DNA of 64,000 nt. Origin: Frankia sp. AgB32. Its GTDB lineage: Bacteria > Actinomycetota > Actinomycetes > Frankiales > Frankiaceae. The notes below the pieces were generated by a model. That model was not told the origin of the DNA. It worked only from the letters and a program-made list of their open reading frames with translations, and ran no database searches. Below are positions 1 to 64,000 of this stretch, one piece after another. The stretch spans positions 1-64,000 of the forward strand of contig NZ_JALKFX010000015.1 in the NCBI RefSeq assembly GCF_023243045.1. Direction: 5' to 3'. A program made the translations under genes and the position numbers. Position 1 is the first letter of the stretch; every line of letters begins with the position of its first letter.

Positions 1-312
1 GGCGTTCCCGGAGGCGGAGCGCCCGGCGGCGGAACACCCGGCGGCGGAGTCCCGGGCGGAGGCACACCCGGCGGCGGAACACCCGGCGGCGGAACACCCG
101 GCGGCGGCACCCCTGGTGGCGGTGTCCCCGGTGGCGGTGTCCCCGGTGGCGGCACGCCCGGCGGGGGCGTTCCCGGAGGCGGAGCGCCCGGCGGCGGAAC
201 ACCCGGCGGCGGAGTCCCGGGCGGAGGCACACCCGGCGGCGGCACGCCTGGGGGCGGCTCGCCCGGTGGCGGAACACCCGGCGGCGGCTCGCCCGGAGGC
301 GGCTCGCCCGGT
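1..312 (+). repeat. 15-bp tandem repeat array encoding GGGxP
   Basis: About twenty degenerate copies of a 15-bp unit (consensus GGCGGCGGAACACCC). Bases 1-77 and 166-242 are identical, so part of the array was duplicated as an eleven-unit block. Length variation by slippage or recombination would stay in frame. Confidence 0.9.
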
Positions 313-378
313 GGGATTCCGACGGCGACACCTGCCGGCCCCGGGGCCGTTCCAGCTCAGCCGCATTACACGGGTTGA
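1..378 (+). CDS. C-terminal end of a Gly/Pro-repeat protein (5' truncated by window edge)
   Basis: Frame 1 is open from the first base to a TGA at 376-378. It encodes about twenty consecutive five-residue G-G-G-x-P units (x = T, V, A or S), then a short tail ending H-Y-T-G. The start lies left of the window, so the functional domain is not visible. Such tails are usually flexible surface or linker segments. The stop overlaps by one base the ATG of the next gene, an L,D-transpeptidase, which suggests translational coupling and a cell-envelope role for the pair; that role is inference. The frame is chosen because only it gives a uniform low-complexity repeat with a coupled stop; the other frames read as mixed Arg/Ala-rich shadows. 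Confidence 0.65.
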   Translation, partial: GVPGGGAPGGGTPGGGVPGGGTPGGGTPGGGTPGGGTPGGGVPGGGVPGGGTPGGGVPGGGAPGGGTPGGGVPGGGTPGGGTPGGGSPGGGTPGGGSPGGGSPGGIPTATPAGPGAVPAQPHYTG

Positions 379-1247
379 TGTTGTCCCATCCGATGGTCGC
401 GGCCTTCCGCCGGGTCACCCCGGCCGGCGGAAGGCACGCGCAGGTGCTTTTCGCGGTCCGTGATTGCCTGCGTCGTCCAAGTGATACAGGAGCCGGCAGG
501 CGGACCACCGCGGGCCTCATCCTGGCTGCCGTGACCGCCGCCCTGGTCTCCGGCTGCGGCGGTCACGGCGACGGCAGCCGAAGCGCGGACACGAAGCTGA
601 CGCCCCAGGTGCGCAACCGGCTGGCGGCCGTGGCCGGCCTGGGCCAGGGCACGAGCGTCATCGTGACCGCGTCCGTCGCCACCGTGGACATCTACGACTC
701 GCCCACGGACTCCAAGCCCTCGTCCACGATGGCCAGCCCGAACGAGAACGGCGTCAGCCGGGTGTTCCTGGTGCAGGCGAAGATGCCGGGCTGGTGGCAG
801 GTGCTGCTGCCGGTCCAGCCCAACGGGCGTACCGGCTGGGTGCGCGCCGACCAGGTCAAGGCCAGTGAGACGCCGTACCGGATCGTGGTCTCCCGCGGCC
901 GCCATCTGCTCCAGCTGTACAACGACGGCGCGCAGGTCGCCCAGGTGCCGGTCGCCATCGGCACGTCCGACACGCCTACGCCGGGCGGCAGGTTCTATCT
1001 GACGGAGCTGCTGCGACCGCCGGACCCGAGCGGCATCTATGGGCCGTACGCCTTCGGGCTGAGCGGCTACTCGACGTCGATGACCTCCTTCGACGGTCAC
1101 CAGCCGGTGATCGGTATCCACGGCACGAACGATCCGACCCTGCTGGGGCAGGACGTCAGCCATGGCTGCATCCGGCTGAGCAACGACGCGATCACCCACC
1201 TGGCCGAGACCGTCCCGCTCGGCACCCCGGTCGACATCGTCGTCTGA
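378..1247 (+). CDS. L,D-transpeptidase (YkuD domain) lipoprotein
   Basis: Predicted extracytoplasmic enzyme forming 3-3 peptidoglycan cross-links or attaching proteins to peptidoglycan. A hydrophobic segment ends in lipobox L-V-S-G-C with Cys at about residue 60. An SH3-like region (about 95-155) follows, then the YkuD catalytic domain (about 165-289) with the signature S-H-G-C-I-R-L; catalytic Cys is about residue 264 and a conserved H-G-T precedes it. The start used here is the ATG overlapping the upstream stop (TGATG). The lipobox is unusually deep for that start, and a GTG at 444 with GGAAGG ten bases upstream gives a more normal signal peptide, so the true start may be 444. The family assignment is firm; the start is not. 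Confidence 0.9.
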   Translation: MLSHPMVAAFRRVTPAGGRHAQVLFAVRDCLRRPSDTGAGRRTTAGLILAAVTAALVSGCGGHGDGSRSADTKLTPQVRNRLAAVAGLGQGTSVIVTASVATVDIYDSPTDSKPSSTMASPNENGVSRVFLVQAKMPGWWQVLLPVQPNGRTGWVRADQVKASETPYRIVVSRGRHLLQLYNDGAQVAQVPVAIGTSDTPTPGGRFYLTELLRPPDPSGIYGPYAFGLSGYSTSMTSFDGHQPVIGIHGTNDPTLLGQDVSHGCIRLSNDAITHLAETVPLGTPVDIVV

Positions 1248-1289
1248 GCCGCCAGGTCGTCTGAGCCGCCAGGTCGTCTGAGCCGCCAG
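1239..1289 (+). repeat. Three tandem copies of a 17-bp unit at the transpeptidase stop codon
   Basis: GTCGTCTGAGCCGCCAG occurs perfectly three times (1239-1255, 1256-1272, 1273-1289). The first copy contains the TGA stop, so the array is a tandem duplication of the end of the gene. No hairpin terminator is evident in it. Confidence 0.9.
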
Positions 1290-1308
1290 CAAGCAGCTCG
1301 AAGGTGCG

Positions 1309-1911
1309 TCAGCGGCGCGCCGCGGGCGGGCGGCGGGTCCGGGCGAGAAACATCTCCTCCCAGACGAACGGCGTCACCGGCTGGTGGTGGGTGCCGGTCG
1401 CGTCGACGAACCGGTCCATCGGTGCGATGACGGCGTCGACGTTGGGCAGGTGGAAGGTCGCGATGGACGCTCTGGTCGCGGTGGGATCGGTCGCGGCGAC
1501 CACCCGGTGCCGGGCCGACGGCCCATGGTCGTTCGTTCACCTGGTCATCAGGTCGCCGATGTTGATGACCGGGGCGGCCGGGTCCACCGGCACCGCGAGC
1601 CAGGCTCCATCGAGGTCCTGGACCTGCAGACCGGGGTGGTCACCGCGCTGGTGCAGCAGGGTCAGCATGCCCGGGTCGGTGTGCTCCGGGAACGTCAGGT
1701 CCGGCGCCTCGGCGCGATCACCTTCGGCCTCCTCGGCCGCCGCCGGGACGCCGGGCGGGGACCGCCGGGCCGGACAGGTGTTCACGGCGAAACAGGTGAG
1801 CGCCGCCGCCCGCAGGCCGGCGATCTCCTCGGGCCACCCGTTCGGCGCGCCGACGGGGACGTGGCGCGCCGCGCGTGCCCTGCCCTCCACAGCACACGCG
1901 GGCGCGACCAC
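1309..1911 (-). pseudogene. Decayed 2-oxoglutarate/Fe(II) oxygenase (isopenicillin N synthase-like)
   Basis: Two open segments on the minus strand lie in one frame (1911-1540 and 1536-1309) separated by a single TGA at 1537-1539. Read through, the first contains H-T-D-P-G-M-L-T-L-L (iron-binding HxD), G-L-Q-V-Q-D and V-I-N-I-G-D. The second contains A-R-H-R-V-V (second His and the 2-oxoglutarate Arg region), then the usual C-terminal helix region. Family members normally read R-W-T-N-D-R-W here, so the stop replaces the first Trp codon (TGG to TGA). The N-terminal half of the jelly-roll is missing and the part before HTD is much shorter than normal, so this is a 5'-deleted, interrupted remnant rather than a sequencing slip. 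Confidence 0.75.
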
Positions 1912-2153
1912 CTCCGGCGGAGCCCGTCACTTCTCCGCCGGGCTTCGAGCGGGAGATCCCTGCCCACTGGCTCCCTGCCCTGGAACAAGGGTCGCCAATC
2001 ACCATGGGTCGGATCCATTGGACGCGACAACCAGTCTGTCGGATTTCCGACACGCGCCGCGCTTGCGCCGGAGCATCGAACCCGCCGCCGCAGGTAGTCC
2101 GGTCCCCGCGGCCCGCGAGTCAGCCCGGATAGGCGGGCGGCCGCAGGATCAAC

Positions 2154-3542
2154 CTACCGGCCCTGCCTCGCGGCCTCGTAGCGGGCCAGCGCCGCCCGCC
2201 GCCGGGCCGCGTGATCGACGACCGGCGTCGGATATCCCCGCGGTGGGCCGTCCGGCAGCGTCCACGGCTCGTGCACCTTCGCCTTCGGCACGTCGCGCAG
2301 CTCCGGTATCCAGCGGCGCACGTAGGTCCCGTCCGGATCGTAGGAGCGGCCCTGCGAGGTCGGGTTGAACACCCGGAAGTAGGGTGCGGCGTCGGTACCG
2401 GTGCCCGCGGTCCACTGCCAGCCGTGGTTGTTCGACGCCAGATCGCCGTCGACCAGGAGATCGAGGAACCACCGCGCCCCGTGCGTCCAGTGCACGTGCA
2501 GGTCCTTGCACACGAACGAAGCCTCGATCATGCGGACGCGGTTGGGCATCCACCCTTCGGCGAGCAGGTGGCGCATGCCGGCGTCGACGATCGGAACGCC
2601 GGTGTTGCCCCACTTCCAGGCATCGAACTCGGGCCCTGGCTCGTCGTAGTGCATCGCGGCCAGCGCATCGGTCAGGTCCTCCCGGGCCGAGGCCGGGTTG
2701 GCGGCGAGGACGTCGGCGTAGAACTCCCGCCAGGCCAGCTCGGAGCGGAACTTCTCAACATCCTTCGCGGCTGGACGGCCGTTCGCGGCCGGGCGCGTCT
2801 CGCCGGCGACCCTGGCGAGCCCGGCCAGCACCGTCCGCGGGTGCACGCAGCCGTACTTCAGGTAGGTCGACAGCCTGGAGGTGGTGTTCTCCCCGGGGAT
2901 GTCGCGCCGGTCGGCATAGCCGTGCAGCGGGCCGTCCAGGAACTCGGCGAGCCGCTCGCGACCCGCCGCCTCACCGGCGGGCGGCAGGTCGACGGCACCG
3001 ATGTCCGGATCAGCGGGGATGCCGACCGAGTCCGCCCGCGCCCAGCGGACGCCACGCGGCTCGGGTAGCGGGTCGCGCCACCCGTGCGCGGTCCAGGACC
3101 GGTAGAACGGCGTGAAGACCCGGAACGGAGTCCCCGCGGCCGTGTGCAGCCGGCCGGGGGCGACGGCGTAGGGCGACCCGGTCCGGACCAGACCGCGGCC
3201 GTCGGCGCGCAGCGCGTCCTCGACCGCGTCGTCCCGGCGTCTTCCGTAGGGGCCGTAGTCCGCGCCGATGTGCACCTCGGCAGCCGCCACGTCGCGGGCC
3301 ACCGCCGGGACGACCTGCGCCGGGTCGCCCTCCCGCACGCACAGCCGGCCGGCCAGCCGCTCGTCCAGCTCACGCAGGCAGCGGTAGAGGAAGGCGACCC
3401 GGACCGCGCCCGCCGGCCGACGAAGCGCGTCATCCAGGACGAACAGGACGAGCACCTCGTCCGCGTCCCGGGCCGCCGCGGACAGCGCCGGGTTGTCGCC
3501 GAGCCGTAGATCCCGCCGTAGCCAGCAGACCGACACCGTCAT
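2154..3542 (-). CDS. phr: Deoxyribodipyrimidine photolyase (class I CPD photolyase)
   Basis: Light-dependent repair of cyclobutane pyrimidine dimers using FAD. The 462-residue product matches the family length. It opens with C-W-L-R-R-D-L-R-L-G-D-N-P, typical of the antenna-binding N-terminal domain. The FAD-binding C-terminal half carries W-K-W-G-N-T-G-V-P-I-V-D-A-G-M-R, the segment R-M-I-E-A-S-F-V-C-K-D-L and the D-G-D-L-A-S-N-N-H-G-W-Q-W signature. The N-N-H-G-W-Q-W segment favours photolyase over plant-type cryptochrome. The ATG at 3542 directly precedes the conserved first strand. It appears monocistronic and divergent from the membrane protein at 3663. Confidence 0.95.
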   Translation of the reverse strand: MTVSVCWLRRDLRLGDNPALSAAARDADEVLVLFVLDDALRRPAGAVRVAFLYRCLRELDERLAGRLCVREGDPAQVVPAVARDVAAAEVHIGADYGPYGRRRDDAVEDALRADGRGLVRTGSPYAVAPGRLHTAAGTPFRVFTPFYRSWTAHGWRDPLPEPRGVRWARADSVGIPADPDIGAVDLPPAGEAAGRERLAEFLDGPLHGYADRRDIPGENTTSRLSTYLKYGCVHPRTVLAGLARVAGETRPAANGRPAAKDVEKFRSELAWREFYADVLAANPASAREDLTDALAAMHYDEPGPEFDAWKWGNTGVPIVDAGMRHLLAEGWMPNRVRMIEASFVCKDLHVHWTHGARWFLDLLVDGDLASNNHGWQWTAGTGTDAAPYFRVFNPTSQGRSYDPDGTYVRRWIPELRDVPKAKVHEPWTLPDGPPRGYPTPVVDHAARRRAALARYEAARQGR

Positions 3543-3662
3543 GCAGGCTGACGGTAGCCGGACCGCACGCCGCCGCCTGGTACACCCTGGCCGGCGGAAA
3601 CACCGAACCGGCAGCGATTGCTCAAAGTAACGATCTGATAACCGAGGGTTTATAGTCGCCTC

Positions 3663-4691
3663 GTGCAGGTCACCGCCGCCGTCGCGTGGGACCGGGGCCT
3701 CTCGGCCGCCTGGTCACACATCGCCGAGACCAGCCCGAAGGTCGGCGTCCTCATCGCCATCTGCGTTGTCGGCGCCGGGCTGGTCCAGGCCGCGACCCGC
3801 CTGCTCGCGGCCCTCGCGGCGCGGGTCGGGGTGGATCGCGCGCTCGACCGCAGCGGCCTGCCGGCGCTGCTGCGCCGGCCCGCCGCGGACCTGCGGACGG
3901 GCGCGCTACGGGTCCTGGCCGGCCTCGGCCACCTGGCCGTGCTGCGGGTCGCGGTCGGCGTGTTCGGGCCGAGCGCCGCCGAAACCACGGTCACCGAGCT
4001 GCTGGCCCTCCTGCTCCACACCATGGTGGCGGGCGCCATCATCATGTTCGGCGTCAGCCTGGCCCGGCTCGCCCGCACCTTCGTCCGCGAGGCGCTGCGC
4101 GACCTCGGCTACGCCCGGGCCGCCGCCGACACGGTTGCCGCGGTGCTCCTGATCGCCTTCGGCAAGGCCGGACTGGACGAGGTCGGTCTCGCCACCTCGG
4201 TCACCACTCCCCTGTTGTGGGCCATCCTCGCCACCGTCGGCGGCGTCGTCGTGGTCGGGGTGGGCGGCGGTCTCATCCGGCCGATGCAGGCGCGTTGGGA
4301 CGAGATCCTCACGCACGCCGAGAACTCCGCGGCCCAGGCCCGGCACGCCTGGCTTGGCCGCGGTCCCGCCGCTGGCGATCACGGGCGCCAGGCCGACGAC
4401 GCGCCGGCCGGTCCGACCGACCCGGACGTGCCGGTCGAATCGATGCCAACCGGACCGTCGGGACCACCGGTCGCGGCCCCGGGACCAGTCCCGGCACCGG
4501 CCGCCGCCCCGCCCGCCCCGCCCGCGCCGCCCGCCCCGCCCGCGCCACCCCGCCAACCCGAATCCGCGCCGGCCAGGGAGTCCGCGGTCAAACCGACTGC
4601 GCTGGAGCCGGTCTCGGGATCCGTCGTCCCGCCAGGGCCAGCCGGCCCGCTGCCGCCTGCCCCTCGGCCCCCGACGCACGGACCCCCATGA
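3663..4691 (+). CDS. Multi-pass membrane protein, MscS-like conserved TM helices, Pro-rich tail
   Basis: The first 210 residues hold about four hydrophobic helices separated by short basic loops (for example V-L-I-A-I-C-V-V-G-A-G near 30-45 and a glycine-rich V-V-V-V-G-V-G-G-G helix near 195-205). This spacing resembles the conserved TM-helix repeats found beside mechanosensitive channel domains, but no MscS beta domain is present, so channel function is only a suggestion. Residues 240-342 are a Pro/Ala-rich cytoplasmic tail. The GTG start at 3663 is the only start in frame before the first helix. An AT-richer stretch (3620-3660) upstream probably holds the promoter. The stop lies in an ATGA sequence. 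Confidence 0.7.
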   Translation: MQVTAAVAWDRGLSAAWSHIAETSPKVGVLIAICVVGAGLVQAATRLLAALAARVGVDRALDRSGLPALLRRPAADLRTGALRVLAGLGHLAVLRVAVGVFGPSAAETTVTELLALLLHTMVAGAIIMFGVSLARLARTFVREALRDLGYARAAADTVAAVLLIAFGKAGLDEVGLATSVTTPLLWAILATVGGVVVVGVGGGLIRPMQARWDEILTHAENSAAQARHAWLGRGPAAGDHGRQADDAPAGPTDPDVPVESMPTGPSGPPVAAPGPVPAPAAAPPAPPAPPAPPAPPRQPESAPARESAVKPTALEPVSGSVVPPGPAGPLPPAPRPPTHGPP

Positions 4692-4954
4692 CCCACGCCG
4701 CCCACCCGCCTCTACCGTCTGGGGGAGGTACCAGTGGGTGCGCGTTAGGCGAACTACGGCGCGTTCGGCCCTCGGGTGGGGCACTCTGGGAGAGGTCCGG
4801 TTGTCTCAGGCCGGCTCTCAACCTGATCCACCCACACCGCCTGATCCCGGAAACCCGGCACAGCCAGGAGACCCGCCCGATCGATCTCCCCACGACCGAT
4901 CTTCGCGGCAGCGGCCTCATCAACGTCACGAGTGGCGAGCGGAGGGACATCTCG

Positions 4955-5314
4955 GTGGACGAGCTCTCGGACATGGAGCGTTCCCGGCTGCTCCTCGGCT
5001 GGCTGGCGGCACGACGCGCGGTGGACAACTGTCTGTCCGACCTGCTCGCCGCCGGGCCCGCGGGAGAACGGCGGGTTCGCGAATCGCTCGCGCTGGTGGA
5101 CGACCTGGAGAGTCGCGCCCAGGAGGCGTTCGACCGCTACCGCACGGCCGCGGAAAGCACCCCGCCGCCGGCAGCCCGCCCGGCGGGCCGCTGGGCTCCG
5201 CCGCCCGTGGCCGCGACGTCGACGGAGCGCCCGCGACTCAATGTGGTCCGCGCCCCGGAGGGCGATCTGGCCCGCAGCAGTTCCAACACGAAGAGTAATC
5301 ACCGGCACCGGTAG
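4955..5314 (+). CDS. Small helical protein of unknown function (119 aa)
   Basis: The N-terminal 70 residues (M-D-E-L-S-D-M-E-R-S-R onward) look amphipathic and helical, rich in Leu, Arg and Glu. The C-terminal 50 are Pro/Ala-rich and basic. No signal peptide, TM segment or catalytic motif is visible. The GTG at 4955 is chosen because GGAGG lies nine bases upstream at 4941-4945. The frame stays open back to an ATG at 4688 overlapping the previous stop, but the extra 89 residues have atypical composition and look untranslated. The gene lies between two plus-strand genes and could share their transcript. Confidence 0.6.
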   Translation: MDELSDMERSRLLLGWLAARRAVDNCLSDLLAAGPAGERRVRESLALVDDLESRAQEAFDRYRTAAESTPPPAARPAGRWAPPPVAATSTERPRLNVVRAPEGDLARSSSNTKSNHRHR

Positions 5315-5341
5315 CGCCCGCGAGCGGGTCAGCGGGCCACA

Positions 5342-6427
5342 ATGGCCACCGTGCCAGCCGTTCGCCGCCACCGCGTCGTCGCGCTCTGGCTCCTCACCGT
5401 CCTGGTTCCCGCGCTACTGGCCATTACTGGCTGTGGTGTGGCGAACGGGTCCCGCCGGGGCCAAGTGGTCCCCGAGCCGACAACGACGGCCGGGCCGGAC
5501 GCGTTCGAGCGCGCTGGGCGCGGCCTGCCGATCCGGCTCACGCTGCCGCCGCCGAGCACCCCCAAGCCCTACCCGCTGATCGTCGCGCTGCACAGCCTGT
5601 ACTACGACGGCACCGATCCGAAGGCGAACTGGGACCTCGACGGACTCGCCCGCACCGAGGGCCTCGCCGTCGTCTATCCCGACGGGATCGGCAAGTCGTG
5701 GAACGCGGGCACCTGCTGCGGCGCCGCCGAGGCCGGCCACGTCGACGACGTCGGCTACCTGCGCTCGCTCATCGCGCACGTCAGCGAGAACTACCCGATC
5801 GACCGCAACCGGGTCAGCCTGGTCGGGCTGTCCAACGGCGGCATGCTCGCCTACCGGTACGCCTGCGAGCACGGCGACGAACTCGCCGGCATCGCCGTGG
5901 TCGCCGGCAGCCGCGAGGTGGCGCAGTGCCAGCCAGCCGCCCCGGTCACGCTGGTCGTCGTCCACGGCGGCGCGGACGGCCACGTGCCCTACGGCGGCAC
6001 CCCGTGGTCGCCCGTGCTGAACACGGCGATCACTCCCGTCGAGGAGAGCATGGCGACGTTCCGCGCGGTGGACCGCTGCCCGGTGCCCTCCCAGCCCGCG
6101 GACTTCGTCCCGACGGACCGGTACGGCATGCCGTGGCACGCCGCGACGCCGACCCCGGTCCCCGACGGCGTGCCCGCCGCTCCCGCCGGCCCGGTCACGT
6201 ACCCGCTGACCACCACCCAGCTCACCGACCCGCCGGCGGACACCGCGCCGGTCGCCGTGCGCGCGGAGACGCAGTGCGCCTCCTCCGCCCGGGTGGTGCA
6301 GTTCCTGCTGCCCTGGATGGCACACGGCTGGCCGCCCGCAACCGGCACGTACTCCTTCGCCACCAGCGGAGTGATCTGGAACCTGCTCGCGACCGCGCGC
6401 TCGGCGCGACCGGGACCGCGGCTCTGA
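5342..6427 (+). CDS. Secreted lipoprotein esterase of the PHB depolymerase/LpqC family
   Basis: Alpha/beta-hydrolase predicted to be membrane-anchored and extracellular. Signal peptide with lipobox L-A-I-T-G-C (Cys about residue 31). The nucleophile elbow is G-L-S-N-G-G (about 165), preceded by the family signature W-N-A-G-T-C-C-G and the V-D-D-V-G-Y-L strand. The usual H-G-x-x-D segment (V-H-G-G-A-D-G-H-V-P) supplies the acid. Relatives hydrolyse polyhydroxybutyrate, feruloyl or acetyl esters; the substrate cannot be read from sequence. A long insertion (about 225-295) separates the acid from the C-terminal His region (M-A-H-G-W-P). ATG 5342 is used; a GTG a few codons on is an alternative. 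Confidence 0.85.
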   Translation: MATVPAVRRHRVVALWLLTVLVPALLAITGCGVANGSRRGQVVPEPTTTAGPDAFERAGRGLPIRLTLPPPSTPKPYPLIVALHSLYYDGTDPKANWDLDGLARTEGLAVVYPDGIGKSWNAGTCCGAAEAGHVDDVGYLRSLIAHVSENYPIDRNRVSLVGLSNGGMLAYRYACEHGDELAGIAVVAGSREVAQCQPAAPVTLVVVHGGADGHVPYGGTPWSPVLNTAITPVEESMATFRAVDRCPVPSQPADFVPTDRYGMPWHAATPTPVPDGVPAAPAGPVTYPLTTTQLTDPPADTAPVAVRAETQCASSARVVQFLLPWMAHGWPPATGTYSFATSGVIWNLLATARSARPGPRL

Positions 6428-6487
6428 CTCGAACTCGCGGCGCCCGTCAACTGCTGGCGCTGACGACTGGCGGTGACGGAGAGGTCG

Positions 6488-8602
6488 TCAGGCCGCCGGC
6501 GAGAACGAGGTGCGCAGGGCGCCCATGAGGCTGTTGATGGAAGCTGCGGCGCTCGTGGCTCCGCGGACGATGAGCACGTAGACCGCACCGCTCACCGAGA
6601 CCGTCCGCATCGCGTAGGACACCGGCTGGCCCTCCCGGGTGTAGGAGCCGGTGAGCTCCTGGGTCGGTTGGCCGCTGCTGTCCGTGGTCGCGCTGATCGG
6701 GTTCTTCGTCAGTCCGGACACCCCGGCGAACTCACCGGCCTGCACCTTCGCCAGGGCCGCGTTGGCATCCGATCCCGCGACGCGGGCAACGCCGATCATC
6801 GTCGGCCCGAAGTCCGACGCCGTCCCGGGTTCGCCGTAGAAGATGCCGGTGTTGTCCCGGCGCTGCTTCCACACCGGCGGGTGGGAGAAAGTGGCCTTCT
6901 GTACCGCGTCGGTGGAGGCGACCCAGTCCGCGGGGACGGCGACCTGGCCCGCGGCCGGGGTGGCGGCGCTCTGGGCCCCGCCGGCGGCGGTGCCGCCGGT
7001 GGCGGCCACCGTTGGACTGGCCGGCGCGGACGGGGTGGCCGCGCCGCCCGACGTCGCGGTGTGCCCGCTCGGCCGGATCTTCTCCCACACCACGCCCGCC
7101 CCGACCCCGACGCCGAGGGCGACGGCCAGCACGACGAGGGCGACTCCGAGACGACGCAGGAAGGACATGGAGTCGGCGTCGCCCGCCGCCGTCGCCCGGT
7201 CGGCACGCCCGCCGTAACCCCGGCTGTCCACCAGGTCGTCGTCCCGGTCGTCGGCGTCATCGACCATGTCCACCGCGGACGTCGGCCGGCCGCGCTCCAT
7301 GGCCGCCGTCAGTGGTCCGCCCGCGCGACGCGGCACGGGGCCACGACCGGTACCGGCCGGCGGCGCCCCCGGACGTCGCCCGCCGGTGTTGTCGAAGGGC
7401 TCGGGGGATCGGTTCGCGCGCCGTCCCGGGCCGGTGGGCCCGTCGATCCGATCCCGCTGCGCCGGTCCGCCCGGCCGCTGTCCGAGATCCGCGCCGCCGG
7501 GCCGGCCGGCACCGCCGAATCTGCCCGACCCGTCGGAAAGGCCGGGATCGGTGCCATCACCGTCACCGCGGCCCGGCGCGCCCCGGCCGCCCCGCCGACG
7601 GAGCATGCCTGTCTCGTCAGGGGCCGGTGCCACCCCCGAACGGCCGCCTGCTCCCGTGGGTCCCCGGCCGGGAACGCCCGTCCCCGCGCGTCCCGCCCGC
7701 GCGGGGGCACCCGGCGCGCCGGTGCCCCCGGTCCGATCAGCTCGGGGGCCGGTGCGAGGGCCGGTCTCCGGCTGGTCGGGTCGGCCGCCCCGGCGGGGAC
7801 CGGTGGGCGCCACCCGGCCGCCCTGCCGGGCGCCGCCGCGGTCCGCCGGGTTCGCCCGACCTGGGAGACTCGGGTCGCCGGGCCCAGCGGGCGGGCGGCG
7901 GCGGTCGGCGCCGGCCGCCGGATAGGGCTGTCCCTCGGGTGGCCCATACCTCGCGTTCGGTCCGGGCCGGGCGGCCGTCGCCCCGGCGGGACCGGCGGGA
8001 CCGGCGGGACCGGTGGGACCGGTGGGCGCGGGACGGCCGGCGGGACCGGTGGGCGCGGGACGGCCGGCGGGACCGGTGGGCGCGGGACGGCCGGCGGGAT
8101 CGCCCGGCAGTCCGCCCGTGCGGGCCGAGGCCGGGCCGGTGGGCCGTCGGCCGCCCGCCGGCGGCACCAGGGCTCTGCGCACCGACGTCGGCGCGCCGGC
8201 CGCCGGTGGCCCGGCAGCTCTGGCGCCGGCCGGGGCTGGCCCCGGACCCGACCGGCCCGGCAGCCCCTGGGGGCTGCTCGGCGGGGGGCTCGGCGGCTGC
8301 CACTGCGGGTCAGGACCGTATCCCCGGTCGTAGGGGTCGTAAGGGTCGCCGGCCGGGCCTCGGCCGCCCGCCGCGGCCTCGTACGAGCCGGTCACCGACG
8401 GATCGCGGCCGCCGGGATCCGGGCCGTACCGCCAGTCGGGCTCGGCGGTCCCGGGGTCGCTCGAACCGAAGGGGTACTGCTCCGGCCGGCCGTTCGGCGG
8501 GTAGGGGGCGCCGGCTCGAAACGCGTCATCGGGGTCCGCGCCGCGATAGCCGGACTGCCGGGGATCTTCGTCCCAATGGGACCGTCGCGCACCGTCCGTC
8601 AC
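6488..8602 (-). CDS. Large Pro/Gly-rich single-TM protein with small extracytoplasmic domain
   Basis: About 704 residues. The first 475 are low-complexity, rich in G, P, R and D, and predicted cytoplasmic. One TM helix follows (M-S-F-L-R-R-L-G-V-A-L-V-V-L-A-V), then an Ala/Thr linker and a 130-residue folded domain beginning V-P-A-D-W-V-A-S-T-D-A-V and ending S-F-S-P-A-A. That domain, with an F-S-H-P-P-V-W-K start and alternating strands, resembles PsbP/LpqN-type lipoprotein domains, but the match is weak. The start is GTG at 8602 with GGAGG seven bases upstream. The frame is open further upstream, but that part reads as non-coding. It is divergent from mscL with a 188-bp gap. Confidence 0.7.
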   Translation of the reverse strand: MTDGARRSHWDEDPRQSGYRGADPDDAFRAGAPYPPNGRPEQYPFGSSDPGTAEPDWRYGPDPGGRDPSVTGSYEAAAGGRGPAGDPYDPYDRGYGPDPQWQPPSPPPSSPQGLPGRSGPGPAPAGARAAGPPAAGAPTSVRRALVPPAGGRRPTGPASARTGGLPGDPAGRPAPTGPAGRPAPTGPAGRPAPTGPTGPAGPAGPAGATAARPGPNARYGPPEGQPYPAAGADRRRPPAGPGDPSLPGRANPADRGGARQGGRVAPTGPRRGGRPDQPETGPRTGPRADRTGGTGAPGAPARAGRAGTGVPGRGPTGAGGRSGVAPAPDETGMLRRRGGRGAPGRGDGDGTDPGLSDGSGRFGGAGRPGGADLGQRPGGPAQRDRIDGPTGPGRRANRSPEPFDNTGGRRPGAPPAGTGRGPVPRRAGGPLTAAMERGRPTSAVDMVDDADDRDDDLVDSRGYGGRADRATAAGDADSMSFLRRLGVALVVLAVALGVGVGAGVVWEKIRPSGHTATSGGAATPSAPASPTVAATGGTAAGGAQSAATPAAGQVAVPADWVASTDAVQKATFSHPPVWKQRRDNTGIFYGEPGTASDFGPTMIGVARVAGSDANAALAKVQAGEFAGVSGLTKNPISATTDSSGQPTQELTGSYTREGQPVSYAMRTVSVSGAVYVLIVRGATSAAASINSLMGALRTSFSPAA
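8019..8099 (-). repeat. Three tandem 27-bp units inside the linker-rich gene
   Basis: Three identical 27-bp copies (8019-8045, 8046-8072, 8073-8099) encode collagen-like G-R-P-A-P-T-G-P-A units in the minus-strand protein. They are flanked by shorter GPA/GPT triplets, consistent with repeated slippage in frame. Confidence 0.85.
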
Positions 8603-8790
8603 CAGACGACCTCCGATCCCGAGCCCTGAACGCGTCCATTCGTCCCACCGGTGTACCACGGATTTGCCGGGACGTTGCGCGCACCTGGTTGACAACAGCC
8701 CATCAGGGACATAAGAGCCTGGCCGGACAGCACTGACGTGCACCGATATCCTCCCATCACACACCAGCACCTCAAGGGGGGGCACACTCG

Positions 8791-9186
8791 GTGAAGGGCT
8801 TCAAGCAGTTCCTCATGCGGGGGAACGTGGTCGATCTGGCCGTGGCCGTGGTCGTCGGCACCGCGTTCACGGCAGTGGTCACGTCGCTCGTGAACAACAT
8901 CTTCACGCCGCTGATCGCCGCGATCTTCGGAAAGCCGGACTTCTCCGCGCTGACATTCAAGATCAATGGAAGCGTCTTCCGTTACGGCGCGTTCATCAAC
9001 AGCCTGATCGCGTTCGTCTCCGTGGCCACGGTGATCTACTTCGTCGTCGTGCTCCCGCTGAAGACCCTCAACGACCGGCGCGCACGGGGCCAGGTGCCGC
9101 CCGAGGAGGAACCGGTGCTGACGGACGAGGCCCGCCTGCTCATCGAGATTCGTGATCTACTGGCAGGGCAACGGTCCGGCTCCTGA
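8791..9186 (+). CDS. mscL: Large-conductance mechanosensitive channel MscL
   Basis: 131 residues, the normal family size. It begins M-K-G-F-K-Q-F-L-M-R-G-N-V-V-D-L-A-V-A-V-V-V-G-T-A-F, the N-terminal amphipathic helix and pore-lining TM1. The periplasmic loop holds F-R-Y-G-A-F-I-N-S-L-I-A-F before TM2, and the charged C-terminal bundle starts at L-N-D-R-R-A-R-G. Homopentameric emergency valve opened by hypo-osmotic membrane tension. GTG start at 8791, preceded by an A/G-rich Shine-Dalgarno (AAGGGGGGG). A strong hairpin follows the stop. Confidence 0.97.
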   Translation: MKGFKQFLMRGNVVDLAVAVVVGTAFTAVVTSLVNNIFTPLIAAIFGKPDFSALTFKINGSVFRYGAFINSLIAFVSVATVIYFVVVLPLKTLNDRRARGQVPPEEEPVLTDEARLLIEIRDLLAGQRSGS

Positions 9187-9206
9187 CCGGCCGACCCCGG
9201 AACGAC

Positions 9207-9244
9207 CGTTCGGCTGAGTGGGCGCGGGTCCACTCAGCCGAACG
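9207..9244 (+). terminator. Hairpin terminator after mscL
   Basis: A perfect 15-bp stem (9207-9221 with 9230-9244) around an 8-base loop, 20 bases after the mscL stop. No U-tract follows, which is common for actinobacterial terminators. Confidence 0.8.
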
Positions 9245-9293
9245 TTGGTTGGCATTCAGGAATCGCTCAGGCTAGCAAGGGAAAGTGCCTACC

Positions 9294-10934
9294 ATGACAC
9301 CGCGTCCACCCTTCAGCGACAGCGCCGATGACGCCCCGCTGGGTGGCGGCCGGGAGGGGTCCGGCGCCGGGCACGACTCGCCGTCCCCCTGGGCCCCACC
9401 CACCGACAGCGCGTTCGGGTCCAGGGCCGAACAGTCCCCGCCGGGCGGCCCCGTCAGTCCTCAGTCCGATCGGCCCGCCGGGTCGCCGCTCGCCGGCCCG
9501 CCAGCGCCCTACGGCGGATCGCAGCCGGGCCATCCACCGACCCGCCCGACGCCCCAGCCCCCGTACGGCACCGGCCCGAGCGGCCCGGGCCAGCCCAGCC
9601 CATGGGGAGGCCCGTCCGGCCCGGGGGTCTCCCCTCCCGGCGCGGGTGGTCCCGGCGGTATCGGCCCCTCCTATGGACCCCCGACCGGGGCGCAGCCGTG
9701 GCCCGGTCGGTGGAACACCCCCGACGGTGGCCTCCCACCGACCGGCCACGAGGCCCTCAGCGGCGCACGGTCCCCGGCCGGCGGCGGCACGGTGGCCCTG
9801 CGGCGGCGGCGGGTGGCGGCCGCCGGGCTGGCGATCGCCCTGGTGTCGGCCGGAATCGGCGGTGGAGTGGGTGCTCTCGTCGCCGGTGGCGACAACGGCA
9901 GCACGGTGGTGACCACCGCCGGCCTGGAACGCACCACCTCCACCGCGGGCGGAACCTCGCCGGCGGCGGCCGACACCGTGTCGGCGGCGGCGAAGAAGAT
10001 CCTACCGAGCGTGGTGACCATCTCCGAGGAGTCCAGCAGCGAGTCCGGCACCGGCTCCGGGATGATCATTCGGTCGGACGGACACATCCTGACCAACAAC
10101 CACGTCGTCTCCGGCGCCTCGGGCGGCGGTTCGCTGACCGTCACCCTCCAGGACGGCCGCACCTTCGACGCGCAGGTCGTCGGGACAGACCCGAGCTCCG
10201 ACCTGGCCGTCGTCAAGATCAACGCGTCCGGACTGACGGCGGCGACGTTCGGCAACTCCGACTCGCTGAACATCGGTGAACTGGTGGTCGCGGTCGGCAG
10301 CCCGCTCGGCCTGAACGGCACGGTGACCTCCGGCATCGTCAGCGCGCTGCACCGTCCGGTGCGCACCGGCGACGCGACCGTCCAGGACCAGCAGAACACC
10401 GTCCTCGACGCGATCCAGACCGACGCGCCGATCAACCCCGGCAACTCCGGCGGCCCGCTGGTCAACAGCCGCGGCGAGATCATCGGAGTGAACAGCGCGA
10501 TCGCGACGGTCGGCGGTGGCGGTAGCAGCCCGTTCGGCGGCACCCAGCAGTCCGGCAACATCGGCGTTGGCTTCGCGATCCCCGGGGACTACGCCGAGTC
10601 GGTCGCGACCCAGCTGATCACCTCCGGCAAGGCCACCCATCCCTACCTGGGCGTCTCCGCGTCAACCGCCAACGAGAACGCCCGCTCGACGGCGTCCAGC
10701 GGCACCGGCGCGCAGATTCGCTCCATGGTCTCCGGCGGGCCCGCGGAGAGCGCCGGCCTGCGCGCCGGCGATGTGATCACGAAGTTGGGGGATCGCGCCG
10801 TCAACGACGTCGACTCCCTGATCGCCGCGGTGCGCTCGCACGCCATCGGAGACGAGGTCGAGGTGACGTACACCCGCAACGGCCAGACCAGCACCGTGAA
10901 GGCCAGGCTCGCCCTGCAACCGCCGACGTCCTGA
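9294..10934 (+). CDS. HtrA/DegP-type membrane-anchored serine protease with PDZ domain
   Basis: Envelope quality-control protease. Residues 1-165 are a Pro/Gly-rich cytoplasmic tail. One TM helix (about 172-195, A-A-A-G-L-A-I-A-L-V-S-A-G-I-G-G-G) is followed by a trypsin-like domain. The triad is visible: His270 in T-N-N-H-V-V, Asp303 in S-S-D-L-A-V-V-K, and Ser385 in N-P-G-N-S-G-G-P-L. A C-terminal PDZ domain (about 445-546) contains G-P-A-E-S-A-G-L-R-A-G-D-V-I. ATG 9294 is preferred over GTG 9285 because AAGGGA is 11 bases upstream of the former and only about 2 from the latter. Monocistronic. Confidence 0.95.
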   Translation: MTPRPPFSDSADDAPLGGGREGSGAGHDSPSPWAPPTDSAFGSRAEQSPPGGPVSPQSDRPAGSPLAGPPAPYGGSQPGHPPTRPTPQPPYGTGPSGPGQPSPWGGPSGPGVSPPGAGGPGGIGPSYGPPTGAQPWPGRWNTPDGGLPPTGHEALSGARSPAGGGTVALRRRRVAAAGLAIALVSAGIGGGVGALVAGGDNGSTVVTTAGLERTTSTAGGTSPAAADTVSAAAKKILPSVVTISEESSSESGTGSGMIIRSDGHILTNNHVVSGASGGGSLTVTLQDGRTFDAQVVGTDPSSDLAVVKINASGLTAATFGNSDSLNIGELVVAVGSPLGLNGTVTSGIVSALHRPVRTGDATVQDQQNTVLDAIQTDAPINPGNSGGPLVNSRGEIIGVNSAIATVGGGGSSPFGGTQQSGNIGVGFAIPGDYAESVATQLITSGKATHPYLGVSASTANENARSTASSGTGAQIRSMVSGGPAESAGLRAGDVITKLGDRAVNDVDSLIAAVRSHAIGDEVEVTYTRNGQTSTVKARLALQPPTS

Positions 10935-11342
10935 TCGGCGGCCGTCGTACCGGATTCGCCGCCGACACGCCGATCGCCAGGCAATCGTGGCGCCATCCGA
11001 TGCGCAGCCACGAATAGCCGTGGTCGCGTGGAAGGCTGGTTCCGCCCGATCTGCTCCATAGTTACGCACGCGCCCGCTGACGGACTATTCATCCGCTACC
11101 CTTATGACTAGTTCGTCAGCGACACAGCACATCTGTCGATGCGCGGCGTTCCGTCACAAATCGGCCAGACAACGGCAAATGACGGATGATCCCGGCTTCA
11201 TTTCCTAGTCAAGTGACACCGGCTGTCGAATCGACGACAACAAATTCCTCACAACGTTCACCCCCTAGCGTGGACGGGCTCCTAGCATTGGCTCCACGAC
11301 CCCGATCCGGGCCCGCCGCTAGTCCTCGGGAGAAGCGAAACT
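10935..11342. other. 408-bp intergenic region, no gene seen
   Basis: No supported ORF. The half from about 11040 to 11300 is clearly AT-richer than the genes around it and probably holds the promoter of the 11343 gene. I could not fix a convincing -35/-10 pair or terminator. Confidence 0.5.
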
Positions 11343-12770
11343 ATGGACGACGACGCGGATCTCGTGGCCCGGGTTCGCCGTGGTGATCGACAGGCGTTCG
11401 ACGACCTCTACGATCTTTACGCCGACGATGTCTTCTCCATGTGTCTGCTGATCCTCGGTGATCCGACGGTCGCGCGCGCGGCCGCCGGCACGGCGTTCGC
11501 CCTGGTCGCACGCACCCGTCTCAACCCGTTGAGCAACCCGGCCGGGCTGCGTTCCTGGCTGCTCGAACTCGCCCGCGGCAGCGCCCTGGCCTGGTCGGGA
11601 TCCCCCCAGGCCCGCAGCATTCCGGTGCCGCACGGCGTGCCGCCCGAAGAGCTGCTGGTCGGTTCGGTGGCCCCGGCGCCGGCAAGCCTGCGGGTTGGCC
11701 TCGCCCGCACCTTCGATCGCGCCGCCGCCGTCGCCGAGGCCGCCGCCAGCCGGCGGGCCGCCATGTCCGCCGCCGCGACCACGCCTTCCGCCGCGCCGCC
11801 CGCGACCACGCCGGAACCGACGCCGAAGATCATCCTGGTCAAGGCAACGGCGGGCCACCCGGTTGTCCCCGGCGCCCCCGCATCCCGCGATGCCCCAGGT
11901 CACGGTTCTGCGGGTGACGAACGCCCCGACGCGCCGACGCGGGTAGCCGCCGCCGCGGTGCGTGCGCTGCCCCTGCTGCGGATGGATGCCGATGGTGGCG
12001 ACGGCCAGGTGGCCGCCGAGGACGGTCGGGTCGCCATGGTGTGGCGCGGCCGGCCGGCGCTGGCGGCCGCAGCGGCGATGATCGTGGCCGCGGCGGGGCT
12101 GACCGCGGCGATGAACTGGCCGTCCTCGGATCCTCAGCTCATGTCGGAGTCCGGAGTGGCGATCGTCCAACCGGCGCCCTCCGAGGCCGTGGCGCGGCCA
12201 TCGACCGCGCCGGCCGCCCCGAGTGGCCGTGATCTGGCCACGCAGCCCGTCGCCCCGACGGTGGCCGGTGCGTTCACCAGCCGAGCCACTGCGCCCGGCG
12301 GGCGAACGCCCAGACAACCGCGGCTCGTCGAGCCGATCGCCCGGGACGTCCGCCCGTCCGTGATCGGGAAGGCGGCCAGCGGCCCGCGGCCAACACCGCC
12401 GGTGTCGCCGACAGGCCCGACCCAGCGCGCCGTCGTGCCCTCCGGAACGCCGGCGACGACGGCGCCGGCCTCGACACCCGTCGTTCCCTCGACGTCGATC
12501 CCGCCCGTCTCGTCCGCGCCGGCCACCCAGACGCCCGGCCCGACCGCACCGGCCCCGCCGACGGTCACCGCACCGACGACCAACGTGCCCGCCCCGACCA
12601 GCAGGGCTCCGCTGCCGACGGCGCCGACGACGCACGCGGCCCCTGCCACCCGGTCGGCCACCTCGACGCAGACGACGGCTCCTGCGACGGTCGGCGGCAG
12701 CATCACTGCTCCCACCGAATCCGGCACGTCTACGGTTCCGGGCGCCCTGCTGTCCCCGCAGTTCGTCTAG
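11343..12770 (+). CDS. Sigma-70 region-2-like domain fused to a TM helix and Thr/Pro-rich exodomain
   Basis: The first 90 residues (D-A-D-L-V-A-R-V-R-R-G-D-R-Q-A-F-D-D-L-Y-D-L-Y-A onward to R-S-W-L-L-E-L-A-R) follow the ECF sigma region 2 pattern. No region 4 helix-turn-helix follows. Instead there is an Ala/Pro linker, a TM helix (about 238-258, A-L-A-A-A-A-A-M-I-V-A-A-A) and about 210 residues of Thr/Pro/Ala repeats, predicted outside the cell. Length is 475 residues. Without region 4 it probably cannot recognise a -35 element alone, so a canonical sigma role is unlikely. The ATG at 11343 begins the region 2 match. It could be a membrane-tethered regulator, but that is inference. Confidence 0.65.
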   Translation: MDDDADLVARVRRGDRQAFDDLYDLYADDVFSMCLLILGDPTVARAAAGTAFALVARTRLNPLSNPAGLRSWLLELARGSALAWSGSPQARSIPVPHGVPPEELLVGSVAPAPASLRVGLARTFDRAAAVAEAAASRRAAMSAAATTPSAAPPATTPEPTPKIILVKATAGHPVVPGAPASRDAPGHGSAGDERPDAPTRVAAAAVRALPLLRMDADGGDGQVAAEDGRVAMVWRGRPALAAAAAMIVAAAGLTAAMNWPSSDPQLMSESGVAIVQPAPSEAVARPSTAPAAPSGRDLATQPVAPTVAGAFTSRATAPGGRTPRQPRLVEPIARDVRPSVIGKAASGPRPTPPVSPTGPTQRAVVPSGTPATTAPASTPVVPSTSIPPVSSAPATQTPGPTAPAPPTVTAPTTNVPAPTSRAPLPTAPTTHAAPATRSATSTQTTAPATVGGSITAPTESGTSTVPGALLSPQFV

Positions 12771-12815
12771 CCGGTCCCGCAGGTCGTCCAGCCGGCCGCG
12801 GACCGGGCCGGGCCG

Positions 12816-14483
12816 TCAGTGGACTGTGTAGAACAGCGTCGTCACGTACTGGTCGAAGTCGTTGAGCCGTAGGGTCAGCCGCAGCTGCCACTTCCCGGCC
12901 AGCGGAAGCTGGAGCCGGTCGCTGTGGGCATGGCCGGTCTCGGCCAGGTCCAGCGGCACCTGGAACGGCCCGAGGTCGGCGCTCGGCAGGGACAACTCCG
13001 CGCTCGCCGCCACGAGTTTCTGCGGCTTGCCGGTCGGCGCCCACGCACGCACGTCGAGGGACTCCGCGCCGACCCGGGTCGGGGTGACCTTCGCCTTCAC
13101 CGTCATCGGCCCGGCGAAGGCCGTCCCGCTGAACGGCGGAGCGTAGCTGGTCCGGCCGGGAACCATGTTCACCAGGGTCGCGGTGAGCCCGAGGACCACG
13201 GCGCCGGCCGTGAGCTCGGCGACGACGCCGCGCCGCAGTCCGGCGAGCGCCGCCGGGCCCGGCGCCGCGGCGGCGACGTCGTTCTTCCGGTAGCGCCGCC
13301 GCACCCATCGTTGGGCCAGGCCGCCGACCGCGAGCATCCCCAGGAAGAACCAGGTCTTGTAGAGGAGCATCCGGCCGTAGCCGGTATCGACGACGGCCGG
13401 CAGGGAACCGATCTCCCGCCAGCTCTGGAGGAGTCCGCTCAGCACGATCGCGATCACCGCGCCGACGGCGAACCTCGACCATCGCGGCAGCACCACGGCC
13501 AGCTCGGCTGCCGATGCCTGCCGAAGGAGCAGCACGGCGATGACCGCCAGACCCCCGATCCACACGGACATGGCGAGCACATGCACCGTCAGGCTGAGGA
13601 CGGCCAGTCCGACCAGATCACCGGTGCTCCCATGACCGATCGCGGCCAGGGTCACGGCGATCGCGAGGCCGAGGGCGGCCAGCTCCCCCCGATGCCACGG
13701 GTCGGGTGCCCCGACGCGCACGGCCCTGCGCAGCAGCGGCGCGGCGAGGCAGAGCGCCAGCAGGCGGATCAGCAGCAGATGACCGAACCGGTCCTCGATC
13801 GTCGTCGACATGATCGACCAGCGGACGATCCCGCTCAGGCCGATGCCGGCGGCGTAGGGGCCCTGCAGCAGGAGCTGGGCGATCGCGGACACCGCCGTGG
13901 TCAGCCACCCCACGGCCAGCAGGCGCCCCGCGCCCCGCACCCGAAATCCCTGCGGCCAGATCAGGGTGAGGAACACGCAGGCGCCCAGCAGCAGCCCGAT
14001 TCCCGCGTAGCCCGCGAACCGCGCGGCGCCGAACAGCAGGCCCACCGTCTGCGAACCGGAGGTGTCGCCCTCGGCGTGGGCCGCCCCGGCCTGGGGCGGC
14101 CCTCCGACACCGAAGGCGAAGGCACCCGACACCGGGTGGCTGTCGGCGGAGATGACCCGCCAGCTGACGACGTAGGTCCCGGTCGGCAGGCCGGCCTTGA
14201 GCGCGACGGTTGCCTGGGACGCTTTCGCGCCCGGCCGCGCATGCCCGTCGTCCACCCGCGCGCCCGCGCCGTCGAGGACCCGAATCGAGTCGTCCGACAC
14301 TCTGATCGACTCGCTGTAGCTGAGTACCACCCGGGAGGGGGCGGCCCGCAGCGCTTCGCCGTCGACCGGCTCGGTGCCGGTCAGCAGCGCGTGCGCGGAC
14401 GCCGGTGCCACGCCCAGACCGAGGCCGATCGAGGTGGTGGCCATGGCGACGAACGCCACGACCACCACCAGGACTCTTCTCAC
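12816..14483 (-). CDS. ycnJ: CopC-CopD fusion copper protein (YcnJ-like)
   Basis: Signal peptide, then a CopC domain whose mature end starts A-S-A-H-A-L-L (N-terminal copper-ligand His) and includes S-A-D-S-H-P-V-S-G-A-F-A-F-G-V-G with a second His. About eight TM helices of a CopD domain follow (about 150-430). A 110-residue C-terminal extracytoplasmic domain carries a further H-A-H-S (V-Y near the end). 555 residues, typical of actinobacterial YcnJ proteins. Predicted role: periplasmic copper capture and transport. It follows ycnI with a 25-base gap on the same strand, so they are surely co-transcribed. The GTG at 14483 lies inside a 20-bp duplication. Confidence 0.92.
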   Translation of the reverse strand: MRRVLVVVVAFVAMATTSIGLGLGVAPASAHALLTGTEPVDGEALRAAPSRVVLSYSESIRVSDDSIRVLDGAGARVDDGHARPGAKASQATVALKAGLPTGTYVVSWRVISADSHPVSGAFAFGVGGPPQAGAAHAEGDTSGSQTVGLLFGAARFAGYAGIGLLLGACVFLTLIWPQGFRVRGAGRLLAVGWLTTAVSAIAQLLLQGPYAAGIGLSGIVRWSIMSTTIEDRFGHLLLIRLLALCLAAPLLRRAVRVGAPDPWHRGELAALGLAIAVTLAAIGHGSTGDLVGLAVLSLTVHVLAMSVWIGGLAVIAVLLLRQASAAELAVVLPRWSRFAVGAVIAIVLSGLLQSWREIGSLPAVVDTGYGRMLLYKTWFFLGMLAVGGLAQRWVRRRYRKNDVAAAAPGPAALAGLRRGVVAELTAGAVVLGLTATLVNMVPGRTSYAPPFSGTAFAGPMTVKAKVTPTRVGAESLDVRAWAPTGKPQKLVAASAELSLPSADLGPFQVPLDLAETGHAHSDRLQLPLAGKWQLRLTLRLNDFDQYVTTLFYTVH

Positions 14484-14520
14484 GATGCCTATGCCCGTCT
14501 CACGATGCCTATGCCCGCCG
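14481..14520 (-). repeat. 20-bp tandem duplication at the ycnI/ycnJ junction
   Basis: Two near-identical 20-bp copies (14481-14500 and 14501-14520, differing at one position near the end) span the end of ycnI and the start of ycnJ. The duplicated GTG in the upstream copy is followed quickly by TAG, so only the proximal GTG can start ycnJ. Confidence 0.8.
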
Positions 14521-15240
14521 TCGCGTCCGGGTCAGCCCGAACCCACCGACGAGCAGGCCCAGCGCTCCGACGACGATGCCGACGGTGCCCAGGGTGCGGG
14601 CCGTTCCGTCGTCACTGTCCGACTTCGCCGCGGCCTGCGGCGCGCCAGCGGTCGCGGGCGTGGATCCCGCGGTGGACGCCGGGACGGCGCCGGCCGTTGC
14701 CGCGCTCAGCGTGACCGTGGGCGCCGGGTGTTCGGGCTCGGCGGCACCAGCCTGCGGAACATCGACCCACCGGACCACGTCTCCGTTGGAGTAGTTCTGC
14801 AGCGTCTTGAAGGTGATGGCGTCAGCCTGCTCGGGCAGCGGCCCGGCGGAGACGGTGAACGTGTCGAACTCACCGGGTTTGATGCCCGGGCTGCCCGGGT
14901 CCGCCGTCCAGGTGATTCTGGTGACCACCTCGTCCACCGCACCGTCATCCGTGGTCAGTGGCTTCGACGGCTTCGCCTTGGTGACCTTGTACGTCCAGCC
15001 CGCCTTGGGCTGGACCGACACCGAGGCAATCGGATTGTCCACCGGAAGCTGAACGTCGAGGCCGGTGGTCGAGGCGTTGTCCTCCTCGGTCGGCACCTTG
15101 AACATCAGCGTGGCATAGCTGCCCGCGGCAGCCGTCGACGGCTGCACGGTGACATGCGCCGAAGCCGGCAGAACAGTTGCCACCACGGTGACCCCCGTGG
15201 CTGCCGCCAGAATCCCGGCGCGCAGAAACACCCGAGCCAT
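14509..15240 (-). CDS. ycnI: YcnI-family (DUF1775) copper-binding membrane-anchored protein
   Basis: Signal peptide ending P-A-S-A followed by H-V-T-V-Q-P, so cleavage exposes an N-terminal His, the known copper ligand of YcnI proteins. The body (about 30-165) carries the DUF1775 features: L-D-V-Q-L-P, G-W-T-Y, I-T-W-T-A-D and G-E-F-D-T-F-T-V-S-A-G-P-L-P. An Ala/Thr linker, a C-terminal TM helix and a T-R-T-R-R-R-A tail anchor it. 243 residues. The Shine-Dalgarno GAGGGGA precedes the ATG by five bases. Middle gene of a putative copper operon with the membrane protein upstream and ycnJ downstream. Confidence 0.93.
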   Translation of the reverse strand: MARVFLRAGILAAATGVTVVATVLPASAHVTVQPSTAAAGSYATLMFKVPTEEDNASTTGLDVQLPVDNPIASVSVQPKAGWTYKVTKAKPSKPLTTDDGAVDEVVTRITWTADPGSPGIKPGEFDTFTVSAGPLPEQADAITFKTLQNYSNGDVVRWVDVPQAGAAEPEHPAPTVTLSAATAGAVPASTAGSTPATAGAPQAAAKSDSDDGTARTLGTVGIVVGALGLLVGGFGLTRTRRRA

Positions 15241-15351
15241 GTAGATCCCCTCGCAATTTTCGAGATCAGAATTCCCGCGATCAGAACTTTCGATCCGCGG
15301 AACCTGAAAATGGCGCTGACCAGTGCACCGGAGGGGGTTGGCGGACGAGCG

Positions 15352-15960
15352 TCAGTGCGCCACGCAGGGGCTACCGCAAGCCACCGCCCGACCGATCTCC
15401 GGTGAGACCGGTGGTGGGCCACGGCGGCGGGCCGAGCGCCCGATCGGCCGCGTGTGCGCGCGCGGCGGACGGCGCCCCGACTCGACCCGGAACGCGGACG
15501 GCGCCACGGGAACGGACCACTCGGTTACCGGAAGAAACAACCGGACGAGGATCGTCATGGGCTGCAGCCGGACTACGGACCACAGGAGACGTTCGGCCCG
15601 TCGCAGCGAGAGCGCCACGGCCACGGCCGCCACGGCGTGGGCAACCAACGTCGGACGGTCCACCGCGCACCGAAAACACGCCATGTGCGCGTGCGGCTCC
15701 GCCAGCAGAAAGGTCACATGGAGCGTGAACTGCGCCGCGACGACCGCGCTCAGCACGGCCGCCAGCCCGCGCTCACGCCCGCCCAGACCGAACGCGAGCC
15801 GGGCGAGCAGAAGGAAGGAAACCGCCGTGACGCACAGCCCCGGACTGGCCGCCCCGCCCGCGACATGCGCGACCACAGCCAGGCAGACGGACGAGGCGGA
15901 GAAGGTGGCAGCTCGCCCGAGGCGAGCCGTGCCTCCGTTCACCGACCAGTCCGTGCCCAC
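15352..15960 (-). CDS. Integral membrane protein of the copper operon, unknown function
   Basis: About 202 residues with roughly four or five hydrophobic helices in the first 150 (for example G-L-C-V-T-A-V-S-F-L-L-L-A-R). An interhelical segment reads E-P-H-A-H-M-A-C-F-R-C-A, a His/Met/Cys cluster suited to binding soft metals. The tail is Arg-rich. It lies 111 bases upstream of ycnI on the same strand, so a copper role is plausible but inferred. The start is uncertain: GTG 15960 is used, GTG 15942 is an alternative, and neither has a strong ribosome-binding site. Confidence 0.6.
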   Translation of the reverse strand: MGTDWSVNGGTARLGRAATFSASSVCLAVVAHVAGGAASPGLCVTAVSFLLLARLAFGLGGRERGLAAVLSAVVAAQFTLHVTFLLAEPHAHMACFRCAVDRPTLVAHAVAAVAVALSLRRAERLLWSVVRLQPMTILVRLFLPVTEWSVPVAPSAFRVESGRRPPRAHTRPIGRSARRRGPPPVSPEIGRAVACGSPCVAH

Positions 15961-16150
15961 GGGCGCAAGCTTGCCACGCCAGGTCGGGAGACCGCCACAA
16001 CCTCCACGCACAGTCGGCAATCCGTCAGCCGACCCCATCGACCGGTACGACAGCGAACAGGGGCCAGTATCGGACGAGCGACCGTCCTGCACGGGTAGCG
16101 TCGGCATCCACCGACCTCGGTGCCCAGAGCCGAAGAAGGGCTGACTCACT

Positions 16151-16795
16151 GTGCGCGTTGTCATCGCCGAGGACTCGGTACTGTTGCGGGAAGGCCTGCG
16201 CCGCCTTCTCACCGACGCCGGCTGCGAGGTCGTCGCCTCCGTCGGGGACGGAGCCACCTTCGTCGATGCCGTGCTGGAACACCGCCCGGATGTCTCCGTC
16301 GTGGACGTCCGCATGCCGCCCTCCCATCGGGACGAGGGTCTGCGGGCCGCCATCCGGGCCCGTTCCGAGGTCACCGGATCTCCCGTTCTGGTCCTCAGCC
16401 AGTATGTCGAGAAGCAGTACGCGGCCGAACTTCTCGCCGATGGCGCCGGCGCGGTCGGATATCTCCTGAAGGATCGCGTCGCCGACGTGCGGGAGTTCAT
16501 CGATGCGGTTCGTCGAGTCGCCGCCGGCGGCACCGTCATGGATCCGGAGGTGGTCGCGCAGCTACTCGTCCGGAATCGACGAGACGATCCGATGGCCACC
16601 CTGACCCCGCGGGAACGCGAAGTTCTCACCCTCATGGCGGAGGGACGCTCGAACACCGCGATCGCGGCCCACCTGGTCGTGAGCAGCGGGGCGGTGGAGA
16701 AGCACATCTCCAACGTTTTCAACAAGCTCTGCCTGGAACCAAGCACGACCGATCACCGTCGAGTCCTGGCCGTGCTGGCCTATCTGCGTAGCTGA
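16151..16795 (+). CDS. NarL/LuxR-family response regulator (orphan)
   Basis: N-terminal receiver domain (M-R-V-V-I-A-E-D-S-V-L-L-R-E-G-L) with acidic pocket E-D, phospho-acceptor Asp52 in V-V-D-V-R-M-P-P and the conserved Lys in Y-L-L-K-D-R. A C-terminal LuxR helix-turn-helix starts T-P-R-E-R-E-V-L-T-L-M-A-E-G and includes V-E-K-H-I-S-N-V-F. 214 residues, normal length. GTG start at 16151. No histidine kinase is adjacent on either side, so its partner must be elsewhere. The P-P-S-H-R-D-E-G-L loop after the Asp is characteristic of the actinobacterial two-component regulators paired with multi-sensor kinases. Confidence 0.93.
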   Translation: MRVVIAEDSVLLREGLRRLLTDAGCEVVASVGDGATFVDAVLEHRPDVSVVDVRMPPSHRDEGLRAAIRARSEVTGSPVLVLSQYVEKQYAAELLADGAGAVGYLLKDRVADVREFIDAVRRVAAGGTVMDPEVVAQLLVRNRRDDPMATLTPREREVLTLMAEGRSNTAIAAHLVVSSGAVEKHISNVFNKLCLEPSTTDHRRVLAVLAYLRS

Positions 16796-16890
16796 CGCCG
16801 CCTGCGGCGGTGGTGCGGGACACGCTGATCAGGCGGGACACAGGGGCGGATGCACGCAGCACGGCGGGATCCCCGTAGGCTCCCGTTTCT

Positions 16891-17247
16891 GTGAGCCCCA
16901 TTCTCGCGACCGGACGAGCTGGGAACCTGATCAGGTCACTTCTGATCATCCTTGCACTCGTCCTGGGGATGCGTACGGCTTACCTTCTGTGGTTCTTCCA
17001 TACCCCGGCCTGGACCTCACGGCCGCACGAGATTCGGTACTGCAGCACCTGGTACGAGCGAGTCCGTCAGCCCGAGATCACCTCCGGCGAGGCGGTGAAG
17101 ACAGCCGGTGGACAGCTCAAAACAGTCCGGCGGTCACCCGTCTTCAGGCCGATCACGGCCTACCGGCCGACGTCCACCTGCCCGCGATATCTCTTCGCGA
17201 AGGTGGGGAAGGACGCCTACGTGACCTACCTGGAGACGGAGGACTGA
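16891..17247 (+). CDS. Small single-TM protein, unknown function
   Basis: 118 residues: a short N-terminus, one TM helix (about 13-34, L-I-R-S-L-L-I-I-L-A-L-V-L-G-M) and an 80-residue extracytoplasmic part with two Cys (Y-C-S-T-W-Y and S-T-C-P-R-Y) that could form a disulfide. I do not recognise a family. GTG start at 16891; the ribosome-binding site is unclear. Its 3' end overlaps the convergent gene at 17226 by 22 bases. Codon use is typical for the window, supporting a real gene. Confidence 0.6.
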   Translation: MSPILATGRAGNLIRSLLIILALVLGMRTAYLLWFFHTPAWTSRPHEIRYCSTWYERVRQPEITSGEAVKTAGGQLKTVRRSPVFRPITAYRPTSTCPRYLFAKVGKDAYVTYLETED

Positions 17248-17561
17248 GCCGAATCGCTCAGCGTGGGTCCCAGCAGGACGTGCACCCGGGCGTGAATCGA
17301 GGTGCGCTGCTGCAGAGCGGCCCGGACGGCGCGGTGCAGCCCGTCCTCCAGGTAGAGAGCGCCGGCCCATTCGACCACGTGCGGGAAGAGGTCCCCGTAG
17401 AAGGTCGAGTCCTCGTCCAGCAACACGTCGAGCGCGAGTACACGTTTGGTCGTGACGAGCTGGTCGAGCCGGACCTGGCGGGGTGGTATGGCAGCCCAGT
17501 CCCGCTGACCAAGGCCATGGTCGGGGTACGGGCGACCGTCTCCAACCGTCTTGAAGATCAC
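17226..17561 (-). CDS. Conserved actinobacterial protein, unknown function (FKTVGDGRPYPDHG family)
   Basis: 111 residues beginning M-I-F-K-T-V-G-D-G-R-P-Y-P-D-H-G. It contains L-V-T-T-K-R-V-L-A-L-D-V-L-L, the highly conserved D-E-D-S-T-F-Y-G-D-L-F-P-H-V and Y-L-E-D-G-L-H-R-A-V-R-A-A-L. I recognise this as a protein widespread in actinomycetes but not its function. The D-G-x-H-R segment recalls ParB/sulfiredoxin-fold nucleotide-binding motifs, only as a hint. The GTG at 17561 is chosen because AGGAGG lies five bases upstream; the GTG at 17567 would overlap that site. Confidence 0.8.
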   Translation of the reverse strand: MIFKTVGDGRPYPDHGLGQRDWAAIPPRQVRLDQLVTTKRVLALDVLLDEDSTFYGDLFPHVVEWAGALYLEDGLHRAVRAALQQRTSIHARVHVLLGPTLSDSAQSSVSR

Positions 17562-17737
17562 CGGCACCTCCTCCTCGAGGGCGACACTTCCGTCGACCAG
17601 GACAGCCTAGGATCCCTGCCCCGCCCATAAGACCCCGGTCGGCCCAGAGCGGGAACCGACGTGGACACCAGGACTACACCGGGTGCTGGACGGCCGACTC
17701 AGGCCACCTGTCGCTTGACCTCTCCTTGCCGACCGAC

Positions 17738-17756
17738 TTAAGTAAACCTAACTTGA
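17738..17756 (+). promoter_or_regulatory. Putative iron box (IdeR/DmdR-type operator)
   Basis: TTAAGTAAACCTAACTTGA matches the actinobacterial iron-box consensus (TTAGGTTAGGCTAACCTAA) at about 13 of 19 positions, including the CTAAC half. It lies 17 bases upstream of the next GTG, where a repressor would block transcription. Confidence 0.6.
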
Positions 17757-17772
17757 TGTCGAGGAGGTCGCC

Positions 17773-18540
17773 GTGAAATCGCCCGCCCACCAGGAGCACA
17801 TGATCGAGATGGCTCAGCGCGCCCGGACGGTGCTGGCCAGCGGCCGCACGGCGCTGCTGACCCTGCCCCGCGAGCAGGCCCGGGGGTGGGTGGGAGTGAT
17901 CGACGACGGTGGTGAGCCGATGGTGGTGGCGAACGCCGAGGGACCCGTCGTGCGGGCCGCGCACAAGGGCCGGCGAAGCTGGGTCGACGTTCCCGGGCAC
18001 TTCGGCGAGCGGCTGATCCTCGCCGGCTCGCTGCGGCTGGTACCCGGCAGCACGGACCAGATCCTGCGCCGCCTCGCCGATCCGGGCCGCACGGTCGACA
18101 CGATCGACGGTTCGATCGATGGCCTTTCCGTGCTGGCGGTGTCGGTGGACGACGTCATGCTGTGCTTTCCCCCGGCGGGCGCGGACTGCCGGCCGGGGCG
18201 GTGGTCGACGGCCGCGGTGGGCCGCCGGATCGACCTGACGGCGTACGCGCTCGCCGAGCCGGACCTCATCAGCGCCTACGCGCCCGAGCTGATCGAGCAT
18301 CTGAACTCCCGGCACGCCGACCAGATGCGCCTGCTCGCCAGCACCGGCCCCGCGCCGGCATGCGCGACCAGGGACCTGGCGGGTGCGCAGGTCAGCGGCC
18401 TGGATCGCGGCGGCCTGGACCTGTGGCGAGTGACGACCCAGGGCGCCGAGAAGATTCGGATCGCCTTCGAGCAGCCACTCACCGAGCCTCGTTCACTCGG
18501 CCAGGAACTGCGCCGACTGCTCACCCAGAGCGGCGGGTGA
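17773..18540 (+). CDS. DUF2470/HugZ-like flavin-fold protein, probably iron-regulated heme metabolism
   Basis: 255 residues. The N-terminal part (about 1-165) has the split-barrel pyridoxamine-oxidase-like pattern (R-T-A-L-L-T-L-P, P-M-V-V-A-N-A-E-G-P-V-V-R-A-A). The C-terminal part (A-Y-A-P-E-L-I-E-H-L-N-S-R-H-A-D-Q-M-R-L-L) matches DUF2470, the domain next to such barrels in heme-degrading HugZ proteins. A heme or tetrapyrrole role is inferred from family and from the iron box upstream. GTG start with GAGGAGG spaced six bases. Separated from the zinc operon by 76 bases with its own control site. Confidence 0.75.
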   Translation: MKSPAHQEHMIEMAQRARTVLASGRTALLTLPREQARGWVGVIDDGGEPMVVANAEGPVVRAAHKGRRSWVDVPGHFGERLILAGSLRLVPGSTDQILRRLADPGRTVDTIDGSIDGLSVLAVSVDDVMLCFPPAGADCRPGRWSTAAVGRRIDLTAYALAEPDLISAYAPELIEHLNSRHADQMRLLASTGPAPACATRDLAGAQVSGLDRGGLDLWRVTTQGAEKIRIAFEQPLTEPRSLGQELRRLLTQSGG

Positions 18541-18580
18541 CGCGTCGGGCAACCACCTGGAGTGATCAGACCGACCCCAT

Positions 18581-18610
18581 TTGACACCGGGATCGAAAAT
18601 CGTTTTCAAT
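18581..18610 (+). promoter_or_regulatory. Zinc-operon promoter with embedded Zur box
   Basis: TTGACA (18581-18586) and TTCAAT (18605-18610) form a -35/-10 pair with an 18-base spacer. The palindrome GAAAA-TCG-TTTTC (18595-18607), within CGAAAATCGTTTTCA, matches the actinobacterial Zur box (TGAAAATGATTTTCA-like). The box covers spacer and -10, so bound Zur would exclude polymerase. The ATG at 18617 lies where transcription should begin. Confidence 0.8.
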
Positions 18611-18616
18611 TAGTCC

Positions 18617-19384
18617 ATGTCGAAGCCAACCGGGCCGCCCGCGATTGTCTTCGACCACGCCACCATTGCCTACGGTCGAACGGCCGCGCTCGAGCGGGTG
18701 CACGGCACGGTGCGCGCCGGCGAGATCGTCGCCCTGGTGGGGCCGAACGGCGCCGGTAAGTCGACCCTCATCAAGGCCGTCCTCGGCCTGGTACCTGTCG
18801 CGTCGGGTTCCGTCACCGTGCTGGATCGCCGGCCCGCCGAGGCCCGCCGACAGGTCGCGTACGTGCCGCAGGCGGACACCCTCGACCCGGACTTCCCGGT
18901 TTCCGTGGCTCAGGTCGTGCTGATGGGCCGCTACCGACGCGTCGGTTGGCTGCGGCCGCCCGGGCGGGTGGATCGGGAGGCGGCCGCCGCGGCGCTCGCG
19001 GCGGTCGGGTTGGAGCATCGGGCGGCGGATCGCTTCGGTCTGCTCTCGGGTGGGCAGCGCCAGCGCGTCCTGTTGGCGCGGGCGATCGCGGCGCAGCCGG
19101 CGGTCCTCATGCTCGACGAACCGTTCAACGGGGTCGACGCGGTCTCCCAGGAGGCGCTGCTCGGCGCGATCCGCAACCTCACCGCACGCGGCGCGGCGGT
19201 CGTCGTGTCCACGCACGACCTGGGTCTCGCGCAGGTGAGCTGCGACGGCGTGTGCCTGCTCAACCGGCGCCAGTTCGGCTTCGGACCGCCGGATGACGTG
19301 CTCACGCCCGACACGCTGCGGGCGGCCTACGGCGGCGCCGCGCTCGAACTCGGTGATCGTGGGCTGATCCTCGCGCACTCATGA
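18617..19384 (+). CDS. znuC: Zinc ABC transporter ATP-binding protein (ZnuC-like)
   Basis: 255 residues with Walker A G-P-N-G-A-G-K-S-T-L (about 40-49), Q-loop Q-A-D-T-L-D-P, signature L-S-G-G-Q-R-Q-R-V and Walker B V-L-M-L-D-E-P, then H-switch S-T-H-D-L-G. Belongs to the metal-chelate ABC family. Zinc is assigned from the Zur box just upstream and the family of the two permeases that follow. The ATG at 18617 has no ribosome-binding site and lies seven bases from the -10, so the mRNA is probably leaderless. It overlaps the next gene by ATGA. Confidence 0.93.
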   Translation: MSKPTGPPAIVFDHATIAYGRTAALERVHGTVRAGEIVALVGPNGAGKSTLIKAVLGLVPVASGSVTVLDRRPAEARRQVAYVPQADTLDPDFPVSVAQVVLMGRYRRVGWLRPPGRVDREAAAAALAAVGLEHRAADRFGLLSGGQRQRVLLARAIAAQPAVLMLDEPFNGVDAVSQEALLGAIRNLTARGAAVVVSTHDLGLAQVSCDGVCLLNRRQFGFGPPDDVLTPDTLRAAYGGAALELGDRGLILAHS

Positions 19385-20241
19385 TCGAGACTCTGTTCGC
19401 GCCGTTCAGTCGGCCCTACCTGGCACGGGCGCTCGTCGAGGCGGTGCTCCTCGGCGCGCTCTGCGGCGCCGTCGGGGTCTACGTGCTGCTGCGCCGGCTC
19501 GCCTTCCTCACGGACGCGATCACGCACACGGTGTTTCCCGGCGTCGTGGTCGGGTTCCTGGTTTCCGGGCGCGCCGGGATCGTGCCGGGCGCGCTCGTCT
19601 GCGCGGTCATCGCCGCGGGGCTGTTCACCGCGATCGCGGCAACGCGGCGGGTCAACGAGGATGCGGCGCTGGCGGTGCTGCTCACCGCGTTCTTCGGAAT
19701 CGGCGTCGTCCTGGTGTCCCGCCAGCGTTCCTACACCGCGGACCTCACCGCGTTCCTGTTCGGCCACATCCTGACCGTCGACACGACCGACATCGTGGTC
19801 ACCGCCGTGGTGGCCGTGCTGGCCTGCGTCGTGCTGGTCGGGTTGGGCAAGGAGCTGCTCCTGCGCGCCTTCGATCCCGAGGGAGCTCGCGCCGCGGGTT
19901 ATCGCATCACGGCACTCGACCTGGTCGGCAACATGCTCATCGCGTTGGTGGTCGTCGCGGCGGTGCAGGCCGTCGGCACCGTGCTCGTCATCGCGATGCT
20001 CGTGGTGCCGGCGGCGACCGCCCGGCTGCTGTCCGACCGGCTCGGGGTCATCCTCGCGGTGGCGACCGGGCTGGGCATGCTCGGCGCCTGGCTCGGGCTC
20101 GCCGTGAGCTTCGAGGCCTCGCGGGGCTACGGCGTCCGACTCGCCGCCGGCGCCACGATCGTCCTCGTGCTCGTCGCCTGCTACGCCCTCGTGACGCTGG
20201 GGCAGAGCATCCGGCGAGTGGCCACGCGGGCGGCCCGATGA
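19381..20241 (+). CDS. znuB: Zinc ABC transporter permease 1 (ABC-3 family)
   Basis: 286 residues with about eight TM helices of the ABC-3 (ZnuB/MntB) family, including the conserved start A-L-V-E-A-V-L-L-G-A-L-C-G-A-V-G-V-Y-V-L-L-R-R-L-A-F and F-D-P-E-G-A-R-A-A-G-Y, the cytoplasmic coupling segment to the ATPase. Begins inside the znuC stop (ATGA), so translation is coupled. It is clearly related to, but not identical with, the next gene; together they probably form a heterodimeric channel. Confidence 0.92.
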   Translation: MIETLFAPFSRPYLARALVEAVLLGALCGAVGVYVLLRRLAFLTDAITHTVFPGVVVGFLVSGRAGIVPGALVCAVIAAGLFTAIAATRRVNEDAALAVLLTAFFGIGVVLVSRQRSYTADLTAFLFGHILTVDTTDIVVTAVVAVLACVVLVGLGKELLLRAFDPEGARAAGYRITALDLVGNMLIALVVVAAVQAVGTVLVIAMLVVPAATARLLSDRLGVILAVATGLGMLGAWLGLAVSFEASRGYGVRLAAGATIVLVLVACYALVTLGQSIRRVATRAAR

Positions 20242-20275
20242 CCCGGCTGTCGTCCCCGCCGAGCCGGATGCCGCG

Positions 20276-21160
20276 ATGACGCTCGTCAGCTCGCTCGGCG
20301 ACGGGTACGTGCGGCGAGCCCTGATCGAGGTCGTGCTGGTCGGACTGCTCTGCGGCGCGGTCGGCGTCCAGGTCGTGCTGCGCCGGCTGAGCTTCCTGAC
20401 CTCGGCGCTGACCCACGCGACGTTCCCCGGCGTGGTCATCGCCTCGCTGCTCGGGCTGGGGCTCGTTCTCGGCGCAGGGCTGTTCGGCCTGCTGGTGGTG
20501 GCCGTGGTCGCGGTGTTGACCGGGCCGCGGGGAGCCGAGCGCGGCCGGGAGAGCAGCAGCGTGACAGCCGTGGTGCTGTCCGGGGGCTTCGCGCTGGGGA
20601 TGGCGTTGCTCTCGACGCAGGACGGGTTCAGCCGGGATCTCACCGCGTTCCTCGTCGGCTCGGTCCTCACCGTCCAGCCCGGCGACATCCTGGTGAGCGC
20701 GGTGACCACCGTGGCCGTGCTGGGAATTCTGGCCGCGCTGCGCAAGGAACTGCTGCTGGGCGCGTTCGACCCGGACGCGCTGGCCGCCGCGGGCTACCCG
20801 GCCCGGCGCCTCGACCTGGTCCTGCTGCTGGCGATCGAGGCGACGGTCGTGACGTCGTTGCCCGCGGTCGGCACGATCATGGCGGTGGCGCTGATCGCCG
20901 GACCGGCGGCGACGGCTCGGCTCTGGTGCTCGCGGACCGCGACGATGACCGCGCTGGCGATGGCGATCGGCGTCGCCTCGGGGGTCATCGGTCTCGCCGT
21001 CAGCGAGCAGTGGAACGTCGCCGCAGGTGGCGCGATCGTGCTGACCGTGGCGACGTTCTTCGTGGTCTCCCTGACGGTGCGGTCACTCCCCCGAGGTGAA
21101 TCGGTCGCACCGGCGCTGGCCCGGCGAAAATCCGCTGGACGCGCCACCTACTCTGGGTAG
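20276..21160 (+). CDS. Zinc ABC transporter permease 2 (ABC-3 family)
   Basis: 294 residues, the same family as the preceding permease: A-L-I-E-V-V-L-V-G-L-L-C-G-A-V-G-V-Q-V-V-L-R-R-L-S-F and the coupling segment F-D-P-D-A-L-A-A-A-G-Y-P. ATG at 20276, 34 bases after the first permease. The pair looks like an ancient duplication, as seen in Mn/Zn systems with two permeases. No gene for a zinc-binding solute protein (ZnuA) lies beside them. Confidence 0.92.
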   Translation: MTLVSSLGDGYVRRALIEVVLVGLLCGAVGVQVVLRRLSFLTSALTHATFPGVVIASLLGLGLVLGAGLFGLLVVAVVAVLTGPRGAERGRESSSVTAVVLSGGFALGMALLSTQDGFSRDLTAFLVGSVLTVQPGDILVSAVTTVAVLGILAALRKELLLGAFDPDALAAAGYPARRLDLVLLLAIEATVVTSLPAVGTIMAVALIAGPAATARLWCSRTATMTALAMAIGVASGVIGLAVSEQWNVAAGGAIVLTVATFFVVSLTVRSLPRGESVAPALARRKSAGRATYSG

Positions 21161-22375
21161 ATGGAGTTCTCCCAGTCCGACAAGCTCGCCGGCGTCTGCT
21201 ACGACGTCCGTGGGCCTGTCCTCGACGAGGCGACGCGGCTGGAAGCCGCCGGGTCGCACATCCTCAAGCTGAACATCGGCAACCCCGCGCCGTTCGGCTT
21301 CTCCGCACCGCCGGAGGTACTCGAGGCCGTCGCGGCAAATCTGGTGGGCGCACAGGGATACAGCGACTCCAAGGGACTGATCGCGGCGCGCGAGGCGGTC
21401 GCGCGCTACCACACCCGCAAGGGCATCGGCGGGATCACGCCGGACAGCGTCTATCTCGGCAACGGCGTCTCCGAGATGATCTCGATGGCGTTGCAGGCGC
21501 TGTTGAACAACGGCGACGAGGTGCTGCTGCCCGCGCCGGACTATCCCCTGTGGACGGCCGTGGTGAGCCTGTGCGGCGGCCGACCGGTCCACTACCTGTG
21601 CGACGAGTCCGCCGGCTGGGCGCCGGACATGGCCGACATCGCCCGCAAGATCACCCCGCGGACGCGGGCGATCGTCGTGATCAACCCGAACAACCCGACC
21701 GGCGCCGTCTACGACCGGCAGACCCTCGAGGACATCGTCGAGGTCGCCCGGCGCCATCACCTGATGGTCCTCTCGGACGAGATCTACGACCGGATCCTCT
21801 TCGACGACGCCGAGCACGTCTCGACCGCGTCGCTGGCCCCGGACCTGGTCTGCGTGACGTTCAACGGGCTGTCGAAGGCGTACCGGCTGGCCGGGTTCCG
21901 CGCCGGCTGGATGGTGCTGTCCGGTCCGCGCGAGCACGCCTCGTCGTACATCGAGGGACTGACCATCCTGGCGAACATGCGGCTGTGCGCGAACGTCCCC
22001 GGTCAGTTCGCCACCCTGGCCGCGCTGGCCGAGGACGGCGGCGCCGGCGACCTCGTGCTGCCCGGCGGCCGGCTGCGGGAACAGCGGGACACGGTGGTGC
22101 GGCTGCTCAACGGCATTCCCGGCGTGAGCTGCGTGGCGCCGCGCGGCGCGCTGTACGCGTTCCCGCGGCTCGATCCGGACATGTACCCCATCACGGACGA
22201 CGAGCGGTTCGTCTTCGACCTGCTCGCGGCCGAGAAGATCCTGCTGGTCCAGGGCACGGGCTTCAACTGGCCGCGCCCCGACCACGTGCGGATCGTGACC
22301 CTGCCGTCGGTCGAGGACCTTACCGACGCCATCGGCCGGATCGACCGGTTCCTGACGCACTACAAGCAGAACTAG
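21161..22375 (+). CDS. alaA: Alanine aminotransferase-type PLP enzyme (AlaA/YfbQ group)
   Basis: 404 residues, fold type I class I aminotransferase, probably glutamate-pyruvate transaminase. Features: L-N-I-G-N-P-A-P-F-G-F near the start, Y-S-D-S-K-G-L, I-N-P-N-N-P-T-G-A-V (PLP-binding Asn), L-S-D-E-I-Y-D-R (PLP pyridine Asp and Tyr), PLP Lys in G-L-S-K-A-Y-R-L-A-G-F-R-A-G-W, and V-R-I-V-T-L-P near the end (substrate carboxylate Arg). The AlaA subgroup is suggested by the F-S-Q-S-D-K-L start. The ATG follows the permease stop with no gap, so read-through from the zinc operon is likely; TACTCT at 21149-21154 could also serve as a -10 for a leaderless start. Confidence 0.9.
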   Translation: MEFSQSDKLAGVCYDVRGPVLDEATRLEAAGSHILKLNIGNPAPFGFSAPPEVLEAVAANLVGAQGYSDSKGLIAAREAVARYHTRKGIGGITPDSVYLGNGVSEMISMALQALLNNGDEVLLPAPDYPLWTAVVSLCGGRPVHYLCDESAGWAPDMADIARKITPRTRAIVVINPNNPTGAVYDRQTLEDIVEVARRHHLMVLSDEIYDRILFDDAEHVSTASLAPDLVCVTFNGLSKAYRLAGFRAGWMVLSGPREHASSYIEGLTILANMRLCANVPGQFATLAALAEDGGAGDLVLPGGRLREQRDTVVRLLNGIPGVSCVAPRGALYAFPRLDPDMYPITDDERFVFDLLAAEKILLVQGTGFNWPRPDHVRIVTLPSVEDLTDAIGRIDRFLTHYKQN

Positions 22376-22398
22376 TCCGATCAGCACCATCGACGAGG

Positions 22399-22441
22399 TT
22401 GTCCACAGGGAATCGACCCTCTGTGGACAACCTGTGGACAA
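22399..22441. promoter_or_regulatory. Cluster of three DnaA boxes
   Basis: TTGTCCACA (22399-22407) and its inverse TGTGGACAA twice (22422-22430 and 22433-22441) fall within 43 bases. All match the high-GC actinobacterial DnaA box exactly. The first two also form a 12-bp stem and could end alaA transcription. The third overlaps the next GTG start. Confidence 0.7.
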
Positions 22442-24173
22442 GTCGCGGCGCGACCTGACCGTCGCCCTCCTGCTCGCCGCCGCGGTCGGCGCCGTGGAGA
22501 TCGCCCTGCACGCCCGGATCGGCCGGCCGCTCTGGTACGACGAGCTGTGGCGGCCCCACTTCGCCGGGGAGCCGTGGGCGACGTTCTGGCCGGAGCTGCG
22601 CGCGGCGAACACCCCCTCGTCGCTCGGGTCGATCGCCCTGACCCGGGCAACCGGTGACCTGCTCGGCTGGCACGCCTGGTCGCTGCGGCTGACCGCCGCC
22701 GTGCTGTGGCTGCCGGTACTCGCCGCGGCGAGCTTCCTGACCGCCCGGCGCTTCACCGGCGCGGTGACGGCCGCGGGCGCCGCCATCGCCGTCGCGCTCA
22801 GCGCCACGGTGGTCGACTCGGGCACGCAGCTCAAGCCGTACGTTCTCGAAGCCGTCGTCACGCTGGCCGTGGTCGCCCTGTGGACGGCGACCGGCGCACC
22901 CCTGCGCAACCGGACGGCCGCCGGCGCGTTGGCGCTGTTCTCGACGCCCGCGGTGTTCCTGCTGGTCCCGCTGGCCGTCGGCGATCTGGTGCGGCGCCGG
23001 CGGGCCGCCTGGCAGGCGGCGCCCGCGCTGCTGCTCGCCGGCACGCACGCGACGCTGTTCATCGCGCACCAGTCCAGCCAGCGGGCGAGCCGGTTCTGGG
23101 ACCGGCAGTTCCTCGCCGGCCGGGGCGTCCTCGGCGGTCTGCGCTTCACGGCCGACCAGACGCGCGCGATCCTCGGGGGCGCGCCCCCCGGCATCGACCG
23201 CTACGACCCGAACCTGGCGCACTCCCTCACCGAAGGCCACCGGTCGCTGACGGTGCTCCTCGGCCTCGCGACCACGATCGCCGTGATCGTCGGCGCCCGG
23301 ACGCTGGCCCGCCGGCCGGACGGCGCGCCCCTGCTGATCGCGCTCGGTGGGGCGGAACTGGTCATCCTGGCGGCGAGCGGCGCTCGGTACTGGCCGTTCG
23401 GTGCCTGCCGGACGAACCTCTTCCTGGTCCCGCTGCTGGCGATCGTCGCGGCGACCGGCGCCGGCGAACTCGTTGCCGCGGTCGGGCGCGGCCGCGGCGC
23501 CTGGTCGGCGCGGGGGGGCCGGGGGGGGGGGGCGGGGGGGGGGGGGGGGGGGGGCGGGGGGGCGGCCCGCGGCGCCCTGGTCGGCGCCGCGAGTGCGCTC
23601 TGCCTCGTCGGCCTGGTCGCGACGCCACTCAGCGCGGCGGGCGGACTCGGCCCACTGTGGGGCCAGCGTCACGAGGTGCGCCCCATCGAGAACCTGGTCG
23701 CCGCCACGGCCACCGCACGCGGCTGGTACCGGCCGGGCGACGCCGTGGTCGTCGGCGGTCGGCTCGCCCGGGCCGGCTGGCTTTACGGCACCGAGCTCAG
23801 CGACGACACCGAGCTCAGCGACGACACCGGGCCCCGCGCCGACACCGGGCCCCGCGCCGACACCAGCGCGACGAACGGCGCACGAATACCCAGCTCGGCG
23901 ACGACCTTCCTGACCGTGGTCGGCCGCGGCGACGCGGCCCGGGCCGTGGCGGCACGCCGGCAGCAGCCGCGGGCCGCCCTGCTGTTCGTTCTCGCCTACG
24001 ACCGGCGCGGCACCTCGACAGAGCTGTCCGCCCTGCGCCGGATCGGCTGGTGCCCGCACGCGACCCGGGCGTTCCCACTCACCGGCACCCTGTACGACCT
24101 GGGCCGCTGCGCGGACCCGCCGCAGCCGGCCGCCGCCGAGCTCGTCCCAGCGAGCACGCGGGCTCGGCGATAG
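22434..24173 (+). CDS. Multi-pass membrane protein, GT-C glycosyltransferase-like, with poly-Gly loop
   Basis: 579 residues with about nine to ten TM helices. After the first helix an extracytoplasmic loop reads G-R-P-L-W-Y-D-E-L-W; an acidic pair after TM1 is the usual catalytic feature of GT-C transferases that use lipid-linked sugars. The C-terminal 160 residues are soluble. A run R-G-G-R-G-G-G-A-G-G-G-G (about 357-375) is encoded by long G tracts. A second repeat near 452-475 duplicates E-L-S-D-D-T and G-P-R-A-D-T. The GTG at 22434 sits in a DnaA box and has no Shine-Dalgarno, so the start is uncertain. Function is inferred from topology and the acidic motif only. Confidence 0.65.
   Translation: MDKSRRDLTVALLLAAAVGAVEIALHARIGRPLWYDELWRPHFAGEPWATFWPELRAANTPSSLGSIALTRATGDLLGWHAWSLRLTAAVLWLPVLAAASFLTARRFTGAVTAAGAAIAVALSATVVDSGTQLKPYVLEAVVTLAVVALWTATGAPLRNRTAAGALALFSTPAVFLLVPLAVGDLVRRRRAAWQAAPALLLAGTHATLFIAHQSSQRASRFWDRQFLAGRGVLGGLRFTADQTRAILGGAPPGIDRYDPNLAHSLTEGHRSLTVLLGLATTIAVIVGARTLARRPDGAPLLIALGGAELVILAASGARYWPFGACRTNLFLVPLLAIVAATGAGELVAAVGRGRGAWSARGGRGGGAGGGGGGGGGAARGALVGAASALCLVGLVATPLSAAGGLGPLWGQRHEVRPIENLVAATATARGWYRPGDAVVVGGRLARAGWLYGTELSDDTELSDDTGPRADTGPRADTSATNGARIPSSATTFLTVVGRGDAARAVAARRQQPRAALLFVLAYDRRGTSTELSALRRIGWCPHATRAFPLTGTLYDLGRCADPPQPAAAELVPASTRARR
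23512..23565 (+). repeat. Extreme poly-G tract (G7, G12, G21, G7) inside a coding region
   Basis: Runs of 7, 12, 21 and 7 guanines separated by one or two cytosines. The reading frame survives in the given sequence. Such runs slip readily in replication and can fold into G-quadruplexes; they are also a known place for assembly errors. Confidence 0.9.
23791..23862 (+). repeat. Two pairs of 18-bp direct repeats in the same gene
   Basis: ACCGAGCTCAGCGACGAC is present twice, followed by ACCGGGCCCCGCGCCGAC twice, encoding T-E-L-S-D-D and T-G-P-R-A-D units. Confidence 0.85.
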
Positions 24174-24322
24174 AAGCGCGACCACAGCCCAATCCGCACG
24201 CCAAGATGCGAAAATGGAACGACTGACGCCGGGTCCGCGCTGACTCGAAGGCGATGACTCGACGGCGACGGCACCGAGGCCACGTCTCGGATCACAGTAC
24301 GGACGGGGTGAAGGGAGTGCCG

Positions 24323-24781
24323 GTGAGCATCGCGGGAAACGGCACCAGGCCCACCGACCGCCGCGGGGCGCCGGGCCGGGGCACAACCGTGCGGGCCACC
24401 CGCCAGGGCGACGCCGTGTGCGCGGCCCTCGCCGAGACCGATGCGTTCACCAGCGCCCAGGATCTGCACGCGCGGCTGCGCGCGCAGGGCACCGCGGTCG
24501 GGCTCACCACCGTCTACCGGCACCTGCAGGTGCTGGTGGATCGCGGCGAGGTCGACATGATCCGCCGCGACGACGGCGAGACCGTCTACCGGCGCTGCGC
24601 CACCGAGGCCCACCATCACCATCTGGTCTGCCGGGCCTGCGGGCGGACGGTGGAGATCGCCGGCCCGGAGATCGAGGCCTGGACGACCTCGGTCGCCGAG
24701 GCCGAGGGCTTCGTCGACGTCGCCCACACCGTGGAGATCTACGGCACCTGCGCGGACTGCGCGGCCCCGGTCGCGTCCTAG
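24323..24781 (+). CDS. zur: Zinc uptake regulator Zur (Fur family)
   Basis: 152 residues. The winged helix (T-S-A-Q-D-L-H-A-R-L-R to L-T-T-V-Y-R-H-L-Q-V-L) is typical of Fur proteins. The metal-binding half has H-H-H-H-L-V-C-R-A-C-G (residues 97-107) and C-A-D-C near the end, giving the structural Cys4 zinc site and the regulatory His cluster. Zur rather than Fur is inferred from this His/Cys pattern and from the zinc operon and Zur box 5.7 kb upstream. The GTG at 24323 has AAGGGAG five bases upstream; the frame is open further up but lacks a ribosome site. Confidence 0.88.
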   Translation: MSIAGNGTRPTDRRGAPGRGTTVRATRQGDAVCAALAETDAFTSAQDLHARLRAQGTAVGLTTVYRHLQVLVDRGEVDMIRRDDGETVYRRCATEAHHHHLVCRACGRTVEIAGPEIEAWTTSVAEAEGFVDVAHTVEIYGTCADCAAPVAS

Positions 24782-24814
24782 GCCGCCGCGCCCGACCGGC
24801 GGCGGTCCCGGCTC

Positions 24815-26071
24815 TCAGCCAACCGGCGTCGCGGCGAGGCCGGTGCAGCCGCGCAGGGCGTTCCACCCGGCCAGCGCCTGCCCGGCGGCGGCGCCGGTCA
24901 ACGGTCGCGGCGCCCCGCCGACGATCCGCGCGGGCACCCAGGTCGCGTCGGTCGTCGCCCGGCCGGCCACGGTCAGCCGCAGCACCCCGGACTCGGTGTT
25001 GGGCCCGCTTCCCGAGGCGTAGAAGACGAAGTTCCCCAAGCCGTAGTCGACGTAGACGCCGCTGTCCGCCCAGCCCGCCCCGAGCAGGGCGTGCGCGTGG
25101 CTGCCGACGACGACGTCCGCGCCGGCCGCGGCCAGCAGCGGGACGATGGAGCGTTGCGCCTCACTGGGGCACTGCTGCTGTTCGACGCCCCAGTGCAGGA
25201 AGACGATGACCGTGTCCGCTCCCGACCGGGCCGCCCGCACGGCCGCGACGAGCTTGTCGACCTGTTTCGCCGACGCCAGCCCCGGCTTGCCCGGACCCGC
25301 CGTCCAGGCGGCGGCCAGCTCGTCGTCAAGGACCTGGGTCGCCCCGATGACGGCGATCCGCTGGCCCTTCACAATCGTCCGGTAGGGAGTGAAGGCACTG
25401 GTGTCGTCCAGGCCGATTCCGATCACCGGGTAGTGGGCGGCGGCGGCGCTTCGCAGCGAGTCCCGCAGACCCACCTCGCCGTAGTCCATGCCGTGGTTGT
25501 TCGCCATGGTCACGACATCGATGCCGGCCGCGCGCAGCGCCGTGAACGCGGTGGCCGGCGCGCGGAAGGTGTACTCCTTCGTGGCTGGCGTCCCGCCGTC
25601 GGTGACGGCGGTCTCCAGGTTCGCGATCGCCAGGTCGGCGGCGGACAGCGTCGTCGAGATCGGGCCGATCGCCGTGGTCGGATCTGCGGCCAGTCGCTGC
25701 CCGGGCGCCCCGGCGAAGTGGATGTCCCCACCGAACGCGATCGTCACCGGCTGTCCCGTCGCGCGGCGCGGGCCGGCACCGACCGGCGCGGCCGTCGCGC
25801 GGATCTCGCTCGCCGCGGCGCCGTCAGCGGGCCGGGTGGTGCTGGCCGCGGACGGGGCGGCCGCCTTGGTGTCGCCGTAGGGAACCGCGCAGGCGACCAG
25901 CATCGCGAGCAGGACGACAGTGACCCCGAGCGCGCCGCCCGCCGCGGTCGACCGCGGGCGCACCCGCCAGCGCGACCACGCCCGCCACACCAGCCAGCCC
26001 CGCCACGACAGGCAGGCCCGTCGCCACGTCGATGCCCGCCAGCGCGGCGTGCTCCCCCGGTCCCACCCCAT
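24815..26071 (-). CDS. CapA-family (PGA_cap) lipoprotein phosphoesterase-like protein
   Basis: 418 residues. An Arg/Trp-rich N-terminal tail (repeated W-R pairs) precedes a TM/signal segment with lipobox L-V-A-C (about residue 60). The catalytic fold is a metallophosphoesterase relative: I-A-F-G-G-D-I-H-F, N-L-E-T-A-V-T, A-N-N-H-G-M-D-Y-G, F-L-H-W-G-V-E and G-S-H-A-H-A-L-L-G supply the metal ligands. Family members include CapA/PgsA of poly-gamma-glutamate capsule synthesis, but no capBC partner is nearby, so the substrate is open. The ATG at 26071 has GGAG nine bases upstream; the W-rich tail is unusual. Confidence 0.88.
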   Translation of the reverse strand: MGWDRGSTPRWRASTWRRACLSWRGWLVWRAWSRWRVRPRSTAAGGALGVTVVLLAMLVACAVPYGDTKAAAPSAASTTRPADGAAASEIRATAAPVGAGPRRATGQPVTIAFGGDIHFAGAPGQRLAADPTTAIGPISTTLSAADLAIANLETAVTDGGTPATKEYTFRAPATAFTALRAAGIDVVTMANNHGMDYGEVGLRDSLRSAAAAHYPVIGIGLDDTSAFTPYRTIVKGQRIAVIGATQVLDDELAAAWTAGPGKPGLASAKQVDKLVAAVRAARSGADTVIVFLHWGVEQQQCPSEAQRSIVPLLAAAGADVVVGSHAHALLGAGWADSGVYVDYGLGNFVFYASGSGPNTESGVLRLTVAGRATTDATWVPARIVGGAPRPLTGAAAGQALAGWNALRGCTGLAATPVG

Positions 26072-26237
26072 GCTGCGTTTCTCCGTCCGGCGGCCCGGAG
26101 CGTCAAGCCGCGCCGGGCCGCGTCCATCGTCGGACCCGGCTGCCGCCCGGCCGGCCGCCACCGCCCCACGGCCAGCCGCCACTGTCGCACGACCTGGCCG
26201 GCCATGACCGCTCGATCCGCGACCTCACCAGGCGCAC

Positions 26238-26333
26238 GGCGGCACCGTCACTGGGCGGCACCGTCACCCGGCGGCACCGTCACTGGGCGGCACCGTCACC
26301 CGGCGGCACCGTCACTGGGCGGCACCGTCACCC
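26238..26333. repeat. Six tandem 16-bp units between two minus-strand genes
   Basis: GGCGGCACCGTCACTG and GGCGGCACCGTCACCC alternate perfectly three times (26238-26333), i.e. three 32-bp repeats. They sit in the 279-bp gap upstream of the CapA gene. The rest of the gap holds nothing else I can identify. Confidence 0.9.
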
Positions 26334-26350
26334 GGCGGGCGGTGGCTTCG

Positions 26351-27277
26351 TCAGACGGCGAGCAGAGCCGGTGCGAGTTCGCGCCACTGACGGCGCGGGA
26401 GCCCGCGGCGGTCGAAGTCCAGCACCTGCACGGCCACCTGGTCTGCGCCGGCGTCGAGATGTTCCTTGACCCGGCCGAGCAGCACGTCCGCGTCGCCCCA
26501 CGGGACGATGGTGTCGACCAGCCGATCGGAGCCGCCGTCGGCGAAGTCGTCGTCGGCGAACCCGAACCGGCGCAGGTTGCTCGTGTAGTTCGGCAGCCGC
26601 AGGTACGAGCCGGTGTGCCGCCGCGCCAGCTCCCGTGCCTCGGTCGGGTCGGCGTGCAGCACGAACGCCTGCTCGGGGACGAGCAGCTTGTCCGGACCGA
26701 GGATCTCCCGGGCGACGGCGGTGTGCTCCGCCGGGACGAAGTAGGTGTGGGCGCCGTCCGCGCGGTCCCGGGCGAGCCCGAGCATCTTCGGCCCGAGCGC
26801 GGCGAGGACCCGCGGCGGCGTCCCCACCGGCGGGACCGCGCGGTACTGCTCGGCCGCCATCCGGTCCATCTCGTCGAGATACGCGGCCATCTGGGCCAGC
26901 GGGCGGGAGTAGGCGGCGCCGCGGATGTGCATCAGCTCGGCGTGCGAGACGCCGAGCCCGAGCAGGAAGCGGTCGGGGAACGCCTCGGCGAGGGCGAGCT
27001 GCGCGGCGGTCATCGTCAGCGGGTTGCGCGCGAGGATCTGCGCGATACCGGTCGCGATCGTGATGCGCGAGGTCGCCGCGAGCGCGAGGCTCACGGTGAC
27101 CAGCACCTCCCGGCCCTTGACCTCACCGGTCCACAGCGTCGGGTAGCCGAGGTCGTCCAGCTCGGCGATCGCCTCGCGGACGACGCCGGCGGGCGAGAAG
27201 TCGAACTGCCCGCTCCAGACACCGACCTTCCCGATGTCGCGGCGGACCGGCGGTCGGGTCACGTCCTGCTCACTCAT
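26351..27277 (-). CDS. LLM-class F420-dependent oxidoreductase
   Basis: 308 residues, a bacterial luciferase-like TIM barrel. Seen: V-G-V-W-S-G-Q-F-D near the start, L-G-Y-P-T-L-W-T-G-E, the conserved I-T-I-A-T-G-I-A-Q-I-L-A-R-N-P strand, F-L-L-G-L-G-V-S-H and A-A-L-G-P-K-M-L-G-L-A. These match the actinobacterial subfamily annotated as probable F420-dependent oxidoreductases. The substrate is not predictable. ATG at 27277; an upstream in-frame extension is unlikely. It is divergent from the 2-oxoacid dehydrogenase operon with about 145 bases between them. Confidence 0.88.
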   Translation of the reverse strand: MSEQDVTRPPVRRDIGKVGVWSGQFDFSPAGVVREAIAELDDLGYPTLWTGEVKGREVLVTVSLALAATSRITIATGIAQILARNPLTMTAAQLALAEAFPDRFLLGLGVSHAELMHIRGAAYSRPLAQMAAYLDEMDRMAAEQYRAVPPVGTPPRVLAALGPKMLGLARDRADGAHTYFVPAEHTAVAREILGPDKLLVPEQAFVLHADPTEARELARRHTGSYLRLPNYTSNLRRFGFADDDFADGGSDRLVDTIVPWGDADVLLGRVKEHLDAGADQVAVQVLDFDRRGLPRRQWRELAPALLAV

Positions 27278-27386
27278 CACGGCGACACCGTACCGAGGCG
27301 CCCTTCGCCGGGTGTCGTCGTACTCCCGGCGGTCACCTGTGTGGCGTTCCTCGCCGGACACGATGCCCCGCAGATTCCAGATCGGG

Positions 27387-27414
27387 TTGCGAGCAGCCAC
27401 CCAGGGTCTATCGT
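27387..27414 (+). promoter_or_regulatory. Possible promoter of the 2-oxoacid dehydrogenase operon
   Basis: TTGCGA (27387-27392) and TATCGT (27409-27414), 16-base spacer. Transcription would begin at about 27421, just before the GTG at 27423, implying a leaderless message. Confidence 0.4.
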
Positions 27415-27422
27415 TGCCGAGT

Positions 27423-28742
27423 GTGACGGAGGTCATGCAGCTACTCACCCCGGGCGGTCAACGGATCACCGTCGCTTCCCAGGCCATGTCGCCCGGACCG
27501 AGCCCGGGTGGCGAGTCATGGCCGGCGTCGCCGCACGGGCCCGGCGGCGGGGGCACGGGCGCGACCGGCGGCGACGTGGCCGGCGCCACCGGCGAGCTGA
27601 CCGTCGCGGACATCGACCTGCCGGCGCAGATAGCCGACCTCACCGACGACGACCTGGTCGGCCTCTACCGGGACATGATGCTGGTCCGCCGGCTGGACGA
27701 GGAGGCCACCAGCCTGCAGCGGCAGGGCGAGCTCGGCCTGTGGGCGAGCCTGCGCGGCCAGGAGGCGGCGCAGGTCGGCTCCGGGCGGGCGCTGGGCCCG
27801 CAGGACATGGCCTTCCCCTCGTATCGCGAGCACGGGGTGGCCTGGTGCCGGGGCGTCGACCCGGCGGCGATCCTGGCCATCTTCCGGGGGAACAGCCTCG
27901 GCGGCTGGGATCCCGCCGAGCACGGCTTCGCGCTCTACTCGATCGTCGTCGGTGCGCAGACGCTGCACGCCACCGGGTACGCGATGGGCATGGCCCGGGA
28001 CGGCTCGCCCGGCGCGGCCATCGTCTACTTCGGCGACGGCGCGTCCAGCGAGGGCGACGTGAACGAGGCCTTCGGCTGGGCCAGCGTGTTCCGAACGCCG
28101 CTGGTGTTCTTCTGCCAGAACAACCAGTGGGCCATCTCGGAGCCGGCCAGCAGGCAGAGCCGCACCGAGATCTTCCACCGGGCCACCGGGTTCGGCTTTC
28201 CCAGCCTGCGGGTGGACGGCAACGACGTGCTGGCCTGCCTGGCCGTGACAAGGTGGGCGCTGGCGACCGCCCGCGCCGGGCGCGGCCCGGTGCTGGTCGA
28301 GGCGGTGACCTATCGGATGGGCGCGCACACGACCGCCGACGACCCGACCCGCTACCGCTCGACCAGCGAGCTCGACTCCTGGCGCCGCCGCGATCCGATC
28401 GACCGGCTACGGGCCCACCTCGTCGCGGGCGGCCTGCTCGACGAGGACCGGGAACGGCGCCTCGCGATCGAGGCCGACGCGCTCGCCCACGACCTGCGGA
28501 CCCGATGTCGGTCGATGCCCGACCCGGAACCTGCGAGTCTGTTCGACCATGTGCAGGTCACCGACACCGGGCTGGTGTCGGTGCAGCGTTCGGCGTTCAC
28601 GACGGCGCCCGGCGATGGCGGCGCGCCGGAGGACGCCGCCGCCCGGCGCAAGCGCGACGGGCCGTACGTGCCGGGTGATCTCGACAGGGAGAGTGGACTG
28701 GTGACGGGCGAGACGCGACGGGTTTCCGGGGAGGCGTGGTGA
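27423..28742 (+). CDS. pdhA: 2-oxoacid dehydrogenase E1 alpha subunit (pyruvate or branched-chain type)
   Basis: 439 residues. After a low-complexity N-terminus, the thiamine-diphosphate fold carries M-L-V-R-R-L-D-E-E-A, G-Q-E-A-A-Q-V-G-S, and the TPP motif G-D-G-A-S-S-E-G-D-V-N-E-A-F-G-W-A ending F-F-C-Q-N-N-Q-W-A-I-S. The phosphorylation-loop region Y-R-M-G-A-H-T-T-A-D-D-P-T-R-Y is also present. A two-subunit E1 with E2 downstream indicates pyruvate, acetoin or branched-chain substrate; sequence alone does not decide. The start is GTG 27423 (or ATG 27435, whose GGAGG is too close). It overlaps the next gene. Confidence 0.92.
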   Translation: MTEVMQLLTPGGQRITVASQAMSPGPSPGGESWPASPHGPGGGGTGATGGDVAGATGELTVADIDLPAQIADLTDDDLVGLYRDMMLVRRLDEEATSLQRQGELGLWASLRGQEAAQVGSGRALGPQDMAFPSYREHGVAWCRGVDPAAILAIFRGNSLGGWDPAEHGFALYSIVVGAQTLHATGYAMGMARDGSPGAAIVYFGDGASSEGDVNEAFGWASVFRTPLVFFCQNNQWAISEPASRQSRTEIFHRATGFGFPSLRVDGNDVLACLAVTRWALATARAGRGPVLVEAVTYRMGAHTTADDPTRYRSTSELDSWRRRDPIDRLRAHLVAGGLLDEDRERRLAIEADALAHDLRTRCRSMPDPEPASLFDHVQVTDTGLVSVQRSAFTTAPGDGGAPEDAAARRKRDGPYVPGDLDRESGLVTGETRRVSGEAW

Positions 28743-29800
28743 CCAGCGGGGCAGTCATCACCGGCGGGCAGCGGGCGAACGCGGACGACGGGCCCACGGC
28801 GCCGACGCCGATCACGATGGCCAAGGCGCTCAACCTCGGCCTGCGCGCGGCGATGGCGGCCGATCCGAAGGTGCTCGTGATGGGCGAGGACGTCGGCATC
28901 CTCGGCGGGGTGTTCCGGGTGACCGACGGGTTGCAGCAGGAGTTCGGCGAGCCCCGGGTCATCGACACGCCGCTCGCCGAGTCCGCGATCGTCGGGACGG
29001 CGATCGGCCTGGCCATGCGCGGCTACCGGCCGGTGTGCGAGATCCAGTTCGACGGCTTCGTCTACCCCGCGTTCGACCAGATCGTCAGCCAGCTCGCGAA
29101 GCTGCACTACCGGTCGGCGGGCCGGATCCGGCTGCCGGTGACGATCCGGATCCCGTTCGGCGGCGGCATCGGCGCGGTCGAGCACCACAGTGAGTCCCCG
29201 GAGGCGTACTTCTGCCACACGGCGGGCCTGAAGGTCGTCGCCTGCTCGAACCCGGCCGACGCCCATCTCATGATCCAGCAGGCGATCCGCTCCGACGATC
29301 CGGTGATCTTCCTGGAGCCCAAGCGCCGGTACTGGGAGAAGGCCGTCGTCGACCCCCGGTCGCTGACCGAGCTGCCCGCGGCGGACACGACCGAGCTGCA
29401 CCGCAGCGTGGTGGCCCGCGCGGGCACCGACGCGACCCTGGTCGGCTACGGCCCCACCGTGCGGACCTGCCTGGACGCCGCCGAGGTCAGCGCCGCGGAC
29501 GACAGCCGCTCGCTGGAGGTCATCGACCTGCGCTCGCTGTCCCCGCTCGACCTGACGCCGGTGCTGGACTCGGTGCGGCGCACCGGCCGGCTCGTCGTGG
29601 TGCACGAGGCGCCGTCGAACGTGTCGCTGTCCGCGGAGGTCGCGGCCCGGGTCACCGAGGAGGCGTTCTACTCGCTGGAGGCGCCGGTGCTGCGCGTGAC
29701 CGGCTACGACACGCCGTACCCGCCGGCCCGGCTGGAGGACCACTACCTGCCGGACGTCGACCGGATCCTCGACGCCGTCGACCGGTCCTTCGGCTTCTGA
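28739..29800 (+). CDS. pdhB: 2-oxoacid dehydrogenase E1 beta subunit
   Basis: 353 residues, transketolase-like pyrimidine-binding domain followed by C-terminal domain. Seen: T-M-A-K-A-L-N-L-G-L, V-M-G-E-D-V-G-I-L-G-G-V-F-R-V-T (catalytic Glu), D-T-P-L-A-E-S-A-I-V-G, I-Q-F-D-G-F-V-Y-P-A-F-D-Q and I-R-I-P-F-G-G-G-I-G. The C-terminal part has L-E-V-I-D-L-R-S-L-S-P-L-D. GTG start 28739 with GGGGAGG upstream, overlapping the E1 alpha stop by four bases. The E2 gene should follow at once but is 1.36 kb away because a tnpB element lies between. Confidence 0.94.
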   Translation: MTSGAVITGGQRANADDGPTAPTPITMAKALNLGLRAAMAADPKVLVMGEDVGILGGVFRVTDGLQQEFGEPRVIDTPLAESAIVGTAIGLAMRGYRPVCEIQFDGFVYPAFDQIVSQLAKLHYRSAGRIRLPVTIRIPFGGGIGAVEHHSESPEAYFCHTAGLKVVACSNPADAHLMIQQAIRSDDPVIFLEPKRRYWEKAVVDPRSLTELPAADTTELHRSVVARAGTDATLVGYGPTVRTCLDAAEVSAADDSRSLEVIDLRSLSPLDLTPVLDSVRRTGRLVVVHEAPSNVSLSAEVAARVTEEAFYSLEAPVLRVTGYDTPYPPARLEDHYLPDVDRILDAVDRSFGF

Positions 29801-29838
29801 TCAGACCGCCACCGATTTTCCGAACGGGGGTACCTCCC

Positions 29839-29990
29839 TTGACGTCCTCCCCCGTCTGAAGGCGGGGGATTCCAACTCCTACACACCCACCAGAAGGGGA
29901 GGTGTGGAATGTTGAGGTTCGCGGTTCACCGGCACCGGCAGCCCGGCGCCTCCCCGCGCGGTCACGGCCCGTCCGGCCGCGATATTCATA
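29839..29990 (-). ncRNA. Putative omega RNA (guide RNA scaffold) of TnpB
   Basis: In this family the RNA overlaps the 3' end of tnpB and runs through the right-end hairpin into flanking DNA, whose first bases act as guide. Here the guide would begin at 29838 and read GGGAGGTACCCCCGTTCG. The 5' limit (29990) is approximate. Inferred from family knowledge and the end sequence. Confidence 0.45.
29849..29868 (-). repeat. Right-end subterminal hairpin of the tnpB element
   Basis: Eight-bp stem (29849-29856 with 29861-29868, one G-T pair) around a TGAA loop on the plus strand, ten bases inside the element end. This would be the 3' hairpin of the guide-bearing RNA. Confidence 0.8.
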
Positions 29991-31060
29991 GCCGCGTTCA
30001 CGTCAGCGTTGGCCGTGTGCCCGCAGGCGACGCACCGGAACCGCGCTTGACTCTCACGCGATCCGGCGGCCCCATGCCCGCAGGCCGAGCAACGCCGACT
30101 CGTCAAGGCGGCCGGGATTTCCTCGACCTGGCCGGGGGATTTCTGCTCCAACCGTTGGACGAGCTGTCCCCAACCGGCGGCGAGGATCGCCCGGTTCAGC
30201 CCGGCTTTCTGCCGCACATTCCGGCCTGGCGCCTCGACCGTGCCACGGGCCGAGCGGGTCATGTTCTTCACCCGCAGATCCTCGACGCGGATCACGTCGA
30301 ACCGCCGGGCGAGGTCGGTGCTGGTTCTCTCCACCCAGTCCTTCCGCCGGCCCACTCCCCGGGCTTTCACCCGGGCGATCCGCGCCCGCCGGACGCTGCC
30401 CCGTTGCGCGCGGGCGAGACGGCGTTGCCACCGCAGCAGCCGGGCCTGCTCAGGCGATCGCGGACCCGGACAGGACAGCAGGTCCCCGGTCGACAAGGCC
30501 GCGGACACGGCCACACCCCGGTCGACCCCGACGACCTCACCGGTACCCGGCGCGAGAATCGGCTCGGGCACGGCGGCGAACCCCACCTGCCAGCGGCCGG
30601 CGCGATCCACGGTGATCCGGTAGGACTTCGCGTCGGGCACCGTGCGGGAACGACGGAACCGAACCCAGCCGACTTCCGGGATGCGGACTTCGGACCAGCG
30701 GCGGTTGATCTGCCGCACATCCGAGGGTTTCACCGCGACGATCCGGAACCCTTCGCCCCGGCCGCGTTTCCGGAACCTGGGCTTCCGATGAGTACCCCGA
30801 AAGAAGTTGGCCATGGCGGTGGAAAAATCCCGCAGCGCCTGCTGTTGAACAATGACGCTGCCCGTGGCGAGCCAATCGAACGCGCGCCGGGCCTCGGTCA
30901 ACTGCCGGTTCTGCTCAATATAGCTCGGCGCGGGTCCGCGACGAGGGTTCCACCAGGACTGCTGTTCGGCGGCAAGGTTCCACACGTACCGTGCATGTCC
31001 GCAGTGCTCGGCCATCACCATCGCCTGATCGGCGGTCGGATAAAGCCGGTAGCGGGACAT
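29879..31060 (-). CDS. tnpB: TnpB RNA-guided nuclease (OrfB, RuvC plus zinc ribbon)
   Basis: 393 residues, full length. The N-terminal helix-turn-helix region starts R-Y-R-L-Y-P-T-A-D-Q-A. RuvC residues are all present: Asp180 in V-G-V-D-R-G-V-A, Glu260 in I-R-V-E-D-L-R-V-K-N-M, and Asp353 in N-A-D-V-N-A-A-M-N-I. The zinc ribbon has C-S-A-C-G and C-V-A-C-G before the last Asp. Nothing suggests decay, so it may be an active nuclease that cuts the empty target and preserves its copy. ATG at 31060. Confidence 0.95.
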   Translation of the reverse strand: MSRYRLYPTADQAMVMAEHCGHARYVWNLAAEQQSWWNPRRGPAPSYIEQNRQLTEARRAFDWLATGSVIVQQQALRDFSTAMANFFRGTHRKPRFRKRGRGEGFRIVAVKPSDVRQINRRWSEVRIPEVGWVRFRRSRTVPDAKSYRITVDRAGRWQVGFAAVPEPILAPGTGEVVGVDRGVAVSAALSTGDLLSCPGPRSPEQARLLRWQRRLARAQRGSVRRARIARVKARGVGRRKDWVERTSTDLARRFDVIRVEDLRVKNMTRSARGTVEAPGRNVRQKAGLNRAILAAGWGQLVQRLEQKSPGQVEEIPAALTSRRCSACGHGAAGSRESQARFRCVACGHTANADVNAAMNIAAGRAVTARGGAGLPVPVNREPQHSTPPLLVGV

Positions 31061-31118
31061 GGTCCGATTCTATCGGAAGGGATTTCCCGATGAGTTCCAG
31101 CGTGGGACGCCGATTCCT

Positions 31119-31138
31119 CCCCGGCCTGAAGGCCGGGG
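31119..31138 (-). repeat. Left-end subterminal hairpin of the tnpB element
   Basis: Perfect 8-bp stem (CCCCGGCC 31119-31126 with 31131-31138) around the loop TGAA, matching the right-end hairpin in form. Confidence 0.85.
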
Positions 31139-31157
31139 CATCCACGGCGCAAACCCG

Positions 31158-32699
31158 ATGACGCAGCGACAGTTCCGGCTTCCCGACCTCGGTGAGGGAC
31201 TCACCGACGCCGACGTGGTCCGCTGGCTCGTCGAGGTCGGCGACGCCGTGACGGTGAACCAGCCGCTCGTGGAGGTGGAGACGGCCAAGGCGGTCGTCGA
31301 GATCCCGAGCCCCTTCGCCGGCGTGCTGGTCGCCCGGCACGCCGAGGAGAGCACCACGCTGGGCGTCGGCGAGCCGCTGTTGACGATCCGCACCGCCGAG
31401 CCCGAGCCCGCGGACAGCGCGCCGAGCGCGGCGGGCGCCGGCCACCCCGATCTGCGCCCGTCCGACTCCGGGCCGGGCGGCGTCGACGCCCGCTCCGACG
31501 AGGGCGAACGGACCCCGGTTCTGGTCGGCTACGGGCCGCGGTCGAATCGGCCGCTGCGCCGCGGCGCCCGCCGCCGTCCCGTCCCGCCCGCCCAGCCGAC
31601 CCCCGCGGTCGAGCGATCCATCCCCGCCGACCAGGACGGCGTCACCAGGCTGTCCGGCACCACCAGCCCGGCGCGGGCGCGGCTGGGCGCCGCGGTGCTC
31701 GCCAAGCCGCCTGTCCGCAAGCTGGCCCGCGATCTGGGGGTTGATCTCGCCGGCCTCGTCGGCAGCGGGCCCAACGGCACGATCAGCCGGGCGGACGTCG
31801 AGGCGGCCACCCGCACGGCGGCCCGGGCCGTGCCGGTCGCGAGCCCGCCCGCCTGGTCGCCGGCCGGCCCGGCGCTCCCGGGCGCGGCACCCACCGGCGC
31901 CCCGGCCCCGGCGTCGGGCACCGCCCCCGGGGCAGGCACCCCGCTGGTCGGCGCGATCCCGGCGGACGCGACGTTCGCGGCGGACACCGGCAGCTGGCGG
32001 ATACCGGTCGTCGGCGTCCGGCGGATGATGGCGCAGGCCATGGTCGCCAGCGTCTCGGCGGCGCCGCATGTCACCGAGTTCCTCAGCGCCGACATGACCG
32101 CCACGATGGACGGCCGCAAACGGATCATGGAGCTGCCGGACTTCGCCGGGGTGCGGGTGACGCCGCTACTGTTCGTGGCCCGGGCCCTGCTGGTGGCCGT
32201 GCGCCGGCACCCGATGATCAATTCACGCTGGGTCGAGGACGGTGCTGGCGGGCGTCCGGAGATCGAGGTGCCCGGCCGGGTGAACCTGGGCATCGCGGTG
32301 GCGGGCCCACGGGGGCTCGTGGTGCCGCACATCCCGGACGCCGACCGGCTGGACCTCGTCGGCCTGGCGCGGGCGCTGGCGGCGCTGACGGCGGACGCCC
32401 GCGCGGACCGGCTCGACCCGGCGCGGCTGCGCGGCGCGACCATCACGATCACCAACGTGGGCGCGCTCGGCGTCGACATCGGCGCGCCGATTCTCAATCC
32501 GCCCGAGGCGGCGATTCTCGCCCTGGGTTCGGTCCGGCCGATGCCCTGGATACACGAGGGTCAGGTGACGGCACGTACGGTGGCACAGCTCGCGCTGTCC
32601 TTCGACCACCGGATCGTGGACGGGCAGCTCGGCGCCGCGGTGCTGGCCGACATCGGCGCCATGCTGACCGATCCCACCGTCGCGCTCGCCTGGTCGTGA
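31158..32699 (+). CDS. pdhC: 2-oxoacid dehydrogenase E2 (dihydrolipoamide acyltransferase)
   Basis: 513 residues. One lipoyl domain (1-75) with lipoyl-Lys44 in V-E-T-A-K-A-V-V-E-I-P. After a linker comes the peripheral subunit-binding domain (K-P-P-V-R-K-L-A-R-D-L-G-V-D, about 180-215), then an Ala/Pro linker. The acyltransferase domain ends with the catalytic S-F-D-H-R-I-V-D-G-Q-L-G. Core of the complex formed with the E1 subunits upstream; no E3 gene is in the window. ATG 31158 begins M-T-Q-R-Q-F-R-L-P-D-L-G-E-G. It has no Shine-Dalgarno, and the tnpB element ends only about 7-15 bases before it, so the native leader was probably cut away. Confidence 0.94.
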   Translation: MTQRQFRLPDLGEGLTDADVVRWLVEVGDAVTVNQPLVEVETAKAVVEIPSPFAGVLVARHAEESTTLGVGEPLLTIRTAEPEPADSAPSAAGAGHPDLRPSDSGPGGVDARSDEGERTPVLVGYGPRSNRPLRRGARRRPVPPAQPTPAVERSIPADQDGVTRLSGTTSPARARLGAAVLAKPPVRKLARDLGVDLAGLVGSGPNGTISRADVEAATRTAARAVPVASPPAWSPAGPALPGAAPTGAPAPASGTAPGAGTPLVGAIPADATFAADTGSWRIPVVGVRRMMAQAMVASVSAAPHVTEFLSADMTATMDGRKRIMELPDFAGVRVTPLLFVARALLVAVRRHPMINSRWVEDGAGGRPEIEVPGRVNLGIAVAGPRGLVVPHIPDADRLDLVGLARALAALTADARADRLDPARLRGATITITNVGALGVDIGAPILNPPEAAILALGSVRPMPWIHEGQVTARTVAQLALSFDHRIVDGQLGAAVLADIGAMLTDPTVALAWS

Positions 32700-32819
32700 T
32701 CGACTCATCGGATACACCAGGTCGCCACAAAGCACGCGAGTGGGGCACACAACGGCGCACCGGGGGTTGCCTGGTACGGTTGCGCCTCTGACCGGATTCC
32801 GGCACAAAGAGGTGGAACC

Positions 32820-33056
32820 ATGACGCGAGTGGAGGCACTTCAGGCCGCGGACGAGTTCGTCGCCAAGGTGCTGACCTCCGCCAACTCCAGCGGCCGGTTC
32901 ACCGGCACGCTGAACCTGGCTGAGCGGGTGGATCTCACCCTCCGGGTGGCCCGGTTCCTCCTTGAGGGGCAGTCGTCCTCGGAGTCCGACGATCTTCTGA
33001 AGCGGGACATGCGCAACGAGCTCGACCAGGCGTTCCCGCCCCTGCGGACCTCATGA
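32820..33056 (+). CDS. Small helical protein, unknown function (78 aa)
   Basis: Starts M-T-R-V-E-A-L-Q-A-A-D-E-F-V-A-K-V-L and is mostly helical and amphipathic, with no TM segment or Cys. A good ribosome site (AGAGGTGG) lies six bases before the ATG, and a hairpin terminator follows, so it looks like a complete, self-contained gene. I do not recognise the family. Confidence 0.75.
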   Translation: MTRVEALQAADEFVAKVLTSANSSGRFTGTLNLAERVDLTLRVARFLLEGQSSSESDDLLKRDMRNELDQAFPPLRTS

Positions 33057-33060
33057 CGTC

Positions 33061-33104
33061 GCCCGGCTGATCTCCCGCGCAACGGGCGGGGGATCCAGCC
33101 GGGC
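33061..33104 (+). terminator. Hairpin terminator after the 78-aa gene
   Basis: GCCCGGCTG (33061-33069) pairs perfectly with CAGCCGGGC (33096-33104), with an additional inner GC-rich stem. Lies just after the stop at 33056. Confidence 0.7.
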
Positions 33105-33163
33105 GGCGACCCGCGCGGTCCTGACACGCGGAGATGGTCAGTGTGGTTGCGGGGGCTCATGCC

Positions 33164-33559
33164 TCACGAACGCGGCGCGCCGCGCTGCTCCGCGTCCCCG
33201 ACGTGCACGACCCGACGCGGCTCGGGGTCGACCTCCGGGTGGCGCCGCGAGTTGATCCGCTCGTCCTCCTCGTGGGTGAGGTCGGGCTGGCGGCGGCGCG
33301 GTGCCTCGTAGGGCATCGACGGGTCGACGAGGACGGTGTCGTCGATCGCCACCGGCGTGGGCGAGCCGGTCTCGACCGACTCCTCGACCATCTTCCGGCG
33401 CCACTGGTCCCGGTAGAGGGTGATGCCCAGGCCGGCAAGGCTGACGAGCATCAGGATCACGCCGACGGTGTCCAGGCTGATGCCGGAGGGACTGGAATTC
33501 ACGGCAAAGGTGAGTACGGCGCCAAGGGTGAAGAACGCGAGACTCAACGGGATACCCAT
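33164..33559 (-). CDS. DUF6458-like small membrane protein
   Basis: 131 residues: two TM helices in the first 50 (S-L-A-F-F-T-L-G-A-V-L-T-F-A-V and T-V-G-V-I-L-M-L-V-S-L-A-G-L-G-I-T-L) separated by a short loop N-S-S-P-S-G-I-S-L-D. A charged cytoplasmic tail with R-R-R-Q and acidic stretches follows. This matches a common actinobacterial family of unknown function. ATG at 33559. Confidence 0.8.
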   Translation of the reverse strand: MGIPLSLAFFTLGAVLTFAVNSSPSGISLDTVGVILMLVSLAGLGITLYRDQWRRKMVEESVETGSPTPVAIDDTVLVDPSMPYEAPRRRQPDLTHEEDERINSRRHPEVDPEPRRVVHVGDAEQRGAPRS

Positions 33560-33690
33560 GGCGCCCCTCTACCCGCGAGTCCGGCCAATACAACCACTCC
33601 ATGCAGCGAAAACCACGGACCGCGCGAATCGTCGCGCGGTCCGTGGCTGTCCAGCCGCGGGCGCCCCTCGGGACGCCTCGCCCGGACGGT

Positions 33691-35523
33691 TCAGAAGGCT
33701 TCTTCCGGCACTTCCATGAGCCCGAGCCCGGTGGACTCGACGATGCCGCGACGCGCCTTCAGGTCCGGCAGCACGTTCGCCGCGAACCACCGGGCGGCGG
33801 CGACCTTGCCCTGGTAGAAGGCGGTGTCCCGGTCGCTGGGGGACCCGTCGGTGAGGGCCCGGTTGGCCACCTCGGCGCCGCGCAGCAGCAGCCAGCCGAC
33901 GATCAGGTCGCCGAGGCTGATCAGCAGGGTGGTGGTGTTCAGCCCGACCCGGTAGACCTGCTCGGGGCTCTCCGCGGCGCTGGTGAGGTAGCCGACCATC
34001 GCGGCGACGATGCCCTGGGTGTCGTCGAGGGCGGCGCCGAGCGCCTCCCGCTCGTGCTGGAGCGCGCCGTTGCCGGCCTCCGCCTTGACGAAGTTCTGGA
34101 TCTCGCCGAGCACGGCGGTCAGCGCCTGACCCTTGTCCCGGACGATCTTCCGGAAGAACAGGTCCTGCCCCTGGATCGACGTGGTCCCCTCGTACAGGGT
34201 GTCGATCTTGGCGTCGCGGATGTACTGCTCGATCGGATAGTCCTGCAGGTACCCGGAGCCACCGAAGATCTGGAGCGAGGACGCGAGCAGCTCGTAGGAG
34301 CGTTCGGAGCCGACCCCCTTGACGATCGGCAGCAGCAGGTCGTTGATCCGCACGGCGAGGTCGTCGGTCTCGCCGCGGGCCTCCGCCTGCGCCACCCGGT
34401 CCTGGAAGGTCGCGGTGTAGAGGATGAGCGAGCGCATGCCCTCCACGTAGGACTTCTGCGCCATGAGCATCCGGCGAACGTCCGGGTGGTGGATGATCGT
34501 CACTCGCGGCGCGGTCTTGTCGGTCGAGCGGGGCAGCTCGGCCCCCTGCACGCGGGTGCGGGCGAAGTCCAGCGCGTTGAGGTAGCCGGTGGACAGGGTG
34601 GCGATCGCCTTGGTGCCGACCATCATCCGGGCGTGCTCGATGACCTGGAACATCTGGGCGATGCCCTCGTGCACGTCGCCGACGAGCCAGCCGACCGCCG
34701 GGGCCCGCTCGCCGAAGCGCAGCTCGCAGGTGGTGGAGGCCTTCAGGCCCATCTTCTTCTCGACGTTCGTGACGTACACGCCGTTGCGCTCGCCGGGCGC
34801 GCCGGTCTGCGGGTCGGGCATGAACTTCGGCACGACGAACATCGACAGACCCTTGGTGCCCGGGCCGTGGCCCTGCGGGCGGGCCAGCACGAGATGCATG
34901 ATGTTCTCCGGCACGTCCCAGTCGGCGCTGGTGATGAACCGCTTCACGCCCTCGATGTGCCAGGTCCCGTCGGGCTGCTCCACCGCGTGGGCCCGGCCGG
35001 CGCCGACGTCGGAGCCCGCGTCCGGTTCGGTGAGGACCATCGTCGCGCCCCACTGCCGCTCGATCGCGAACCGGGCGATCGTGCGCTGCCACTCCGTGCC
35101 CATCCGGTGCAGGATCCCGGCGAAGGTCGGCCCGGCCATGTAGAGGAAGACCGCCGGGTTGGCGCCGAGCAGCAGCTCGGAGCCGGCCCAGGCGACCGTC
35201 GGCGAGGCACCGAGCCCGCCCACCTCGGTGGGGACGAACAGGCGCCACCACTCTCCGTCCAGAATTGCCTGGTAGGAGCGCTTGAACGAGTCGGGCAGCG
35301 TCACCGAGCCGGTCTTCGGATCGAAGGTCGGCGGGTTGCGGTCGGCGTCGGCGAACGACTCCGCCACCGGCCCGGAGGCCAGGTGTTCCAGCTCGGTCAG
35401 CGCCTGGCGCGCGGTGTCCACATCCATGTCCTCGAACGGTGCGGTGCCTAGCGTGGCACCGACGTCGAAGAGCTCGAAGAGGTTGAACTCCAGATCGCGA
35501 AGGTTGCTCCGGTAGTGCCCCAT
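33691..35523 (-). CDS. Acyl-CoA dehydrogenase (FadE, long form)
   Basis: 610 residues, the long form with an N-terminal extension [20 protein letters not shown] and substrate motifs: [13 protein letters not shown] and R-F-I-T-S-A-D-W-D. The catalytic Glu lies in [16 protein letters not shown], preceded by Q-I-F-G-G-S-G-Y-L. The C-terminal domain of about 130 residues is typical of the long subfamily, which includes 3-methylmercaptopropionyl-CoA dehydrogenase. ATG 35523 with AGGAG eight bases upstream. Two palindromic sites lie in its upstream region. Substrate not predictable. Confidence 0.93.
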
Positions 35524-35577
35524 GGGACGGCTCCTTTCGGGAGCACCGGCGGCACACAAGGGCCGAGGCCGGCTTGC

Positions 35578-35615
35578 TACTCGTGAGTACGTAGTTCCCA
35601 TGCTACCCACGAGTA
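35578..35615. promoter_or_regulatory. Two inverted TACTCGTGRGTA sites (putative TetR-type operator)
   Basis: TACTCGTGAGTA (35578-35589) and, on the other strand, TACTCGTGGGTA (35604-35615), centres 26 bases apart. Each is a TACTC-N2-GRGTA near-palindrome. They lie between the divergent acyl-CoA dehydrogenase and patatin genes, a usual place for a fatty-acid-responsive repressor. The regulator is not encoded nearby. Confidence 0.55.
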
Positions 35616-35726
35616 ACCCGCTGACAAGTGGGACGATGCGTTGATTGCCGCCGCGAATCGACCGAACTGCCGGACCCCGGCCGGATGGCCGGCCGCGACA
35701 TGTCCGGCGCGTCTACTCTTGCCACC

Positions 35727-38700
35727 ATGCGTGACGAGGCAACCCAGGAAGTCCGACTTGCGGTCGTGATGACCGGCGGAGCCAGCCTCGCCGTGTGGAT
35801 GGGCGGGGTGGCCACCGAGATCAACCTCGCCGCCGGGGCCCGGGACGACCCCAGCGCCGGCGGCCCCGCGGACCCCACCGACGCGGCCGTCGCCGCCCGG
35901 TACGCCCGCCTGCTCGCGATCCTCGACGTGGAGATCGCGGTGGACGTCCTCGCCGGGACGTCCGCGGGCGGGATCAACGCCGCCATGCTCGGCTTCGCGA
36001 GCGCCCGGCGCGCCGACCTCTCGCCCCTGCGCGACCTGTGGCTCTCCCTCGGCTCACTGGACGCGATGATGCGCACCCCCGACGACCGGACCTTCCCCTC
36101 CCTGCTGCGGGGCGACGCCGTCGTGCTGCCCGCGCTGCACACCGCGCTCGCGGCGGTGGCCGCGACCGCCCCACCGCAGCACCGCCACGCCACCCGCCCG
36201 ACGTCGATGTTCGTGACGACGACGATCCAGCGCGGCGAGGTCGTCGAACACACCGACTCCCTCGGCGGCACGATGTACGACGTTGACTACCGCGGACTGT
36301 TCGTCTTCGGCACGCCCGACCTCGTCGACCCCGGGGCCATCCCCCGCCTGGCGCTCGCGGCCCGGGCCAGCTCCGCCTTCCCCGGGGCGTTCGAACCCGC
36401 CTACGTACCCGTCGGCCACCCGGTGGACGACGCCCATCCGGACATGGCCGCCTACGTCAACAGCGGCCGTTCCTTCCACGCCTCGGACGGCGGGATCCTG
36501 GTGAACCGGCCGATCGGACCGGCGCTCGCCGCCATCTTCGACCGGCCGGCCGAACGCCAGGTCCGCCGGGTGCTCACCTACGTCGTCCCGTCCGCGCGCC
36601 CGGCACAGCTACTTCCTCAGCAGCCGACACCCAGCCCGCCGAAGGCCGGGTCGCCGGACCCGCTACCAGCCCCGCCGTCGGTGACCGCCACCCTGCTCGG
36701 GGCGCTGGACGCGGCGCTCAACCAGTCCATCGGCACGGACCTGGCCGCGTTGCGCGCACACAACGACGCCGTCCGCGGCACCCGTACCGCCCGGCGCCGC
36801 CTGCTCCGGCTCGCGCCGGCCGGCACCGCCCGCCTCGCCGACGACGCCGTCTACCGCGCCTACCGGCGGATCATGGCCGAGCAGGTCGCGACGCCGGTCG
36901 TCGAGGCACTGCTGCGCGTCCTCACCGACCGCGCCGACCTGCCCCGCCCGCCCGACGCCGACGTGATCCGCGGCGACGCGGCCGGCCGCGTCGGCATCAC
37001 CAACGCGGCAACGGCCGCCGCCCTGGCGACCCTGCCCGACCACCTGCCCGGTGCCGCGGACCTCGGCGAGCTGTGGAAGCTGGGCCAGCCAGCCCTGGAC
37101 GCCGTCAAGGGCGTCCTCATATCCATGATCAACGAGGGTTACGTGCTGTGCGCGGTGCCGGCGGCACGGGCCCGGCTGGCCCGGCTGCTCGCCGCCGTGC
37201 ACAGCGCGGCCGGACCGGCGGGAGCCCCCGACTCCGCCTCCCTCTACACCTCCTCGCCCCGGCCAGGTGTGTTCACGACCGTCACCGCGACCCTCGCCTC
37301 GATGCCCGGCGCGCCGACGCTCGACGTCGCCGCCGAGGCGACCCGCCGATGGTTGCGCGTCGATCCGGCCGGTGGGCACGGCTCCCAACGACTGGCCGAC
37401 GCCTGGAGCGCGCTGCGCGACGCCGCGGTGGACGTCCGCGCCGAACTCGCCGCCCTCCTGCGGGACGGGAACCCGCCCGCCGGCTCGCCGATCGGACCCG
37501 GGCTGGTCCAGCCGGTGGGTCTCAGCGTGCGCCAGCGCCGGGAGCTCGCCGCGCGCGTTCTCACCGACTTCGTCGCCTACCTGCCCACGTCCGGCGACCA
37601 GGCCGTGATCGCGCTGCTCGACCTGCATCTCGTCGAACGGGAGAGCGGCGGTGCGGCGCCGGACCAGCCGGTCGAACTCGTCCAGCTCAGCGCGGACCTC
37701 CCGACCGCCCTCGACCCGCGGCGCCGACTGGCCGAGGACAAGCTCACCGGGCTCGCGCTCGGAAACTTCGCGGCGTTCGCCAAATCGTCCTGGCGCGCCA
37801 ACGACTGGATGTGGGGACGCCTCGACGGTGCCGGTTGGCTCGTGCGGATCCTGCTCGACCCGCGCCGGCTCGTTCTGCGGCGTGACCTCGCCGTATCCCC
37901 CGACGCGCTGGCCGAGCCGACCACCTCCGGGCCGGTCGACCAGGCCGACGCGGACCGGTCCGACGAGCGGGCGTTCGCCCGCCGAGGTTGGCTGTCCGGG
38001 CTGGTGAGCGACCTGGCCGAGGTGGCGGGGACGCCGGCGCCGCAGGAGGTCCTCGCCGAGCTGGACTTCCTCACCGATCCGGATGCGCCGGTGCCACCGA
38101 GCCTGCCGCAGTCCGCCACCTGGGTCGCCGCCGGCCTGCAGCGCGACATCGCCGGCAAGGAACTCGTCGAGCTCGCCCGGGCGGTCCGCGCGGACAACGC
38201 CAGCGGCCTCGACCCGCGGCCCACCGCCGGTTTCCTCACCGCCGTCGAGCGCGCCCTCGCCGCACCGCCCACCGCTACCACCATCTCCATCTCCGGCACC
38301 GGCACCGGCACCGGCACCGCGCCGCCGGCCGAGCCGCTCTCGACCGGGAAAAAGCCTGCCGGAACGCTGCCGCGAGCGGCGGTGGACGAGGTGATGCGGG
38401 CCTGCGAGGTGCCGGGAGAACGCATCACCGATCCGGCGCAGGGGCCGATCCTGGTGACCTCGCTCGCCCAGATCGTCGCCGTGGCAACGGCGTGGGCCGC
38501 GTCGTCACGGTTCCTGCCAAGGCCGGCGTGGCCGGCGGCGTTCCTGGCCCGGGTGGCGGCCCGAGTGGGATTCGAGCTGGTGCGGGACGTGGCGCACCGA
38601 CGTCGCCGGGTGATGATTGCGTTCGGCGCGGCGCTGGTGGGGCTGGGTATCGCGGGTGGCCTGATCTTCTCCGGCGCGCTGGGCGCCCTGGGCATCGCGC

Positions 38701-38978
38701 TGGGGTTGCTCGGACTTCTGGTGCTGGGGGTGCCGAGCTGGCGCCGGCTGCCGGGCGGTCTGGCCGTCGCGGCGGCGGGCCTTCTTGTCGTGATCGCGGC
38801 CGCGGGCGTCATCCCGGTCCTGCACGACCGGCTGTTCGACTGGCTGCGGGACGACGTCGTGCCCTACCTCGACCGCCATCCGTGGGCGTGGGCGACCGTG
38901 TTCGCCCTGCTCGTCGCGCCCGGCGTGTGGTCGCTGGCCGAGGCCGTCACGACCCGTCGCGCCCGCCGCCGCGGCTGA
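35727..38978 (+). CDS. Patatin-like phospholipase with C-terminal membrane domain
   Basis: 1083 residues. The N-terminal patatin domain has the oxyanion segment M-T-G-G-A-S-L-A-V-W-M-G-G, nucleophile Ser79 in L-A-G-T-S-A-G-G-I-N, and catalytic Asp254 in S-D-G-G-I-L-V-N-R-P. A long helical middle (about 350-900, containing the conserved N-F-A-A-F-A-K-S-S-W-R-A-N-D-W-M-W-G-R-L-D-G segment of DUF3376 patatins) follows. The C-terminal 130 residues have about four TM helices. Predicted membrane-bound lipid hydrolase. ATG 35727 is chosen as the start closest to the domain; TACTCT at 35714-35719 would suit a leaderless transcript. Divergent from the acyl-CoA dehydrogenase, suggesting joint lipid control. 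Confidence 0.88.
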   Translation: MRDEATQEVRLAVVMTGGASLAVWMGGVATEINLAAGARDDPSAGGPADPTDAAVAARYARLLAILDVEIAVDVLAGTSAGGINAAMLGFASARRADLSPLRDLWLSLGSLDAMMRTPDDRTFPSLLRGDAVVLPALHTALAAVAATAPPQHRHATRPTSMFVTTTIQRGEVVEHTDSLGGTMYDVDYRGLFVFGTPDLVDPGAIPRLALAARASSAFPGAFEPAYVPVGHPVDDAHPDMAAYVNSGRSFHASDGGILVNRPIGPALAAIFDRPAERQVRRVLTYVVPSARPAQLLPQQPTPSPPKAGSPDPLPAPPSVTATLLGALDAALNQSIGTDLAALRAHNDAVRGTRTARRRLLRLAPAGTARLADDAVYRAYRRIMAEQVATPVVEALLRVLTDRADLPRPPDADVIRGDAAGRVGITNAATAAALATLPDHLPGAADLGELWKLGQPALDAVKGVLISMINEGYVLCAVPAARARLARLLAAVHSAAGPAGAPDSASLYTSSPRPGVFTTVTATLASMPGAPTLDVAAEATRRWLRVDPAGGHGSQRLADAWSALRDAAVDVRAELAALLRDGNPPAGSPIGPGLVQPVGLSVRQRRELAARVLTDFVAYLPTSGDQAVIALLDLHLVERESGGAAPDQPVELVQLSADLPTALDPRRRLAEDKLTGLALGNFAAFAKSSWRANDWMWGRLDGAGWLVRILLDPRRLVLRRDLAVSPDALAEPTTSGPVDQADADRSDERAFARRGWLSGLVSDLAEVAGTPAPQEVLAELDFLTDPDAPVPPSLPQSATWVAAGLQRDIAGKELVELARAVRADNASGLDPRPTAGFLTAVERALAAPPTATTISISGTGTGTGTAPPAEPLSTGKKPAGTLPRAAVDEVMRACEVPGERITDPAQGPILVTSLAQIVAVATAWAASSRFLPRPAWPAAFLARVAARVGFELVRDVAHRRRRVMIAFGAALVGLGIAGGLIFSGALGALGIALGLLGLLVLGVPSWRRLPGGLAVAAAGLLVVIAAAGVIPVLHDRLFDWLRDDVVPYLDRHPWAWATVFALLVAPGVWSLAEAVTTRRARRRG

Positions 38979-38997
38979 TCTCTCCTCGGCCCCGGCG

Positions 38998-39798
38998 TCA
39001 GGACACGTCCGACCAGCTCAGCGCGCCGTTCGGGTCACGCAGGCAGGACAGCGGCCGACCGCTCGGATCACGCACGAGCCGCCCCATGTCGGCCTGCTGG
39101 CACGTGCCGCCTACCTGCGGCGATGCCTGCGTCGCCACCGGCGGCTGGGTGGCCCACCGGCCGAGCCCCCCGGCGGAGACTCCGCTGGTGTCGGGGATGC
39201 AGAACAGCGTCAGGCCGTTGACGGCCGGTGCGGGGCCCGTGTTCTGATCCGGCGCGCACGCCTCGCCGACGAAGACCGCGGAGGGCAGCGCGGTGGGCAC
39301 GCCCGCCGCGCCACCGGCTTCGGGCGCCGCGGCGGCAGGGGTGGGGGTGGCCGCGCGAGGTGGCGCGGTGCCACCGGTCCCTGACCCCGAGGCCGACGAC
39401 CCCGAGGCCGACAACGCAGGAGCCGACGACCCGGAACCAGATGATCCGGAGCCGGACGCGGCGACGCCGGGACCGCTGGCGACGGAGCCGTCCGGCGCCG
39501 TGGGCGGCGCACCGGTGGGTGTCGCGGTGGGCTGCGCGGTCCCGGCGGTCGGAGCGGCCGGGCCGGACGCGGCGCTACCGGGCGCGATGGCCTCGTCCGC
39601 CGGACCGCCGGACCGCGAGCAGCCGGCCGACAGGACCCCCAGCAGACCGACCGCGACCGCGGCCAGCGCCACCCGGCTGATCGCGCCTACGGGTGTCTGC
39701 CGAAGGCACTGCGGGCGGACACGGGCGGACCCGTGGCGTCCGGGTGCGTGCGCACCGCACACGGCGTACCTCCCGTCGCAGGTCGGGAGCCGAGTCAT
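38998..39798 (-). CDS. Lipoprotein with Ser/Gly linker and small Cys-containing domain
   Basis: 266 residues. Lipobox L-S-A-G-C (about residue 60) follows a hydrophobic stretch. About 110 residues of Ala/Pro/Thr then Gly/Ser repeats form a linker. The C-terminal 95 residues (V-F-V-G-E-A-C-A-P-D-Q-N onward) have four Cys (E-A-C, L-F-C, G-T-C, L-S-C), probably two disulfides, and end S-W-S-D-V-S. No family recognised. ATG 39798 gives a long N-terminus; an internal start is possible. Confidence 0.7.
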   Translation of the reverse strand: MTRLPTCDGRYAVCGAHAPGRHGSARVRPQCLRQTPVGAISRVALAAVAVGLLGVLSAGCSRSGGPADEAIAPGSAASGPAAPTAGTAQPTATPTGAPPTAPDGSVASGPGVAASGSGSSGSGSSAPALSASGSSASGSGTGGTAPPRAATPTPAAAAPEAGGAAGVPTALPSAVFVGEACAPDQNTGPAPAVNGLTLFCIPDTSGVSAGGLGRWATQPPVATQASPQVGGTCQQADMGRLVRDPSGRPLSCLRDPNGALSWSDVS

Positions 39799-40047
39799 AC
39801 CCCGATTCGGGCCGCTCGACCTGGACCCCCACCTCAGCTTAGGGAGCGTCTCCCGCGCACCGGGGCGACTTTCCGGGAACCGTGCCCATCAGAGCCATGA
39901 ACCCACGCCAGGCCACGGGCATGCCACACAGAGCGAGCGAAGGGAGCGCCGCCCACCTGGCAGTCCGCGGCGCGCGGCTGGCTGCCCAGCCGCGCATGTC
40001 CGCCGGCACCGGTGACCGTTGGTGACTCCCGTCCGGGCGCGGCCAGG

Positions 40048-40692
40048 TCACCCGACCAGATCCGCGGCGCCGACGGCGGCGCGATCCGCCGGCCCGGTGG
40101 AGTAGCGGGAGTCGACGGGGCGCAGCGAACCGTCGACCGCCATCTCCAGGGCGACCTCGTCCAACGGCACCGCGGCCCGCGCGGACAGCGGCGGGGCCGG
40201 CGGCTGGGTGCCGAGCTCGACCCAGCCGACCAGCTCCTCGCCGTCGGCCAGCCCGAATGCCGCCCGCACCGGCGCGCTGTCCAGCAGGGGCACCGACTTC
40301 CAGGCCGACGCGACGCCGAGCGCGTGCGCGGCCAGGCAGATGTTCTGCGCCGCCGCGGCGGCCGAGGCATCCTGCTCGGCGACGGGCACCCTCGCCGCGA
40401 CCCGCGCGGCGATGACGGCGATGAGCGCCGGCGAGCGGGTCGCCTTCCCCGCGGCCTTGCGCACGACCGCTTCCGGAAGAGTGCCGACGGCTTCGGCCGC
40501 CTCGGTGATCGCCGCGGCGAGGGCGGCGCGCGCCTCGCCGCGCACGACGACGAACCGCCAGGGCCGCAGCATCTTGTGGTCGGGCGCGGTGGTGGCGGCG
40601 CCGAGGATCACGGCGAGCTGTTCCGTCGTCGGACCGGGTTCGACCAGCCGGGTCGCGGTACGGCGCGTCAGGAGGCAGGTGAGGGCGTCCAT
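40048..40692 (-). CDS. Nitroreductase-family FMN protein
   Basis: 214 residues. Seen: N-terminal R-R-T-A-T-R-L, A-P-D-H-K-M-L-R-P-W-R-F-V-V-V (FMN-binding Arg and segment), A-A-Q-N-I-C-L-A-A-H-A-L-G-V-A-S-A-W-K-S and V-G-W-V-E-L-G. These fit the YdjA-like minimal nitroreductases, FMN-dependent NAD(P)H enzymes with broad substrates. ATG 40692. The divergent MarR gene starts 185 bases away and is the likely regulator. An 18-bp tandem repeat array separates them. Confidence 0.9.
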   Translation of the reverse strand: MDALTCLLTRRTATRLVEPGPTTEQLAVILGAATTAPDHKMLRPWRFVVVRGEARAALAAAITEAAEAVGTLPEAVVRKAAGKATRSPALIAVIAARVAARVPVAEQDASAAAAAQNICLAAHALGVASAWKSVPLLDSAPVRAAFGLADGEELVGWVELGTQPPAPPLSARAAVPLDEVALEMAVDGSLRPVDSRYSTGPADRAAVGAADLVG

Positions 40693-40730
40693 CCGGACTC
40701 CGTTCTCGGCAAATTCGATCTTCGAAGCGA

Positions 40731-40830
40731 GTCTGATGTTCACGGCAGTTCGATGTTCACGGCGAGTTTGATGTTCACGGCGAGTTTGATGTCCACGGCG
40801 AGTTTGATGTCCACGGCGGGTTTGATGAGG
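40731..40830. repeat. Tandem 18-bp repeat array between nitroreductase and MarR genes
   Basis: Five full units (17 bp then four of 18 bp, consensus GTTTGATGTTCACGGCGA) and one partial unit. It extends the frame upstream of the nitroreductase as H-Q-T-R-R repeats, but this is not a coding extension. Confidence 0.9.
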
Positions 40831-40833
40831 AAC

Positions 40834-40856
40834 CCTCATCATGAGGTGGGTATACC
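40834..40856 (+). promoter_or_regulatory. Palindromic operator and -10-like element before the MarR gene
   Basis: CCTCAT-C-ATGAGG (40834-40846) is a perfect palindrome, typical of MarR operators. GGTATACC (40849-40856) is a second palindrome containing a TATACC -10-like element. Autoregulation is inferred. Confidence 0.55.
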
Positions 40857-40877
40857 TAAGATGATGCCACCATCACC

Positions 40878-41345
40878 ATGGACGAGACGGACGAGGAGGC
40901 GTCCCGGATGCCCCGACCGGACACCGGCGACGAGGTCGTGAACCTGTTGCTCGCGGCCGGCCACCGCGTGCGGTCGGCTGTGGACGAGACGCTGCGCACC
41001 AGCGTCGGGCTGACCCTGCGGCGGTTCAAGGTGCTGCAACTGATCGCGGACACGGGGCCGTGCCGCCTGCGGGATCTCGCCGACGCCGTCGCGGTCGCCC
41101 CGCGGACGATGACCGAGACCGTGGACGGCCTGGAGGCCGACGGCCTGGTCGCCCGCCGCTCCCACCCCACCGACCGGCGTGCCGTCCTGCTCGCGCTCAC
41201 CAGAGCCGGCCAGCAGACCGTGCTCGAAGGGCAGCGGCGGCGGACCGAGACGGTAGCCACGTTCACCCGGCATCTGAGCCCGCAGCAGCGCGCCCGGCTC
41301 GTCGAACTGCTGACCTCGATCAGCGACGCGCACACGGTCCGCTAG
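40878..41345 (+). CDS. MarR-family transcriptional regulator
   Basis: 155 residues with a central winged helix: C-R-L-R-D-L-A-D-A-V-A-V-A-P-R-T-M-T-E-T-V-D-G-L-E-A-D-G-L-V-A-R-R and wing S-H-P-T-D-R-R-A-V-L-L-A-L-T. The D-x-R wing motif is diagnostic for MarR. Divergent from a nitroreductase, a common arrangement where MarR senses phenolic or redox compounds. ATG 40878. Confidence 0.92.
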   Translation: MDETDEEASRMPRPDTGDEVVNLLLAAGHRVRSAVDETLRTSVGLTLRRFKVLQLIADTGPCRLRDLADAVAVAPRTMTETVDGLEADGLVARRSHPTDRRAVLLALTRAGQQTVLEGQRRRTETVATFTRHLSPQQRARLVELLTSISDAHTVR

Positions 41346-41442
41346 GGCGTGGTAGCCCGCGGGTGGGCAGTGGCCGCAGGCAGGTTACCGTGGAAGGTGT
41401 CCCGTTCGGACCATCCGCCGGGAGGTTCCCGTCACCGCCGTC

Positions 41443-42432
41443 GTGCACGTCGACCGCCTGGCCAAACGATACGGGTCCCACCACGCCGTCCGGGACGCCT
41501 CGTTCCGCGTGCACGCGGGGACGATCACCGGGTTCCTGGGGCCGAACGGATCCGGCAAGACGACGACGTTGCGCGCCCTGCTGGGCCTCGTGCGGCCGAC
41601 CTCCGGGCAGGCTCACGTGTTCGGCCGGCGCTACCGCGATCTCGATCATCCCGCGCGGCGCGTCGGCGCGGCGCTGGGCAACGCGTCCCACCCCGGTCGC
41701 ACGGCTCGTGACCATCTGCTGGCGCTGGCGCGCCCGCTGGGCGTCGGTCGCAACCGGGTCGAGGATGTGCTCGCGACCGTCGGTCTCGACGCCGCCGGGG
41801 ACCGCGTGACCGGCGGTTTCTCCCTGGGCATGCGCGGGCGACTGGCGCTTGCGACCGCGTTGCTCGGCGACCCGGAGTTACTCGTCCTGGACGAGCCCAA
41901 CAGCGGCCTGGACCCCGAGGGCATCCACTGGCTGCGCTCGTTCCTGCGGGGGTGGGCGGCGCAGGGCCGCACCGCGCTGCTGTCCAGTCACGTGCTCGCC
42001 GAGGTGGCCCAGACGGTCGACCACGTCGTCATCATCAACCAGGGCCGGGTCGTCCTCGACGCGCCCGCGGCGGAGCTCGGCGCGGCGCACGGCTGGGTCG
42101 AGGTCCGCTCCCACGACGCGGCGCGGCTCGCGCCCCTGCTCGCCGCCGAGGGCCTGGCGCCGCGCCGCCGCGGCGCGGACGGGTTGGCCCTGCCCGGCGG
42201 CGCTGCCGAACTGGTGGGCCAGGTCGCCGCCCGCCACGGCATCGCCCTGCTCGAACTGCACACCCACAGCCCGGACCTGGAAGAGGTCTTCTTCGCCCGT
42301 ACCCGCCCGCCGACGGACGACGAGCCGATGCACGACGAGCCGATGCACGACGAGCCGGAGAGCGTGGCGTCGGCCCGGCCGCTGCCCGCGGGAACGAGCG
42401 GGCGGGGCACCGGCGGGCGCCGCCAGCGATGA
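41443..42432 (+). CDS. ABC transporter ATP-binding protein (drug/bacteriocin exporter type)
   Basis: 329 residues. Walker A G-P-N-G-S-G-K-T-T-T (about 33-42); the signature is degenerate, F-S-L-G-M-R-G-R-L-A, as in CcmA/LanF-type exporters; Walker B E-L-L-V-L-D-E-P; H-loop L-L-S-S-H-V-L-A. The C-terminal 110 residues form an extra domain and a tail with M-H-D-E-P repeats. GTG start at 41443 is the only start before the domain, although its ribosome site is weak. It overlaps the permease (ATGA). Confidence 0.92.
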   Translation: MHVDRLAKRYGSHHAVRDASFRVHAGTITGFLGPNGSGKTTTLRALLGLVRPTSGQAHVFGRRYRDLDHPARRVGAALGNASHPGRTARDHLLALARPLGVGRNRVEDVLATVGLDAAGDRVTGGFSLGMRGRLALATALLGDPELLVLDEPNSGLDPEGIHWLRSFLRGWAAQGRTALLSSHVLAEVAQTVDHVVIINQGRVVLDAPAAELGAAHGWVEVRSHDAARLAPLLAAEGLAPRRRGADGLALPGGAAELVGQVAARHGIALLELHTHSPDLEEVFFARTRPPTDDEPMHDEPMHDEPESVASARPLPAGTSGRGTGGRRQR

Positions 42433-43142
42433 GCGGGCAGCAGGCCGGGGTCGCCACCCTCGCGCGCACCGAGCTGTTCAAGATCGCGAGCAGTCGCCGG
42501 CAGGCGGTCGCCCTGCTGGCGGTGCTCGTCCTGCATGTGCCGCCGATGCTGTGGGGCGGGCAGGACGCCGACGCGAGCTGGAACGGGCTGCGGTCGCGCT
42601 CAGGGCTGTTCGTCGCCTACGCCGTGATGGCGCTCGGGATCCTGATCGTCGCCCAGGAGTACCGGTACAGCACGGCCGCGCTGGCATTCCTGGCCGTGCC
42701 GGGCCGCCGTCCCGTCACCGTGGCCCAGAGTCTTGTCGTCGCCGCCGTCGGCCTCACGATCAGTTCGGTGCTGTTCGCCGCGTGGCTCACCGTCGGGGTG
42801 CTGCGCTACGGCGCCGCCGGCATGCATCTGGACCGGCCGGGCCAGGTCGTCGCCGCCTGGGCCGTCGTCGTGGTCACGGTGTGCTCGGCGGGCGTGCTCG
42901 GTGTCGGCGTCGGCACGATCCTGCGCGGGTCGACGGCCGCGCTGCTCGCCCTCGGCTGCTGCGGCGCGCTGGAACCGCTGCTGGACGTGACCCGTTTCCG
43001 CGGTCCGGTCACCGCTCCGCTCGGCGTGCTGGCCTGGCCGACCTCCGAGCTGGAGATGCCCTCCCTGGTCAGCGCGGTGTGTTGGGGGGCACTGGCCCTG
43101 CTCGGGGCCCTGCTCGGCGTGGGACGGGATGTCCCGTCATGA
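42429..43142 (+). CDS. ABC-2-type exporter permease
   Basis: 237 residues with about six TM helices. After a cytoplasmic start T-E-L-F-K-I-A-S-S-R-R-Q-A, the first helix and the interhelical segment V-A-Q-E-Y-R-Y-S-T-A-A-L-A-F-L-A are typical of ABC-2 permeases coupled to this class of ATPase. Translationally coupled to the ATPase. Substrate unknown. Confidence 0.85.
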   Translation: MSGQQAGVATLARTELFKIASSRRQAVALLAVLVLHVPPMLWGGQDADASWNGLRSRSGLFVAYAVMALGILIVAQEYRYSTAALAFLAVPGRRPVTVAQSLVVAAVGLTISSVLFAAWLTVGVLRYGAAGMHLDRPGQVVAAWAVVVVTVCSAGVLGVGVGTILRGSTAALLALGCCGALEPLLDVTRFRGPVTAPLGVLAWPTSELEMPSLVSAVCWGALALLGALLGVGRDVPS

Positions 43143-43333
43143 TCGAGGCATCGCTCCCGGAGGGCGGCGGCATCCGCGGCAGACGGTTCGCGGGCGCCCT
43201 ACGACACACCGAGGACTGGATCGTGGCTTCCCAGGACCGGAACGTGGCATCAATGTGGGACGGATCACCTACGACGCGTCGGGTCGACGCATCACCCACC
43301 GCGCCAGGCCGAGATCGGCCTACCATCCGGCAC

Positions 43334-46300
43334 ATGGTGCCGTGCCCGACATGCGCGGAGGAGAATCCGGAGCGGGCGCGCTTCTGCTCTGGCTGTGGCA
43401 ACCCCCTGCCCACGTCCGGCAGCGGTGCGCGCAAGACCGTGACAATCATGTTCGTCGACATCGCGCGGTCGACGGACATCGGCGAGAAGATCGACTCGGA
43501 ACCGCTGCAGCAGGTCATGTGGCAGTTCTTCACCACCGTGCGCGAGGTGATCTACAACCACGGCGGCTCGGTGGAGAAGTTCATCGGCGACGCCGTCTTC
43601 GCCGTGTTCGGCATCCCGATCCTGCACGAGGACGACGCGCTGCGGGCGGTGCGCTCGGCGCTGGACATCCGCGCCGCGATGGAGGCCCTCAACGCCGACC
43701 TGCAGCAGCGGTGGGACCTGCGGCTACGGGTCCGGATCGGGATCAACACCGGCGAGGTCACCGTCGCCGGCGGCGGCGTCACCGGCGACGCGGTGAACGT
43801 CGCCTCCCGGCTGGAGAGCGCCGCCCCACCCGACGAGATCCTCATCGGCGACAGCACCTACCGCTTCATCCGCCCCAGCGTGACGGTCAGCCCGGTCGGC
43901 CCGCTCGTCGTGCAGGGCAAGCGGGACCCGCTGCGGGTGCACCAGCTCACCGGCCTGGTCGACCCGACGGCGGGGCCGGGCAGCCGCGCGCCGGTCCTCG
44001 GCTACACCGCCCCGGTCATCGGCCGCAACCGCGAGCGCCGCCGGCTCCAGGACGCCTTCGAGGCCGTGGTCGAGGAGCGCACCTGCCACCTTTTCACTGT
44101 GTTCGGCTCGGCGGGCATCGGCAAGTCCCGGATGGTCGGTGAGTTCTGCGCGTCCCTGACCAGCCGGGCCACCGTGCTCTCCGGCCGCTGCCTGTCCTAC
44201 GGGGAGGGCATCGCCTACTGGCCGCTGATGGAGATGGTGCGCCAGGCGACCGGGCTGTCGGCGGACGAGAGTGCGCCGGACGGCCGGCGCCGGCTGCGTG
44301 AACTGCTCGACGGCGTCGAGCAGGCCGCCGAGATCGTGGAGGCGCTCGCTCCGCTGGTCGGCCTCGGCGGCGCCGCGGCCGGCCCGCAGGAGAGCTTCTG
44401 GGCGGTGCGCTCGTTCTTCCAGGCCCTCGCCGTGCGCCGGCCGCTGATCCTCTGGTTCGACGACGTGCACTGGGCCGAGCAGACGTTGCTCGACATGATC
44501 GAGAACATCGCCGACTGGTCCCGCGACGCGCCGATCATGCTGCTCTGCCTGGCCCGCCAGGAGCTGCTGGAAGATCAGCACCACTGGGGCGGCGGCAAGT
44601 TCAACGCCACCTCGATGCTGCTCGCGCCGCTGACCGAGGCCCGCTGCCAGCGGCTGATCCGCAGCCTGATGGGCTCCGACGACCTCGACCCGGCGCTGGT
44701 CGACCGCATCACCACCTCGGCGGCCGGCAACCCGTTGTTCGTCGAGCAGATGGTGGCCGCCCTCGTGGACGACGGCCTGCTGCGCCGCGAGGGCAACCGC
44801 TGGCTGGCCACCGGCAGCCTGCGCAACGTCACCGTGCCGCCGACGATCTCCTCCCTGCTGGCGGCCCGTCTCGACCGGCTCGAACCGGCCGAGCGCCGGG
44901 TGCTGGAACGGGCTGCGGTCGTCGGCGAACGGTTCTACCTGGACGCCGTCATCGACCTGTCCGACCCGGCGGAACGGCCGCTGGTCGTCGCGCACTGCCT
45001 GAGCCTGGTGCGCAAGGAACTGGTCCACCCCGACCGCTCCGACCTGCCCGGGGTGGAGGCCTTCCGGTTCCTGCACATCCTGCTGCGGGACTGTGCCTAC
45101 GAGTCGACGTCCAAGCGGCGCCGGGCCGACCTGCACCAGCAGTTCGCCCACTGGTTGCAGGCCCGGCTCATCGGCGGCCCGGGTGAACATGACGAGCTGG
45201 TCGGCTACCACCTCGAGCAGGCGTTCCGGTACCGCGTGGAGATCGGCCTGCGCGGGCCGGAGACGATCGAGCTGGGCCGGGCGGCGGCGACGTGTCTCAT
45301 CGAGGCGGCCGACCGGATCCGCCAGGGTGACGAGAGCGGCGCCGCGCACCTGCTCAAGCGAGCGATCACGCTGCTGCCCGAGACCGACCCGCTGCGCCTG
45401 CGGGCCGAGATCGACATCGGCTGGGCGCTGTTCACCTTCTTCGGGCAGTTCTCCAACGCCGAGCTGGTCCTACGGCGCGTCACCGAGCGGGCGCGCCGCG
45501 CCGGCGAGGACGGGCTACGAGCGCATGCCAGGCTCGCCCACCTGCGCGTCCTGTCCTCCACCGATCCGGAGGGCCTGGTCGCCACCACCCTGTCGGAGGC
45601 GGCGGCGTCGCTGGCCATGTTCGTCCGCTCCGGGGATGACGTCGGCGCCGCGCTGGCCTGCCGCAGCCAGGCGAGCGCCTATTGGGTCGCGGGCCAGATC
45701 ACGGCGGCCGAGCGGGCCATGGAGAGCGCCGTGCACCACGCCGAGGAGTCGGGCGTGCCGCGTTCCGCGCAGTCGTTGCGGCGCGAACTCACGCTGCTGG
45801 TGAGCCTCGGCCCGCGGCCGGTCACCGCCAGCCTCACCCGGGCCAGCGAGGCCCTGGAAGCCGCCGGAGACGACCGGGCGCTGCGCCGCGCACTGCTTGC
45901 CCAGCTCGCCGTGCTCACCGCGATGTCGGGCGATCTGGAGGCCGCCCGCATCCACCTCAAGACCGCGGAGGAGATCGTCCACGACCTGCGGGGCCTGCGG
46001 GTCGACCCGCATCACGGCGGGTTCGTGGTCGCCCGGGTCGCGCTGCTCGCCGACGAGCTGCCCGTGGCCGAGCGCGAGCTGCGCCGTAGCTGCCGGTCGC
46101 TGTCCCGGATGGGCGAGCGGGCGCTGTTCGCCAACCGGGCGGCCGCCCTCGCCGACGTGCTCGTCCGACTCGGCAAGCTGGACGACGCCGGCAAGTGGGT
46201 CACCCGCTGCCGGGACGCCGCGGCCGCCGACCAGTTGCCGGCCCAGGCCGGCTGGTGCGGGGTGCATGCCCGGATGCTGTCCCTGCGCGGCCGGGACGCC

Positions 46301-46543
46301 GAGGCACTGCGGTTCGCCGACACCGCCGTCGACCTCACCGGGCGCACCGACGACGTGGACGGCCAGGGGCTGGCCCTGCTCGCCCGGGCCGAGGTGCTGT
46401 ACCGCTCGGGGCGCAAGGACGACGCCGCCGAGAGCCTGGAGGCCGGCGTCGACCGCTACCTGCGCCGCGGCAACGTCGCCGCGGCGAACCTCGGCCGGCG
46501 GCTGTTCGAGACCCTCGACGCGGGTCCGCCGGCCGCCGGCTGA
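43334..46543 (+). CDS. Zinc ribbon - class III nucleotidyl cyclase - AAA ATPase - helical repeat protein
   Basis: 1069 residues. An N-terminal double zinc ribbon (C-P-T-C and C-S-G-C-G), then a class III cyclase domain (35-200) with metal ligands Asp42 (F-V-D-I) and Asp86 (I-G-D-A-V-F-A-V-F-G), purine-specifying Lys82, and transition-state residues Asn155 and Arg159 in N-V-A-S-R. All catalytic residues are present, so it should be an active cyclase, probably adenylate. An AAA-like ATPase has Walker A G-S-A-G-I-G-K-S-R and Walker B L-I-L-W-F-D-D-V-H-W. The last 450 residues are TPR-like helices. ATG 43334 precedes the ribbon; an ATG at 43139 overlapping the permease stop would add 65 residues. 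Confidence 0.9.
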   Translation: MVPCPTCAEENPERARFCSGCGNPLPTSGSGARKTVTIMFVDIARSTDIGEKIDSEPLQQVMWQFFTTVREVIYNHGGSVEKFIGDAVFAVFGIPILHEDDALRAVRSALDIRAAMEALNADLQQRWDLRLRVRIGINTGEVTVAGGGVTGDAVNVASRLESAAPPDEILIGDSTYRFIRPSVTVSPVGPLVVQGKRDPLRVHQLTGLVDPTAGPGSRAPVLGYTAPVIGRNRERRRLQDAFEAVVEERTCHLFTVFGSAGIGKSRMVGEFCASLTSRATVLSGRCLSYGEGIAYWPLMEMVRQATGLSADESAPDGRRRLRELLDGVEQAAEIVEALAPLVGLGGAAAGPQESFWAVRSFFQALAVRRPLILWFDDVHWAEQTLLDMIENIADWSRDAPIMLLCLARQELLEDQHHWGGGKFNATSMLLAPLTEARCQRLIRSLMGSDDLDPALVDRITTSAAGNPLFVEQMVAALVDDGLLRREGNRWLATGSLRNVTVPPTISSLLAARLDRLEPAERRVLERAAVVGERFYLDAVIDLSDPAERPLVVAHCLSLVRKELVHPDRSDLPGVEAFRFLHILLRDCAYESTSKRRRADLHQQFAHWLQARLIGGPGEHDELVGYHLEQAFRYRVEIGLRGPETIELGRAAATCLIEAADRIRQGDESGAAHLLKRAITLLPETDPLRLRAEIDIGWALFTFFGQFSNAELVLRRVTERARRAGEDGLRAHARLAHLRVLSSTDPEGLVATTLSEAAASLAMFVRSGDDVGAALACRSQASAYWVAGQITAAERAMESAVHHAEESGVPRSAQSLRRELTLLVSLGPRPVTASLTRASEALEAAGDDRALRRALLAQLAVLTAMSGDLEAARIHLKTAEEIVHDLRGLRVDPHHGGFVVARVALLADELPVAERELRRSCRSLSRMGERALFANRAAALADVLVRLGKLDDAGKWVTRCRDAAAADQLPAQAGWCGVHARMLSLRGRDAEALRFADTAVDLTGRTDDVDGQGLALLARAEVLYRSGRKDDAAESLEAGVDRYLRRGNVAAANLGRRLFETLDAGPPAAG

Positions 46544-46549
46544 CCCAGC

Positions 46550-46873
46550 TCACCCCAGCAGGCCGCGCAGCCTGGCCTGCTCCTGCAACCAGAGCAGCTC
46601 CTGGGCCCACAGGCGGAGCCGTTCCACCGCGACGAGCTGCAGGGAGAGCGCCTCGGCGACCGGCGGCCGGCTGAGCGCCTCGATCCCGCCCGGCGACCAC
46701 TGCCAGCCGGCCTCCTCCTCGCAGACCCGCCGGTAGGCGGCGCGCCGCAGGGCGATCTCGGCGAGGGCGTAGTCGACCTGCTCGGCGAGCAGGCGGATCC
46801 GCGCCAGCAGATCCGCGTCCGCCACCGACGGACGGCCGCCGTAGGCGGGAAAAGATACGGGCCGCACAGACAT
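46550..46873 (-). CDS. Small helical protein, unknown function (107 aa)
   Basis: Begins M-S-V-R-P-V-S-F-P-A-Y-G-G-R-P and is otherwise helical, with A-R-I-R-L-L-A-E-Q-V-D-Y-A-L-A-E-I-A-L and many Leu/Arg. Ends seven bases from the convergent cyclase stop. No family recognised. ATG 46873 is chosen because composition changes upstream. Confidence 0.6.
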   Translation of the reverse strand: MSVRPVSFPAYGGRPSVADADLLARIRLLAEQVDYALAEIALRRAAYRRVCEEEAGWQWSPGGIEALSRPPVAEALSLQLVAVERLRLWAQELLWLQEQARLRGLLG

Positions 46874-47078
46874 GTTGGTGGAAGCGTACGAGCGTGGCGT
46901 CCCCGGGAACAGTGGCGGGGATAGCCATAACGGTGACGCGGCCCCGGTTCGGACGGCTACCCGCCGCGGGTGAGATGGCTGCGCGGAGGTGATCCCACGC
47001 GGCGGAGGGGAAGGTCTACCGTGCGGCGCGAGCGGCGGCGCCGCCGACGATGTTGGACGCCGGCCTGGGGGTTCATCG

Positions 47079-47369
47079 GTGAGTCTCACGCCACCCGTTC
47101 TGTTGATCGTGCTCGGCTTTCCGCTCCTCGTCATGGCAGGAATGTTGATGATGAGTGGAGTCGAGCGGAAGCTGACCGATTCCCGTGCGGCGGTGGCCAG
47201 ATCCGACGGGGAACCGGCCGTCGACGGCCCGGGCAGCGGCGAGCGGGAGGCGACGGCCCGGCCGGCCGAGCAACCCGCGGACGGGCGGACCACTCGGCCG
47301 ACACTTTTGGGCCCTTTTGCGACACATGACGCGGCGACGATACCGCTGCGGTTTCGCTACCGAGCGTGA
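47079..47369 (+). CDS. Small single-TM protein, unknown function
   Basis: 96 residues: an N-terminal TM helix (P-P-V-L-L-I-V-L-G-F-P-L-L-V-M-A-G-M-L-M-M-S-G) followed by V-E-R-K-L and a hydrophilic tail rich in Ala/Arg/Glu. GTG at 47079 is preferred over the upstream ATG because the added residues look non-coding. Function unknown. Confidence 0.5.
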   Translation: MSLTPPVLLIVLGFPLLVMAGMLMMSGVERKLTDSRAAVARSDGEPAVDGPGSGEREATARPAEQPADGRTTRPTLLGPFATHDAATIPLRFRYRA

Positions 47370-47565
47370 CCATCGCCGCCGAGGCGATGCCGGCCGCGGC
47401 CGCCCCGCCGTCCTTCACCGCGACGATGCCGCTGGCCGCCGCGGCGCCGAGGGCCGAGCCCGGGACGGGCCGGCCTGGGCTGGCCGGGCCGGGGACGGCG
47501 GCACCCACACGTCCGCTCGCCGGCCAGCCGTCGCTGACGACCTGACCCGGCGCGCGGCCCACACC

Positions 47566-47610
47566 CCGACCCGCCCAAGCCCGACCCGCCCAAGCCCGAC
47601 CCGCCCAGCC
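47566..47610. repeat. Three 15-bp tandem units (CCGACCCGCCCAAGC)
   Basis: Two perfect copies and one with two differences, in the 276-bp gap before the STAS gene's 3' end. No gene seen in the gap. Confidence 0.8.
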
Positions 47611-47645
47611 GGACCAGTATCCGCCGGGGCGGGCCAGCGCCAGGG

Positions 47646-47987
47646 TCAGCCGTTGCGGGTGGTGTCGCTGACCCGCAGGCGACCGTCGAGGCCGGTGTCC
47701 CGCAGCAGGGCCGTGAAGGCCGGGGTCGCCGAGGAGATCCGCAGCTCGGAGTGGACGCGGCGCAGCAGCAGGTCGGCGCGCAGCAGGGCGGCGAGCCCCG
47801 GAATGTCGATCGACCGCAGGCCCGCCACGTCCACCGTCACCGTTCCGCCGCCCCGGCCGAGCAGCTCGCCGACCTGCTCGCGGAACCTCAGCCTGCCGGC
47901 GGTGTCGAGCTCACCGGCCAGCTCGATGAGCACGTCCTCACCCGAGCGCCGGACGGACATGGTGAGGGCTCCGGCGTCGACCCGCAT
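47646..47987 (-). CDS. STAS-domain protein (anti-sigma factor antagonist-like)
   Basis: 113 residues covering a single STAS domain: L-I-E-L-A-G-E-L-D-T-A-G-R-L-R-F-R and V-T-V-D-V-A-G-L-R-S-I-D-I-P-G-L-A-A-L-L. In anti-anti-sigma factors the last segment normally reads D-S-S-G with a phosphorylatable Ser; here it reads D-I-P-G, so the regulatory Ser is missing. It may act constitutively or bind a different partner. No anti-sigma kinase is adjacent. ATG 47987 fits the first strand. Confidence 0.8.
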   Translation of the reverse strand: MRVDAGALTMSVRRSGEDVLIELAGELDTAGRLRFREQVGELLGRGGGTVTVDVAGLRSIDIPGLAALLRADLLLRRVHSELRISSATPAFTALLRDTGLDGRLRVSDTTRNG

Positions 47988-48089
47988 CGTGCCCGCCCCC
48001 CGAGGTCCTCGTCGCCGCACGGGGCCGACCCCCCTTACTTACGGAGAGTAACATGACGAGGTCGGCCCGCCGCCTTTCTCGGCCGTCGC

Positions 48090-49754
48090 TCAGCCGTTAC
48101 GCAGCCGCCTGATCAGCGTGTTCGTCGAGCTGTCGTGCCCCAGCGCCGAGCCGGCCGGCGCGGTCAGCTCCGGCACGATCCGGCCGGCGAGCACCTTGCC
48201 GAGCTCCACTCCCCACTGGTCGAAGCTGTTGATGCCCCAGACCGTCCCCTGGGTGAAGACCTTGTGCTCGTAAAGGGCGATGAGCTGCCCGAGAGTGAAC
48301 GGGCTCAGTCGGGACGCGAGCAGGGTGTTGGTCGGCCGGTTACCCGGGAAGGTGCGGTGCGGGACGAGCCAGGGCTCGACGCCCTCCGCGGCGACCTGTT
48401 CGGCGGACTTGCCGAAAGCGAGCGCCTCGGTCTGGGCGAGGAAGTTGGCCATCAGCAGGGCGTGCTGGTCCGGCCCGTCGGCCGCGCCGACACCCGGGTG
48501 GTTCGGCTCGACGAATCCGATGAAATCGGCGGGCACGACCGAGGTGCCCTGATGCAGCAGCTGGTAGTAGGCGTGCTGTCCGTTCGTGCCGGGAGTACCC
48601 CACACGACCGGGCCGGAATCCGTCCGCAGCGGCCGGCCGGCGAGATCGACCCGTTTGCCGTTGCTCTCCATGTCGAGCTGCTGCAGGTAGGCCGGAAAAC
48701 GGCCGAGGTACTGGCTGTATGGCAGCACGGCATGGGTGTCGTACCCGAGGAAGTCGCGATACCACACCCCGATCAGCCCGAGCAGGACGGGCAGGTTCCG
48801 CTCGAACGGCGCGGTGCGGAAGTGGGTGTCCACCGCGCGGAACCCGTCGAGGAACTCCCGGAAGTGCGCCGGCCCGATCGAGATCAGCACCGACAGGCCG
48901 ATCGCCGAGTCCACCGAGTACCGACCGCCGACCCAGTCCCAGAACCCGAACATGTTCTCGGTGTCGATACCGAACTCGGCGACCTTCTCGGCATTCGTCG
49001 ACACCGCCACGAAATGGCGGGCGACCGCGTCCTCACCGAGCGTGGCCGTCAGCCAGGCGCGCGCGGCCCGGGCGTTCGCGAGCGTCTCCAGCGTGGTGAA
49101 CGTCTTGGACGCGACGATGAACAGCGTCCGCGCCGGGTCGAGATCCGCGGTCGCCTCCCAGATGTCGGTGGGGTCGACGTTGCTGACGAACCGACCCTCG
49201 ATGCCCCGGTCGGCGTAGTCGCGCAGCGCGTCGTACACCATCGCCGGCCCCAGATCGGAACCACCGATGCCGATGTTGACCACCGTGGTGATCCGTTCCC
49301 CGGTGGCACCGCGCCACTGGCCGGAACGCACCCGCTCGGCGAAGGCCGACATCCGGTCGAGCACCTGGTGCACCTCGGGCACCACGTTCTCGCCGTCGAC
49401 CTCGATCCGGGCGTCGGCCGCCGCCCGCAGCGCCACGTGCAGGACCGGCCGGTCCTCCGTCACGTTGATGCGCTCGCCGGTGAACATGGCCTCGATCCGC
49501 CCGGCCAGCCCGGCGCGGCGCGCCAGCGCGACGAGAAGGTCGACCGTCTGTCCGGTCAGCAGATTCTTGGAGTAGTCGAGATAGAGCCCGTCGGCTTCAG
49601 CGGTGAACGTCTCACCGCGGGTGGGATCGGCGTCGAACAGTCCTTGCAACGACACCGCCGACATCTCGCCGAGATGAGCGGTCAGCGCCGCCCATTCCGG
49701 CGTCGTGGTGATGTCCGGCGCGGCGGCCGGGGCAGTGGGCTCGCTTGTCGACAT
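48090..49754 (-). CDS. pgi: Glucose-6-phosphate isomerase
   Basis: Interconverts glucose-6-phosphate and fructose-6-phosphate. 554 residues, the expected size of the long bacterial/eukaryotic form. Seen: [44 protein letters not shown], the M-E-S-N-G-K-R signature and [16 protein letters not shown] with the catalytic His. ATG 49754 is chosen over GTG 49766 because the GAAGGG site is better spaced. Confidence 0.96.
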
Positions 49755-50114
49755 GACGTGGGACACCCTTCCTCACAAGGTTCAGCACGTTCCGCCACGA
49801 CAACTATCGCCGGCCGGGGTTCATCGCCATCCGTGCCGAAGCAGCGTCTTCCGTGGCCTGCGGCACGTCAGTTCGAGCTCCCGGTGCGTCATCTACGGCT
49901 GTGGCGGTGCCGACGCTCGTCGACCATCGCAAGCATGCCCATGTCGCCGATCCGACGTCGGGAGGCGCCCCCGGACGGGCGCCGGAATGGGAAGGTCGAG
50001 GTCGTAGGATCGCCAGGAACCCGGCGAACGTGTCAATGCTGGCCAGGACGCTCCGGTCGGGACGGGACAGCGGTGCGCCCAGTGGCCGACGGCGTTAGCG
50101 GACGGATCTGAACC
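49755..50114. other. 360-bp divergent intergenic region, no gene seen
   Basis: Separates pgi from the first kinase. No supported ORF, repeat or hairpin stands out; promoters of both divergent genes must lie here but cannot be fixed. Confidence 0.5.
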
Positions 50115-52784
50115 TTGCTGATTGACAGATCACTGGTGGAGGCGGCGCTCCCGGGTTACTCCGTCGAGGGCGACCTGGGCCGGGGTGGGTACGGCCTCGT
50201 CCTGGCCGGTCAGCACCGGCTCATCGGCCGCAAGGTGGCCATCAAGATCCTTCTCGACACCTCCGACGACCCCGAGCTGCGCGCCCGCTTCCTGTCCGAG
50301 GCGCGGGTCCTGGCCGAGCTCGACCATCCGCACATCGTCCGCATCCACGACTACGTCGAGCACGAGGGCACCTGCCTGCTCGTGATGGAGCTGCTCTCCG
50401 GCGGGACCCTCAAGCAGCGCATCAGCAGCGGCCCGCTGTCGCCGGAGACGACGGTCTCCGTCGGGCTGGCGGCCGCGGCGGCGCTGTCCACCGCGCATGC
50501 CCAGGGCGTGCTGCACCGCGACGTCAAGCCGGACAACATCATGTTCGACGGCGGCGGCCTGCTGAAGGTGACCGACTTCGGCATTGCCAAGATCTTCGAC
50601 GGGGCGGAGACGACGGCGAGCGCGATCCTCGGCACGCCGCGCTACATGGCCCCCGAGCAGATCATGGGCGTCCGGCTGTTCCCGTCGACGGACCTCTACG
50701 CCCTCGCCGGCGTGCTCTACGAGATGATCGCCGGCCGGCCGCTGTTCGGCCGCCAGATGGCCGTCCAGCCGCTCACCCACCACCATCTGACGATCATGCC
50801 GGAGCCGCTGACCACGGTCCCGCCGCCGGTCTCGATGGTGATCATGCGGGCCCTGGCGAAGGACCCGAACGCCCGCTTCGCCGACGCGAACGACTTCGCG
50901 CTGGAGCTCGGCCGCGCCGCCAGCCGGGCCTTCGGCCCGAACTGGCTGTCCCGTTCCGAGGTCAAGCTCCGGGTGGACGACGAGATCCGCGACGCCGCGC
51001 TGGGCGTGTCGACGACCCCCCGGCCCGCCCCCGGCGGACCGGGGGGATATCCGGGCTCGGGCCCGCGCCCCGCGGGGTACCCGGGCACGCCAGGGGCCTT
51101 CGGCGGACCTGGCGGCGGACGCCCGGGCGGCGTCGGACCGGGCGGGATGGGCCCGGGGGGGATGGGGCCGGGGGGGATGGGCCCGGGGGGGATGGGCCCG
51201 GGGGGGATGGGCCCGGGGGGAGCTGGCCCGAGTGGGCCTGGGCGCCCGGGCGGACCTGGCGTCGGCTACCCGCCCGCCGGCTACCCGGGGCGTCCCGGCC
51301 AGGCCATCCCCGGCACGGCGGCGCCCGGCGGGCAGTCCACGCCAGGGCAGGCCGGGCCGGGACCAACCGGGCCAGGACCGACCGCGCCGGGTGACGCCGG
51401 ATTCACCAACGCGCCGACGGCGCGTGGCGGTCCGGGCCAGCAGCCGGGCGGTTGGAACGCGCATCAACCCGGCTCGACCCCACCGTCCCGCACCCCGCCA
51501 CCCCGGCCGCTCGGCGGCGGCTACGGACCCGGCGGGCCTGCCGGCGCCGGAACGCCCGCCGGTGGGCCGTACGGTCCGCCGCCGCGCGGGTCGGCGCACT
51601 CCGCGCACCGGGGCGGGCCTGGTCAGGGCGGCGGTACGGGCCTCAGTCGGAAACAGACGACATGGCTCATCGCTGGGACGGCGTTCGTCTTCATCGCGGC
51701 GATCACTGTCGGCATCGTGCTGGCGGTGGCGAACTCCGGCGGCGGGGGCGACGGCGGATCAGGCGGCCGCCCGGCGGTGACGGCCAAGGCGTACGTGGGC
51801 CCGGCGCTGACGGTGCAGGGGCTCAGCCCGTACAGCCTGTCGATCCAGCCGGACGGCGCGCTGCTGGTGTCCAGCCTGGCGACCGACCGCGTCCAGAAGA
51901 TCACCCCGGCCGGGGTTGCGAGCGACTTCGCCGGGACCGGCGCGGGCGGGATCAGTGGGGACGGCGGCCCGGCCACCTCCGCCCAGCTTGACGGCCCCGG
52001 CTCGACCGTGCGCGACAAGGCCGGCGACGTCTTCATCGGGGACGCGAAGAACAACCGCATCCGCAAGGTCACGCCGGCCGGCGTGATCACGACGGTCGTC
52101 GGCACCGGCACCGCCGGCTACGGCGGCGACGGCGGCCCGGCCACCGCCGCACAGATCAACAGCGCCGAGAAGGTCGTCGTCGGGCCCGACGGCAGCCTCT
52201 TCCTCTCCGACTACGAGAACCACCGCATCCGCAAGGTCGACCCGAACGGCATCATCAGCACGTACGTCGGGACCGGTGTCGCCGGCTACACCGGCGCGAA
52301 CGGGCCGGCCACCCAGGCGAAGATCAACGGTCCGAACGACCTCGCCATGGGCTCCGACGGCACGCTCTACTTCGCCGACCTCGGCAGCGACACCATCCAG
52401 AAGGTCACCCCGGACGGCATCATCAGCACGATCGCCGGCACCGGCGACGGCGGCTACTCCGGCGACGGCGGACCGGCCACGGCCGCCAAGCTCAACGTGC
52501 CCTCGGTGTCGCTCGGACCCGACGGCAAGACCTTCTACATCGCCGACTACCGCAACAACCGGATCCGCAAGATCGACCCGAACGGCATCATCACCACGAT
52601 CGCCGGCACGGGTGTCGAGGGCTCCTCCGGTGACGGCGGCCCAGCGACCGCCGCCCAGTTCAAGAACCCGAGCTCGGTGGTCGCCGACGGCAGCGGCTCG
52701 ATCTACATCTCGGACAACGGCAACGACCGGGTCCGCCGCATCGACCCGAACGGCACTGTTTCGACCATCGCCCAGCCGGGCTGA
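50115..52784 (+). CDS. Receptor-type Ser/Thr protein kinase with extracellular NHL propeller (first copy)
   Basis: 889 residues. Kinase domain 15-275: G-R-G-G-Y-G loop, Lys44 (V-A-I-K-I-L), H-R-D-V-K-P-D-N (about 134-141), D-F-G (about 153), A-P-E-Q. A Gly/Pro linker (290-515) contains repeated G-P-G-G-M. One TM helix (about 516-540), then about six NHL repeats, each like G-D-G-G-P-A-T-A-A-Q with R-I-R-K-V-D-P-N-G-I-I, forming a beta-propeller outside the cell, as in PknD-type receptors. Start TTG 50115 is the best fit to the paralogue; no clear ribosome site. Lies eight bases before its paralogue. Confidence 0.92.
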   Translation: MLIDRSLVEAALPGYSVEGDLGRGGYGLVLAGQHRLIGRKVAIKILLDTSDDPELRARFLSEARVLAELDHPHIVRIHDYVEHEGTCLLVMELLSGGTLKQRISSGPLSPETTVSVGLAAAAALSTAHAQGVLHRDVKPDNIMFDGGGLLKVTDFGIAKIFDGAETTASAILGTPRYMAPEQIMGVRLFPSTDLYALAGVLYEMIAGRPLFGRQMAVQPLTHHHLTIMPEPLTTVPPPVSMVIMRALAKDPNARFADANDFALELGRAASRAFGPNWLSRSEVKLRVDDEIRDAALGVSTTPRPAPGGPGGYPGSGPRPAGYPGTPGAFGGPGGGRPGGVGPGGMGPGGMGPGGMGPGGMGPGGMGPGGAGPSGPGRPGGPGVGYPPAGYPGRPGQAIPGTAAPGGQSTPGQAGPGPTGPGPTAPGDAGFTNAPTARGGPGQQPGGWNAHQPGSTPPSRTPPPRPLGGGYGPGGPAGAGTPAGGPYGPPPRGSAHSAHRGGPGQGGGTGLSRKQTTWLIAGTAFVFIAAITVGIVLAVANSGGGGDGGSGGRPAVTAKAYVGPALTVQGLSPYSLSIQPDGALLVSSLATDRVQKITPAGVASDFAGTGAGGISGDGGPATSAQLDGPGSTVRDKAGDVFIGDAKNNRIRKVTPAGVITTVVGTGTAGYGGDGGPATAAQINSAEKVVVGPDGSLFLSDYENHRIRKVDPNGIISTYVGTGVAGYTGANGPATQAKINGPNDLAMGSDGTLYFADLGSDTIQKVTPDGIISTIAGTGDGGYSGDGGPATAAKLNVPSVSLGPDGKTFYIADYRNNRIRKIDPNGIITTIAGTGVEGSSGDGGPATAAQFKNPSSVVADGSGSIYISDNGNDRVRRIDPNGTVSTIAQPG
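51134..51230 (+). repeat. 15-bp tandem repeats encoding GPGGM in the kinase linker
   Basis: Six to seven 15-bp units (GGGCCCGGGGGGATG-like) rich in G runs; expansion or contraction stays in frame. Confidence 0.8.
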
Positions 52785-52792
52785 GCCCCGCG

Positions 52793-55306
52793 ATGAGGGA
52801 ACAGATCGACGTCGGCCGGGTGTCCGCCGCCCTGCCCGGCTACGAACTGGGCGCCGAACTCGGCCGCGGCGGCTTCGGCGTGGTGCTCGCCGGTCGACAC
52901 CGGCTCATCGACCGCCCGGTCGCCGTCAAGGTGCTGCTGGACCCGACCGAGGGCGGCGACGTCGGTGACTCCGACGGCGGCCTGCGGACCCGTTTCCTCG
53001 GCGAGGCCAGGGTCCTGGCCGGCCTGGACCATCCCCATGTCGTGCGCATCTACGACTACGTGGAGTCCGACGGTCTGTGCCTGCTGGTGATGGAGCAGCT
53101 CACCGGCGGCAGCCTGCGCGGGCGCGGGCGGACGCTGAGCGCCCCGGCCTCGGCGGGCGCGATCGGGGTGGCCGCCGCGGTGGCGCTGGCCGCGGCCCAC
53201 AGCCACGGCGTGCTGCACCGCGACATCAAGCCCGACAACCTGCTGTTCACCGAGGACGGCACCCCCAAGGTCGCCGACTTCGGCATCGCCAAGATCGTGG
53301 AGGCGACCGCGGCGACGACGACCGGCCTGGTCGGCACTCCTCGATACATGGCCCCGGAGCAGATCACCGGCGGCCGCCTCGGCCCGGGCACCGATCTGTA
53401 CGCGCTGGGTGTCGTCCTCTACGAACTGCTCGCGGGTCGCTCACCGTTCCCTCCGGACCTTCCCGTCGCGGCGCTGCTGCACCACCACCTGTCCGTGGCG
53501 CCCCTCCCGCTGTCCGAGGCGCCTCACCCCGTGGCCAAGGTGATCATCTCGGCGATGGCGAAGGAACCGGGCTGGCGGCCGCCGACCGCTCTCGATTTCG
53601 CGGTCCGGCTCGCCGCCGCGACCACCGCGTCGATCGGTCCGGGCTGGCTGAACGCGAGCCGCGTGCCCGTCCGACTGCCCGACGAGGTACTCGCCGCAGC
53701 CGGCCACCAGCCAGGCACCGGGCCCAGCTCCTACGACCCGGGCCAGGGGACGCCCTCCGGGCCAGGTCAGCGATTCCCGTCCGGCCCCGGTCAGTGGACC
53801 CCGTCCGGACCGGGCCAGCAATTCCCGTCCGGCCCCGGTCAGCAGACCCCGTCCGGACCGGGCCAGCAGATCATGCCCGACGCCACGGTGCCGAACGGAT
53901 CCCGCTGGTCAGGCCCCGATGCCGGGCCGAATGCGCCGGCACCGAATGCCCCGGCCTGGAACGCCGCCGCCCCGCCGGCCCCGGGCGGGCCGACCCGCGT
54001 CGATCATCGGGCGCCGGACCATCGGCCCCCGGACCAGTGGCATCCGGGCGGGCCGGCGCCCATCCCGCGGACGGCGCTCGGACCGCCCTCGCCGACCGCC
54101 CGCGCGGGGCGTCGTCACCGGCCCGACAACCGCCGCCGGCTTGTGATCGCCGCGGTGGCGGCGGTCGCGGTGCTGGCCCTCACCGTCGGGCTGCTCATCG
54201 GCCTCGGCGGGATCGGCGGCGGAGGCGATGACAAGCGCCTCGCCGCCTACGGCGGTGCGGCGGTCACGTACTCCGGGCTGGAGGACGCCCACGCGCTGGC
54301 CCTCGCCGCCAACGGCACGCTCTACGTCACCGATCCGGGCACCGAGGTCGGACAGGGCCAGGTCATCCAGTTCACCGCCGAAGGGAAGGCCACCCGCCTC
54401 GGCGGCAGCGGCCCCCACCCGACGCCGTCGGTCGAGCCCTCGCCGTCACCGACTCCGGTCCTCGGCGACCACGGCCCGTCGCTGGCCGCCGAACTCCAGC
54501 AGCCGGTCGGGGTCGCGGTCGGTCCCGATGGCGCGATCTACCTGGCCGAGACCGACGCGGGCCGCATCCGCCGGATCGGCACCGACGGGATCATCACCAC
54601 CATCGCCGGCACGGGGCGCGACTCCTCCACCGGTTCGGTCGCCGACAAGGGCGACGCCACCAGGGCGTACCTCGACGACCCCTACGCCGTCGCGGTGGAC
54701 GGCAAGGGCGTCGTCTACGTCACCGAGGGCTACCGGGTCCGGCGGATCGAGAACGGACAGATCAGCACGGTCGCCGGCCGGCAGGACGAGTCGGGGTCAG
54801 CCGGCGACGGCGGCCCGGCCGTCAACGCCACCCTGTCCGACCCCAGCGGCCTGGCCCTGGCCCACGACGGCACCCTCTACGTCGCCGATGCCGGCAGTGA
54901 CACTGTGCGGCGGATCGACCGTTCGGGCGTCATCAGCCTGGTCGCCGGCAAGCAGGGCACGGAGGGACGTCGCGGTGACGGCGGCCCCGCCACCGCGGCC
55001 CAGCTGTACAACCCCCGGGGCCTGGCGCTCGGCCCGGACGGCTCGCTGTACATCGCGGACGCCGGCAACAACGTCATCCGCCGGGCCGACGCGAAGGGTG
55101 TGATCAACACCGTCGCCGGCTCGGGCACCTACTCGTCCGAGCAGGATGCCAGGACGCTGGCGACCCAGGTTCCGCTCAGCACTCCGTCCGGGGTGGTCGT
55201 CGATCCGTCCGGGGCGCTCTACATCGCGTCCGCCGGGGACGGAACGATCCGGCGGGTGGAGACGGACGGTTTCCTGACGACCGTGCTGACCCCGCCCGAA
55301 TCCTGA
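52793..55306 (+). CDS. Receptor-type Ser/Thr protein kinase with extracellular NHL propeller (second copy)
   Basis: 837 residues, the same architecture as the preceding gene. Kinase motifs: G-R-G-G-F-G, V-A-V-K-V-L, H-R-D-I-K-P-D-N (about 141), D-F-G-I-A-K (about 161), A-P-E-Q. A linker with P-S-G-P-G-Q-Q repeats, a TM helix (about 450-472), then NHL repeats. The start reads M-R-E-Q-I-D-V-G-R-V-S-A-A-L-P-G-Y-E. A tandem duplicate that has diverged, especially in linker and propeller; probably one transcript with the first kinase. Confidence 0.93.
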   Translation: MREQIDVGRVSAALPGYELGAELGRGGFGVVLAGRHRLIDRPVAVKVLLDPTEGGDVGDSDGGLRTRFLGEARVLAGLDHPHVVRIYDYVESDGLCLLVMEQLTGGSLRGRGRTLSAPASAGAIGVAAAVALAAAHSHGVLHRDIKPDNLLFTEDGTPKVADFGIAKIVEATAATTTGLVGTPRYMAPEQITGGRLGPGTDLYALGVVLYELLAGRSPFPPDLPVAALLHHHLSVAPLPLSEAPHPVAKVIISAMAKEPGWRPPTALDFAVRLAAATTASIGPGWLNASRVPVRLPDEVLAAAGHQPGTGPSSYDPGQGTPSGPGQRFPSGPGQWTPSGPGQQFPSGPGQQTPSGPGQQIMPDATVPNGSRWSGPDAGPNAPAPNAPAWNAAAPPAPGGPTRVDHRAPDHRPPDQWHPGGPAPIPRTALGPPSPTARAGRRHRPDNRRRLVIAAVAAVAVLALTVGLLIGLGGIGGGGDDKRLAAYGGAAVTYSGLEDAHALALAANGTLYVTDPGTEVGQGQVIQFTAEGKATRLGGSGPHPTPSVEPSPSPTPVLGDHGPSLAAELQQPVGVAVGPDGAIYLAETDAGRIRRIGTDGIITTIAGTGRDSSTGSVADKGDATRAYLDDPYAVAVDGKGVVYVTEGYRVRRIENGQISTVAGRQDESGSAGDGGPAVNATLSDPSGLALAHDGTLYVADAGSDTVRRIDRSGVISLVAGKQGTEGRRGDGGPATAAQLYNPRGLALGPDGSLYIADAGNNVIRRADAKGVINTVAGSGTYSSEQDARTLATQVPLSTPSGVVVDPSGALYIASAGDGTIRRVETDGFLTTVLTPPES

Positions 55307-55430
55307 GGTCCGCCGAGTCCTGACACACCCGGCGGGGACCCGGATGGCATACGTTCGCGGGAGGATTCCGCGCCGCGCGACACCGGGTGCGGCGCCGGAT
55401 TCCGCCCGGAAGGCTCGGCTGGGAGGACTC

Positions 55431-57032
55431 ATGCGCGGTCCGGACAGGCGGTCCCTGCTGCGGGCCGCCGGTGCCGGCGGGCTGTCCCTGGCGGGGCTCG
55501 CGGCCGGCGGCGGCCTGCTCGGCGGCTGCGACGACTCCGGCGGCGGACCGGGCCCGCGCGACGCCACCGCGAGCGACGCCGACTGGGCCGCGCTGGAGGG
55601 CAGGCTGGCGGGCCCGCTGCTGCGGCCGGGCAACCCCGACTACGCCGACGCCAGTCAGCTGTTCGATCCGGCGTTCGACTCGATCCGGCCGCAGGCGGTC
55701 GCGCGCGCGACGTCACCGGCGGATGTGGCGGCGTGCGTCGACTTCGCCCGGCGCAGCGGGCTGCCACTGGCCGCCCGGGCGGGTGGCCACAGCTACGGCG
55801 GCTACTCCACGACGACCGGCCTCGTCGTCGACGTGACGCCGATGGCCGCGGTGACCGTCGTCGGTGGCGGCCTCGCGCGGATCGGCGCGGGAGCGCTGCT
55901 GGTCGACGTCTACGACCGCCTCGGTCAGGCCGACCTGGCCCTGCCGGCGGGTTCCTGCCCGACCGTGGGCATCGCCGGGCTGGCCCTCGGGGGCGGTATC
56001 GGCGTGCTCGGCCGCCGCTACGGCCTGACCTGTGATCGGATGGTCTCCGCCGACGTCGTGCTCGCCTCGGGCGAGACCGTGCACACCGACGCCGAGCACG
56101 AACCGGACCTGTTCTGGGCGCTGCGCGGCGCCGGCGGCGGCAACGTCGGCATCGTCACGTCGTTCACCTTCGCCACCCACCGGGCGACGCCGCTGGCGCT
56201 GTTCACCCTCCACTGGCCGTGGGCGGCGGCCGCCGACGTGGTCGCCGGCTGGCAGAAATGGATCTCCGAGCCGGGCGGCGCGCCGGACACCGTCTGGTCC
56301 ACGTGCGTCGTCTCCTCCGCGCCGGCGAGCGGGGTCGGCGGCACGCCGGTGCTGCGGGTCAGTGGCGTGCTCTCCGGCAGCGCCGACGACGCCGCCGTCG
56401 CCGGGCTGCGCGCGCAGCTCGCCGCGCTCGTGGACGCCGCCGGGCATCCGCCGTCCAGCACCTCCGTCGTCACCCGCGGGCATCGTGCCGCGATGCTCAT
56501 CGAAGCGGGTTGCGCCGGCCGGAGCGTGGCGTCCTGCCATCTCAGCGGTCGCACGCCGGGGGGCACGCTGAACCGGGTCGCCCAGCGGGCCGCGTCGGCC
56601 TTCCTGCTGGAGCCGATGCCGGCCCGCGGCATCGAGGCGATGCTCGCCGCGATCGAGCGGCGTCAGCGCACCGCCGACGCGGGCTCCGGCGTGGTCATCC
56701 TGGATTCCTGGGGCGGGGAGATCAACCGGGTCGCGCCGGGTGACACGGCGTTCGTCCATCGGGGGGCGATCGCGAGCGCCCAGTACGTCGCCGGGTACTC
56801 CATCGGCGCGAGCGCGGCGGTGAAAGCGGCCAACCAGGGCTGGTTGCGGTCCACCATCGCCGCGACAGCCCCCTACGTCTCCCGGTCGGCCTACCAGAAC
56901 TACATCGATCCGGAACTGGCCGGCTGGGCGCAGGCCTACTACGGGACGAATCTCGATCGGCTACGACAGGTCAAGCGAGCCTACGACCCGACCAGTGTCT
57001 TCCGGTTCGCGCAGGGCCTGACGCCCGCCTGA
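55431..57032 (+). CDS. Secreted FAD-linked oxidoreductase (berberine-bridge type)
   Basis: 533 residues. Tat-like start (P-D-R-R-S-L-L-R-A-A-G) ending L-L-G-G-C, so probably an exported lipoprotein. FAD-binding domain: A-G-G-H-S-Y-G-G-Y-S with His120 and G-L-T-C-D-R-M-V-S-A-D with Cys201, the two residues that bind flavin covalently in bicovalent BBE enzymes. The BBE C-terminal motif Y-Q-N-Y-I-D-P-E-L ends near Y-D-P-T-S-V-F-R-F. Oxidises alcohols or sugars in relatives; substrate unknown. ATG 55431 has GGGAGG upstream. Confidence 0.92.
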   Translation: MRGPDRRSLLRAAGAGGLSLAGLAAGGGLLGGCDDSGGGPGPRDATASDADWAALEGRLAGPLLRPGNPDYADASQLFDPAFDSIRPQAVARATSPADVAACVDFARRSGLPLAARAGGHSYGGYSTTTGLVVDVTPMAAVTVVGGGLARIGAGALLVDVYDRLGQADLALPAGSCPTVGIAGLALGGGIGVLGRRYGLTCDRMVSADVVLASGETVHTDAEHEPDLFWALRGAGGGNVGIVTSFTFATHRATPLALFTLHWPWAAAADVVAGWQKWISEPGGAPDTVWSTCVVSSAPASGVGGTPVLRVSGVLSGSADDAAVAGLRAQLAALVDAAGHPPSSTSVVTRGHRAAMLIEAGCAGRSVASCHLSGRTPGGTLNRVAQRAASAFLLEPMPARGIEAMLAAIERRQRTADAGSGVVILDSWGGEINRVAPGDTAFVHRGAIASAQYVAGYSIGASAAVKAANQGWLRSTIAATAPYVSRSAYQNYIDPELAGWAQAYYGTNLDRLRQVKRAYDPTSVFRFAQGLTPA

Positions 57033-57450
57033 CGCCCGCCTGACATCCGTCAGGACCCGGCGGGACGGGCCAGGGTCCGCGGCGGGGGCCGACCCCGGGC
57101 CGGGAGTCGACGTCACCGGCCCGGGGCGGTCCGCTCCATTAGACGCTCGTTACTCATCCGTTGCCCATTGGCTACCCATGGTCATACCCCTGTCCAATAG
57201 GTGTCCCGATCCGCGGCGGGCCTTGTCCGCGGCGGTATTCGGCGGAGCGCCCGACTTCGCCGGCCGTCGACCTTCGGGTTTTCTCCCCCACCGCGGGTGA
57301 ACGCGAGCTCACACGGCGAGGGTGAGCACGGCCGCATCGGCGGTTCATCTTGCAGGCACTACTTAAGGTGAGTAGACAAATGCTGTCGGTGACGAGCCGG
57401 CATTGGGTGTCCGTCCGGCCGTGCCGGTTGGCTGTGCTGCGAGGTTTTAC
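57033..57450. other. 418-bp intergenic region, no gene seen
   Basis: Patches near 57140-57210 and 57350-57400 are AT-richer than surrounding coding DNA and probably hold the promoter of the 52-aa gene. I looked for a riboswitch fold and saw nothing convincing. Confidence 0.5.
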
Positions 57451-57609
57451 ATGAGTCGACTCATCTGGCCGTGGGGTATCGGGCTGTTCATCATCTTCTA
57501 CGCGGTGACCTCCCCAGGCAGCGCCGCGGACGTCGTTCACAGCGCGGTCGGGGCGCTCGGCGGTGTTGCCAACGGCCTGTCCGACTTCGTCTCCCAGGCA
57601 GCGGCCTGA
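57451..57609 (+). CDS. Conserved actinobacterial small membrane protein (52 aa)
   Basis: M-S-R-L-I-W-P-W-G-I-G-L-F-I-I-F-Y-A-V-T forms one N-terminal TM helix, followed by A-A-D-V-V-H-S-A-V-G-A-L-G and a short helix. I recognise this W-P-W-G-I-G pattern as a short protein found in many actinomycetes, function unknown. ATG with GAGG six bases upstream. It converges on the NlpC gene. Confidence 0.8.
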   Translation: MSRLIWPWGIGLFIIFYAVTSPGSAADVVHSAVGALGGVANGLSDFVSQAAA

Positions 57610-57636
57610 CCGGAGACCGGCCTCGTGACCCGTCCG

Positions 57637-58632
57637 CTAGCGAATCTCCCTGGCCAGCGGGCGGGTCACGGCGACCGTCCCGGTCCAGTCCGAGATATCG
57701 GACTCCACGACCCCCCACCGCGCGCCCTTGGCCGCGATGACCTTGCCCTCGCCGATGTACATCCCGACGTGGCCGGGAGCGTCGGCCGTGCCGTCCGAAC
57801 CAGGCGTGAACAGCAGATCACCCGGCTGCGGGTCGACGCCCGCGACCGCCGGTCCGAACGCGAGCTGGTCCGTGGTGACCCGGGGCAGTTCGATGCCGAC
57901 GAGCCGGTACGCGGCCTGCACGAGCGACGAGCAGTCCCAGGTGTCCGGCCCTGTCGCGCCCCACACGTACGGCTTGCCGATCTGCGCCTGCACGAACTCG
58001 ATCACCGGCGCGATCGTGCCCGGCGGGATGTCGACCCCCACCTGCAGGGAGTCGCCGTACACCTGCGACTGAGCGAGGATCGTGCGCACGTAGTTGCGCG
58101 TCTCGGTGTAGGGCGGGACGCCCGCGAAGGCGAGCACCGCGCCGGCGCCGGCGTTGTACGCGGCGAGCATCTTCTCCTGCCCGTCGCCCGGCACCGACGC
58201 GACGGACGCCGCCACCTCGCAGTCGTACCGGGCCGCGGCGGGGATCGCGTCCGCCGGATTCCACACGTCGCCCCGGCCGTGACCGGCCCAGGTGGCGGGC
58301 ATGAACTGGGCGATGCCCATGGCGCCGACGGGGGAGGTGGCCCGCGGGTTGAAGCCGGACTCCTGCTGCAACTGGGCGGCCAGCAACGCCGGCGTCACCT
58401 CCGCGCAGCCGGCGTCGTTCGCCGCATCAGTGATCATTTTGACGTACTCGGCGGGGATGCCGTCGGAGTTCTGGATCGCCCGGTCGCCCTTGCCGTGATC
58501 ACCGATGAACGGCCCGGCCACCATGACGATCAGTAGCGAGACCAGCAGGATGATCCCGCCGACGACCACCACCGAACCGACGCCCAGCCACATCAGCCAG
58601 CCTGACCGACCAGGCGGAAACCGACGGGCCAT
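57637..58632 (-). CDS. Lytic transglycosylase - NlpC/P60 endopeptidase, TM-anchored
   Basis: 331 residues: TM helix (about 13-45), SLT lysozyme-like domain with catalytic Glu91 in Q-Q-E-S-G-F-N-P and Q-F-M-P-A-T-W plus A-A-Y-N-A-G-A-G, then a C-terminal NlpC/P60 domain with Cys234 in W-D-C-S-S-L-V-Q and the His in A-P-G-H-V-G-M-Y-I-G. This bifunctional design is typical of peptidoglycan hydrolases of Gram-positive conjugation systems (VirB1/TcpG-like), which open the wall for transfer. The neighbours support this. ATG 58632. Seven bases separate it from the lipoprotein gene upstream, so they form one operon. Confidence 0.92.
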   Translation of the reverse strand: MARRFPPGRSGWLMWLGVGSVVVVGGIILLVSLLIVMVAGPFIGDHGKGDRAIQNSDGIPAEYVKMITDAANDAGCAEVTPALLAAQLQQESGFNPRATSPVGAMGIAQFMPATWAGHGRGDVWNPADAIPAAARYDCEVAASVASVPGDGQEKMLAAYNAGAGAVLAFAGVPPYTETRNYVRTILAQSQVYGDSLQVGVDIPPGTIAPVIEFVQAQIGKPYVWGATGPDTWDCSSLVQAAYRLVGIELPRVTTDQLAFGPAVAGVDPQPGDLLFTPGSDGTADAPGHVGMYIGEGKVIAAKGARWGVVESDISDWTGTVAVTRPLAREIR

Positions 58633-58638
58633 CCCCGC

Positions 58639-59310
58639 CTACCGCCCCGGAGCGTCGCCGGCGGCGTTGGCGAGATCCGCCCCGGCCACCCGCCACGTCC
58701 CGTCCAGCTGGCGAAGCATCGTCAGGGCCGGTGTGGACACGGCCACGACCGGCGCCTGGCTTCCCGAGACCGTCTCGCGACGCACGTTCAGTTGGAGCAC
58801 GACCCGGCCGGTCGCGCTCGTGTCGATCCCGCCGAGCGGGGTGGTCGCGAGGACGGACACCGTCGAGCGGGTGCCCGCGGCCCGCAGGTCCTGCCACGCC
58901 TGGCCGTCGGCACCCGCGGCCGGGCCGGCCGTCGCGCCCACGCCCAGGGACGCGGCGAAGTCATCGGTGAGACAGTCCCGAGCCCGGTCCAGGCCGGCCG
59001 TCGGCCCGGAATCCGTCCGCGCGTCGAACGACTGCCAGCGGGTGAAGCAGTCGGCCGCGACCGCGGCGGGATCGGTGTGGTCGACCTGGCCGCTCGCCGG
59101 CGCGGTCGCGGTGGCGAGCGGCGGTCCGGGAGCCTGGCTCGCCCCGGGCGGCGGCCCCGTCGTCACCGACGGGCTCGGCGAGGACACCTCGGTGACGTGG
59201 CCGAACGAGCCGCAGCCGGCCAGCGCGGCCACCAGGGTCAGCCACACCAACGGGCCGAGCACGGCGCCGCGCCGGCCGGCGACGCCGGCTCCAGGTCGGA
59301 TCGCGATCAC
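58639..59310 (-). CDS. Lipoprotein with NTF2-like domain, possibly conjugation-associated
   Basis: 223 residues. Lipobox L-A-G-C (about residue 33), a Pro/Ser linker, then a 140-residue domain (D-P-A-A-V-A-A-D-C-F-T-R-W-Q-S-F-D onward) with conserved W-R-V-A-G-A near the end. This alternation resembles NTF2-like extracytoplasmic proteins such as TcpC/VirB8, but is not conclusive. Operon with the lysozyme/NlpC gene downstream. Confidence 0.7.
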   Translation of the reverse strand: MIAIRPGAGVAGRRGAVLGPLVWLTLVAALAGCGSFGHVTEVSSPSPSVTTGPPPGASQAPGPPLATATAPASGQVDHTDPAAVAADCFTRWQSFDARTDSGPTAGLDRARDCLTDDFAASLGVGATAGPAAGADGQAWQDLRAAGTRSTVSVLATTPLGGIDTSATGRVVLQLNVRRETVSGSQAPVVAVSTPALTMLRQLDGTWRVAGADLANAAGDAPGR

Positions 59311-59367
59311 GTAGCGCTGCCGCCTACCGCCGGCCGCGTGCCAGGCCGGCCACCGCCGCCGACGTGG

Positions 59368-59868
59368 TCATTCGCGGCCGTCCAGCCAGTCCCGGACCCG
59401 CCCCCGCCGCACCCGCCACTGGTGGCCGACCTTGCGGGCCGGGATCGCTCGCTCCGAGAGCAGTTTCAGGACCGTGCTCTCGGACAGCCGCAACCAGGCG
59501 ACCAGTTCATCGACGGTGAGCACCTCGTCGTCGTCCGACGGGCGCGCCGCTGGCTGCGCCGCGCCCGGCCCGGTCGCCCCGCCCCCACCGGATGCCGCGC
59601 CGGCGGTTGCCGCGCCGGCGGTTGCCGCGCCGGCGGTTGCCGCGCCGGCGGAGGTGCCCGGTGACGCGGCGGGTGGCAGACCGACCGACCTGGCCGCGTT
59701 GGCCGAGCTGCCGCGGGGCCGGACGGCCCCGCCGGACGCGGCGCGAGGCGACACCGGGCCGACTGGCGCGGGCCAGCCGGACGCGGGCGGCGCACCCTGC
59801 GGGCCGGCCGGACGCCCGACCCGACCGGACGGACGGGGGGAGGACATCGAGAAGCCATCCTGCGCCAC
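59368..59868 (-). CDS. Excisionase/MerR-like helix-turn-helix protein with long Ala/Pro leader
   Basis: 166 residues. The C-terminal 55 (V-L-T-V-D-E-L-V-A-W-L-R-L-S-E-S-T-V-L-K-L-L onward, with G-H-Q-W-R-V-R-R-G-R-V-R-D-W-L) is a typical excisionase-type winged helix. The first 110 residues are disordered and contain A-G-A-A-T repeats. The GTG at 59868 has AGGGAG seven bases upstream. Could regulate the element or act as excisionase; no integrase is visible. Confidence 0.85.
   Translation of the reverse strand: MAQDGFSMSSPRPSGRVGRPAGPQGAPPASGWPAPVGPVSPRAASGGAVRPRGSSANAARSVGLPPAASPGTSAGAATAGAATAGAATAGAASGGGGATGPGAAQPAARPSDDDEVLTVDELVAWLRLSESTVLKLLSERAIPARKVGHQWRVRRGRVRDWLDGRE
59597..59651 (-). 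repeat. 15-bp tandem repeat in the excisionase-like gene
   Basis: Three perfect copies of GCGCCGGCGGTTGCC and one partial, encoding G-N-R-R-R or A-G-A-A-T depending on frame; the real frame gives A-G-A-A-T. Confidence 0.85.
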
Positions 59869-60047
59869 CCGACGCTCCCTTCACTGTTTGCTCCGCCGCA
59901 CGATCAACGTTGCGCCGCTACTCGGCCCCCGGCCACCCCCGCCGACCCCGGTCCCACTCGACTACGCACACCCAGCCAGGCCACCGGTTCGCAGGGGTGA
60001 CCCGTCCCGCACTCTCACGTTCCGGCTCCGAAAACTACACCGACCCA

Positions 60048-60144
60048 CTTGTCATGGGTAGCCTCAACCAAAGCTTGTCATACTCGAATGGCTCGTGTTA
60101 CATCGATCCGACCGCAGCCAAAGATAAGTAACCGTAAGTAACCT
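60048..60144 (+). promoter_or_regulatory. Control region with direct repeats before the ParA-like gene
   Basis: This 321-bp gap (59869-60189) is AT-rich for the window. CTTGTCAT occurs at 60048-60055 and 60074-60081 (26 bases apart). TAAGTAACC occurs at 60126-60134 and 60136-60144, exactly ten bases apart and so on one helix face. They are probably regulator binding sites; no gene seen in the gap. Confidence 0.5.
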
Positions 60145-60189
60145 TAACTGGCACTAGCTAGCCTGAGAGAGCCGGGAGGGCGACGGCGC

Positions 60190-62661
60190 GTGAGCGATGT
60201 GCCACAGGCACCGCACGGTGAGGAAGGTGACGCGCGGCCGGTCTCCCTCATCGGGGCCCGCCTGCCCACCGCGGCCTCCCGTTCCCAGCGGCTGTCCGAC
60301 CACGAGAACCAGTACGGCCCAGGCGGTGCGCCGGCCAGCGACGACACCGAGTCGTCCCTCTACCCCCGTTCCGGCCGCCGTCGACACCGGCGGCGAGCTG
60401 AGTCGGAAGCGCCCGAACCACCCGACGAGGCGTGGCAGAGCGAGGCGTTCCACCTCGATGATGCGACATCCACGAACGAATCGGATGCGGAACGTGCGAG
60501 CGCAGCCGAGGTCACGTCCGGGTCACGCGCCGGCGCCGCGGGCGGCGCGAAATCCGACGACGCCGCGGCCCAGAACCCCGCGGGGGGTGGTCGGACCCGG
60601 CGGACCGGCCGACCGGCGGCGATCGCGCCGCGCGGCCAGGGAGAATCCGCCCGGCACCGAGCCTCCACGGGCACCGCCGATCAGACGGGCTCCCCGCGTT
60701 CGACCCCGGCGGACACCCCACCCACCACCGCGGCGCAGCCCGCTCCGAACACGCAGCGCACTCGGCCGCCGCGCGCGTCCGCCCCGCCCCGCCCCAGCGC
60801 AGCCCAACCCACACCAGCCGTCCAGCCCACACCAGCCACACCCGCCACACCGGCGTCCGGCGTGGGCGGCGACGGCGCTTCGCTCCGCGCCACAGAGCCG
60901 CCGTCTGACCCTGGCATCACCGTCGGTGACCCATCCAAGGCGATCCAGAAAAGCTCCGCCGACCCCTCGACCGCCGCTGCTCCCCTCGCCGCCACCGAGA
61001 TCGTCGCGATCGGCGACTCCATCACCGTCACCGGTTCCATCGCGGCGGCCAGCCCGGTCGAACCAACCCAGTCGTCGCGCCCGACGCCGACGGACCCGCT
61101 GACCGGACCCGTCTCCTTCCCGCACCTCGAGAAGGACGAGCGCGAGCCGACCCGCGCGCTGCTCCCGAACCAGCCGGAAACGTCGACTCGCGACCAGGAC
61201 TCGGCGGCGGCCGCCCCGCCCGTCCCCGTCTCGCCGACGCACAGCAGGCTCCCAGCGGTCGCGCCACCGTCGGCCGACCCGCACCCGGCTCCGCCGCTGG
61301 CCCCCGACGTCCCGCTGGACCCGCTCGCCCGCCAGACGCCGGCGCCAGGCTCGCCGCTGCCCGCCTCCCGCCCGAGCCCCCCGGTCAGGACGCCCGCGCC
61401 CACCGGCAAGCCAGCCGCGATCCGGCCGGACCAGCCGGCTGCCGAGCCGCGGTCATGGCGTGGCGGGCGGGATCTCGAACCGCGCGAGGAAATCCCGGTT
61501 CGCCTCTCCGCCCGCGACCGTGCCCGCATCCCGCTCCCGGGGTCCTGGCGGATCGCCGTCACCTCCCTGTTCCCCTACTCGGGGACGACGACGCTGGCCG
61601 GGGTGATCGGCCTGACCCTGACCGGGATGCGGGCCCATCCGGTCCTCGCGGTCGACCTCTGGCCGGGCGAGCCCGCCGAACCGGTGGCCACCTCGCCGTC
61701 GTCCGCCGACGAGGACGAGCCCAGAGGGGACCCGCTGACGAGCCGCGTCGGTTCGGCGGGAACGACCAACATCGCCGACGTCCTCGCCCATCAGGCGGGT
61801 GACGGGGCGGCCACCGAGCTACGTCTGATGATCGCTGGCCAGCGTGGGGGCGGCGCGCGGGACCTCGACGTCCTCCCACTCAGAACGGACGCCGGCCGGT
61901 TCGCGCAACCACCACGGCGGGACGGGGCGCCGGCGGAGCCGGATGTGCCGGTCCTCGCCGGCGCGGACCAGCACGTCGCCCCTGGCGGCCTGCGGTCGGT
62001 GCTCGGCCTGCTCGCCCACTCGTATCCCCTCGTCCTCGTGGACGCGCCGACCGAGGCGCCGCTGACCGATGTGGCGGTCGCGGCGGCGGACCTCGTCGTC
62101 CTCGTCACCCTCGCCACCGCGGCCGACCTCGAAGCCACGATCATGCGGCTGCGGGCGTTCCGCGAGGCGGCCGGCGACGGCCCCGCCGGTGACGGCGCCC
62201 CGCCCATCGTCGCGGCGATCGTCGCCCCCCGCCGCGGCCGTCCGTCGCCACGTACCCGGGCCGCCGCGGCCCGGCTCGGCCGGCAGGTGGAGGCGCTGGT
62301 ACGGATCCCCTACGACCCGCGGCTGGACCCCAGCCGGCACACTCCGGTCCGCATCCCCCGACTACGCCGACGAACTCGCCGCGCCTACCTGCGCCTCACC
62401 GCAGCAGCGGTCGAAAACCTGTTCATCCTCGCAAAAGCCGAGGTAGGAGCTTCAGGGAAGACCAGGGAAGGGCCAGCCGGAGCCTCATCCGGCGCCATCC
62501 GGCCGATCACGACACGTACCCAGAGCGGCGCGACGAGCGGCCCACCGGCCACTACCAGGGATCACGACGCATCGATCGGCGTATCATTCGGCGACCTACG
62601 GTCACCAACGGCACCCTCACGGATCGCCGGACCGGATCGTCCGGGCGAGCCCCGCCCGTGA
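60190..62661 (+). CDS. ParA/MinD-like ATPase with degenerate P-loop and long disordered N-terminus
   Basis: 823 residues. The first 450 are Pro/Ala/Thr-rich and disordered. The C-terminal domain begins S-W-R-I-A-V-T-S-L-F-P-Y-S-G-T-T-T-L-A-G-V-I-G-L-T, in which the usual K-G-G-V-G-K-T-T is replaced and the Lys is absent. Switch II-like L-V-L-V-D-A-P-T-E-A and A-A-D-L-V-V-L-V-T follow, and R-I-P-Y-D-P-R-L. It is a ParA-fold protein, probably with weak or no hydrolysis. Such proteins accompany actinobacterial conjugation and type VII loci. GTG 60190 with GGAGGG ten bases upstream. Confidence 0.75.
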   Translation: MSDVPQAPHGEEGDARPVSLIGARLPTAASRSQRLSDHENQYGPGGAPASDDTESSLYPRSGRRRHRRRAESEAPEPPDEAWQSEAFHLDDATSTNESDAERASAAEVTSGSRAGAAGGAKSDDAAAQNPAGGGRTRRTGRPAAIAPRGQGESARHRASTGTADQTGSPRSTPADTPPTTAAQPAPNTQRTRPPRASAPPRPSAAQPTPAVQPTPATPATPASGVGGDGASLRATEPPSDPGITVGDPSKAIQKSSADPSTAAAPLAATEIVAIGDSITVTGSIAAASPVEPTQSSRPTPTDPLTGPVSFPHLEKDEREPTRALLPNQPETSTRDQDSAAAAPPVPVSPTHSRLPAVAPPSADPHPAPPLAPDVPLDPLARQTPAPGSPLPASRPSPPVRTPAPTGKPAAIRPDQPAAEPRSWRGGRDLEPREEIPVRLSARDRARIPLPGSWRIAVTSLFPYSGTTTLAGVIGLTLTGMRAHPVLAVDLWPGEPAEPVATSPSSADEDEPRGDPLTSRVGSAGTTNIADVLAHQAGDGAATELRLMIAGQRGGGARDLDVLPLRTDAGRFAQPPRRDGAPAEPDVPVLAGADQHVAPGGLRSVLGLLAHSYPLVLVDAPTEAPLTDVAVAAADLVVLVTLATAADLEATIMRLRAFREAAGDGPAGDGAPPIVAAIVAPRRGRPSPRTRAAAARLGRQVEALVRIPYDPRLDPSRHTPVRIPRLRRRTRRAYLRLTAAAVENLFILAKAEVGASGKTREGPAGASSGAIRPITTRTQSGATSGPPATTRDHDASIGVSFGDLRSPTAPSRIAGPDRPGEPRP

Positions 62662-62674
62662 GAAAGGAACCGCG

Positions 62675-63091
62675 ATGATCCACGACGCCGCCTCCGCCCA
62701 GGCGACCGTCTTCCTTGCCGCCGTGCAGGTGAAGCCGGACGACTCGAAGGCGCCTGGCATCAACGCACTGAAAGACCTGGTCAACGGCTTGGCTGCCTAT
62801 GCCGTGATCGCCGCCGTGGCCGCCGTGCTCCTCGGCGGTATTGCCTGGGCACTCGGCGAACGGATGGGCCTTGAGCGAGCATCCACGGTCGGAAAGAGCG
62901 GGGTCATCGCGGGCTTCGGCCTGGCATTCCTCGTCGGCGCCGCCGCCGCCTTCATCAACTTCTTCCTGGTGACCGGCGCAACGGCCACCGCCCCTGCGCC
63001 CAACCCGGGTGGCCAGCGCCCGCCGGCCGTCGAACTCACCGTCGCCGTTGACCCCGGCGTGGTCCATGACCCAGCATCCCCCCTGTTCTAA
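62675..63091 (+). CDS. VirB2-like two-TM protein, putative pilin-like channel component
   Basis: 138 residues. After a short N-terminus come two TM helices (about 38-58, L-A-A-Y-A-V-I-A-A-V-A-A-V-L-L-G-G-I-A-W-A, and 78-103, V-I-A-G-F-G-L-A-F-L-V-G-A-A-A-A-F-I-N-F-F) separated by a short loop with W-A-L-G-E-R-M-G. This is the pattern of DUF6112/VirB2-like proteins of actinobacterial T4SS-type loci. A Pro-rich tail follows. ATG with AAAGGAA upstream. Between a ParA-like gene and further locus genes. Confidence 0.75.
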   Translation: MIHDAASAQATVFLAAVQVKPDDSKAPGINALKDLVNGLAAYAVIAAVAAVLLGGIAWALGERMGLERASTVGKSGVIAGFGLAFLVGAAAAFINFFLVTGATATAPAPNPGGQRPPAVELTVAVDPGVVHDPASPLF

Positions 63092-63160
63092 CCGGTTCCC
63101 CGGGTGCACGCGGGCGGACATTGCGATGATGACCGCACCGTCTTGTGAGGGGAGTGGGCG

Positions 63161-63961
63161 TTGCCGGGTTATACGGATACCGTAGCCAGACGCCTGATCA
63201 TGATCATCGCTACCGCCAGCGCGGTTAGCGTGGTCTGCGGAGTGCTGATCGGCCGCTACGCCATCCCAGACAACAGCGCCGCCCCGGGCCCCACCTCCGC
63301 CGCGCCAAGTTCCAGCCCTAGCGAGCCCGCGAGCAAGCCGGCACCGTCCGCCACGGCGCTTGTGCCAACCTCTCCTACTCCATCGACATCAACGTCGGGT
63401 GACTCTGGAACCACAGAAAGTACAGTCCCGGGAACGCCGACGCGCATCAACCAGTACGGAATACCCATTGGATATCCCCGTACGCAGGCGGGCGCGGTCA
63501 GCGCATGCGCAAATTATGACGCGATCAACGGGAAGCTTCAAAACCGCGAGCCAACAACAATTAGAAATATGTACGCATCAATCGCAACACCAGAGGCATC
63601 CAAAAAGCTCTCTGATCTAATAATCGAGAACGACAAGAAAAGCGCTAAGACATACGGAGTACCTTCGATTCAAGCCCCGAACTTTGGCTTCATCGGTCGC
63701 GCGACCGGATATTCGGTACAGTCTTACACTCAAGACGATGCCAATGTCACCATCTGGGGCGTTCTAGGCTTTGGCATTTACAACAGTACAGATGCAAATC
63801 TATCCCCTAAGGAAGGCTGGGCGACAGATACTTGTCGCGTCATCTGGAGCGACGGCGACTGGAAACTTGACGATGCGGGCGATGGTCCCGCGAATCCCGC
63901 AATTACCGATCGCGCTGCCGAAGGTTTCAAGGAATTTCTATTGGTCGGAGCTGGGACGTGA
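63161..63961 (+). CDS. TM-anchored secreted-domain protein of the conjugation-like locus, low GC
   Basis: 266 residues: TM helix (about 11-34, L-I-M-I-I-A-T-A-S-A-V-S-V-V-C-G-V-L-I-G), a Ser/Pro/Thr linker (about 38-95), then a 170-residue extracytoplasmic domain with C-A-N-Y-D-A-I-N and D-T-C-R-V-I-W (two Cys, perhaps a disulfide) ending W-K-L-D-D-A-G-D-G. This resembles VirB8/NTF2-type lumen domains only in layout. The second half is 45% GC in 63541-63600, far below the neighbours. TTG start at 63161 is provisional; an alternative is a nearby GTG. Overlaps the next gene by GTGA. Confidence 0.7.
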   Translation: MPGYTDTVARRLIMIIATASAVSVVCGVLIGRYAIPDNSAAPGPTSAAPSSSPSEPASKPAPSATALVPTSPTPSTSTSGDSGTTESTVPGTPTRINQYGIPIGYPRTQAGAVSACANYDAINGKLQNREPTTIRNMYASIATPEASKKLSDLIIENDKKSAKTYGVPSIQAPNFGFIGRATGYSVQSYTQDDANVTIWGVLGFGIYNSTDANLSPKEGWATDTCRVIWSDGDWKLDDAGDGPANPAITDRAAEGFKEFLLVGAGT

Positions 63962-64000
63962 CCGAGGGCACCGTAGTTCTTGCCGGAAGCTTCAAGGATC
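63958..64000 (+). CDS. Start of next gene in the locus (truncated by window edge)
   Basis: GTG 63958 overlaps the preceding TGA (GTGA) and opens V-T-E-G-T-V-V-L-A-G-S-F-K-D. Only 14 codons are visible. Overlap implies translational coupling; function unknown. Confidence 0.6.
   Translation, partial: MTEGTVVLAGSFKD

What the first reader, a model, noticed from the sequence alone, without database searches (positions are those of the whole stretch)
29801..31157. A tnpB-only element splits a 2-oxoacid dehydrogenase operon between E1 beta and E2
Gene order E1 alpha, E1 beta, [tnpB element], E2 on one strand. Excising 29839 to about 31150 restores a gap of about 45 bases, so the element inserted inside a working operon in opposite orientation. 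TnpB is intact (Asp180, Glu260, Asp353 and zinc ribbon) and no TnpA is present, so it must be mobilised in trans. Because the guide comes from flanking DNA, the present guide (GGGAGGTACCCCCGTTCG) targets the empty version of this operon: the nuclease would cut any uninserted allele and enforce retention. That combination of an essential-type metabolic operon and an intact nuclease makes it a good test case.
Basis: partly seen in the sequence, partly recalled or inferred. Interest (0 to 1): 0.65.

Follow-up and report, generated by a model that had tools for sequence, protein, structure and literature searches.

The report
Transposon that targets gene punctuation sites
A small RNA-guided transposon sits exactly at the start codon of a Frankia metabolic gene; its relatives repeatedly land on start and stop codons, and their end carries a tiny reading frame that probably keeps the hit gene translated, a damage-limiting trick I found no report of.

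Summary
Confirmed with corrected ends: a 1,319-bp tnpB-only IS200/IS605-type element (29839-31157) lies between E1 beta and E2. Twelve congeneric genomes lack it. It abuts the E2 start codon; excision leaves 38 nt (sister genome: 37).

The retention idea is textbook TnpB biology and is weakened here. The flank is TCAT, but this copy's DNA guide (GATG) pairs with TCAC in 25 of 26 copies; this copy is the exception. All 12 relatives start E2 with GTG, so the codon probably changed to ATG after insertion. The sister's empty site has three guide mismatches.

The real find is family-wide. Nearly all copies sit beside TCAY, the antisense of RTGA. Of 46 independent insertions, 33 are at gene starts or stops, 13 of them exactly in stop-start overlaps (background 0.6%). 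The right end supplies TTGA, keeping the upstream stop codon in register. The left end of this subfamily carries an outward ORF of about 23 codons with its own Shine-Dalgarno, closed by the target's TGA, which overlaps the host start codon (33/42 copies; other frames 3 and 1; other left ends 0/18). One copy sits on a genome's only ligA. I infer translational coupling that spares host genes. Expression was not tested.

The parts
28736..29800 (+). 2-oxoacid dehydrogenase E1 beta; stop codon TGA 29798-29800
   Evidence: PF02779 + PF02780; 97% identical in sister G007
29801..29838 (+). Residual native E1 beta-E2 spacer (38 nt); sister genome spacer is 37 nt
29821..29838 (-). Flank read as guide by the omega-RNA: 5'-GGGAGGTACCCCCGTTCG
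   Evidence: directly 3' of the conserved GTCAA right end; no other TAM+target site in the genome within 3 mismatches
29839..29842 (-). Right cleavage site C_R = TCAA (reads TTGA on the host strand, a stop in the frame of an RTGA-overlapping upstream gene)
   Evidence: conserved in nearly all copies
29849..29872 (-). Right-end hairpin and guide tetranucleotide G_R = GAAT; 3' end of the omega-RNA scaffold
   Evidence: compensatory changes in 3 of 7 pairs, 93.6% of cells paired
29879..31060 (-). tnpB, 393 aa, RuvC D180/E260/D353, CxxC at 324-327 and 343-346
31075..31082 (+). Shine-Dalgarno-like GGAAGGGA of the outward leader ORF
   Evidence: SD+start present in 33 of 42 A-type left ends
31090..31161 (+). 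Leader ORF, 23 codons (MSSSVGRRFLPGLKAGASTAQTR), stop TGA 31159-31161 supplied by the target and overlapping the E2 start
31119..31142 (-). Left-end hairpin (31119-31138) and left guide tetranucleotide G_L = GATG (31139-31142)
   Evidence: G_L last base covaries with target last base
31158..31161 (-). Target/TAM tetranucleotide C_L = TCAT; reads ATGA on the host strand = E2 start codon + A
31158..32699 (+). E2 (dihydrolipoamide acyltransferase), 513 aa, ATG start abutting the element (GTG in all 12 relatives)

Best explanation
This is a tnpB-only IS200/IS605-type element of a Frankiaceae-wide family whose insertion tetranucleotide TCAY is the antisense of RTGA, a start codon plus A and often also a TGA stop. 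SHOWN BY SEQUENCE: insertions fall on gene punctuation; the right end puts TTGA where RTGA was, so an overlapping upstream gene keeps its stop in register; the left end of this subfamily carries a short outward ORF with Shine-Dalgarno and ATG/GTG start, open until the target's own TGA, which overlaps the host start codon in the classical RTGA arrangement. INFERRED: readthrough mRNA from the operon is translated through this leader, and terminating ribosomes re-initiate at the host start codon (translational coupling). That replaces the Shine-Dalgarno cut off by the insertion and makes the element tolerable even at essential genes. TnpB plus flank-derived guide would cut the excised site and favour retention, as in other IS200/IS605 elements. 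In this copy the E2 start probably changed GTG to ATG after insertion, which mispairs target and left guide and may lock the copy in place.
For: Empty sites in relatives for E2 (12 genomes), ligA and an ABC-transporter gene of this genome (relatives in the genus start GTGAGC). TCAY at 65 left ends against a few without. 46 independent insertions: 13 stop-start overlaps, 12 starts, 8 stops, 13 neither, against 8/111/28/1209 of 1,356 background RTGA sites (start and/or stop: A-type p=3e-15, B-type p=2e-7); overlap:start ratio 13:12 against 8:111, p=5e-7. Pfam domains begin near their first profile position shortly after the RTG in about 20 A-type cases. Leader SD+start in the RTGA-terminated frame in 33/42 A-type ends, against 3 and 1 in the other frames, 1.6% in shuffles and 0/18 in the other left ends. 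Start codon second and third bases invariant in 37/37 aligned leaders while flanking codons vary. Single-copy ligA of G008 carries an A-type element at its ATG. Independent NCBI annotation: eccB and eccC overlap by 4 nt in two uninserted Mycobacterium plasmids; in pMA100 the element sits there, eccB ending on the right-end TGA and eccCa starting against the left end. G_L:C_L pairing 26:3 against 0:26.
Against: No expression data. The leader peptide shows no purifying selection (pN/pS about 1 or above over the whole ORF), so only start, Shine-Dalgarno and frame appear constrained. 9 of 42 A-type ends failed the strict SD+start test. Survivorship (insertions inside genes purged) could produce much of the punctuation bias without any coupling. 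B-type elements without the leader also sit at three overlaps, and A versus B at starts is only suggestive (p=0.04 to 0.09). Mycobacterial copies mostly lack the leader ORF and have only a Shine-Dalgarno before the hairpin. Background gene starts were called by a simple GC-frame rule on the same loci, not by a gene finder.
Confidence: 0.6

Rival explanations
1. Ordinary TnpB-only element; the punctuation bias is pure survivorship. The tetranucleotide target is hit at random, insertions inside genes are purged, and RTGA at gene boundaries is what is left. The leader ORF is incidental.
For: Target is a 4-mer and TnpA needs little more; B-type elements without leader also accumulate at stops and overlaps; GC-rich sequence has few stops in any frame.
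Against: Overlaps are about 15-fold over-represented relative to plain starts. Leader SD+start sits in one frame only (33 against 3 and 1) and is absent from B-type ends; start codon invariant with R at position 1. Single-copy ligA tolerates the insertion.
Confidence: 0.27
2. One reading: the element is kept in the operon because TnpB cuts every uninserted allele.
For: Intact RuvC and zinc motifs, right-end hairpin with covariation, TAM+guide formed only by the empty site; the retention role of TnpB is established (PMC8612924, PMC11870625).
Against: Known for the whole family, so not special here. TCAT mispairs the GATG left guide and deviates from the TCAC found in 25 of 26 like copies; sister empty site has 3 guide mismatches; expression unknown.
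Confidence: 0.08
3. The outward SD-start unit serves the element itself, for example as a small peptide or an antisense regulator of tnpB, not the host gene.
For: It lies over the tnpB promoter region on the opposite strand; GAAAGGA is also kept in mycobacterial copies that lack the ORF.
Against: Peptide not conserved; the ORF ends exactly at the host start codon using a stop codon that the target supplies.
Confidence: 0.05

Closest known systems
ISDra2 / IS608 (IS200/IS605 family, peel-and-paste with Y1 TnpA)
   Same: Subterminal hairpins, 5' guide tetranucleotides pairing with cleavage sites, C_R TCAA and G_R GAAT identical to IS608 (PMC5934647), insertion 3' of a short motif, no target duplication, tnpB with right-end guide RNA.
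   Different: tnpB only; target TCAY instead of TTAC/TTGAT; target coincides with start/stop codons; leader ORF in the left end.
IStrons (CdISt1, CbISt)
   Same: IS200/IS605 or IS607 elements with a device that makes insertions harmless to the host gene (PMC4227781).
   Different: IStrons splice out of mRNA with a group I intron; here no intron was found, and the proposed device is a leader ORF that re-couples translation.
TldR (TnpB-derived RNA-guided repressors)
   Same: Derived from TnpB; guides that lie at 5' regions of genes.
   Different: TldR is nuclease-dead; here all three RuvC residues are present and the element is multi-copy.
tnpA-tnpB elements of the same Frankia genomes (L140, L142, L145-L147)
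   Same: Same right end (GGAATC...GGAYGTCAA).
   Different: Carry tnpA and insert next to CTAC, not TCAY.

Membership tests
IS200/IS605-type (tnpB-only) element | Subterminal hairpins at both ends, no terminal inverted repeats, no target duplication | tested here: met
   Hairpins at 31119-31138 and 29849-29868 with covariation on the right; empty sites show no duplication
IS200/IS605-type (tnpB-only) element | Insertion 3' of a fixed tetranucleotide that pairs with a left guide | tested here: met
   TCAY at nearly all left ends; G_L last base pairs with C_L last base, 26:3 against 0:26
IS200/IS605-type (tnpB-only) element | Mobilised by a Y1 TnpA in trans | tested here: inconclusive
   One Y1 TnpA in the genome, in an element with the same right end but CTAC at the left end
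TnpB RNA-guided nuclease | RuvC D-E-D and zinc ribbon intact | tested here: met
   D180, E260, D353, CxxC x2; Pfam PF01385, PF07282
TnpB RNA-guided nuclease | Right-end RNA with flank-derived guide is made and directs cleavage at the TAM | not testable with these tools
   Right-end hairpin covaries but no RNA or cleavage data
IStron | Group I intron joined to the IS | tested here: not met
   Rfam scan of 29600-31400 at E up to 1 gives no intron
TldR | Inactivated RuvC site, fixed guide to a host gene | tested here: not met
   RuvC residues intact; guide differs at each copy
Translational-coupling leader | SD + start + open frame whose stop overlaps the next start | tested here: met
   33/42 A-type ends by strict test; window leader 31090-31161
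Translational-coupling leader | Downstream translation depends on translation of the leader | not testable with these tools
   needs reporter or ribosome profiling

The most novel reading that the evidence does not exclude
A family of TnpB transposons has evolved to insert at gene punctuation (RTGA) and carries both halves of a repair kit: a right end that restores the upstream stop codon and a left-end leader ORF that couples translation to the downstream start codon. Together these let it occupy operons and even essential genes with little harm, a translational counterpart of IStron splicing. The DNA guide base in the left end decides whether ATG or GTG starts are targeted.
Probability: 0.55. 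Interest if true: 0.85.

Novelty: new variant of a known kind. Interest (0 to 1): 0.68.

Why it matters
How very abundant tnpB elements persist in gene-dense genomes is an open question; splicing (IStrons) is the one damage-limiting device in this group that my literature search turned up. A sequence-encoded device that keeps both neighbouring genes translated after insertion would be a second and simpler solution, testable with one reporter. It would also explain why RNA guides of this family are often antisense to Shine-Dalgarno regions, and give a tool for inserting DNA into operons without polarity. The G_L/C_L covariation across 55 natural insertions is a natural confirmation of the IS608 base-pair targeting rule.

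Tried and rejected
Outward promoter in the left end giving a leaderless E2 mRNA: no sigma-70-like site or -10 next to the ATG. In-frame N-terminal extension of E2 from ATG 31059: no Shine-Dalgarno there, and the host frame is interrupted at varied distances in other copies. Transcription terminator inside the element on the operon strand: one weak match, equal to the shuffle mean. Known RNA family for the omega-RNA: only sub-threshold HgcC matches at the two hairpins. Peptide-level function of the leader: no purifying selection. Order-level search for more hosts returned only the same 35 genomes. Papers: no report found of start/stop-codon targeting by IS200/IS605 or TnpB elements, or of such a leader, in eight searches; a 2009 survey of IS elements in Frankia does not mention start codons. 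Subscription papers and preprints are mostly outside the library.

Full report
Observation. The window comes from a Frankia-type genome (G000, 6.68 Mb; relatives are named Frankia). E1 alpha, E1 beta and E2 of a 2-oxoacid dehydrogenase lie on the + strand with a tnpB-only element on the minus strand between E1 beta and E2. All 12 same-genus genomes have E1 beta and E2 adjacent. The closest sister, G007, reads ...CCGAACTGGGGTACGACCC|GTGACGCAGCGACAG; the window reads ...CCGAACGGGGGTACCTCCC|element|ATGACGCAGCGACAG. The element is therefore 29839-31157 (1,319 bp). Excision leaves 38 nt, and the right boundary is the E2 start codon itself.

Ends. About 60 other copies in Frankiaceae share the same ends. 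The left end usually begins CGG next to TCAT or TCAC, a hairpin of the type CCCCGGCC..GGCCGGGG follows, and the right end is GGAATC-hairpin-GGAYGTCAA. C_R TCAA and G_R GAAT are the same as in IS608 (PMC5934647). The left guide G_L covaries with the target: GATG with TCAC 25:1, GATA or GAGA with TCAT 26:0 (p=1e-12 for the last base). The single GATG/TCAT exception is the window's own copy. Since all 12 relatives begin E2 with GTG (TCAC on the other strand), the simplest reading is insertion at TCAC followed by a GTG to ATG change of the E2 start codon. That would mispair C_L and G_L and could hinder excision; this last step is inference.

TnpB and guide. RuvC residues and zinc motifs are intact, ISDra2 TnpB is the closest natural solved structure, and the right-end hairpin shows compensatory changes. 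The flank gives the guide GGGAGGTACCCCCGTTCG. No other TAM+target is found in the genome within three mismatches; the sole hit is the element's own right junction with TCAA in place of the TAM. Cutting of the excised donor joint is the published role of TnpB (PMC8612924) and also underlies a proposed gene drive on plasmids (PMC11870625), so the retention argument is known biology. The sister species' empty site differs at guide positions 4, 5 and 13.

Punctuation targeting. TCAY is the antisense of RTGA. Reconstructing the empty sites of 46 independent insertions and scoring them against 1,356 background RTGA sites from the same loci gave: stop-start overlap 13 (background 8), start only 12 (111), stop only 8 (28), neither 13 (1,209). 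Overlaps are about 15-fold enriched relative to plain starts (p=5e-7). Pfam supports the starts independently: ABC transporters, NAD-dependent DNA ligase, GH1, PrpD, PEP mutase, HAD, TetR, YbjN, S4 and others begin just after the RTG. Three loci were checked against uninserted relatives: E2, ligA (G003 ...GCGCCGGC|ATGAGC, G008 ...GCGCCGGC|element|ATGACT) and an ABC-transporter gene of this genome (eight empty same-genus relatives). NCBI annotation of mycobacterial plasmids gives an outside check: eccB and eccC overlap by 4 nt in pS2a and pMK12478; in pMA100 a related element lies exactly there, eccB ending on the element's right-end TGA and eccCa starting against its left end.

How both neighbours survive. 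The right end reads TTGA on the host strand, so NNR-TGA of an overlapping upstream gene becomes NNT-TGA, with the stop in the same place. The left end of this subfamily (A-type) reads outward GAAAGGA-N-ATG/GTG-21 to 22 codons-CG|R TGA. The stop, and the last base of the last codon, come from the target, so the leader ends with the RTGA overlap on the host start codon. In the window this is SD 31075-31082, ATG 31090, stop 31159-31161. By a strict SD+start test 33 of 42 A-type ends have it in this frame, 3 and 1 in the other frames, 1.6% of shuffles, and 0 of 18 other-type ends, most of which (the B-type group) use the same TCAY target. In 37 aligned leaders the start codon is always RTG, while neighbouring codons vary and the peptide is not under purifying selection, as expected if translation rather than the product matters. 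Two copies with a changed terminus give TGATGA, still an overlap. Elements with the leader are at starts in 20 of 32 cases; those without in 5 of 14, with more at stops (suggestive only). The G008 genome has one ligA and the element sits at its start codon; NAD-dependent DNA ligase is essential in bacteria (general knowledge), so expression must persist.

What is inferred. That ribosomes finishing the leader re-initiate on the host gene; that this reduces the cost of insertion; and that this, rather than target choice alone, explains the distribution. Survivorship is the main rival: intragenic insertions are purged, so the surviving ones lie at boundaries. It does not by itself explain the framed leader. 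Transcription through the element is assumed: no strong terminator or outward promoter was seen. TnpA supply is unresolved: the only Y1 TnpA of this genome sits in an element with the same right end but CTAC at the left.

Verdict. The locus as reported is a correct but fairly ordinary TnpB insertion. The family behaviour behind it, punctuation targeting plus a leader ORF completed by the target's own stop codon, appears to be an undescribed variant of IS200/IS605 biology and is worth a reporter experiment.

Noticed in passing
L266 (G013:C23, about 29236-29368) and L265 (G003:C1, about 4029720-4029910): MITE-like copies of 125 and 187 bp with both ends but no tnpB, also sitting at gene starts (GH1 and DUF2752 ORFs).
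   Followed up: partly
L227, L228, L230, L240, L243, L244, L247, L248, L250, L252, L256, L257, L260, L270, L272, L273: A second left-end subfamily (B-type) with the same TCAY target but no leader ORF, found relatively more often at stop codons.
   Followed up: partly
L279-L282, L077 (Mycobacterium and Mycolicibacterium): Left ends keep a Shine-Dalgarno (GAAAGGAG) directly before an extended hairpin that would bring it near the host start codon; possibly a second way to restore initiation.
   Followed up: partly
G000:C194:19694-21500 (L140/L275): Complete divergent tnpA-tnpB element with the same right end but a CTAC left target, suggesting the TCAY elements were retargeted by left-end changes.
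   Followed up: partly
31158-31160: E2 start codon is ATG here but GTG in all 12 relatives; the only copy with a GATG left guide next to TCAT.
   Followed up: yes
29826-29952 and 31115-31205 (minus strand): Sub-threshold Rfam HgcC matches at both element ends, probably due to GC-rich hairpins.
   Followed up: no
29909-31093 (+): A 394-aa open frame antisense to tnpB, most likely an effect of high GC content.
   Followed up: no

Follow-up and report, generated by a model that had tools for sequence, protein, structure and literature searches.

The 64,000-nucleotide stretch of Frankia sp. AgB32 DNA analysed here (the window) ends inside a block of genes related to type IV secretion systems (T4SS) that continues to the right on the same contig (C66). 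The block opens on the plus strand with a FAD-binding/BBE oxidase gene (55344..57032; PF01565, 3.2e-26; PF08031, 1.7e-16). Three minus-strand genes follow, encoding a 331-aa VirB1-like wall hydrolase that combines a transmembrane (TM) anchor with SLT transglycosylase and NlpC/P60 domains (57637..58632; PF01464, 4.7e-16; PF00877, 9.1e-21), a lipoprotein with the lipobox LAGC (58639..59310), and a predicted DNA-binding protein of the HTH_17/excisionase type with a low-complexity N-terminus (59368..59868; PF12728, 1.2e-9; TIGR01764, 5.9e-9). Divergent from these, the plus strand encodes an 823-aa ParA-fold protein (60190..62661), a two-TM DUF6112 protein (62675..63091; PF19607, 8e-10), a VirB8-like protein modelled as TM helix, linker and extracellular VirB8-fold domain (63161..63961), and the start of a multi-TM, VirB6-like gene of the SCO6881 family (63958..64000, ending at 65337). 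The latter overlaps the VirB8-like gene by 4 bases, and its match to the family profile (NF047967, 3.7e-13, 49 bits) lies below the family cut-off of 325 bits. To the right of the window lie genes for a SCO6880-family protein (65446-66948; NF042935, 4.5e-106), whose profile had no match in the PDB, and for a VirB4-like ATPase (66945-68945; NF045971, 1.6e-19; TIGR00929, 9.7e-10; PDB 4ag5 VirB4, 1e-8). The ATPase keeps the P-loop lysine and Walker B and carries the P-loop variant GxVGSRKS, the form GxxGSRKS being present in 42/42 Frankiaceae locus rows, in which some genomes are counted twice.

Profile matches and structure models bear out the parts list of the initial annotation, at roughly the positions it gave, from the hydrolase, lipobox protein, HTH_17 and ParA-fold proteins to the two-TM protein, the VirB8-layout protein and the coupled next gene. 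The exception is its NTF2-like label for the lipoprotein: the lipobox stands, with an invariant cysteine (Cys33, 9/9), but a Pfam search with this protein returned no match and a profile comparison with the VirB8-like protein showed no similarity. Similarly, the protein described as VirB2-like has the two-TM topology and a DUF6112 match, and resembles VirB2 in topology only. The VirB6-like and VirB4-like genes that the annotation expected within the next 15 kb are present and, together with the SCO6880-family gene, support its view of a T4SS-type locus; the coupling protein it also expected is absent from the open reading frames scanned to the right of the window.

Profile and sequence searches returned no significant match for the ParA-fold protein, in which a Pro/Ala-rich N-terminus of ~430 aa precedes a ParA-like domain with a degenerate Walker A motif (FPYSGTTT). 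A model of this domain, with a mean pLDDT of only 60.5, aligned with ParA, MinD and Soj structures (Z 17.7-13.4), suggesting at middling model confidence that the product of 60190..62661 has a ParA/MinD fold. Both Walker-A lysines are lost in every copy read (17/19 and 17/23 locus rows, the remaining rows being cut off or unmatched by the pattern), in agreement with the P-loop-less ParA proposed initially. For the VirB8-like protein, no sequence family match was obtained and a PDB profile search gave unrelated weak matches only. The first 18 VIA-align rows for its model were all of the DotI/VirB8/TraH class (Z 11.3-9.3), and Foldseek's ranking of the same model placed ARC6/CaMKII NTF2-like folds first. 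The model supports a VirB8 fold on a TM anchor for the 63161-63961 product, consistent with the layout originally described.

The divergent intergenic region contains a candidate operator (60126..60142, plus strand), a direct repeat of 10-bp period, AAGTAACCGT-AAGTAAC, that is conserved in relatives and single-copy in the 6.68 Mb genome at ≤1 mismatch, its chance expectation in the window being 0.01 at ≤3 mismatches. Thirteen of the 18 repeat sites listed fall in the HTH_17-ParA intergenic region and five do not; the copy in one Frankia locus (L080) lies inside a coding gene. The divergent HTH_17 protein, whose profile had no match in the PDB, would probably control both transcription units from this repeat. 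An HTH_17 protein with a conserved direct repeat beside its gene may be akin to direct-repeat binders of the BldC kind, small wHTH proteins on head-to-tail repeats, BldC differing in its use of 9-bp repeats (PMC5859096).

Conservation of the block and its bearing on DNA transfer

The Frankiaceae share a syntenic block comprising the FAD oxidase, hydrolase, lipoprotein and HTH_17 genes, followed divergently by the ParA-fold, DUF6112, VirB8-like, SCO6881, SCO6880 and VirB4 genes. Across 18 Frankiaceae loci, the stretch from hydrolase to VirB4 is whole in 12 and cut by contig ends in 6, and synteny was also found in 23 loci of Frankia, Parafrankia, Protofrankia and Pseudofrankia, drawn from largely the same genomes. 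Since it recurs across the family, the arrangement reflects more than chance. The FAD oxidase gene adjoins the hydrolase gene in the Frankia, Parafrankia and Pseudofrankia loci, and was not detected in locus comparisons of Protofrankia-like loci. SCO6880 orthologues are present in 20/24 Frankiaceae genomes (in G020 as two pieces around an N-gap), with an operon fragment in a 21st (G007), and were not found in G012, G015 and G018. Their dN/dS (0.03-0.06), the lowest among 14 compared genes, rules out a decaying relic. An apparent split of SCO6880 in two uncultured Frankia records was traced to an N-gap.

The initial annotation saw in this region the edge of a locus that might be part of an integrative element or a chromosomal export system. 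The VirB4, VirB6-like, VirB8-like, SCO6880-family and wall hydrolase genes are indeed typical of conjugation loci, the block includes an excisionase-like HTH gene, and relatives of SCO6880 occur on 160 plasmid records, as would be expected at the edge of an integrative conjugative element (ICE). All 160 plasmid matches, however, have less than 60% identity, the HTH protein is conserved together with the block, and the genomic neighbours are constant across the family. No integrase was found on C66 (13 matches lie elsewhere in the genome), the window and the 13 kb that follow contain no tRNA, a genome-wide search for relaxases of the PF03432 family was negative, and there is no coupling protein nearby. 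These results make an ICE edge highly improbable and support the chromosomal export alternative.

A six-frame search of the genome for coupling proteins (PF02534 family) produced matches on contig C122 only and none on C66, which was covered to its end (87629). Among 24 Frankiaceae genomes, a PF02534 protein occurs somewhere in 14, never listed beside the locus and far from it in the one-contig genomes that have one (G003, G010 and G138); it is absent from the other 10, all of which keep the locus, including the one-contig genomes G005 and G017. Its presence in 14 genomes, the relatedness of VirB4-class ATPases to DNA translocases and the chromosome-segregation defects reported for mutants of the Streptomyces cmd operon (PMC2782261) could indicate that the machine serves conjugation or DNA movement via an unlinked coupling protein or VirB4 itself. 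Against this reading, which we consider distinctly unlikely, stand the 10 genomes without PF02534 and the report that transfer of an SLP2-derived plasmid was unchanged on cmd loss (PMC2782261, data not shown there). Given that no coupling protein is linked to the machine, and that ten genomes retain it with PF02534 undetectable, it most likely does not conjugate DNA.

Relationship to Streptomyces cmdABCDEF and other systems

The Frankiaceae block has the same order of two-TM, VirB8-like, VirB6-like, SCO6880-family and VirB4-like genes as S. coelicolor cmdABCDEF (SCO4126-4131; PMC2782261), and shares with cmd loci a divergent SLT-NlpC hydrolase gene, a chromosomal location and, in several genomes, a nearby FAD oxidase. 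The gene order corresponds to cmdF-E-D-C-B, with CmdF equivalence by position only, as profile comparison did not detect relatedness between CmdF and the DUF6112 protein. The hydrolase matches the cmd-adjacent hydrolase at 41-42% over nearly its full length, and the FAD oxidase has a counterpart near the cmd hydrolase gene that is 39-45% identical. In further cmd loci, the divergent hydrolase is present in 15/16 (and in one locus of another family) and the FAD oxidase in 7/16. At E<1e-10, the VirB8-like profile recovered only the cmd loci L060 and L062 among 20 non-Frankiaceae loci and, in a comparison against the genome's own loci on C66, C253 and C122, C66 was the best match for each of the six matching cmd-region proteins. 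The Streptomyces label of the compared group, within which the VirB4 and SCO6880 proteins are highly conserved, was assigned from the cmd match. L060 is identified as a cmd locus by its P-loop lysine, which lies at residue 90 as in PMC2782261, and by its P-loop ESGNGKSALE, the sequence encoded by the mutagenic primer printed there, mutated codon aside. The same paper calls this primer K404A, and also names K90.

Relative to cmd, the Frankiaceae loci add the ParA-fold protein, the HTH_17 regulator and the lipoprotein, for which no relatives were found in cmd loci, and present the GSRKS P-loop and a swapped VirB8 ectodomain. They lack the VirD4-like CmdA (PF12696, 7.5e-6), which had no match on C66 and a single weak match (E 0.005) to the C122 coupling protein. 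The VirB4 profile of the locus scores mostly 234-411 bits on other VirB4/SCO6880 clusters versus 171-176 on cmd. Both SCO6880 and VirB4 are nearer in sequence to those clusters, many of which have VirD4, and trees of the two proteins leave cmd on a long branch of uncertain position and do not settle the kinship. Orthology with cmd therefore rests on synteny and on the VirB8 and hydrolase genes. These scores, the absence of CmdA and the dissimilarity of the CmdF and DUF6112 profiles would fit an independent domestication, in which the ancestor of the Frankiaceae permanently acquired a SCO6880-type conjugation cluster that shares no descent with cmd, the hydrolase and FAD oxidase neighbours being convergent. 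We regard this as rather unlikely, since the VirB8-like protein, the position and orientation of the hydrolase and the FAD oxidase neighbour are common to cmd. It is instead probable that this T4SS-like machine is fixed in the chromosome, vertically inherited and the Frankiaceae counterpart of the cmdABCDEF sporulation operon, operating by the mechanism proposed below. We found no report linking cmd, Frankia and T4SS in the open-licence literature.

The SCO6880, SCO6881, DUF6112 and VirB4 families are also shared with the SCO6871-6884-type clusters of S. coelicolor and with actinobacterial T4SS ICEs and plasmids, which differ in their scattered distribution, in having a VirD4-like gene beside VirB4 in many of those compared, and in that the Frankiaceae VirB8 family was undetected in most. 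Of the features of monoderm T4SS, the locus presents a VirB4-class ATPase, VirB8 (by fold only) and a VirB1-like hydrolase, and is devoid of VirD4. A VirB machine without coupling protein is also known from Bordetella pertussis Ptl, which differs as a diderm toxin exporter with other accessory genes (PMC12857230). A single conserved VirB4-like gene was reported in 2009 for Frankia CcI3, ACN14a and EAN1pec, near the origin in CcI3 (0.035-0.096 Mb), where a secretory lipase is also encoded (PMC2266912). In G010 (5.43 Mb) our locus lies at about 40-53 kb with a lipase gene alongside, and the gene reported there is very probably the VirB4 of the present locus. That account judged T4S genes not well conserved and, in its passages on them, describes neither the operon nor the cmd link.

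Exchange of the VirB8-like ectodomain

Within the VirB8-like gene, a conserved stretch starting at 63458 (GIPxGYPxTxAGAxSACxNY) precedes an exchanged ectodomain segment (63518..63961, plus strand). Nucleotide identity of the surrounding genes is 94-97.5% in four sister pairs, against an amino-acid identity of 39-49% for the ectodomain. In these pairs, identity in 100-base windows stays at 90-100% over the anchor part (first three windows) and in almost every coding window of the neighbouring genes, whereas it falls to 44-74% over the ectodomain, with one transitional window at 88%. AU tests reject common descent of ectodomain and backbone (p = 4.6e-6, 8.2e-6, 1e-29 and 3.5e-43), the odd ectodomain has its closest counterpart in a genome further removed, and nearest neighbours differ in 19 of 27 genomes. 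An ectodomain merely evolving fast under weak constraint, without exchange, would be in line with the mild excess seen in three other close Frankiaceae pairs and with Streptomyces CmdE, which is more variable than CmdB-D and revealed no clear exchange when the most closely related pairs among 18 loci were compared. The sharp drop beside conserved anchor and flanks, the AU tests and the shifting neighbours make this very improbable, as do a pairwise dN/dS that stays at 0.12-0.24 and two cysteines kept in 27/27 sequences. Recombination has replaced the VirB8 ectodomain between strains, in operons that are conserved elsewhere.

Such replacement points to diversifying selection on the outward-facing surface, which may serve to recognise partner cells, to avoid phages or in contact with the host. 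One possible reading, which we advance tentatively, is that the ectodomain acts as an allotype: filamentous actinobacteria would use it as an interchangeable module for telling partner hyphae, hosts or phages apart, on a T4SS-like machine that is permanently installed and positioned by a ParA fold unable to use a P-loop. The module would be exchanged by recombination between the conserved post-TM-linker stretch and the start of the next gene, from a pool that spans the family and has a low G+C content of its own. Exchanged VirB8 domains were not found reported in the open-licence literature; Bartonella offers a parallel in VirB5, a surface-exposed part of its T4SS, alleles of which pass between species through recombination (PMC3391547), in an animal-host antigen setting as opposed to the VirB8 ectodomain of a nitrogen-fixing soil bacterium and plant symbiont.

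Proposed function and significance

In the mechanism we propose, the membrane-anchored transglycosylase/endopeptidase would open the wall locally, in the role of VirB1, and the two-TM, VirB6-like, SCO6880 and VirB8-like proteins would form an envelope complex powered by the VirB4-like ATPase. The ParA-fold protein, devoid of a classical P-loop, would probably serve as a scaffold for positioning or docking, without cycling. The machine may export or assemble one or more protein substrates, or remodel the envelope, during hyphal development. No expression or phenotype reports were found for the Frankia operon; for cmd, the published tests describe no transfer defect and did not extend to secretion (PMC2782261).

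Scattered labels such as "VirB4-like", "SCO6880 family" and "DUF6112" thus become one non-mobile T4SS-like machine, common in outline to Frankiaceae and Streptomyces, whose Streptomyces counterpart already has a mutant phenotype. That a coupling protein is lacking even in one-contig genomes raises the question of what such a machine transports. The exchange of the VirB8 ectodomain, in turn, may provide a genetic handle on its interaction with partners, phages or hosts.

Layout and chromosomal setting of the block

The window covers the first 64000 bases of contig C66 (87629 bases) in a 6.68 Mb genome. The block comprises two divergent units. The minus strand encodes an SLT-NlpC hydrolase (57637-58632), a lipoprotein (58639-59310) and an HTH_17 protein (59368-59868), and the plus strand a ParA-fold protein (60190-62661), a DUF6112 protein (62675-63091), a VirB8-like protein (63161-63961), an SCO6881-family protein that runs past the window end (63958-65337) and, right of the window on the same contig (C66), an SCO6880-family protein (65446-66948; 8447-9949 in locus L002) and a VirB4-like protein (66945-68945). 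Plus-strand spacing is operon-like, with intergenic distances of 13, 69, -4, 108 and -4 bases from the ParA-fold to the VirB4-like gene, which is followed by a convergent SCO6745-family gene and then by PEBP, VTT and lipase genes. Two protein-kinase-like proteins whose C-termini are rich in repeats are encoded in tandem to the left of the FAD oxidase gene (50115-55306), and many Frankiaceae have relatives of them beside the block. A further match of the SCO6880-family protein is to EccE of type VII secretion (model TIGR03923, 4.2e-11), a possible sign of T4SS/T7SS kinship. In the VirB4 P-loop the last glycine is replaced by arginine (GxVGSRKS) in 42/42 Frankiaceae locus rows, some genomes being counted twice; the loop is GxGK[ST]-like in 20 of the 21 remaining rows, the search pattern having missed one.

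A scan of named genomes for SCO6880 orthologues returned matches only in Frankia, Parafrankia, Protofrankia and Pseudofrankia, which places this genome in the Frankiaceae. The block is best read as non-mobile. Wherever the contig extends, gene order is identical (18 Frankiaceae loci retrieved with the SCO6880 orthologue as anchor, and 23 named loci), and within Frankia the SCO6745-family, PEBP, VTT and lipase flank is likewise retained in most. On VirB4 and SCO6880 trees the Frankiaceae form one clade (support 100/100) with short tips, grouping largely by genus code. No integrase was found on contig C66, no tRNA at the locus (window plus the next 13 kb) and no PF03432 relaxase in a search of the whole genome. 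The genome's only PF02534 coupling protein lies on another contig, C122, where this VirD4-like protein accompanies separate VirB4 and SCO6880-type genes, with an integrase match at the contig's far end; C122 is likely a true conjugative element. Among 24 Frankiaceae genomes with the locus, PF02534 occurs somewhere in 14 and is absent from 10, including two one-contig genomes (G005 and G017). A second T4SS-like locus of this genome, on contig C253 (L045, 1236-9073), encodes a divergent SLT-NlpC protein (54%), VirB8-like, TrbL-like, SCO6880 and VirB4 proteins, and has counterparts in some other Frankia.

Probable kinship with the Streptomyces cmd operon

One VirB4-like gene, origin-proximal and most similar to a Streptomyces ATP-binding protein, was reported in 2008 as conserved in three Frankia genomes (PMC2266912). 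In S. coelicolor, cmdABCDEF, whose CmdB is membrane-bound and VirB4-like, is reported to influence sporulation, chromosome segregation and actinorhodin, with transfer of an SLP2-derived plasmid described as unaltered in a cluster mutant (PMC2782261). Loci of two genomes of family f18 (L060 and L062) are cmd loci; in L060 the P-loop lysine is residue 90 and the P-loop fits a mutagenic primer printed in that paper. Frankiaceae profiles recovered VirB8-like, SCO6880 and VirB4 genes from both, joined in L060 by the VirB6-like gene, and the gene order is that of the Frankiaceae block. Both also carry a divergent SLT-NlpC gene (41-42% identity to the Frankiaceae hydrolase, nearly full-length) with an FAD oxidase nearby (39-44%). 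Among 16 further f18 loci the divergent hydrolase is present in 15 and the oxidase in 7; outside f18, genome G030, which belongs to a different family, carries this operon together with the hydrolase. At E<=1e-4, a VirB8-like profile built with sequences of both groups had matches in 65 of 296 genomes of the class; matches at <=5e-31 were confined to Frankiaceae, 27 f18 genomes and G030. Except for CmdA, C66 outscores C253 and C122 for every cmd-region protein with a match. Against this link, Frankiaceae VirB4 and SCO6880 are nearer other clusters than cmd, and CmdA, present in cmd, is missing from the C66 locus. CmdA (L060, 13395-14984) matches the coupling-protein C-terminal model TraG-D_C (PF12696, 7.5e-6), which marks it by sequence as a degenerate VirD4-like protein.

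The ParA-fold protein and the divergent promoter region

Structures matched by the modelled ParA-fold domain (residues 433-735) are those of ParA, MinD and Soj, together with 3fkq, a two-domain protein of E. rectale (TadZ). Its Walker A variants (FPYSGTTT, FPYSGATT, GGSGRTT and RGSGRTT) lack both lysines in every copy read, and two aspartates at the expected sites of other nucleotide motifs are invariant (11/11). As predicted from sequence and model, classical P-loop use would be impossible.

The region separating the two divergent units contains AAGTAACCGTAAGTAACC, a direct repeat with a 10-bp period, which at <=1 mismatch occurs once in its own genome and is present in 15 of 25 family genomes; 13 of the 18 sites listed fall at the HTH_17/ParA-fold promoter. 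The small wHTH protein BldC is reported to bind direct repeats head-to-tail at 9 bp per protomer (PMC5859096). The adjacent HTH_17 protein, we infer, binds the 10-bp-period repeat. Strong conservation in the genus extends past the repeat over ~110 bp 5' of the ParA-fold gene (60050-60165), a probable promoter/operator block.

Exchange of the VirB8 ectodomain

In the VirB8-like model, only the part beginning near residue 88 is confident, and VirB8-class domains (DotI, TraM, IcmL-like, VirB8, TrwG, CagV and TraH) make up the first 18 of 50 structural matches (Z 11.3-9.3, 117-128 residues). Within the genus, pairwise dS is 1.8-2.3 for this gene, whereas the rest of the block and its flanks have 0.3-1.0; at third codon positions its G+C lies at 0.54-0.72, and that of nearly all neighbouring genes at 0.72-0.96. 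Across 28 genomes (378 pairs, excluding pairs with <180 aligned residues), divergence in the closest pair is 2.5% for four flanking genes and 32% for the VirB8-like gene.

A sharp break marks this gene in the sister pairs L042/L043, L034/L035, L033/L127 and L091/L131, four in all: the first ~300 bases are 90-100% identical, the ectodomain is 44-74% identical per 100-base window, with one transitional window at 88%, and identity climbs again in the following gene. The close pairs L027/L029, L036/L129 and L031/L130 show no such break and only a milder excess. The break follows the conserved stretch GIPxGYPxTxAGAxSACxNY, a sequence that could act as a recombination hinge. For 19 of 27 ectodomains (two genes having been left out by motif or length filter) the nearest neighbour differs from that of the backbone, and two cysteines are conserved in 27/27. 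AU tests rejected grouping each of the four pairs together, with p-values that are not blind because these pairs were picked for looking discordant. In Streptomyces, CmdE too is more variable than CmdB-D, with no clear swap among the 18 loci compared.

The exported substrate and the reason for surface swapping are matters we can only infer; the T4SS-like machine itself is chromosomal, probably non-conjugative and related to cmd, and it combines a ParA fold lacking the lysines with a VirB8 ectodomain that is exchanged between strains.
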